A stretch of DNA of 30,933 nt from positions 1-30,933 of IMG/VR virus record IMGVR_UViG_3300025133_000424; one strand, written 5' to 3'. The translations under genes were made by a program, and so were the position numbers. Shown piece by piece: positions 1 to 30,933 of this stretch (positions are counted from its first letter, which is position 1; the number at the start of each line of letters is the position of its first letter). The notes beneath the pieces were generated by a model that was given only the letters and a program-made list of their open reading frames with translations, did no database searches and was not told where the DNA came from. The DNA is from a virus.

Positions 1-3000
1 ATACACCACGGATTAGAATTCTCACCCCAATGTGTATCTATAACTTTTCTAACAGCAAGTTGTCCTTCTTTAGTATCAGCAACTTCATGTTCTGTAATAC
101 CATGTTTCTTATTGAAAACTTTACCCTTACCAAACTCTTTTACAGTCTTAGGATTTGTAGGTTTTGCTTTAGTTTTACCAGCGTACTTTTCTATAAGCTC
201 ATTAGGATTTCTATAAGAGAATATATCTTCTTTATATTTCTCAGCTAGCTCTACTGCTTGCTTTATTTTATAAGAATCTTCAAGTAGTTTAATATTACTT
301 GTAGCTAACCATTTAGTGGTTACCTGCTCGTATTTCCTCTTCTTACCATCAGGAACATTTAAACCATCAACAAAGTCAAACATCTTGTCAATTGTTTTAG
401 ATACTAACTTCTCTTTAACTAGATCAGGTCTACTTTTAGATATTGTTTTCTCATACTCAGCTCTATGACTTTTAGAATATTTTATATTATTATAGTTCTC
501 AGGAGAATCTAGCTTCTCAACATCCTTAACGGACTCAATAGTATTTTTCTTTTCAACTAACTGTACTTTCGATTTTACATCTAGTTGATTTAAAATATTC
601 TTAACAGCTTCAACATTCTGAAGAGCGTCGTCAGCAAAATACATGTCATTATATCCTTCTGAGAATTTCTCTAACATCCACATTGCTTTAGCTTCTCCAG
701 TACTATTACCTAATCCAGTAATATTCTTTAAAGGTATTTCTAATCCTTGAGATTTCAAAAACTCATGTATAGGTCCGGCAGCTTCCATTGGTCTAGCTGT
801 TAGGATAAATTGATCTTTTGTACCATACTTCTTAGCTCTATTTAAAGCTTTTTCAAAGAATGGTCCTCTTTGTCCACCGGTAATAACATTGAACTCTGAG
901 AAATCAAACTTACCACCTTTATCTAATATACTTTGTCCTTCGGTGGCAAATTGTTCCGCATCTAATCTAATTTTTTCATATCCATTAACAAAGTCATTCA
1001 TTTTGTTAACTAAATCTATAGGCATCGCGTCCTCTTGTTTTAACTTATCAGTTTTAACCTCCATAAATCTTTCACCAAACATTGTTTTAAAACCTGACTT
1101 ATTACCTTGAACAGCTTCATGATTTTTTTCTACTATTTTATCTAATAAAGATCTTTCTTTTCTAGCTTTATTTCTTTCTAACGCTGTTTTTAATGAAGTT
1201 TCAACAAACATCATACTAACGTCATATCCTTTACTTTTAAACTCGTTAACAAGTTTTTCCATAGCTTTTATAGAACCACCAGTACCATCAACAACCACAC
1301 CGTCAGCTTCACCTTGGTATTTCATCATTTTTCTTTTTGCTACACCCCTCGCTTGATGTTGTAATTTACCCAATATACTTCTTTGCTCTCTCGTGAAGTC
1401 GTTCATATTCTCTGGTAATCCATGGTTTTTCTTCAACCACTCTAAAGATATATCAGAATTAACTATTTTAAATCCTTGTCCTTCTAAGTTTAACTTCTTG
1501 ATAACGTTACCTTTACCACTCCCAGCTCCACCAGCTAGAAATATAACTTTTCTATTTGGTTTTGGCAAACCGTCAACATTAGGTATTCTAGCTCTAACTC
1601 CAGATTTAGTTGTAGCTAAAGTATCATCAAAATCCCAAGTAGACATACCTTTCTTTTTTTGATCTAGTTTCCTAGCTAGTCTTACAGCTTTATCTACAGT
1701 TTGCAAATCCTTTATTATCTCTCTTTTATTAGATTTTGAATATTGAGGACCAAGATTATCTTGTAAAGTTTTATTTAATTTACTTACGGTTTTCTTATGA
1801 TTTTCTTTAACCTTGTTCCAGTAGTTAACTTGAGCTTCACCATATATTTCCCCCGTGTATACATCTCTCATCATGTGAGCTTCTCCCATAGCAGTCCACT
1901 CGTTAAACCATCTTTTAGGAGGTATATCACCTATCTCATAATTAAACTGCATTCTGTCTCGGAACACCTCTCCAAAGTTCCTATTAAAGTCCACATGCAC
2001 AACGCCTACTGAATAACTATCCCACAGTTTTTGTAAGTCAACTTTCTTTCCAAAGAAGTAATGACCAGCTAATATTACAGCCATGTCTTTTGCTGGTATG
2101 CCATGCTCGTATTCAAAATTCTTTTTGTCTTCAAACTTACCTTCTTTAGCGTTCCATACTTTTCTTGTAAGCTTTCTAGTAGGTGGATTGACCGGTGCGT
2201 ATCTAAACAAAGCAGCTGATCTTAATGAAGTTTTCATGTTTCCTAAAAGCCCACCCATTAACATGGCTACCTCCTCCTTACCATAGGTTTTATTTTCTAT
2301 TAACTTGCTAGCACCCTCTAATATCTCCATGACTCTATCTTGATGAAACTTTGCGTTTTCTTTTCGAAGATCCATCTCTCTTTTAGAAACGTTGTCATCA
2401 ACCATTTCTTGAGTTGTTTTTTGCTTTCCATCAAACTCAGAACTTTCTGGTAGTTTTACTTTTCTTGTTTTTCCATCTTTAAACTCAAGCTCTATATATC
2501 TTCCTGGTTCTTTTTTCGTTCCACCTCCTTTTTTGTAGTTAATTAAATTTTCATAACCAGGTATTTTAACTAAATGTTCTTTTATAAAATTATCTTTTTT
2601 GTGAAAAGCTGAAGCGTATTTAGGATTGTTAGTAGAGTTTTCTAAGTGAGACTTACCTCTAATCTCATCGGCTATTGCTTTGTCTTTTATACGTTCTATC
2701 TCTTTAGAATCTACTATCTCCTCTATTTTTCTGTCAATCCTATCAGATAGCATGTCTGTGTTAAACTCTTGATATCTTTCTTTTTGCTTTGGATCTCTAA
2801 AAAGTTCAACCATAGACTTTTTAACACCCATCATTCTAGCAACAGCTTGTGCGGCATCAGGTACACTTACACTAGCAAGGTATTCCGCAACATCTACAGG
2901 GAACTTTTCCTTGTTTACAGTATATGAACCCATTTTAGCAACATACGGTTTTAAGAACGCTTTGTAATCATTAACAACTTTAGCTTTTAAAGAAGCTCCA

Positions 3001-6000
3001 TAAATATCTTGCAACCCATTTTTTCCGTAAGTATTATCATAAGCCCTACTAATAGCTTGCGGTGTTAATCCTTGTATGCCTATCTCACGGTGAAAAGCTC
3101 TCTTTTTATAATCAAAATCATAGATTGTATTTTCCCCTACATTTTCATTCCTATAAATAGATTTAGAATACATACCCTCAGATCTACCCTCAGCAACAAC
3201 ACTAAACCACTCTTCCTTACCAAAGCCCATTTCTTTAAGTTTCTCACGAACTGATTGGTTAACTACCATTCTCTCCACCTGTTTAACTAAAGCATGTATC
3301 CTAGAACTAGTATTAGAATCTTTCTTATATGAGTTTGGAATACCTCTCTCCATTACGCCAAACACCTCTAAAAAATCACTAGTCTTTATATTTTTCTTTT
3401 TAGTCCAGGGTGTTAAGTTATCTTTCCTAACTCCTTTATCATAAAAAGCTTCTAGTAATACGTTTTCAATACCAGTAGCTTTGTCTGGTCGCGCTTCATA
3501 TATTGGATTACCATCTCTATCCTTCTTACTTGTCTTAACCATCTTAATGGTATGATGCTCTGGTAACATAGCCTTAAACATATCTGCGTGCTTACTTATT
3601 ACCATTTGAGCATTTTTAACATCAGTTTTTGATAGATTACCAGTTTTAGGATCTATACCAAATACTTCTTTTTGAACCTCTTTTAAAACAACGTTCTTTA
3701 AAGATTTAAAAGTAGCTTTAGTTAAATCAATTTTCTTACCGTCTTTAATAGAATATGGTTTGCTACTAATTAAATTCACGGTACTCATTACCATGTTTTT
3801 AATACGTTTACCTTGTGGTCCAAGCCTATCAGCTATTTTAATTGTTTTACCATTAGTTTCAAACGCGCTTGGTGTTGATGTAACCGTAGGCATCTTACCC
3901 ACTTTCTTAGCAACGCCAGCTTCAGACATGCTTTTAGCTTGAATCTTTGCTTTACCAGCTTCTAATATTCCAGAATACTTTTTAGGTAGTAATCCACCCA
4001 TGTAAGCTCCAAAAGGAACTTTTTCAGGTGGTGATATTACTTTTTTAGTTTTAGGATCAAAAACTCTTTCAGCTCTATAAGTACGAGCTAAGTCTACTAA
4101 CTTTGCATTATAGTCGGAGAACCACTCGTTAACATCATCATACTTTAATCCTTCTTCTAGTGTTATGTGTTTAGCTTTGTTAGCGGCTTCTAAAGCTAAT
4201 TTAAAAGAAGCAGCCATATTATTTTCAACTAATCTCTGTTGATTTCTAGTAGATGCTTGTAAGTTTCCGTTAGCATCTCTTATATTTTCTTCAACTATTT
4301 TATTTTCTATTTCTCTATTTTTCTCGATAATTTCTTTAGTACTCTTTTTTGTGATACCAAGATTTTCAGATATACGATCGTTTTGATATATATCTTTACT
4401 TTTAGAAGAGACAGCATCTGGATGTAATCCAGCTTTATCTCCGGCAAGTTCTCTTAAACCTTCTATAGTTTCTGCTCTAACTTGTTTAGCCGCTGAAACA
4501 TCTCCTAATAAATTATAAAGATCTTGAGCTGCCTTAGTAGATCTAGAACCGTTTAAATCATATTTATAAAGATTAGACATCCCTATGTTTTTTAACCAAG
4601 GGTAAACGAGTTTACCAGCTTTACGCATAGATCCAATGTTAAACTTTATATCCTTGTTTTTTATAGCGTCACTAATCGATGTTATATATTCTTCATAGTA
4701 TTCTCTTTCGTGTTTTTCTATTTTTTTACCATTGCTATCTGTTTTGAAAGATCCATCTAAGTTTTCTTCATACCTATAATTATCGTCAATTCTTTTTTGA
4801 ATTATAGCTTGTTCTTTTAAAGAGAACTTATTAACTAATTGCTTAATTATATTTATACCCGCGCGGGTAACCTTACCCTTTTTAGCTCCAGATTTGTACT
4901 TAAAAGAGTTTCTTAAAATATGGTGGACAACTTCGTGCACAGGCGCTCCTAAATTCTTTCTTAATCTGAGCACTCTCATGTTTAAATGTAGGACACCATC
5001 AACATAAGCAGCGTCTGCCTCTGGATCTAGTTTATTACCGTTTTTATCTTTTAGATTACTCCATTGAGTTTTGTTATGTTGCTTTACAGAGGAGCCAAGT
5101 TTTTCAGCTAAATTTCTAGCAGCGTCAATCTCAGCTTTTAATAATGAATTCCACTTTGTTTGATACTGCTTAAATCTAATATCATTAGCTTCATATAGCT
5201 TTTTATTTGTTTCTTTTAAAGATCTTAATTCTGCTCCTAAGCTTTCCCCACCCTTACCATCTTTAATAGATTTTTCAATTTCCTCAATTCTACTTTTATT
5301 TCTTTCAATAGATATTGTATCTCTTATATAATCGTCTCTAGTTGAGTCCGTTTTTTTATAACCAATTAGTTCAGCGAGTTGAGTTAAATGAGAGATATAA
5401 TCACGAGTATTCATATACCATTTTCCTTGCGCCGAACCTATATCTATTCCATTAAGTCTCAATAATTCCTCCACCTTCCAAGGTTTCATTTTAGCGATAG
5501 CGTCATAATCTTTACTACTAGAAGTTAGATCTTTTTTAAGATTTTCAAATGCCTCCCATTGCATTCTATTATACTCGTCCATCCTGTTTTTACCAGTTTT
5601 GGAATCTGGTTTTTGATATTGCTTCTTAAAATTCTTAACTTCGTTAAATAATTTAAGATGTTTCCCGTTAACCTTTGCTTCTTCTATCTTCTTCTTTTTC
5701 GCCTCTGCATTTAACGTACTATCTTTGTTTATTTCTTCAATCTTTTTATCTACAGCTTTCTTAATAGCATTATCACCATAAAAACCATTTTTTCTTTTTA
5801 CTACTCCTAATTCTTTTGCCGCATTATTAGATTCTACAGTCTCTCCTTTTAAGTGAGCTACATCTCTTTTAAACTCCTTCATCCAAGATGGGTGTACTTT
5901 TCCAACACTAAGTATTGACAGTGCTGCAGCTGTATTCATAAAGTGCTCTACAGTCCAAGTGTCTTTTAGTTTTTCAGCCAAACTAATATCTTCATCTTTA

Positions 6001-8612
6001 ATAGCGCTATCTATCGCGGCTTGTACACTTTCTGCTACTAACAACATAGCCGACCCCGTAGTACCTTGACCAAGCATCTTACCTCCACCTTTCCTCATCC
6101 CATGCATAAACCCTTGCTTGTTCATAACTTTAGGTAAAATATATTTACCGACAGCTGTGTTAGCAACTCTGCTATACATACGCCCAGATAACGTCGCCCA
6201 CGCAGGACCCATCAGCCCCATCGTAACAGGCATTGTGAAATTAGTTTCACCAGTCTCAAGATTTATAGTATGAGCCTTGAAAGAATCCTCTCCCATTGAG
6301 TTAACTCCTCCCATATCACCAAAAGCATGTTCTCCAGCAACCTCAGCTATAGACCACTCAATTGGAGTTGCAATAGCTGGAACGGCAAATTTATCAATAA
6401 CCTTGGCCCATGTTTTACTCTTGTTTTTTCCTCCTGTGAATATATTAGTTAGTTTTTGTACGCCACTATGTATTTTTTTAGTTCCACCTGCTTTTTTAAG
6501 GAAGTATAATTCTGTTAGTAAAGGAGCTAAATCGGTTCCAATTTTTGTAATAGATTCGTATGTGTATCTATTAAATCCAAACTCTTCTCCACTTTCACCA
6601 AATCTCTCAACATCGTAACCTTCTGCTTCTAATGTTGCCTCAAATATATCTCGAGATTCATCTTCTATAGTTCCCCACACAGCTTCACCGGTAAATGCTC
6701 TAGATAAGTTATCATGAAATTCAAATAGAATATTTTCTCTACCACTAAACCAATACTCTGGATTTTGCGCTATGTTTATATTTAAATCGTAAGCTCTAGA
6801 CAGTGTTTTAAATTTCAATAATTCATTGTCAAACATACGTTGCAAGTCAGATCCACCTGGTAAATTAGTTAAAGGTTTATCAGAACCAAACAAGTCTCCA
6901 GACTCTACAATCTGAGCCAAGCTTACCATATCATCATCGTAACTATCACTAGAAAAATCGAACCATCCCCCTATCTGGTTTGCAACTTCCGCTGGTACAG
7001 AACCCATCATTTCTTCCAGTATTTGAGCGCTGTTACCACTAGCTATTTTAGCTAAATTCTCGAGGCGTATAGCCGATTGTTGACGCAATTTCTTTAAAGT
7101 AACTTTATCAAGATCCTTTGCTAGTTTCTCTGCGTTTACTTCTATTCCCTCTCCTTCTGAACCTTCTTCAGGTGGAGTCATTTTAATATCTAAATATTTG
7201 CCGTTTTCGTCATAAAGAGTTTTCCATTCTTTTTCATCTGCAATTTGTTCTAGTCTATTAATTAAAGCTTCCTCGTCTCCCTCAGATCTTCCAGACCTAA
7301 CATTCTCTAATTCACGCTTAAGCTTATAATATTCCTGCTCATCTTTATTAAAGTATACCCATGAGTTATCTTCTAGGTAATTATTATATTCTTCTTCAGA
7401 ACCAAATGATTCAACTTTTTCTTTAGTTAATTTTGAATCAGCTATTTCTAAACTATGCTTTAATATATCTTGGCGCTTATCGAATATATACTCATAAGAA
7501 ACAAATGTACCATCTTTTAAAGTAACTCCTCCAGACATATCAGCGGTATATGAATCATAAGCTCCAAGAGTAAGAATTTCTTGAGGTAAACCAAGAAGAC
7601 CCTTAAACCCCGAATGACTCTGTAATCTTAGACCCGTACCTTCTTTAACATCAATAATACCTGCATCACCAAATATTCCAGGTAATCCTTCTTTTGGTGC
7701 GAAACTATCATTTCCAGTAACTATATCACCCTTATTAGCAAATCTAGCTCTATTTGTTTGGTTGTCATCTAAGACCAGATCGTTAGGAGTGAAAATCTCT
7801 GATAACTCATCATATAATTCCTCATTGTTCTTAGTTTTTGTAACACTATTGTCTAACTCGTAGTACTGACTACCCATATTTTCATCTATATGAGAACGTA
7901 TTTTACTAGTTATTTCATTTAAACTTGACACCGATTCTCCAAACTTTGACCCCGAACCCTTATCATACATCGGAATTTTAAAACCCTCTCCATTTTTTTG
8001 GTCTCCAATTAAAACTTCTATAGTATTCCAACTAGAACCCACATTAAGCCAATCAGTCCAAACTGGATTTGCTTCCACAAATCTTACATCAACACCTTTT
8101 TCTTCATAAAACTTATTAAGAGCGGGTACATATTCTTCCTCAGTAGCATCTAATACTCGTAACTTTTCATCTAAACCCTCGTGTTTAGAATAAACAGCTT
8201 GCATTCCTCTTCCCCCGTAATTAGGTATTTTTACTTTAGCATCAACTTTACCCCCGTATTTCTCTACTCTTTCTTCTTGTTTTTTCTGTTTCTCTATTTC
8301 TTTTGCTTTATTCTTTACATCTATTTTAGCTGAAATTTTTTTTCCGAGTATTGTCGCTTGCCTCACACTCTCAACTATCGGGCTTTTTGACTGCGCATGT
8401 AAGTCGCCTGGTACGTTAGGTCGATTTACACCTGATTGAAACTCATCTGGAATAAAACCCTCTTCACCTCTCCACCAACTAGTTTCTCTAGACTCCTTTA
8501 ACTTGTTAGCCTCTCGTTTTCTTATTTCAGCAAGTTCACTCTCCGAGTATCGTCCAGAATCTATGTACGTCTTCATTATTTCATCTAATAATGTCATTTG
8601 AGTTTCCGCCAT
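1..8612 (-). CDS. Giant multidomain virion/ejection-type protein with zincin-like, HAD phosphatase and P-loop kinase modules (3' end beyond window)
   Basis: The frame opens at ATG 8612-8610, one base after the stop of the upstream gene, and stays open to the window edge, giving at least 2870 residues with the C-terminus missing. The N-terminal third is charged and helical. Residues about 700-860 hold several hydrophobic, Gly/Ala-rich stretches that could be membrane-active. An HEVVH zinc-site motif lies at 1226-1230. An EHGIP motif at 2169-2173 is weakly HNH-like. HAD motif I (DFDDT) is at 2327-2331, a P-loop (GGAGSGK) at 2361-2367, and later HAD motifs near T2605 and DD 2661-2662. Very large proteins mixing enzyme modules are known in podoviruses and marine phages as ejected internal proteins; the enzyme modules are what I see, and the ejection role is inferred from size and position. 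It is most likely co-transcribed with the virion genes upstream. I read many separate stretches in frame and found no interrupting stop. Confidence 0.85.
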   Translation of the reverse strand, partial: MAETQMTLLDEIMKTYIDSGRYSESELAEIRKREANKLKESRETSWWRGEEGFIPDEFQSGVNRPNVPGDLHAQSKSPIVESVRQATILGKKISAKIDVKNKAKEIEKQKKQEERVEKYGGKVDAKVKIPNYGGRGMQAVYSKHEGLDEKLRVLDATEEEYVPALNKFYEEKGVDVRFVEANPVWTDWLNVGSSWNTIEVLIGDQKNGEGFKIPMYDKGSGSKFGESVSSLNEITSKIRSHIDENMGSQYYELDNSVTKTKNNEELYDELSEIFTPNDLVLDDNQTNRARFANKGDIVTGNDSFAPKEGLPGIFGDAGIIDVKEGTGLRLQSHSGFKGLLGLPQEILTLGAYDSYTADMSGGVTLKDGTFVSYEYIFDKRQDILKHSLEIADSKLTKEKVESFGSEEEYNNYLEDNSWVYFNKDEQEYYKLKRELENVRSGRSEGDEEALINRLEQIADEKEWKTLYDENGKYLDIKMTPPEEGSEGEGIEVNAEKLAKDLDKVTLKKLRQQSAIRLENLAKIASGNSAQILEEMMGSVPAEVANQIGGWFDFSSDSYDDDMVSLAQIVESGDLFGSDKPLTNLPGGSDLQRMFDNELLKFKTLSRAYDLNINIAQNPEYWFSGRENILFEFHDNLSRAFTGEAVWGTIEDESRDIFEATLEAEGYDVERFGESGEEFGFNRYTYESITKIGTDLAPLLTELYFLKKAGGTKKIHSGVQKLTNIFTGGKNKSKTWAKVIDKFAVPAIATPIEWSIAEVAGEHAFGDMGGVNSMGEDSFKAHTINLETGETNFTMPVTMGLMGPAWATLSGRMYSRVANTAVGKYILPKVMNKQGFMHGMRKGGGKMLGQGTTGSAMLLVAESVQAAIDSAIKDEDISLAEKLKDTWTVEHFMNTAAALSILSVGKVHPSWMKEFKRDVAHLKGETVESNNAAKELGVVKRKNGFYGDNAIKKAVDKKIEEINKDSTLNAEAKKKKIEEAKVNGKHLKLFNEVKNFKKQYQKPDSKTGKNRMDEYNRMQWEAFENLKKDLTSSSKDYDAIAKMKPWKVEELLRLNGIDIGSAQGKWYMNTRDYISHLTQLAELIGYKKTDSTRDDYIRDTISIERNKSRIEEIEKSIKDGKGGESLGAELRSLKETNKKLYEANDIRFKQYQTKWNSLLKAEIDAARNLAEKLGSSVKQHNKTQWSNLKDKNGNKLDPEADAAYVDGVLHLNMRVLRLRKNLGAPVHEVVHHILRNSFKYKSGAKKGKVTRAGINIIKQLVNKFSLKEQAIIQKRIDDNYRYEENLDGSFKTDSNGKKIEKHEREYYEEYITSISDAIKNKDIKFNIGSMRKAGKLVYPWLKNIGMSNLYKYDLNGSRSTKAAQDLYNLLGDVSAAKQVRAETIEGLRELAGDKAGLHPDAVSSKSKDIYQNDRISENLGITKKSTKEIIEKNREIENKIVEENIRDANGNLQASTRNQQRLVENNMAASFKLALEAANKAKHITLEEGLKYDDVNEWFSDYNAKLVDLARTYRAERVFDPKTKKVISPPEKVPFGAYMGGLLPKKYSGILEAGKAKIQAKSMSEAGVAKKVGKMPTVTSTPSAFETNGKTIKIADRLGPQGKRIKNMVMSTVNLISSKPYSIKDGKKIDLTKATFKSLKNVVLKEVQKEVFGIDPKTGNLSKTDVKNAQMVISKHADMFKAMLPEHHTIKMVKTSKKDRDGNPIYEARPDKATGIENVLLEAFYDKGVRKDNLTPWTKKKNIKTSDFLEVFGVMERGIPNSYKKDSNTSSRIHALVKQVERMVVNQSVREKLKEMGFGKEEWFSVVAEGRSEGMYSKSIYRNENVGENTIYDFDYKKRAFHREIGIQGLTPQAISRAYDNTYGKNGLQDIYGASLKAKVVNDYKAFLKPYVAKMGSYTVNKEKFPVDVAEYLASVSVPDAAQAVARMMGVKKSMVELFRDPKQKERYQEFNTDMLSDRIDRKIEEIVDSKEIERIKDKAIADEIRGKSHLENSTNNPKYASAFHKKDNFIKEHLVKIPGYENLINYKKGGGTKKEPGRYIELEFKDGKTRKVKLPESSEFDGKQKTTQEMVDDNVSKREMDLRKENAKFHQDRVMEILEGASKLIENKTYGKEEVAMLMGGLLGNMKTSLRSAALFRYAPVNPPTRKLTRKVWNAKEGKFEDKKNFEYEHGIPAKDMAVILAGHYFFGKKVDLQKLWDSYSVGVVHVDFNRNFGEVFRDRMQFNYEIGDIPPKRWFNEWTAMGEAHMMRDVYTGEIYGEAQVNYWNKVKENHKKTVSKLNKTLQDNLGPQYSKSNKREIIKDLQTVDKAVRLARKLDQKKKGMSTWDFDDTLATTKSGVRARIPNVDGLPKPNRKVIFLAGGAGSGKGNVIKKLNLEGQGFKIVNSDISLEWLKKNHGLPENMNDFTREQRSILGKLQHQARGVAKRKMMKYQGEADGVVVDGTGGSIKAMEKLVNEFKSKGYDVSMMFVETSLKTALERNKARKERSLLDKIVEKNHEAVQGNKSGFKTMFGERFMEVKTDKLKQEDAMPIDLVNKMNDFVNGYEKIRLDAEQFATEGQSILDKGGKFDFSEFNVITGGQRGPFFEKALNRAKKYGTKDQFILTARPMEAAGPIHEFLKSQGLEIPLKNITGLGNSTGEAKAMWMLEKFSEGYNDMYFADDALQNVEAVKNILNQLDVKSKVQLVEKKNTIESVKDVEKLDSPENYNNIKYSKSHRAEYEKTISKSRPDLVKEKLVSKTIDKMFDFVDGLNVPDGKKRKYEQVTTKWLATSNIKLLEDSYKIKQAVELAEKYKEDIFSYRNPNELIEKYAGKTKAKPTNPKTVKEFGKGKVFNKKHGITEHEVADTKEGQLAVRKVIDTHWGENSNPWC
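543..1655 (-). other. HAD phosphatase domain interrupted by a zeta-toxin/PNK-like P-loop kinase domain (giant protein residues ~2320-2690)
   Basis: HAD motif I, STWDFDDTLA, has its nucleophile and acid/base Asp at D2327 and D2329. About 20 residues later a P-loop kinase starts: Walker A GGAGSGK at 2361-2367, then NSD about 20 residues on, a buried VVVDGTG strand, an FVETS strand, and an Arg/Lys-rich lid (RNKARKERSL). After the kinase (ending near 2530) the sequence returns to the HAD fold at RLDAEQFATEG (2549 on), with motif II ILTARP (T2605) and motif IV FADDALQNVEAV (D2661, D2662). HAD motif III Lys is probably in the KNITGL/AK stretch between them. The pair of activities matches polynucleotide kinase-phosphatases, but the domain arrangement (kinase inserted in the cap position) differs from T4 Pnk. 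The substrate is unknown; a zeta-like sugar-nucleotide kinase is an alternative. Confidence 0.75.
4683..5075 (-). other. Zincin-like metallopeptidase segment (HExxH) within the giant protein
   Basis: Residues about 1180-1310 of the giant protein contain APVHEVVHHIL, with the HExxH centre at 1226-1230. An acidic helix containing YYEEYITS follows, with E1307/E1308 as candidates for the third metal ligand in the gluzincin style. The hydrophobic residue two places before the first His (P-V-H-E) and the amphipathic helix fit a zincin active-site helix. In this setting a peptidase could process the giant chain itself, act on capsid or ejection proteins, or cut host proteins or wall peptides. A chance HExxH is possible in a chain this long, but the surrounding helical context and the downstream Glu make a real site more likely. 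Confidence 0.55.
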
Positions 8613-8613
8613 A

Positions 8614-9477
8614 TTAAACTTGAGTATTTTCTGTGTTAGTTTTTTCTACGTTACCTTGTGGTTTTGTTCTAGCTATTAATTCATCAGCTCTTCTAATCTC
8701 TGCTGGGGTTTGATAATTTTCATCAAACGCTTTTCTTATTCTATTACCATAATATGTATGCAGTCTATTATCGAAATCAGGATTAAAGGAATCAGGATGT
8801 AACATATTATCTGGTATTTGACCAGATTTCATAGCTTCTTGATTTTCTACAACATAATCATTTAAAAAATATCTACCACCAATTTTATCAGAAACTAAAA
8901 CTTTCCACGCGTCTGAGTCTTCTAATATTTTACTTACCTCCCAATCTATATCGAAATCTAACGGTTCTCCCATGTCATTACGTTGTCGCACCGCGCTTTG
9001 CTGTAGTCTCATGAAGTCAGCTTCTTCGGTACCTTTCAAAACCCAATTTTCAGTTAAGTCTTCTCGTCTTTTAAACCATTCTTCCCCGTTTTCTTTTTTG
9101 ACACTAAACACAAAATCTAAATTATCATCAAGAGAAATCCTACCGTTTTCAGTAAAAAAAGCTCTATCAAAATGTAAATCAGTATAGTTTGAATACATAC
9201 TCATCCCACCTTTTCCACTCCCGTAATTCATTGCAAACTCTTCCTTTATTGCTTTTAAATTATCAAGTTCTCTAGACCACTTTTCAATTTGTCCTTTAAA
9301 GTGAGATGCCATTTCTTTGTTACCCTCAGCCATATGTTTATCGTAATTTCTTACGCAACTAGCGACATTTTTATTAATTTGCTCTTGATTAGCTTTTCCA
9401 TGTATTTCAGAGGATAGTGAGTTTTTACCATAAGTAATGTTCTCAAAATATTTCCTAACTTGTTTATCGTCAGCCAT
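8614..9477 (-). CDS. Unrecognised 287-residue virion-region protein
   Basis: I do not recognise this protein. Residues 1-100 are charged and look helical (EIHGKANQEQINKNV..., RELDNLKAIKEEF), with a small Gly-rich patch GSGKGGMSMYS near 87-97 that is not a Walker A motif. The middle is mixed alpha/beta and rich in Asp, Glu and Trp, and the C-terminal 30 residues (KPQGNVEKTNTENTQV) look disordered. There is no signal peptide or membrane segment. It sits five bases after the S74-type gene and one base before the giant gene, so it is probably translated with both. Position and size would suit an internal core or ejection accessory protein, perhaps a partner of the giant protein, but that is context only. 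Confidence 0.85.
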   Translation of the reverse strand: MADDKQVRKYFENITYGKNSLSSEIHGKANQEQINKNVASCVRNYDKHMAEGNKEMASHFKGQIEKWSRELDNLKAIKEEFAMNYGSGKGGMSMYSNYTDLHFDRAFFTENGRISLDDNLDFVFSVKKENGEEWFKRREDLTENWVLKGTEEADFMRLQQSAVRQRNDMGEPLDFDIDWEVSKILEDSDAWKVLVSDKIGGRYFLNDYVVENQEAMKSGQIPDNMLHPDSFNPDFDNRLHTYYGNRIRKAFDENYQTPAEIRRADELIARTKPQGNVEKTNTENTQV

Positions 9478-9482
9478 TCTAT

Positions 9483-10331
9483 TTAGTTTTTAAGTTCCAT
9501 ATCAACGTCAATCATATCATAATAGACAGCATAGTATCCGTTGTCCGCGATTGTTACCGCATCTTTTCTACCCATTTCAATTAAGTCTTGAGCCATTGTT
9601 CCTGACCAAACTTCATTTTCGTTCTTATAATTAAACGTATATATTGGTATTCCAGATTTAGAAACACCTGTTTTAGTTATATTTTCTTTTAACCTAATAT
9701 CAGATAAATAACCTAACACACCTGTTACTCCACCGGCTATAAATTGATCTCTTTGAGCATTCATGTTATCGATTTCTTGATCTGCTGCCATTTTTCTTTG
9801 GTTAGCAAATTCTAACATTTTATCTTGTTTATCGAACGCGAATTGCTCAACCATTCTTTCCCCTTCTCTCTCCATTAAATCTCTTTTCTGTTCTCCTTCT
9901 CTCTCTAATTGTTGTAGTCTACCGGATTCTCCTAACGCCCTAGTTTGATTAGCTTGTTCTTGTTTACCAATATCTGCTGCTGCCGCTTGTGCTTGTCTAG
10001 CTCCTTGATTGGCTAGTACTTGCGCTAATCCAGCTATACCACTCCCTCCAGCCGCACCTTTCATACTAGCCATTATATTAGCTGCGTTTTGTTGAGATTG
10101 TTCTCTTTGAAATTCTGCGGCTTTTAAGTCAACGGTTTGATCTTCATACACATTTTCCATATCAGCGTAAGGATTTTTTACACCAGCATATGGATTTGTC
10201 ATTTTAGTATCTTCCCACGCATCCATTTGGTTACCGAAATCTTCGTTTGCAGCATATTGTTCTCTTCGTCTTTGAGCACCACCTGTTAAGAAGTCTAGAA
10301 ATTTATTTGGAGATGATTTTGTATTTGCCAT
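9483..10331 (-). CDS. Helical internal-virion-like protein with C-terminal S74-type intramolecular chaperone motif
   Basis: The 282-residue protein starts MANTKSSPNKFLDFLTGG. Residues 30-70 hold repeated NPYA(G/D) turns, 70-130 are Ala/Gln/Gly-rich, and 130-195 form a strongly charged coiled coil (RLQQLEREGEQKRDLMEREG). A short hydrophobic glycine-rich segment (FIAGGVTGVLGYL) leads straight into SDIRLKENI. That SD...K block, with IYTFNYK and GTMAQDLIE after it, is the signature of the peptidase S74 intramolecular chaperone, with S210 and K215 in the position of the catalytic Ser-Lys pair. Only 73 residues follow S210, shorter than the S74 modules on tail spikes. The N-terminal architecture resembles small internal core proteins of podoviruses rather than a fibre. 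A tail-fibre or trimeric coiled-coil role is the alternative. Confidence 0.85.
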   Translation of the reverse strand: MANTKSSPNKFLDFLTGGAQRRREQYAANEDFGNQMDAWEDTKMTNPYAGVKNPYADMENVYEDQTVDLKAAEFQREQSQQNAANIMASMKGAAGGSGIAGLAQVLANQGARQAQAAAADIGKQEQANQTRALGESGRLQQLEREGEQKRDLMEREGERMVEQFAFDKQDKMLEFANQRKMAADQEIDNMNAQRDQFIAGGVTGVLGYLSDIRLKENITKTGVSKSGIPIYTFNYKNENEVWSGTMAQDLIEMGRKDAVTIADNGYYAVYYDMIDVDMELKN

Positions 10332-10373
10332 ATTTTATTTATTTATATATATAATAGTCACAGTTTATGCCCT
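10332..10373 (-). promoter_or_regulatory. A/T-rich leader between two virion genes
   Basis: This 42-base spacer is longer than those around it (1-15 bases). On the minus strand it contains an alternating TATTATATATATAAATAAATAAAAT run directly before the ATG. It has no Shine-Dalgarno sequence. It could act as a leader favouring initiation in a Bacteroidota host or hold a -10-like element, but I see no clear -33/-35 partner. Confidence 0.2.
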
Positions 10374-11396
10374 TTATTTACTACTTTCGAATATATCAGC
10401 CCCGATATTAAACAGTTCTGCTTTATCAGGAGAATCATTTCTAAGAGTTGCAGAGGCATAATATCCTAATGCACTACTTAAATTTACTTTATTATCTTTA
10501 CTAAACATTATGAAACTTCCTTGCGTACAAATCTCCCCTCCGAAAGTAGTTGACCCATACACAGAATCGGGATTAAAAATCAAACTCGCATATTCAGTTT
10601 GGCCACTTGAAACCGAGTGTGGTCCAACCGACGCAAAGTCTGTCCAAGTCATACCCGAATAATAACCTGGCCACCCTTGGCTTGTAAGGTAGTTTATTAT
10701 ATCATTAATAGAGGAGTTGTTAAAATCAACGTATTGAGTTGATGCCGTTGATCCCGGAGGAAGAAGTCTTATTAGATCAATAGTACCCCACAAATTTACG
10801 TGATTTGTATTCGCACTCCAGTCATCCAACAAACTAGCGCCAACCGCCTTAACACCTGGTAAAACCTCGCAAAAAGGATGGTTAACCGGGTCGCCATTAA
10901 ATCCAATCCAATTAACGTCTTGGTAAAAATGAAACATATCCAACCCCGTTGCAGTCGATGGATTGTCAAAATACCAAGTCATAATACTAGCGGGGCCAAA
11001 GGAGTATAATCCAAATACATCTAATAATTCGCCCGCGGGATGTTCAATTCTTTGGTTGAAATTAGCGCAATCCCCAGTGTAAACCAAGTTATTTGGATCT
11101 CCTACGCATCCACCCGCTACTATACTAGAGAAATATAAATTAAACAAAACTTGTGGCATATCACAGATTATAGAGCTAACAGCGCCATCCCAAGGTATTA
11201 TTGTTGTAATTATCCCTATTTTTATAATATCACCTTGATCTGATGTTAAATGAGGTGTAGTGGTAGATTCCCATTGGTCACCGCTTAGTGGATTACCAGG
11301 TGTACCATAATCAATTGGATTTGAAAAATAAGCAATATCACCAATTTGTACTGATGTATTCAATGGATTCGGAAAATCTAGTTGTACTAATGGCAT
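10374..11396 (-). CDS. Unknown virion-associated protein, 340 residues
   Basis: The protein starts MPLVQLDFPNPLNTSVQIGD and has no signal peptide or membrane helix. It is rich in Asn, Asp, Gly, Ser, Tyr and Trp, and looks mainly beta. The C-terminal part, from GSFIMFSKDNKVNLSSALGYY to the end NIGADIFESSK, resembles the most conserved section of an uncharacterised protein I associate with marine phage structural operons; that comparison is from memory. It lies between an Ig-like fibre candidate and an S74-bearing protein. A tail or head decoration role is reasonable, but no catalytic motif is visible. The ATG is preceded by AAAATAATAAAC and follows the upstream stop by five bases. Confidence 0.85.
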   Translation of the reverse strand: MPLVQLDFPNPLNTSVQIGDIAYFSNPIDYGTPGNPLSGDQWESTTTPHLTSDQGDIIKIGIITTIIPWDGAVSSIICDMPQVLFNLYFSSIVAGGCVGDPNNLVYTGDCANFNQRIEHPAGELLDVFGLYSFGPASIMTWYFDNPSTATGLDMFHFYQDVNWIGFNGDPVNHPFCEVLPGVKAVGASLLDDWSANTNHVNLWGTIDLIRLLPPGSTASTQYVDFNNSSINDIINYLTSQGWPGYYSGMTWTDFASVGPHSVSSGQTEYASLIFNPDSVYGSTTFGGEICTQGSFIMFSKDNKVNLSSALGYYASATLRNDSPDKAELFNIGADIFESSK

Positions 11397-11401
11397 GTTT
11401 A

Positions 11402-12853
11402 TTATTTTACAGTTATATTAATTGTTTTTTCTTCGCTATCGGTTGTTCCGTCGTTAAGAGTATATAATATCTTGTCTACCCCAACAAAACCATTGTTTGG
11501 AGTATATTGAATTATTCTACTACTAATATTAGTAGAACCATGTTTACTAGCTCCTGTAATTGTTATAGTTTTCGTAGAAGAGTCATAATCAAAATCACTT
11601 GTACTTATCGCAGAAGCACTTGCGTTTTTAGCAATATTAACACTAAAATCTCTCGCGTTAGGTTTCCTAGTTATTATATTATCTAAGTCTACAGTATGCG
11701 TCACACTTCGTGTTCCGAATCGAGAAAATCTAGCGTTAAAAACTAAAGTAACCTCATTACTTCCACTTCCAGAAAAACTAAAACCCGAAGATACTTTTGA
11801 AGTATCATCATCAATTTCTACTTCCATTCCATCAATAAGCATCATTTCAACGTTTAAATCAACACAAGCATTTCCATCTTCATTAACTTGTGTATGAACT
11901 TTCTCGACAACAGAACCCACCTCATATGTAAAAGATAGATTAGTGCCTTCTGGTATCATAATTTTTCTATCTATTGTGATACTCGTTCCGCAATCGATAG
12001 ATGCTATTTGGAAACTCTTAATTCCAGGACCGGATCCATGCATTGAAGGAAGTAAACCAACGGTATCACTTAGTTCAAATCTATCCGTAGTTTTCCCACA
12101 GTTTGAAACTTTCAAGCTCTTATGTGCTACTTTTGATTTAGTTATTTTACCATAAACTCTAGCGCCTACAGATACGTCTCCAGTTATAGGATAGTTTTGA
12201 CTACCTTTCGTTACATCTCCAGATGTAGTAGCATCTATAGCTCTCGTTGTAAGAGGTTTTAGTACAACATATTTACTTTTCTTAGGATCTTTATCTGCTT
12301 TTATTGTTTTTTTAATAACTGTATTTTTCGACACTGAGTTATTAAAGCTGTCTTTGACATAGAAATACCCAGCAGTATCTCCTTCACCACCCTCTGTTAT
12401 CACTAACGTCTGTGTTTGTTTTATTACTTCTCTATGATTAACAGGTCTCGTCACTGTAATATCGGCTCCGCTAGCAGATAATGTTGGTGAAGTTTGAGTT
12501 GAAGTATTCGCTAATGTAAGTGTCACATCTGGATATTGATATAGTGTTATCTTGTCTACAGAACTAACAGTACTATCAACATCAGCGTGGGGAACCACAA
12601 TTATATCATATGATTCTCCTATTGAACTACTTGAAATATCTGGAAATCTCTGGCGTAATATATAAACACCTGATTTTGGTATTTCAATATCTTGTAGTGA
12701 TTCCTCTAATATACAATCACCATCACTATCGTTTATTTCTAATGAAAATCCAGATCCATGCGTACCACGTATTTTAATTTGACGAGTCTCACCCCTAGGG
12801 CTTACAAAGACACTAGCGTCCTGAACTTTAATTGATGTTATCTTTTTTTCCAT
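11402..12853 (-). CDS. Beta-rich fibre or capsid decoration protein with C-terminal Ig/cadherin-like domain
   Basis: The 483-residue protein starts MEKKITSIKVQDASVFVSP. Residues 1-105 form a beta domain with acidic patches (NDSDGDCILEES). The centre (about 110-330) is Ser/Thr/Lys-rich, with many short strands and a few cysteines. The last 90 residues (KPNARDFSVNI..., FVGVDKILYTLNDGTTDSEEKTINITVK) match the pattern of bacterial Ig or cadherin-like tandem domains: xPNxGFxGxDxxxYTxxDG followed by a final strand. Such domains decorate phage heads, tails and fibres and bind surface glycans weakly. The gene lies 15 bases after the hub gene, in the place where host-recognition proteins usually sit. 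It has no S74 or spike-type lyase motif. Head fibre and tail appendage cannot be told apart from sequence alone. Confidence 0.8.
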   Translation of the reverse strand: MEKKITSIKVQDASVFVSPRGETRQIKIRGTHGSGFSLEINDSDGDCILEESLQDIEIPKSGVYILRQRFPDISSSSIGESYDIIVVPHADVDSTVSSVDKITLYQYPDVTLTLANTSTQTSPTLSASGADITVTRPVNHREVIKQTQTLVITEGGEGDTAGYFYVKDSFNNSVSKNTVIKKTIKADKDPKKSKYVVLKPLTTRAIDATTSGDVTKGSQNYPITGDVSVGARVYGKITKSKVAHKSLKVSNCGKTTDRFELSDTVGLLPSMHGSGPGIKSFQIASIDCGTSITIDRKIMIPEGTNLSFTYEVGSVVEKVHTQVNEDGNACVDLNVEMMLIDGMEVEIDDDTSKVSSGFSFSGSGSNEVTLVFNARFSRFGTRSVTHTVDLDNIITRKPNARDFSVNIAKNASASAISTSDFDYDSSTKTITITGASKHGSTNISSRIIQYTPNNGFVGVDKILYTLNDGTTDSEEKTINITVK

Positions 12854-12868
12854 TATTTATTTAATTTA

Positions 12869-15800
12869 TTAAGAAGGATTACTACAAAGTACCCAAGGAT
12901 TTATTGGATCATAATTACCTGTGGTATAAATACCAGGATAGTATATATTACCGATACTTTGCCCGCTTATATCTCCGTTATGTATCCAACAACTACCATT
13001 ATACGTAACAACATTACCGCCTACGTAAGACAATGCATTCCCAACCACCCAAGTAGTCGCGTTACCACAGTAACACCATTGTGTTGGATTTTCGCAAGGA
13101 GAGAAATAACTACCAACTTGATCTGGAGCAATGTTTACATTACCAGCATTACCAACCCAAACACTTGGTTGTGATAGGAAATATTCACCATTATGCTCAA
13201 CTGCATCACCATCAGGATAAGCAACACCTGAAACCCATGTAGTATAAGGTGGGGAACATTGACCTCTGTCTACTCCATCATCACATCCTATTGTGAAATT
13301 ATATACCGCTTCACACCCTAAACTATCTGCTATCACAACCGAGTAATCTCCCGCTCCTAATCCCGTAGCGCTTGAATGTGTTACCATTGTATCGGTTGGA
13401 TTGTATTGAGGCAGGGGACTGGCGGTTAACGACGTGCCTGTTCCATTTGGACCCGTAAAATACTCAACAGACCACCACGTAGCGGTTGGTTGTAAAGAGA
13501 CATCTAGAATAGTATGAGCTCCATCTCCATTATCATAAACACCACAATCGTTACTAGTAGCATCTGTCCAAGCGTCATGAAATGTTGGGCCGTATGACGA
13601 GGTGTATCCCGCGCAAGGATTATTTACAGTAGATGTACAATCCACAGTAAAAGTTTCTATGAGTTCGCACCCTTGATCGTCTTCAATCACAACAGCATAA
13701 TTCTGTCCAGTTGTCAAGAACGATGACAAATTATAATAACCTATAGGAGTAACAAGGGAAACATTTCCTGGTGCAGGTCCTAGTAAAGGACCTATAGGAA
13801 CTGCTACTCCTGTTCCCCAAGTGCTAGTTGATATCGTGTAATATTGAACCGTATAAGTACTAGATCCTGGATCTAAGTTAACAGTTGTAATCTCGTGTGC
13901 TCCATCTCCATTATCGGTTGTACAACCATCATTACTAGTTGCGTTTGTCGTACTGTATCCACCGGAAGGAATTGTTGGTGAATCACACGGCGTAACAGGA
14001 GTACAGTTAAGCGTGAACGGTACTGGAGGATACGTACAAGGTTGGTCGTCTCGTATCTCGTATTCGTAATCGCCTGCTTCAAGTCCGTCTATAGTAATAG
14101 CATCACCTGGATAAATCCAGTTTGAACCAAGTATCATAGTGGAAACACCACTTACGACAGAATAAATATTAACTCCCCACATTGTTGCTGGAGGCGTTAA
14201 ATTATTATTTGATATTTTGATTTTACCACTATCTGCTATATTCCCAAAACTATTAGCAGCGAGCCAACAATCGTTGATATTCTTGTCCCAAGCAGGATCC
14301 GTAAGAAATATTGGATCGAAATCATGAGGATTACTTGAGGAGCAAGGCGTAGTAGCTGTACAATCAATAACAAATTCAACAACCTCTTCACATCCTAGAT
14401 CATCAGTAACAACAGCATTATATGTTCCCTGCATTAGATTTGGAGTAGGATTTGAATAACCATTATAATTATACGTTGTATTATCCATTGTTACGCCACC
14501 ACTAGCGTCGACATACTTCACAGTCCAACTAACAGCAGTCCCAGCTAAATAAACTTCTACAGCAGCAGTCCCATCGCCACAATCAGGCATGCTAGCATCC
14601 GTTGGGTGAGCTGTAACAACGTTTGGAGTTACGCATAAGTCACTACAAGCAGAACGCGGGTCAGTTTCACATGTTGATTTATCAGGATAAGCACCTGTTA
14701 GATCTTGGATTTCTACGCAAGATCCATTAGGATTTGAGTTAGCTCCACATGGAGACAAACACCCACGACTCCCGGCACCAGCCAAAAAAAAGGTGGTGGA
14801 GGTGACCCATGGTCCACCCAAAAGCGCGGTAGCCCACTGTGAATTAGTCATTCCGACAAAAAAAGCAGTGGAATCAATATTATCTCTAAACCAAATTATA
14901 AGTTCTTCAATCGTAGTCGGAGTAATCGAGTGTTGAGTGTATCCCCACTGGTTAAGAGAGGTAGTATAACTCATTGACCCAGTAGACCCACTGGTTAAAT
15001 ACCAATCAACAATATTAATACTATCCGCTTGCACTCCAGCCTGCTGTTGGATTAATGTTAAATCAGTCATCCCTATTAAGGATATCGAATTATTAGGATA
15101 TGTCTGAGCGTTATTTACCCATCCCTCTCCGCTTGACGGCCCATAATAGTTTCCATCTACATCCTCATAAAACCAATTAGCAAGAGGGACTTGAGGATTA
15201 TCCCAAGGCCAGTCACAATGCCAAGTAGTAGAACTAGTCCAAGTAGGCATGATAGTTGAATAAATAGGATAAATACCCGCGCATCCTCCCGTGCTTGGAA
15301 TGCAATCCCAAGAAGTATAACCACCATCTAAAACGGTGATTGCACCCGCCTCATCGATTCCTTGATATGAGAATTCGTGAGTATCTATATTTCCAGCTTT
15401 TCCATCGTCTAACCATTCCGTAGCCACTCCTTTTATAGCGGAGAACCATTTACCTTCTTTATTTTTAAATTCAGCTGGCTCAAGTTCCTGCAAATCTGTG
15501 TACATGTTGTCAACATACCAGCCTAACTTATCGTAATTATCCCAGTATTCTCCAGAGTTACTCATCTCATTTAAACCTCCATCAGAAGTTACTTTAGATT
15601 GACTACCTTCGTAGTCGAGACTTTGGAAACTTTTAACAATACCAGGTCCTTCGTTAAATAATACTTCTACGCTAGAATCATATTGTTCTCCATAGAAGTT
15701 GTTGTGAATATCATTAACATGATGTTGGTGAAGTTGACCTCCTTTAAAAGTAAAATAATCATTATTTAAACTTAAAGCCTCTTCATAATTAAAAGATTTA

Positions 15801-18800
15801 AAACTTGGCCATCCTTTGTTTATCTCTGAATAAGAAAGTGTCACTGGATCCATTGGGCTTTCTGTATAAACAGTAACATAAGAATTCCACCAAAACAGAA
15901 GACAATCTGGATCACCACAAACATGATTTCCTAAAGTAGAAATATCTAAGGGTTGGGGTACGTGGCTTATTTTTATTTCCCATACTCCACCCCATAGATC
16001 TGTTTTTTCAACAATAGTAGCTCCAATTGGTATCCCAGGTCCAACTATCTCATCGCCAACGTGGAATTTTGAAGCAACCCAATCCGCTACTCTTAAACGA
16101 GCTGAGGGAAATACCGGTGAACTAGCATGTTTTCTAGTTCCCATGATTCTAATAGGGTAAACTGTTTGGTTATAATAACTTAAACTAATATTATATTCCT
16201 TCTTTTTATCATCAAAACTACCTATTATTCTATTACTTTCGCTTAAATTATCCGCGAACCAGTTTGTCATACCATAACTAGATATAGGTGTTATTCCATC
16301 TTGTGATAATCTTAAAATACTTCCTCTTGTTCTATCTGAGAAGTATAATCTATATGCGTCAGCCGCGAATGATTCTGGATTTTTAGATATACCATGATCA
16401 CCAGAGAAAGGCACCGTTTGTCCTAATACATTCTGTGACGCAGTTAAATTAGCGTTACCATCAGCGTTATATAAAGCATCTTTATTTGCTAATATTTTAA
16501 AAACTTTATCTTCACAAAGTGTTACTAAATCAGTGTTTCTAGCGAAAAGTTTTTGTATACTACCGTGTATTGGATTTAGATCTTTAGTTATCTTTTCGGC
16601 TTGAATAAATTGATTTAAATTATTAACACCACTTAATGAATTAAATATACCAGACCAAATAAAACCACTTGACCTACGTTCTTCAATATATGGTTCTTCA
16701 AGAACAGTTGATACTTTTGGTCCTTTATCTATAGTAATCTGATTGTAGTCATCTCTAATTCTATTTGATTCAACACCGTTACCAAATGAGTAAGCATTAA
16801 ACCAAGGAAGAGTTACTTGATAATTGTGAGTATCTTTATGCACTTCAAACAAACCACCACCTAAAGTACCTCCTCCAGTTTTTACATTGACTTCTGTTGT
16901 ACTTCCATCTGCTCTTGTGAATATTAATCTAGATCCAGTTGGTGGTAAAGTACTAGTACTTCCACTTAGTGGTGTTCCAAAAATATCTATCAACTGAATT
17001 AATACAATTCCACTAGCAACATCAAACCACGCTCCTCCAATTCTAATGTCGTCAGTTGCTGCGGTACTAAGGGTTATAAAACCTCCACCCGCTGCCCAAC
17101 AAGTAACTTTACTATTTCTCGAAAGATCAGTATGAATAGGTCCAAAAAATTGTTCTAATGTTTCTTCGTTTAATTCAGTAGGATATATTTGCCCAACTTC
17201 ATGATATACTTCTAACCCAAGATCATCTTTAGGTTCAGTTTCCCAAACACCTGGATTGGAGGTAAAATAACCCGCGTCTCCAGCGCCGCTATTAAGTTCA
17301 TACTTTTCCATAATTTGCCACGTAACACTTCCAGGAGCTGGGGTTACATTATCTGTTCCAACAACGTGGGTTCCATCTATCATTTTTTTAGATGGTATTT
17401 TTTTAATATTACTAACGCCATTAAAATTATAATTAACCACATTCTCTTTCCCACTATATATTCCATCTGGTCGGATTCCAGGGGCAATATTATTTACTAC
17501 GTTCGCGTGGCTAGGATCTAACGCTTCGCCAGTTTCATCGAAATGAGGTGCGTTGCTAGTAGGATTTGTTGGTAAATAATAATAAGGGCCAATACTACCA
17601 AGGGGCTCGATACCAGTAGTTCCTAGATCGCTGTTTGCGAGAGCTTTCGCGTGTATTGTAAAACGTCTTCGAGAACAACTAGCGTCATTCCAATCTTGAG
17701 TATACATTGGCCAAAAACCCTGCTGGTGCATTTTAGGGAAAGCCTTAGGACTGTTCTCGAGGAGCATCCAATATTCTTTATGATTTAAATTAGACGTACC
17801 GGTACCACCACTGGTTCTTGCCAGTGCTCCCCAAGCCACCCAATTTGAGATACTATTTGCGTAAGTCATCCAATTAGGCCATTTAAGACCGTAATTTTGT
17901 ATACCCTGTGAGGCGAAATGTGGAATATATTCGGTTTGTGATGCGTTGTTGCCTACGAAAAATTCCATCCGATGAGTAGTCATATAGTCCGCAATTTTTG
18001 CATAATTCCACAGACGTACACCCATTCCATTATCCCTAGGATCTCTTTGACTAACATCCCATTCATTGTTATTAATATCACCCGCTGCCGGAGGACCAAT
18101 TTTAGTTTGATACATAACTTGACCTGGATCTTCCTTCCATCTCCAAACGGTTCCAGGAGTAGTTATAGCCGTGATGAAAAATAACTCATCAACATGGTTT
18201 ATCGCAGCAGCTGCATCTTGATAATTTTCAAATGAACTTCTATCATTTAAATTGGTCATAGGGTTATCATCCAAATCTTCCGCGGATTTATTCTCGAATC
18301 CCATACCCGCGTATGATAAATGTATTATACTGTTATCCTTGTCAATACCACTCGCGGGTATTATTTTTCCACCACTATAACTTGCCGCAGCTCTAATCCT
18401 AGGTATCGCGTTACCATTATTTGCAGAATTATCAAGTACTAAAGAATTTACATTACTAATTCCTAGATAATTATTCCAATTACCCCCAGCACCATTTGCA
18501 TATACATGTGCCCCGGTCTCATCCTTAGCATACCAGTTACCTAAATCACCAATTAATTGTAGTTGTTTATAAGGCGCATCCCATCCATATCCACCATACG
18601 TATTCTTAAAAGCATCATTAATCTCGGGATTACCGGTTTCACTACCCCCGTGTGTGATGAAAGTTGATAAATTTTGAGTTTGTGTTGGGGCAATATGCGC
18701 AACAGGATGGATTTCCACTCCAGATATATCATAAAAAGGGTTTGGTATTGAGTTAGCTTGCATTCTATCACGAATATACCAGTATGGATTTGGGTTGCCT

Positions 18801-21800
18801 GGAGTAGGAGGTGTACCCCAATCAGCCAAGTAACTATCACCTGGTTGGCCTCCCTCTGCGACATTCCTCGACCTGCTATATGCATTGGTATATCTATACT
18901 CTCTAAAAGCCTCTATACTATCTATAAACCATCCACTCGACTCAGATCCACCCTCTTCAGTATTACCGGCTTGATCCCAATAAGCTTGACCTTCTCCATT
19001 CCAACTTGGGGCACCATAACCAGTATCATTTGTATTTTCATCTACAGATATTCTCATTGGATTACATCCGTACCAGTTTGCGGGATTAGCATTTAAATCA
19101 TAATCTCCTGCTTCAGAATAAGCATTTATATATTGTGATTTTACAGAAGCTGATGAAGACCAATCTCCCGTGTAAGATAAGTAACCTAAGATATTCTCTT
19201 GTAACGCGGCGTCTTTTAATATTTTTACGAAAAATCTACCGTCAAATTCTGGTAAATTTTTCTCTTCTCTTTTGATAAACTCAATTTTACAATTCCCATA
19301 CGCTGGTTCTGCTGGGTTTACCTCTACATTAAACGGTGTTGTAATAGCCATATCATCACCAAAATTTTTAGTTGCGATAATTCTCCAATATGTTTCAGAA
19401 CCACTTAATCGCGATTCAAAACTCTGAATATCATACCACTTACTAGCACCCTCAGCTGAGACTATTCTAAATTGAAATGGATAAGCTGAACCAACCTCTG
19501 ACTCAAAAGCGTCAATAACAGACCCCACCATTTTTTCATGGATATCTATAAATCTTCCTCCAGTAAAAGGAAATTCTATATCTTCATTTCCTCCATCCAT
19601 AAAAATTGGAATTGTGTTGGAGGAATCAGTAAAACCATCGTTTATAGTTCTAATAGGAGTTCTTCTAGTCTTAACAAATCTTGGAGCTTCATTTTTAATA
19701 TCTAGTATCTTATATCTAGCTAAATCAGTTACAGCTCTATCTTCTTTGTGAGCTTTTTTTAAGATTAAAAATGTTTCTAAATCTACTTTATTTCTATCAG
19801 CGGAAGGAAACGTTATCCAAATATTACCATCATCAGCATTATACCAACGATCCATCGCTAGATTATAATATTCGCTAGAAGTTTCTTTAACTAAAAATTT
19901 AAAGTTTTTTGCAAAATCTGGTTGAGGGCTGTGGATTTGAGCCGCGAGTTTAGTTGGGAATGCTGCAGAATCCTTCTTAACGGAAATCGTGTGTCTTGAA
20001 TCTTTTGATGAAGAAAATACTGGAGTCTCTCTACCGAATTCATCTATATATATAACACCAAGTTGGTAAGTTCTTAAAGATTTTATAGTTTTAGCAGATG
20101 CGTAAGTATAAGCTTTCCCAGCATCTAACTCTTCAGTAATAGCGCCTGATAGCGCAACATCTTTTTGTTTAAGAACCACCTTTAAATCAACTTCAATATT
20201 CTTTGATCTTTGTAACGTTACGTTTGTTAGAGCAGACGGATTTTGGGTATGAGAAGATGATAAGTTGTAATTTTGTAAGTAATTACCATAGACAATTCTA
20301 TTACCGATAATTTCTTGTGCCAATGCTTTTTTAGGAACATTATCCCAAGGTCTTAAAAGTTGATTATCTGGTAATATAGAATGAATCATTTCTGATTTAA
20401 TATTAACGTAACCATATGTCTGTATAGGTGGAATTGCAGAGACGTCGCGCGTGGTTGTTAAGGTAACTGCATTCCAAGAGTCGTAATCAGTTGGATCTAA
20501 TGGTAATCTATCTACAGTCTTTATAGAATAAACAGCTGGAGAATTTGATTCTTTATATAGTATATCAATAGAAATAACATCTTCCGGTATATAACGTTCG
20601 TCTACAAAATCACAAACACCAAGAGCTCTTAATGTATTTACCATTGCTAAGTTATAACCTTCTTTTGGCAAGTAATCAAACTCTCCAGGTAAAAAAGCTA
20701 TTTCTGAGAAAGGGGAAAACGCGGAGTATTCTCCGTCTTTATATTTATATCTATATCCAAATCTAGGGAATCTAAACTTAAAAAGCGAAGAATCTTGTTG
20801 TAATGTTACGTTAAAATCTTCGTTATCTAAATCAATATTTGTATCCCAACTACGAACCTCTACCTGAAACTCTAATTTACCTGCATTTGGACCTGAAGTT
20901 AAAAGAATAGGATCATCGATAATCTCTACTGTTATTTTTCTCTTTTTTGATGATCCAGTTACCGAATCCATAGATTCTATATCTAAAAAGTCACCTTTTT
21001 TAAAATCTGGATTAGTGTCAAAAAATAAAAACACAGGACCTGTGACATATGTTCCCGTTGCAGCGTCCCAAAGGGAAATCAAAGATTCACTATATGTTGT
21101 AGTTATTTCTCCCGATATAGAATCCAAATCAACATCTCCAACTTTTGTATTTTTCATCTCCAGTTTAGGAGCTGTGTTTGGACCCTTCCTTATAACTGTT
21201 ATATGTTCCTCTTGTAAATCACCAGCCGCTACAAAAGGTATGGGACTAACCTTATCTGGATTTGGTACATAAAATACTGTGTGAGTTAAAAAATCAACAG
21301 TACCAAGTCTAATTTGTGGTATGTTTACTCTCTTAGGCTCTGTATTGTTATCTGTCCAAAAGATTGTCTCTTCCATTATGTTAATACCAGTGATCAGAAA
21401 ACCTTTATCGAAATTTAAGACCCTACCATCGTCCCCAGGTAATACATTAGCTTGAAAAGTATCAACAACAATTGGGTGGACTTTTTTTGTATTGTAATCA
21501 TATTCAGCTATAAAATCAACACCCACACCGGATACTAACCAATATAATTTATCATTTTTCTCGTCAGCAATACTTCCAACGCAGTAGAATCCATAGGTAT
21601 CCAGAACCGTCTCATCCATGATATTGCCCGTAACCGGATCTATAAAGGATTCAGATGAAATATTTAAGTTACCTAAAATGTTTTGCAGAGTACCTATATC
21701 AGAAACATCTGAAGTAGCTACTTGCACATTTAAAGCATCTCTATATTCCCCATTAGGAACTAACCTCTCATCGAGGTCTTTATTCATCTTCCCTGCTTGA

Positions 21801-21823
21801 AACTTATGATTTAAATCCGGCAT
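12869..21823 (-). CDS. Giant tail hub / adsorption protein (2984 residues) with SprB-like repeats and terminal carbohydrate-binding modules
   Basis: The N-terminus, with NKDLDERLVPNGEYRDALNV and then IGTLQNILGN, is a hallmark I associate with tail hub, muzzle or 'stabilization' proteins of marine and crAss-like podoviruses. Residues 1-900 are beta-rich, ending in a region with KFKFLVKETSSEYYNLAMD. Residues about 905-1540 are an Asn/Gly/Trp/Tyr-rich variable section. Conserved-looking sequence resumes at 1540-2125 (YHEVGQIYP, a propeller-like GSIQKLFARNTD, and GKWFSAIKG). Homologues as I recall them end soon after that last motif; here about 860 residues are added: a Trp/Gly-rich part, a Cys-rich part (about 2355-2405), four repeats of about 120 residues, and two CBM-like modules. 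It probably forms the tail tip and contacts the host surface. It is one unbroken frame, starting three bases after the ring-protein gene. I infer function from the N-terminal motif, position and C-terminal modules. Confidence 0.85.
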   Translation of the reverse strand: MPDLNHKFQAGKMNKDLDERLVPNGEYRDALNVQVATSDVSDIGTLQNILGNLNISSESFIDPVTGNIMDETVLDTYGFYCVGSIADEKNDKLYWLVSGVGVDFIAEYDYNTKKVHPIVVDTFQANVLPGDDGRVLNFDKGFLITGINIMEETIFWTDNNTEPKRVNIPQIRLGTVDFLTHTVFYVPNPDKVSPIPFVAAGDLQEEHITVIRKGPNTAPKLEMKNTKVGDVDLDSISGEITTTYSESLISLWDAATGTYVTGPVFLFFDTNPDFKKGDFLDIESMDSVTGSSKKRKITVEIIDDPILLTSGPNAGKLEFQVEVRSWDTNIDLDNEDFNVTLQQDSSLFKFRFPRFGYRYKYKDGEYSAFSPFSEIAFLPGEFDYLPKEGYNLAMVNTLRALGVCDFVDERYIPEDVISIDILYKESNSPAVYSIKTVDRLPLDPTDYDSWNAVTLTTTRDVSAIPPIQTYGYVNIKSEMIHSILPDNQLLRPWDNVPKKALAQEIIGNRIVYGNYLQNYNLSSSHTQNPSALTNVTLQRSKNIEVDLKVVLKQKDVALSGAITEELDAGKAYTYASAKTIKSLRTYQLGVIYIDEFGRETPVFSSSKDSRHTISVKKDSAAFPTKLAAQIHSPQPDFAKNFKFLVKETSSEYYNLAMDRWYNADDGNIWITFPSADRNKVDLETFLILKKAHKEDRAVTDLARYKILDIKNEAPRFVKTRRTPIRTINDGFTDSSNTIPIFMDGGNEDIEFPFTGGRFIDIHEKMVGSVIDAFESEVGSAYPFQFRIVSAEGASKWYDIQSFESRLSGSETYWRIIATKNFGDDMAITTPFNVEVNPAEPAYGNCKIEFIKREEKNLPEFDGRFFVKILKDAALQENILGYLSYTGDWSSSASVKSQYINAYSEAGDYDLNANPANWYGCNPMRISVDENTNDTGYGAPSWNGEGQAYWDQAGNTEEGGSESSGWFIDSIEAFREYRYTNAYSRSRNVAEGGQPGDSYLADWGTPPTPGNPNPYWYIRDRMQANSIPNPFYDISGVEIHPVAHIAPTQTQNLSTFITHGGSETGNPEINDAFKNTYGGYGWDAPYKQLQLIGDLGNWYAKDETGAHVYANGAGGNWNNYLGISNVNSLVLDNSANNGNAIPRIRAAASYSGGKIIPASGIDKDNSIIHLSYAGMGFENKSAEDLDDNPMTNLNDRSSFENYQDAAAAINHVDELFFITAITTPGTVWRWKEDPGQVMYQTKIGPPAAGDINNNEWDVSQRDPRDNGMGVRLWNYAKIADYMTTHRMEFFVGNNASQTEYIPHFASQGIQNYGLKWPNWMTYANSISNWVAWGALARTSGGTGTSNLNHKEYWMLLENSPKAFPKMHQQGFWPMYTQDWNDASCSRRRFTIHAKALANSDLGTTGIEPLGSIGPYYYLPTNPTSNAPHFDETGEALDPSHANVVNNIAPGIRPDGIYSGKENVVNYNFNGVSNIKKIPSKKMIDGTHVVGTDNVTPAPGSVTWQIMEKYELNSGAGDAGYFTSNPGVWETEPKDDLGLEVYHEVGQIYPTELNEETLEQFFGPIHTDLSRNSKVTCWAAGGGFITLSTAATDDIRIGGAWFDVASGIVLIQLIDIFGTPLSGSTSTLPPTGSRLIFTRADGSTTEVNVKTGGGTLGGGLFEVHKDTHNYQVTLPWFNAYSFGNGVESNRIRDDYNQITIDKGPKVSTVLEEPYIEERRSSGFIWSGIFNSLSGVNNLNQFIQAEKITKDLNPIHGSIQKLFARNTDLVTLCEDKVFKILANKDALYNADGNANLTASQNVLGQTVPFSGDHGISKNPESFAADAYRLYFSDRTRGSILRLSQDGITPISSYGMTNWFADNLSESNRIIGSFDDKKKEYNISLSYYNQTVYPIRIMGTRKHASSPVFPSARLRVADWVASKFHVGDEIVGPGIPIGATIVEKTDLWGGVWEIKISHVPQPLDISTLGNHVCGDPDCLLFWWNSYVTVYTESPMDPVTLSYSEINKGWPSFKSFNYEEALSLNNDYFTFKGGQLHQHHVNDIHNNFYGEQYDSSVEVLFNEGPGIVKSFQSLDYEGSQSKVTSDGGLNEMSNSGEYWDNYDKLGWYVDNMYTDLQELEPAEFKNKEGKWFSAIKGVATEWLDDGKAGNIDTHEFSYQGIDEAGAITVLDGGYTSWDCIPSTGGCAGIYPIYSTIMPTWTSSTTWHCDWPWDNPQVPLANWFYEDVDGNYYGPSSGEGWVNNAQTYPNNSISLIGMTDLTLIQQQAGVQADSINIVDWYLTSGSTGSMSYTTSLNQWGYTQHSITPTTIEELIIWFRDNIDSTAFFVGMTNSQWATALLGGPWVTSTTFFLAGAGSRGCLSPCGANSNPNGSCVEIQDLTGAYPDKSTCETDPRSACSDLCVTPNVVTAHPTDASMPDCGDGTAAVEVYLAGTAVSWTVKYVDASGGVTMDNTTYNYNGYSNPTPNLMQGTYNAVVTDDLGCEEVVEFVIDCTATTPCSSSNPHDFDPIFLTDPAWDKNINDCWLAANSFGNIADSGKIKISNNNLTPPATMWGVNIYSVVSGVSTMILGSNWIYPGDAITIDGLEAGDYEYEIRDDQPCTYPPVPFTLNCTPVTPCDSPTIPSGGYSTTNATSNDGCTTDNGDGAHEITTVNLDPGSSTYTVQYYTISTSTWGTGVAVPIGPLLGPAPGNVSLVTPIGYYNLSSFLTTGQNYAVVIEDDQGCELIETFTVDCTSTVNNPCAGYTSSYGPTFHDAWTDATSNDCGVYDNGDGAHTILDVSLQPTATWWSVEYFTGPNGTGTSLTASPLPQYNPTDTMVTHSSATGLGAGDYSVVIADSLGCEAVYNFTIGCDDGVDRGQCSPPYTTWVSGVAYPDGDAVEHNGEYFLSQPSVWVGNAGNVNIAPDQVGSYFSPCENPTQWCYCGNATTWVVGNALSYVGGNVVTYNGSCWIHNGDISGQSIGNIYYPGIYTTGNYDPINPWVLCSNPS
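12872..13246 (-). other. Two tandem CBM5/12-like carbohydrate-binding modules at the C-terminus of the hub protein
   Basis: Residues about 2860-2984 contain two related units. The first begins TTWVSGVAYPDGDAVEHNGEY (W at 2863) and the second TTWVVGNALSYVGGNVVTYNG (W at 2925). The pattern TxW-x-x-G-x-x-Y-x-x-G-(D/N)-x-V-x-x-NG-x-(Y/C) is that of chitin-binding type 3 (CBM5/12) modules, where the tryptophan and tyrosines stack on sugars. The second copy is more diverged and Cys-rich. As the last folded part of the chain it would sit at the far tip of the tail, which fits glycan receptor binding. Confidence 0.6.
13259..14596 (-). repeat. Four tandem ~120-residue SprB/PKD-like repeats encoded in the hub gene
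   Basis: Each unit ends in a strand-turn-strand of the form (Y/N)xxVxxDDxGCExxxxFxxxC. The central cysteine falls at residues 2478, 2596 (written QPC rather than GC), 2719 and 2837, so the spacing is 118, 123 and 118 residues. Units 3 and 4 begin with very similar TSND(G)C...DNGDGAH segments, and their DNA is also visibly alike (around 13520-13560 and 13900-13940). The pattern resembles SprB repeats of flavobacterial surface adhesins and PKD-type Ig folds. The conserved second Cys suggests one disulphide per unit. Confidence 0.65.
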
Positions 21824-21826
21824 GTA

Positions 21827-23125
21827 CTAGTGTTTTATTTGTTTCGATTTACCTCTTAAAATTTGAGTGATTTCTTCTAATTTAATATTAGAAAGTCTTA
21901 ATTTCGCTTTTCTAGTTTCAGCAAATCTTTCTTTCTTAAATCTATTTATAACGTATTCTGGAACATCAACTCTAGCGGATAAACATCCATAAGCTATCCA
22001 TTTATACATTGCTTCTTCAGCAAATTTATGGACAACCATTTCTTCTGTTGTTCCATGCCCATCACTTATGTAATCTAAGATTACAGTTTTTCCAGAAATA
22101 TTAGAACTAAAATGTATTTTTCCATTAGCGCAATCTATAAAAAAAGAACCATTAATTTGAGCGTGTTGAGGGTCTAATCCATGTCTTGACCCGTCCATTA
22201 GCCAATAGTCATTATCTTGGTAATCATCTTGACTTTCAGAGGGTGTTGACGATTTATATTTAGACCAAGTGTCTGAAATATCCTCGTACATAACAAAGTT
22301 AGCGTTTCCAGCAGTTTCTGTAGCCCCAGCATTTGTAGAAGTTGTAATTACAGCTCCGTTAACATCAACAACAGTAGTGCCAACAGTAAAATCTTCGTGA
22401 GAAACCACCATACCAACGGTAATTTTTGCAGCATCACTTGTAGAGGTAGCTGTTATTTTATTATCATTAGCAACCCAAGACAAGCCAGTCAATATTTCAG
22501 AAGCCGATGGTTGTTGTTGTATGCTACCATCAGACGGATAAAAAACCACATCTTCAGTAGCCGTGTCGTCAGCAACACCGGATATCGTAACAGTGGTAAT
22601 ACCACTAACTGTAGATGTTGTTTCAACAATAGTTCCAGAAGGAATACTAGGAGCGAAAGCATTCATACCCACGGTCACATTAGCGTAAGAAGAATCTAGT
22701 GTTATTGTATTAGTTCCAATTACTAACGCGCCTACAGTCGTTATTTTATAATCACCATCTGCGTCCTGTAATATAGGTGTCGGATTACTTGTTTTGCTAG
22801 TAGGATAAATTATATGTTTTATACCAGAAGAATCTACCCAAGATAATTTAACGTAGTTTACGTAGTCTTGAGGTAATGGCATGGTTAGGGACGGTGGGAT
22901 TTCTATTTCTTGAGATTTACAAGATTTTAAAGTATCAAAACTTAATTCTTGTAAAGCTCTATGTGCGTGAAAACTCACGTCAGACGCTAGAGTTTTTTGT
23001 AATACTTTACCCTCCCCAACGTATGTAGCTAAGAAGTTGTCAATAATACTTTGTAATGATATAACTTGGTATCCACCAAAATCATCCCCGTCGTAATAAG
23101 CTTGCTGTGTTTGTGTTAAAGCCAT
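21827..23125 (-). CDS. Ring/connector (tail tubular-like) protein with two inserted beta modules
   Basis: The 432-residue protein has a helical N-terminus (QSIIDNFLATYVGEGKVLQKT..., FHAHRALQELSFDTL), then PPSLTMPLPQDYVNYVKLSWVD. This arrangement is seen in head-tail adaptor and ring proteins of podoviruses. The helical ends resume after residue 340 (AEEAMYKWIAYGCLSARVDV..., a Lys/Arg-rich tail). Between them sit two copies of a beta module (residues about 131-196 and 216-281) with a shared TVGM...GT(I/T)V core. The gene lies between the other ring protein and the hub protein, five and three bases away, which supports a role in the neck of the particle. No enzymatic motif is seen. Confidence 0.8.
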   Translation of the reverse strand: MALTQTQQAYYDGDDFGGYQVISLQSIIDNFLATYVGEGKVLQKTLASDVSFHAHRALQELSFDTLKSCKSQEIEIPPSLTMPLPQDYVNYVKLSWVDSSGIKHIIYPTSKTSNPTPILQDADGDYKITTVGALVIGTNTITLDSSYANVTVGMNAFAPSIPSGTIVETTSTVSGITTVTISGVADDTATEDVVFYPSDGSIQQQPSASEILTGLSWVANDNKITATSTSDAAKITVGMVVSHEDFTVGTTVVDVNGAVITTSTNAGATETAGNANFVMYEDISDTWSKYKSSTPSESQDDYQDNDYWLMDGSRHGLDPQHAQINGSFFIDCANGKIHFSSNISGKTVILDYISDGHGTTEEMVVHKFAEEAMYKWIAYGCLSARVDVPEYVINRFKKERFAETRKAKLRLSNIKLEEITQILRGKSKQIKH

Positions 23126-23130
23126 TTATT

Positions 23131-23835
23131 TTATTGTTTTTCTTGTGAAAGTTTCGCATTATCTAAAGCCGCTCCAGCTTGTGCTAAATCTGGTTTATTT
23201 ATAACTATCCCAGCTAATCCTAATATTTTATTAACTAACTCCGTGTCTTCCGAGGCATGTAGTTGGAAGTTGGTAGATCTACTCGCATTATATAACGCCC
23301 TCTCATTTATCACGTCATAACCCCACTCTGCTTTTTCAGGACGAGTTATTATTTCGCAACTAACGCCTATTGTTACCAACCCTTCGTGATTATATACTTC
23401 TACATCAGAACCTGGCATGTTGCTTTTATGGTATATCGGACTTTTCCTTAAACCCATCATATGAAATTCAGAACCTAGATAGTTTCTAATCTCATTCATC
23501 TCAACATGCTTCGCCTCATAATTCATGTTAGTACCAGCGTCTAGAACAAATATTCTACCAGTTCTATAATTGTTTGGATACGTTGTGCCACCACCCAAAG
23601 CTTGTACGTTGGTGAACTCGGTTAGTTTATTCTCAATTAATTCTTCCATGTCAGATAACGATGTCGTATCCGTGTCTCTTCTCTTTGCTTGATCTAGGTC
23701 ATAAAAATACTGTTCAAAGATTAAATCTTGCGCTTGATTTGCTAGCAAGTTAAATTCTAAGGGTGTTATATAACCCCGTTGTTCTTTATTGGCTAACGCT
23801 AAAACTCTTTGATATATAGTATCTATGATTATCAT
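23131..23835 (-). CDS. Head-tail connector / ring protein
   Basis: The 234-residue protein starts MIIIDTIYQRVLALANKEQ and contains RGYITPLEFNLLANQAQDLI and FEQYFYDL, a motif block I recall from connector or ring proteins of marine and crAss-like podoviruses. The rest is mixed alpha/beta, with a Glu/Asp/Arg-rich second half and a C-terminal Ala-rich helix (LDNAKLSQEKQ). It has no signal or membrane segment. It begins six bases after the 63-residue gene. The upstream sequence TAAAAAATAATAAAAA shows no Shine-Dalgarno site. It probably docks below the portal ring with the next gene's product; the exact ring position is inferred. Confidence 0.8.
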   Translation of the reverse strand: MIIIDTIYQRVLALANKEQRGYITPLEFNLLANQAQDLIFEQYFYDLDQAKRRDTDTTSLSDMEELIENKLTEFTNVQALGGGTTYPNNYRTGRIFVLDAGTNMNYEAKHVEMNEIRNYLGSEFHMMGLRKSPIYHKSNMPGSDVEVYNHEGLVTIGVSCEIITRPEKAEWGYDVINERALYNASRSTNFQLHASEDTELVNKILGLAGIVINKPDLAQAGAALDNAKLSQEKQ

Positions 23836-23841
23836 TTTTTA

Positions 23842-24033
23842 TTATTTTTTATAAGGAAAAGCTTGATTTAAAGCTTGTCTTCTTTTGTTACATCCACAAT
23901 CTTTTTTTCCAGTTAATCTTGTTGACAAACCTTGCGCCACCTTATCTAAACCTGTCATTGATGTGAATTTATGTATTGTGTCTCCTAATCCTCTCGATTT
24001 TCGAGTATAATTTTGTAAGTTTTTCTTATTCAT
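23842..24033 (-). CDS. Small conserved phage protein with CGCNKR motif
   Basis: This is a 63-residue basic protein. It contains GLGDTIHKFTSMTGLDKVAQ, then KKDCGCNKRRQALNQAFPYKK at the end. The GLGD(T)...DCGC..R...LN..FP(Y/F) layout matches a small family I recall from marine phage structural operons, with no known function. The C-G-C pair plus basic residues could bind a metal or nucleic acid, but two cysteines alone make a poor zinc site unless the protein dimerises. Its place directly after the capsid-side genes and before the ring proteins is the only context. It is short, but the motif and tight placement make it a real gene. Confidence 0.8.
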   Translation of the reverse strand: MNKKNLQNYTRKSRGLGDTIHKFTSMTGLDKVAQGLSTRLTGKKDCGCNKRRQALNQAFPYKK

Positions 24034-24047
24034 AGTAAATTATATTT

Positions 24048-24085
24048 TGTAGTTGACGATCGCCCCGCAGGACGACCGCCCTACA
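24048..24085. repeat. GC-rich imperfect palindrome (hairpin) between two virion genes
   Basis: A 38-base inverted repeat has outer arms TGTAG/CTACA and an inner stem GGTCGTC/GGCGATC (minus strand, two wobble pairs) around a six-base loop. It is far more GC-rich than anything near it and fills most of the 58-base gap. It resembles the short TGTAGGG...CCCTACA-type extragenic palindromes of bacterial chromosomes. No clear U-run follows it on the minus strand, so it is a poor classical terminator. Confidence 0.6.
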
Positions 24086-24091
24086 GTTAGA

Positions 24092-24934
24092 TTAATTATT
24101 TAATCTTTTCTCTATATTAGAGTAGATTTCCATACCTTCATCAGTTTTAAACCAATGTGCTAAAGCAGTGTAAGGATGTTCATCAAATGGTATAACCATT
24201 AACTTTCTTCCGTTGCTACCCCACAAAAAGTTTCTTTGATCTGAAGATAATCTTAGTATGCCAGCCTCAACAGCTCTAATACCAAAGTTTCTTAACATTA
24301 CGTTTTCATCATCCGCTAACTCTAAGAAGAGTTTAGGATTATTCCTTGCAAATACTAGTAAATCTCTTTTAAGTTCTTTAGAACTCAACTTAGATACCTC
24401 AGAACCTTTTTCTACACGCATAATAGCTTCAGCCATGTCGATATCAATATTTCTAGCCGCGACTAAAGCTTCAACTTGTTGTTCTAATACATCGATTTCA
24501 TCAGCAGCTAACGCAGATGGTTTGTACTCTTTGTATATTTTATCTCTATGTGGATGATATAGTGATAATAATTTTTGTAAAGTTGTTTTTTCTTTTGGTA
24601 CAAATAAACTACCAGATCTAAAAACAATATGTTCCAATCTTTGATCACCTTTCATTTCATCTACAAATGGTGTTTTTTGGTTTTGACAATATTTAAGTTC
24701 TCTTTCATAACCTTTTTCTTCATCAAAATAATAAACATTTGCAGATTTTATTGATCTTGATAATGGTTTTTTACCATCTCTTAAAAGATATACTCTATCT
24801 TTAATTTTCCATTCATTAGATGGTACTTTTCTTTCTCTTACTTTTGGTTGTTCTACAACTGAAGCAGTTTCAACAATCACTTTTTCTTGAATTTGAGGTT
24901 CTTCTACCTCAACTTTTTTTGTTTTCTTTGTCAT
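24092..24934 (-). CDS. Conserved virion-associated protein of unknown function, 280 residues
   Basis: The first 40 residues are a charged low-complexity tail (MTKKTKKVEVEEPQIQEK...). The folded part holds VYLLRDGKKPLSRSIKSANV near residue 50, a helical TLQKLLSLYHPHRDKIYKEY, a helix-rich middle (DVLEQQVEALVAARNIDIDM), and a C-terminal block LRNFGIRAVEAGILRLSSDQ that ends in an aromatic segment with PYTALAHWF. I recall similar proteins next to capsid genes in marine phages, always unannotated. It lies just after the terminator that follows the capsid gene and has its own A/T-rich leader (TATATTATATTATG), so it may be expressed at a lower level than the capsid protein. A head-completion or decoration role is possible but unproven. 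Confidence 0.8.
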   Translation of the reverse strand: MTKKTKKVEVEEPQIQEKVIVETASVVEQPKVRERKVPSNEWKIKDRVYLLRDGKKPLSRSIKSANVYYFDEEKGYERELKYCQNQKTPFVDEMKGDQRLEHIVFRSGSLFVPKEKTTLQKLLSLYHPHRDKIYKEYKPSALAADEIDVLEQQVEALVAARNIDIDMAEAIMRVEKGSEVSKLSSKELKRDLLVFARNNPKLFLELADDENVMLRNFGIRAVEAGILRLSSDQRNFLWGSNGRKLMVIPFDEHPYTALAHWFKTDEGMEIYSNIEKRLNN

Positions 24935-24963
24935 AATATAATATATAATAAAATTAATAAAAA

Positions 24964-24999
24964 TAAAAGGGAGTGGAGACTAAGCTCCACCCTCTTTTA
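24964..24999 (-). terminator. Intrinsic terminator after the major capsid gene
   Basis: On the minus strand AAAAGAGGGTGGAG and CTCCACTCCCTTTT form a 14-position stem (one mismatch, one G-T pair) around CTTAGT, followed by ATTTTTATTAATTTTATT. It lies about 15 bases after the capsid stop and before the next leader. This is the clearest transcription signal in the window. It would limit readthrough from the high-level capsid gene into the tail genes. Confidence 0.85.
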
Positions 25000-25012
25000 A
25001 TATAATAAATGC

Positions 25013-26518
25013 TTATTTCATTAACATGAAATTGTTAGCACCTTGTGTAACTAAACATCTTTCTGATAACATATGGATTTGCATCGCGTCTAAAGCAGAT
25101 GTAGCAGCACCAACCGAACCAGTAACCCAAGTTTTCATTCGTCTATCGTCAGTTTGTGAAGCTCTGTATCTAACGTGTAAGAATGGTCTCTTAAGATTTT
25201 TACCCAACATTTGGTCATAAACAGTTGAAGTTCCAGCTGGAACAATAACCCCTCTAATTGCATTAGCAGCACTAGCGGCATTAATACCACCCCTTGTTGC
25301 TTTATCATTTAAGTATCTAAAGTCAGATTTGTAGAAATCGTAAGATCCACGTCTGAAACCAGAGAAACCTAAGTTTAACGCCATGTCTTCGGAGTTGTTA
25401 AATACTCCATAAGAAGTACCACCAGCACCATAAGAATTCATTGAAGCTAACATATCGTCAATAGCAAGAGAAGTTCCTCTATTTACAAACATCATGTTTT
25501 CTTCAATAGCACCTTGAGAATCAAATTCTGCTAAGATAGCATCAAATTCAGCTAAATCAGTAGCAGCATTAACACCAGTAATACCAGAAGTTAAATTACC
25601 TCTTGCTTCAATAGCAGCGAATAAACCTTCAGTACCAACGTTTCCAGCACCAGCTGTAGAACCATCAATAAGAGCATTTCCATCTAACTGAGAAGCAGCA
25701 AGATTTAATTGACCTTCTAACATTGCCATCTCTAAGTAATCAGTAAATCTAGCTCTAGTATCAGCTTCAGCTTTTAAGTACCATAAGTACCCAGAAGCAC
25801 CGCCCTCAGAAGCAACCTCAACCCATCCAACTCTAGCTGTATCAGAACCTGATACTTCGTAGTAGTCTTTTAAGATAATTGGTTTGTTAGTAAAAGTTTG
25901 GAATGAAGGTTCATTACCACCTCTTTGATCAGTGTCAGCACTGTTCGCAGAGTTGTTGTAATTTGTACCTTTACCATATTCAGAACCATAAACTAGTATA
26001 GTTGTGTCCTCAGTTCCACCAGTAGTAGTTAAACCAGCGGTATTTAAAGACGCAAAGTCATAAGGTAAAACATCGATCATAGAACCTGTATCAACAGCTT
26101 CTACTAAACACTTAGTAACACCCTCAGAGTTTGCCACGATAACAGTATCATTAACTCTAATACCGTGATTTGCACCTATATCGTTTCCATCAATATCAAC
26201 TTCGATTTCGATTTGTCCACCAGATGCCGTACCACCAGTAGCACTCTCGATGTGACCTTTGTAAGATAAGTGTAATCTACCTTGTTCAGACCATACAACT
26301 TGATCAGCTTGCATAGCCTCTTCAGCTCCAACTTGTGAAAGAAATCCTGATATAGTTCTCGGTCCGAAAACTTCAGCTTCTTTTTCCATTAGATCTGGTA
26401 AATATTGTTGAGCCCACGTTGTGTCTGTGGTACCCGTAAAATCTAGATAATTTGAAGATAGTGCTTGCGGCAATGGAGCCGGCACACTATTCAAACTACC
26501 TCCTGCAGTAATTGCCAT
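25013..26518 (-). CDS. Major capsid protein
   Basis: The 501-residue protein starts MAITAGGSLNSVPAPLPQAL. It then has a segment with TWAQQYLPDLMEKEAEVFGP and RTISGFLSQVGAEEAMQADQ, a pattern I recall from major capsid proteins of marine podovirus-like phages. Length, Ala/Gly/Thr richness, lack of cysteine-rich or enzymatic motifs, position after portal and scaffold-like genes, and the strong terminator after it all fit the main HK97-fold subunit. The C-terminus ends in a short hydrophobic FMLMK. No separate protease gene lies between portal and capsid, so maturation cleavage, if any, needs a protease elsewhere. The leader AATTTAAAATTTAAAAATT has no Shine-Dalgarno site, typical for Bacteroidota. 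Confidence 0.88.
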   Translation of the reverse strand: MAITAGGSLNSVPAPLPQALSSNYLDFTGTTDTTWAQQYLPDLMEKEAEVFGPRTISGFLSQVGAEEAMQADQVVWSEQGRLHLSYKGHIESATGGTASGGQIEIEVDIDGNDIGANHGIRVNDTVIVANSEGVTKCLVEAVDTGSMIDVLPYDFASLNTAGLTTTGGTEDTTILVYGSEYGKGTNYNNSANSADTDQRGGNEPSFQTFTNKPIILKDYYEVSGSDTARVGWVEVASEGGASGYLWYLKAEADTRARFTDYLEMAMLEGQLNLAASQLDGNALIDGSTAGAGNVGTEGLFAAIEARGNLTSGITGVNAATDLAEFDAILAEFDSQGAIEENMMFVNRGTSLAIDDMLASMNSYGAGGTSYGVFNNSEDMALNLGFSGFRRGSYDFYKSDFRYLNDKATRGGINAASAANAIRGVIVPAGTSTVYDQMLGKNLKRPFLHVRYRASQTDDRRMKTWVTGSVGAATSALDAMQIHMLSERCLVTQGANNFMLMK

Positions 26519-26538
26519 AATTTTTAAATTTTAAATTG

Positions 26539-27756
26539 TTATTTATTTTTGTTTTTAATCTTAAACTTGAAATCAGGTGCATCATCGTTGTTTAGAACTC
26601 TCGCCGTAAATCCACTAGTATTCAAATTCTCACCGTGAGATTGTCTAGGATCCATGCTTACATTTTTAGATTTAGCGATGCTTTCTTTTAAAGCATCAGC
26701 CTTACCTTGTTCATAAAAATGATTAGCAACTTGATCTGGATTCATAGCAGTAAAAAGTCCTTTATGATAACCCGTAGCATCTTCCATTGTGTTTTCTTTA
26801 GTCAAAAACTTTTTGATAAAGTTATTAATGTCGCTTTGAGTTTCTTTAACCCTCGCGCTGTCTTTCACGTTAAATCTAAATTTTTTATCACCGATGTTAT
26901 ATTCAAAACCTTTGAATTTATCGTTGAAAACATTGTTAGTCTTGTTTGTGAAAACATCGTGTTGGCTTTTGTAAAGTTCACGATTTTTTTCTGATTCCTC
27001 GTTATGTTTGTTGAAGTATTCAATTGCTTCCTGCTGCTCAGTCGTGAGCTTCACTCCACTTTTGATATCTTCGTAGTATTTGGATTTTACACTTTCCAAG
27101 TGTAGCTTTGCTTGAGCAACTTGCTCCTTCATAGCTAATTTTTTTCTTTTTATATCCCTCTCCTCATCCATGTCTTCGTCATACGAAAATGTATCGTCCA
27201 TAACGAATTCAATTTCGTCTTCTGATAAATGAGGTTTAGTAGATTTATAATATTCTTTTAGTAGAGTTTGATTGTCTAACTCAGAGTAATCTTGATTAAG
27301 AGTAACGTAGTCAGTTAAATCACCACCAGTTTCTTCCATAAAAAACATTAGTTTTTGAATGTCCTCTGGTAATTGTTGTCCTGTCTCTATAGATTCGGTT
27401 AAAGCTTGCTCTACAGTTTCTGTCACTTCCTCAACCTCTTGTTTAATCTCGTCTGTTACTTCTTCGATAACTGGAGTTTCAGCATTTTCTTCCTGAACTT
27501 GAACAGGTTCCTCAACAACTTCTTCGACAACCGCCACTGGTTCTTCAGCTTTAGTTTCTTCTACTGGTTTATCTAAATCAACCTTGGTTATAGTCTCTTG
27601 ACTTAAATCCTCGGCTTTCATTTTCATTTTTTCTTTAACCTTCGTAACGTTACCTTTTGTCTCGTTACCATCCGGTTGTTTCTCTACTTTTTCCTTTACT
27701 TTTAACGAACCAGTTTCGTTATCCACGACTGGCTCTTCTTTTTTCTTTTTTGCCAT
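26539..27756 (-). CDS. Scaffold-like capsid assembly protein
   Basis: The 405-residue protein starts MAKKKKEEPVVDNETGSLKV. Residues 1-130 are low-complexity Glu/Lys/Val (runs such as EEVVEEPVQVQEENAETPV). A helical core (about 130-300) includes EYYKSTKPHLSEDEIEFVMD and the charged ERDIKRKKLAMKEQVAQAKL. The C-terminus is basic, ending FKFKIKNKNK. An acidic helical protein between portal and capsid genes with a basic tail is the usual profile of a scaffolding protein, whose tail binds the capsid subunit. No Ser-His protease motif is evident. The gene follows the portal by 30 bases and precedes the capsid gene by 20. Confidence 0.8.
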   Translation of the reverse strand: MAKKKKEEPVVDNETGSLKVKEKVEKQPDGNETKGNVTKVKEKMKMKAEDLSQETITKVDLDKPVEETKAEEPVAVVEEVVEEPVQVQEENAETPVIEEVTDEIKQEVEEVTETVEQALTESIETGQQLPEDIQKLMFFMEETGGDLTDYVTLNQDYSELDNQTLLKEYYKSTKPHLSEDEIEFVMDDTFSYDEDMDEERDIKRKKLAMKEQVAQAKLHLESVKSKYYEDIKSGVKLTTEQQEAIEYFNKHNEESEKNRELYKSQHDVFTNKTNNVFNDKFKGFEYNIGDKKFRFNVKDSARVKETQSDINNFIKKFLTKENTMEDATGYHKGLFTAMNPDQVANHFYEQGKADALKESIAKSKNVSMDPRQSHGENLNTSGFTARVLNNDDAPDFKFKIKNKNK

Positions 27757-27786
27757 AATATAATATAATAATAGTTAATAAATTGT
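27757..27786 (-). promoter_or_regulatory. A/T-only leader of the scaffold-like gene
   Basis: The minus-strand spacer reads as A/T with one C and ends TATTATATTATATTATG. The last 13 bases (ATATTATATTATG, including the start codon) are the same as before the 280-residue gene at 24934. This may be a shared translation-initiation leader or a -10-type promoter element; chance similarity in A/T-rich DNA is quite possible. Confidence 0.25.
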
Positions 27787-30168
27787 TTATCTAGGACCAA
27801 ATTCAGATAAGTCAATACCTCCTAACACGTCGTTACCCGAAGATTCGAAATCTTTAGGTCCTGTATTACCTTTTCTCTGCTCGATCATTTCTGATTGTTG
27901 CGTTGCTTGGATTTTTGTTCTTTTATCTTTACGATCTTCTTTTTCTCTTTCTCCTTGAGATCTTTGATCGACCTCAGCGCCTTTCAACTGCATATTGTAC
28001 TGGAACTCCTGTTCCATTAATTGTCTTTTTATATCTGCTTCTTGATTTAACTTTTCAATTTCAAACCTAGATTTCGCTTCTTCTATAGCTATAGCTGTTT
28101 GTGCAACTTGTTGTTGTTTCTGCATTTCTAACTCAGCTGAAGATTGTTGTTGTTGGATATTAGCTTGCGCCTGAGCTTGCATGTTCTCTTGTTGGATTTT
28201 TTGATCTCTAGCTATCTTCTTCTTTCTTCTAATTTTTAATACTTGATTGGCAAGTTTTATATTCTTAATTTCCCTAAGATCGATAGCGTCTTCTAATTCT
28301 ATATTCTGTTGTCCTAATGCTACTTGAATATTATTTTCCAACATTGCTTTTTCCTCTTCATCAGGAGTTAATTCTATAAATATACCAAAGTCATATAAAT
28401 GGAGCTCAGACATCTCTGTTAAAGTCGCTACATTATGAGCTCCGATAGATTGAACAAAAGCATCTCTTGTTGGAGAATATTCTATAATATCTGAAATTCT
28501 AAGAGATAAGCATTCTGCAACTTCAGATGTCAAAAATAATCCACCTTGCAATATATGTCTTGTGGCTGTATTGGAATTTGCTGCAGCCATTTTCTGAACA
28601 CCAACTAAAGATTTTGGATCTGGATTAGCTGCGTCTCTAGCCTCGTTAAGCCCGGTCACATCTCTAATCATTTGTAGGTAATAGTTGTAGTTACCTATAA
28701 GAGCTTGGAGTTTTTGTCCACCCGCCCCACTGGTAATTTCTTGAATTGGAATTTTACCCGGATTCATATCACCTTCACTTGTAAAGCTCCTCCCAATAAC
28801 AGATCCTGTTTGAAAGAACATATTTAAAGCTTCTTGTGGATTATAATTTGTTCCATTACCCAAATCAATTTCAGCTAAACCATCAGCATCTAAATAAACA
28901 CCGTCAGGAGTCATTCTAGACATTACTTGTTGTAATTTTAAGTGAGTCAATTGGATCATGTCTGCGAATCCAGTAATTCTTTTAACTAATGAGTCAATTC
29001 TACCTTCATACATTCTGGGAGCACAAATAGCATAATTCATTTTTACTTTAGTAAAGTCACTTTTAGGACGTACCATATTTTTTGCCATTTCCCACTTAAG
29101 TAATTTTTTAGTACCTAAAACTAAAGCCCCATCATATAAACATTCTATTTTTCTAGATTCTTTACTAAAATTCTCGTTTTCTTCTGGATTAAAAGAATCA
29201 TCTTTACCTATTGCTTTTTCAGCCCCACTAGCGCTTTCTTTTAATTTATAAACCTCATTCATATAGGTTTTGTAATTAAAGTAAAGTATATCTACTTTAT
29301 TTTTATCAGTATCATCTCGTCTTCTACTGATTCTATTTGAACTACTACCCTTTGTTATTTCTTCTAAATCTTCAGATGATAAGTGGGGAAACTGTTTTAC
29401 AACTTCATTTATAGGAATTGTTTTTACCTCTCCAACGTAATATATATCTTCAAAATAAGGAGAATCAGTATGCGAATAAACTAAATTTGCTGGATCAACA
29501 TAGTTCACAGTGACACCCTCAGAAGTGTTAAAAGAGGTTTTTACAGCGCCAATACCCAAAACGGTAAGATCACGATAAAACCTCTTTTTTGTTAATTCAT
29601 ATTTATTGCCTTCAAACAAGACGTTTAAGGCTTGTTCCTCCGCGATCTCAACGGCCTGCTTATAGTTAAGTTGCATGTGCAGATCTAGTTCTTCTTGTGA
29701 ACCTGGTAATAGTGTTGGATTGTTTTTAAATAAATCCATTCCAAACTTTTCTTTTACAAAGTTTTTTAAATCTCTTGTTCTCATATCCTCCATTATAGAG
29801 TCCATATAAGCTGTTCTTTTACTTACACCAAAAGGATCTTGAGAATAAGCTTTTATATCATAAGTTCTCTCCGCAATACCGTTTACTACTATATCTACAA
29901 ATTTGGATATAATTGGAACTGGTTTCCAATCTAAGTTAAGATAGGATAAATCTCCATTGATAGATAATTCATCTTTGTATTTCTGTGTCGATTGTTCTCC
30001 CCTAGCATACAATCTTAAATTATGAAAATCGTTTTTACTGTTAGTATATCTGCTGTAACTATTCTCCCCATCAAACCATTCTCCCTCTATAGCTTGAGCA
30101 ACTTTAAGTCCATATTCAAAACTTATTTTTTCTACATCACTAACTACTTGACTTGGAAAATTCCTCAT
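27787..30168 (-). CDS. Portal protein
   Basis: The 793-residue protein is the first large gene after terminase. The N-terminal part (1-250) has the mixed helical/strand character of portals and contains RAGEQSTQKYKDEL-like segments after FHNLRLYA. The central part holds the conserved-looking MVRPKSDFTKVKMNYAICAP and a long stem-like helix, RITGFADMIQLTHLKLQQVM. Residues about 640-740 are a Gln/Ala/Lys-rich coiled coil (QQQQSSAELEMQKQQQ), and the end is a disordered tail (GGIDLSEFGPR). Length near 790 and a Gln-rich C-terminal barrel fit large podovirus portals, including those of crAss-like phages. It forms the dodecameric DNA gate where terminase docks. The ATG is one base after the terL stop. 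Confidence 0.85.
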   Translation of the reverse strand: MRNFPSQVVSDVEKISFEYGLKVAQAIEGEWFDGENSYSRYTNSKNDFHNLRLYARGEQSTQKYKDELSINGDLSYLNLDWKPVPIISKFVDIVVNGIAERTYDIKAYSQDPFGVSKRTAYMDSIMEDMRTRDLKNFVKEKFGMDLFKNNPTLLPGSQEELDLHMQLNYKQAVEIAEEQALNVLFEGNKYELTKKRFYRDLTVLGIGAVKTSFNTSEGVTVNYVDPANLVYSHTDSPYFEDIYYVGEVKTIPINEVVKQFPHLSSEDLEEITKGSSSNRISRRRDDTDKNKVDILYFNYKTYMNEVYKLKESASGAEKAIGKDDSFNPEENENFSKESRKIECLYDGALVLGTKKLLKWEMAKNMVRPKSDFTKVKMNYAICAPRMYEGRIDSLVKRITGFADMIQLTHLKLQQVMSRMTPDGVYLDADGLAEIDLGNGTNYNPQEALNMFFQTGSVIGRSFTSEGDMNPGKIPIQEITSGAGGQKLQALIGNYNYYLQMIRDVTGLNEARDAANPDPKSLVGVQKMAAANSNTATRHILQGGLFLTSEVAECLSLRISDIIEYSPTRDAFVQSIGAHNVATLTEMSELHLYDFGIFIELTPDEEEKAMLENNIQVALGQQNIELEDAIDLREIKNIKLANQVLKIRRKKKIARDQKIQQENMQAQAQANIQQQQSSAELEMQKQQQVAQTAIAIEEAKSRFEIEKLNQEADIKRQLMEQEFQYNMQLKGAEVDQRSQGEREKEDRKDKRTKIQATQQSEMIEQRKGNTGPKDFESSGNDVLGGIDLSEFGPR

Positions 30169-30169
30169 A

Positions 30170-30933
30170 TTATTCTTTAATTATTTTAGAAACATTACCG
30201 ACGTTAGAATATTTCGAAATGTTTATATTTAATTTTGGTTTTTCTATTTTAGCATTTGGTGCATATAAGTGTCTATTGTTTGCCATAATAGCTAAACCAG
30301 AACTTATCGACGCGTCATGCTTCGTTCTTTTGTTTATATCAAATCTCGCCCAATCATTCAATAACTCATTGAAGTATAAATCTCCAAATGTTCCATCTTG
30401 CTTTATACCGACGTGATCTTGGATGTACATCTCAATCGCTGCTGCATGAGCTTGTTTGATATCTTCTGAAGAGTTAGGTATTCCACCGACCTCTTTCTCC
30501 GCAACAGATAACTTGTTCCATATCTTGTCTGGTCTATTCATAGAGAAACCTCTATATCCTCTTCTTCTTAAATAGTACAACAACCTGGGTTTATTGTTCT
30601 CTGCGAGTATTGGCATTCCATAAAATACTAAAGCCATCAAAACATCCTCAAAGAACATCTCCGCCGTAGGTGGTCTTGATAAGTACTCTAAAAAGAAACT
30701 ATTCGCAGGAGCATCCTCCATACTAAACCTGGTTAAGCCGTGTAGAGCTCCTTTAGATCCTATTCCATCTACGGTTCCCGATATATCATACGAGTCACAA
30801 CCAAATGCTCCCATGTGTTCATTACCAGGATATTTTATACCATTTTTTAATACCACTCTATTTTGTAACTGTTGAGGTGGAACCCAACTAGTTTTGAATC
30901 TTCCCTTTGGATCTGGGTAAAATATAACTTGAG
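30170..30933 (-). CDS. terL: Terminase large subunit, C-terminal nuclease domain (5' end outside window)
   Basis: The frame is open from the window edge, so about 253 C-terminal residues are visible and the ATPase half is missing. GAFGCDSYD supplies the first acidic residue of the RNase H-like headful/cos nuclease, FFEDVLMALVFYG the second pair, and TKHDASISSGLAIMA the third Asp in the expected order. YLRRRGYRGFSMNRPDK between them is a block I recall from terminases of marine and crAss-like phages. It cuts concatemeric DNA during packaging and docks on the portal encoded next door. A GTG at 30856 lies inside the frame and is not the true start, because clear coding sequence continues upstream. 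Confidence 0.85.
   Translation of the reverse strand, partial: QVIFYPDPKGRFKTSWVPPQQLQNRVVLKNGIKYPGNEHMGAFGCDSYDISGTVDGIGSKGALHGLTRFSMEDAPANSFFLEYLSRPPTAEMFFEDVLMALVFYGMPILAENNKPRLLYYLRRRGYRGFSMNRPDKIWNKLSVAEKEVGGIPNSSEDIKQAHAAAIEMYIQDHVGIKQDGTFGDLYFNELLNDWARFDINKRTKHDASISSGLAIMANNRHLYAPNAKIEKPKLNINISKYSNVGNVSKIIKE

Follow-up and report, generated by a model that had tools for sequence, protein, structure and literature searches.

We find that a HAD phosphatase of a marine bacteriophage is interrupted by a complete P-loop kinase, which occupies the C1-cap position of one HAD core, as shown by the sequence, by natural empty sites in relatives and by a structure model. In the HAD superfamily, this position lies in the flap hairpin that directly follows the strand with motif I. 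The arrangement is real: the enzyme belongs to a known kind, its architecture is new, and its function we infer. We assign a probability of about one half to the reading that a virion protein of polyvalent type, from a flavophage-like podovirus, contains this module as a nested polynucleotide kinase-phosphatase that would heal 3′-phosphate/5′-OH ends. The module is part of a giant protein encoded by the final gene of the virion-structural block in the window (the whole analysed stretch of 30,933 nucleotides). The residues named in a first-pass annotation are all present in this minus-strand reading frame (3..8612), with the P-loop GGAGSGK (2361-2367) at window positions 1532-1512, T2605 (in LTARP) at 800-798 and D2661/D2662 (in FADDA) at 632-627. 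The features of the module are, in window coordinates and with residue numbers of the giant protein:

3..8612, minus strand: giant open reading frame of 2870 aa that harbours the module, open at its 3′ end and stop-free up to the window edge
1569..1700, minus strand: N-terminal part of the HAD core, residues 2305-2348, with the motif I strand and the first flap strand (AlphaFold2 strands 18-23 and 35-40)
1620..1634, minus strand: HAD motif I DFDDT, 2327-2331 (D, D and T invariant in 45/45 aligned rows)
1581..1598, minus strand: first flap strand, 2339-2344, forming the hairpin arm that precedes the insertion (model strand 35-40)
987..1568, minus strand: inserted P-loop kinase domain, polynucleotide-kinase-like, about 2349-2542 (from profiles and the 4gp7 match; missing in uninterrupted relatives)
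1509..1532, minus strand: Walker A GGAGSGKG, 2361-2368 (K in 27/27)
1452..1454, minus strand: Asp2387 (NSD), putative catalytic base for the kinase reaction (unchanged in 27/27 rows and also in three relatives that lie outside the family)
1281..1289, minus strand: DGT motif of the kinase, 2442-2444 (conserved in 27/27)
1152..1175, minus strand: lid RNxxRxER, 2480-2487 (R2480, N2481, R2484, E2486 and R2487 in 27/27)
543..986, minus strand: C-terminal part of the HAD core, 2543-2690, with the second flap strand and motifs II, III and IV (AlphaFold2 model)
963..980, minus strand: second flap strand, 2545-2550, after the insertion (model strand 241-246, equivalent to strand 44-47 of the uninterrupted HAD model)
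792..800, minus strand: HAD motif II TAR, 2605-2607 (T and R invariant in 45/45)
687..689, minus strand: HAD motif III Lys2642 (invariant in 45/45)
627..632, minus strand: HAD motif IV DD, 2661-2662 (invariant in 45/45)

We scanned viral contigs, obtained 116 relatives and retained the 80 best. Among these 80 of 116, L005-L031 align through the kinase and most of the remaining relatives align on either side of it, with about 200 residues between missing. Trimmed to common ends, nearly all kinase-bearing segments are exactly 386 residues long and most kinase-free segments measure 183-189 residues. The break point is the turn of the hairpin after motif I, where the junction reads '...VLYTTPEGKKGKLNAEQFA...' in uninterrupted copies versus '...VRARIPNVDG[kinase]NGYEKIRLDAEQFA...' in nested ones. 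The spacing between motifs I and II is 79-82 in 126 loci, 279 in 26, 147 in two and 216 in one, counts that include a second scan; the two scans share some contigs, some of which were fetched twice. Since 27 aligned rows carry the unit of ~386 residues and close relatives possess an uninterrupted HAD of ~187 residues, the arrangement is not due to chance; the number of contigs and the invariant motifs rule out both coincidence and a frame artefact. The empty sites further show that the HAD is complete without the kinase. We saw no sign of an intein or other splicing element, the insert being the kinase domain itself. No cellular relative was found in the genome contigs and plasmids searched.

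AlphaFold2 modelling of the nested segment with 45 rows (pLDDT 88.8, pTM 0.74) places the HAD strand at 18-23, a flap strand at 35-40, the kinase at 51-238, a flap strand at 241-246 and then the rest of the HAD core. An uninterrupted HAD modelled alone (pLDDT 86.2) contains the same elements minus the kinase, with flap strands at 35-38 and 44-47. Structure prediction had been named in advance as the decisive check, and the model indeed predicts a single HAD core that encloses a distinct kinase lobe, bracketed by the flap strands 35-40 and 241-246 at the site where a HAD cap is expected. Together with the empty sites, the model rules out that the motif I half and the motif II-IV half belong to two different folds. 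The first-pass claim of a HAD phosphatase interrupted by a complete P-loop kinase is thus borne out by alignment, empty sites and model. HAD caps govern access to the active site, and our search of the literature (open-licence papers) turned up no P-loop kinase in the role of such a cap or inside a HAD flap.

For the kinase, Pfam profiles in the window assign Zeta_toxin (6e-10) and AAA_33 (1e-9) with about equal scores, which counts against an end-healing function. In VIA-align of the whole model, the top match is 4gp7, the C. thermocellum polynucleotide kinase (Z 16.3, rmsd 2.9, 166 residues, 19% identity), followed at lower scores by a putative kinase (15.5), O-phosphoseryl-tRNA kinase (15.3) and zeta toxin (13.4). 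The HAD of the window copy is not recognized by Pfam. Among 34 uninterrupted HAD relatives, 30 match PHROG 415, 'polynucleotide kinase' (best 6e-8), and 26 match Pfam DUF2608 (best 1.5e-6); PHROG polynucleotide-kinase families match both parts of the module, namely 505 and 415, the latter matching the HAD. For the HAD alone, VIA-align has 5uj0, the T4 Pnkp phosphatase, at the top (Z 12.9, rmsd 2.5 Å, 127 residues), and the six best matches are all Pnkp entries (T4 Pnk; Pnkp1 12.2), ahead of a first other entry at Z 10.9. Two results count against end healing here: Foldseek of the HAD alone is unspecific and places phosphoserine phosphatase and others above T4 Pnk, and sequence searches of the PDB return no significant HAD relative. 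The separate best matches thus lead to Pnkp for both domains, although for the kinase two other kinases score within about 1 Z. As for membership in the Pnkp group, both domains lie in one chain and each is closest to Pnkp domains, the HAD not ranking first in Foldseek. The proposal of a nucleic acid end-healing enzyme therefore stands as our best guess, each half, searched separately, being closest to its counterpart in known Pnkp.

Two other substrate assignments have to be weighed against these matches. According to the first, the nested domain resembles zeta toxins or UDP-GlcNAc kinases and acts on cell-wall precursors; its location within the HAD would then have no functional meaning, and the HAD itself would dephosphorylate small molecules. 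The Zeta_toxin profile match, which exceeds the Pfam cut-off, agrees with this, as do the names borne by close relatives among viral protein models in UniProt, such as UDP-N-acetylglucosamine kinase, and zeta-type kinases occur in phage polyvalent and MuF proteins, for which wall weakening has been proposed (PMC5512222). We nevertheless consider it unlikely: polynucleotide kinases are the closest solved structures with zeta toxin about 3 Z lower, and the kinase is paired with a Pnkp-like HAD in nested and tandem copies alike. According to the second, the pair acts on small molecules, a nucleotide or nucleoside kinase and a nucleotidase cycling phosphate, e.g. for removal of defence signals or nucleotide salvage. 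Substrates vary across both the HAD and the P-loop kinase families, Foldseek also returns acid phosphatases and adenylate kinases besides phosphoserine phosphatase, and signal-targeting enzymes in injected proteins have been described (PMC7824862). The 2 Z lead of Pnkp phosphatases for the HAD and the top rank of polynucleotide kinases for the kinase, itself within about 1 Z of the next two, speak against this assignment, which we hold to be doubtful.

The alignment comprises 45 rows in all, 27 of them kinase-bearing. The motif signature I-IV of the HAD superfamily and its Rossmannoid fold are present in the alignment, the AlphaFold2 model and the VIA-align matches. The kinase retains Walker A, the candidate catalytic Asp, the lid Arg residues and the kinase fold, the window copy having GKG rather than GK[ST]. 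The residue after Lys2367 is Gly in 12/27 rows, including the window (1509-1511), and Ser in 15/27. Judged from sequence, Gly in place of Ser/Thr at this position is unusual for an active P-loop kinase and could weaken Mg-ATP use in the window copy and the 11 other rows.

These substitutions bear on whether the kinase is active at all. Its fold might be merely a structural cap, or inactive in many copies, with a HAD flap that tolerates any domain. The GKG variant would fit such a role, and so would three relatives with other inserts at the flap site: L063, and L081 and L083, which share another insert of ~67 residues (motif I-II spacing 147). The scattered occurrence of the kinase across the HAD tree points the same way, the nested-kinase label requiring 6 changes on the best tree, of which at least 3 are forced by well-supported branches, and a single origin being marginally rejected (one clade, p-AU 0.039). 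Lys2367, Asp2387, DGT 2442-2444 and the lid residues R2480, R2484 and R2487 are, however, unchanged across the 27 kinase rows, which is unexpected for a dead domain, and one copy of the kinase lies outside the flap site in tandem with the HAD. We therefore regard a purely structural or inactive kinase as very improbable. The probable history is repeated gain, loss or exchange of the kinase, or else recombination within the gene, which could likewise account for the p-AU value of 0.039. The two variants with coordinates are:

L175:2380-3279: tandem module, kinase directly after the HAD in the same open reading frame
L063:4461-5429: insert of about 136 residues in the HAD flap, motif I-II spacing 216 (weak ART-PolyVal match, E 0.007, below cut-off)

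L175 is the other ARRANGEMENTS: in the same giant-protein family, an uninterrupted HAD is followed by the same kinase (71% identity), which is cut by the contig end. This tandem order, typical of known HAD-type Pnkp, is absent in the window copy and the 26 further rows and is seen only in L175. From its sequence, the L063 insert is possibly ADP-ribosyltransferase-like, and the HAD flap site may generally accept inserted domains. In 27 long records whose HAD has neither a nested nor a tandem kinase, the rest of the record yielded no kinase, so the HAD can do without it, a further point against the end-healing reading. Kinase relatives in the cultured phages HTVC008M, Melnitz and Atu_ph07 occur without the HAD. 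L177 carries a nested kinase (50% identity) within a divergent HAD lineage. The L177 record (50,058 bases) contains two near-equal kinase matches, one per strand and each in a giant frame of >3,400 codons, which points to either another copy of the giant or an inversion introduced during assembly.

A more ambitious proposal, which we put forward as tentative and rather unlikely, is that the kinase is a working catalytic cap: in a virion-delivered protein, the 5′-kinase lobe would open and close the 3′-phosphatase site and thereby couple the healing of both ends, and the flap would be a place where enzyme domains (kinase, ART-like) are swapped. The natural series of empty, nested, tandem and otherwise occupied sites makes the coupling of two reactions by nesting testable.

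Several known systems resemble the module in part. Mammalian PNKP likewise joins a HAD phosphatase and a kinase in one chain, as phosphatase then kinase in tandem and not nested; its profile match to the motif I region is weak and non-significant (E 0.55). The C. thermocellum polynucleotide kinase, the kinase domain of bacterial Pnkp, is the closest solved structure to the nested kinase, and the phosphatase of bacterial Pnkp is a metallophosphoesterase, not a HAD. P-type ATPases provide the precedent for an ATP-binding insertion at a cap-type site of a HAD core and also appear in the VIA-align fold list for the HAD; unlike the insert described here, their N domain does not belong to the P-loop kinases and works in the aspartyl-phosphate cycle of the HAD itself. 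T4 Pnkp (PseT) and the jumbo-phage PNK-HAD enzymes combine the same two folds, a PNK-type P-loop kinase and a HAD 3′-phosphatase, with the kinase N-terminal to the HAD and side by side with it (PMC7824862). In our case the kinase is enclosed by the HAD flap, and the whole module belongs to a giant protein of virion type. Zeta-like kinases and ART domains have been described in polyvalent proteins of phages and conjugative elements (Iyer et al. 2017, PMC5512222), which resemble the present protein in being giant, multidomain and placed at the end of the virion block; neither a HAD phosphatase nor a kinase nested in another enzyme was found in the main text of that paper. The earlier suggestion of an undescribed system goes too far: the domains are of known kinds, and it is their nested arrangement that is new.

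The genomic context relates the window to podoviruses of Flavobacterium, Cellulophaga, Tenacibaculum and Maribacter, which are matched by the portal protein along with one uncultured podovirus at 54%. The gene order portal, capsid block, giant, small genes, giant is common to the window and those podovirus genomes, in which the last gene is also giant. Patches of the giant family match gp101 of phi38:1, a phage filed under Pervagoviridae, whose record reads 'structural protein' (L081, E 1e-17; L028, 5e-9), and further stretches match gp18 of elemoF. From gene position and partial homology, we infer that the giant protein is present in the virion. The idea that the enzyme is carried into the cell gains indirect support from the gp101 patches and the shared gene position, which suggest but do not establish delivery. 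With respect to polyvalent proteins, we find the virion-block position and partial homology to virion proteins; one relative gives an ART-PolyVal match, a weak one that stays under the cut-off. The giant protein also contains a HEVVHH motif (residues 1226-1231, window 4920-4937, minus strand), possibly of a zincin-type metallopeptidase, with no Pfam match.

We compared the occurrence of ligases in records with and without the kinase. An ATP-dependent DNA ligase (290 residues, OB domain) is found in 7/8 kinase records versus 7/27 without kinase (Fisher p 0.003, uncorrected for relatedness), counted in records of at least 48 kb that are related fragments and with a length cut chosen after the first counts. 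The DNA ligase is commoner in kinase carriers, which we take as a hint. A search for RNA_ligase (PF09414) gave one sub-threshold match only, overlapping the DNA ligase of the same record. The co-occurrence of the DNA ligase and the RNA ligase searches without clear match slightly favour DNA over RNA ends.

Our preferred reading of the nested kinase-phosphatase runs as follows: (i) the flap hairpin of a HAD 3′-phosphatase of the T4 Pnkp type received, in frame, a P-loop domain resembling polynucleotide 5′-kinases; (ii) the HAD most likely strips 3′-phosphates from nicked nucleic acid; (iii) the nested kinase most likely phosphorylates its 5′-OH ends; and (iv) the healed ends would become ligatable by a phage or host ligase. 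Steps (ii) to (iv) would take place soon after entry of the protein into the cell or else in the course of assembly. If end healing holds true, the module is a candidate virion-delivered repair enzyme and bears on how phage genomes survive nicking at entry.

Further genes of the structural block were noted alongside. A second giant open reading frame (window 12869-21823, minus strand, 2984 aa) matches in patches, at 32% identity, a structural protein of ~1300 aa of phi38:1-type phages and is about twice as long. Between the two giants, window 9483-10331 (minus strand) matches Peptidase_S74, the endosialidase chaperone (E 6e-5), and further upstream in the same block, window 11402-12853 encodes a protein with a bacterial Ig domain.
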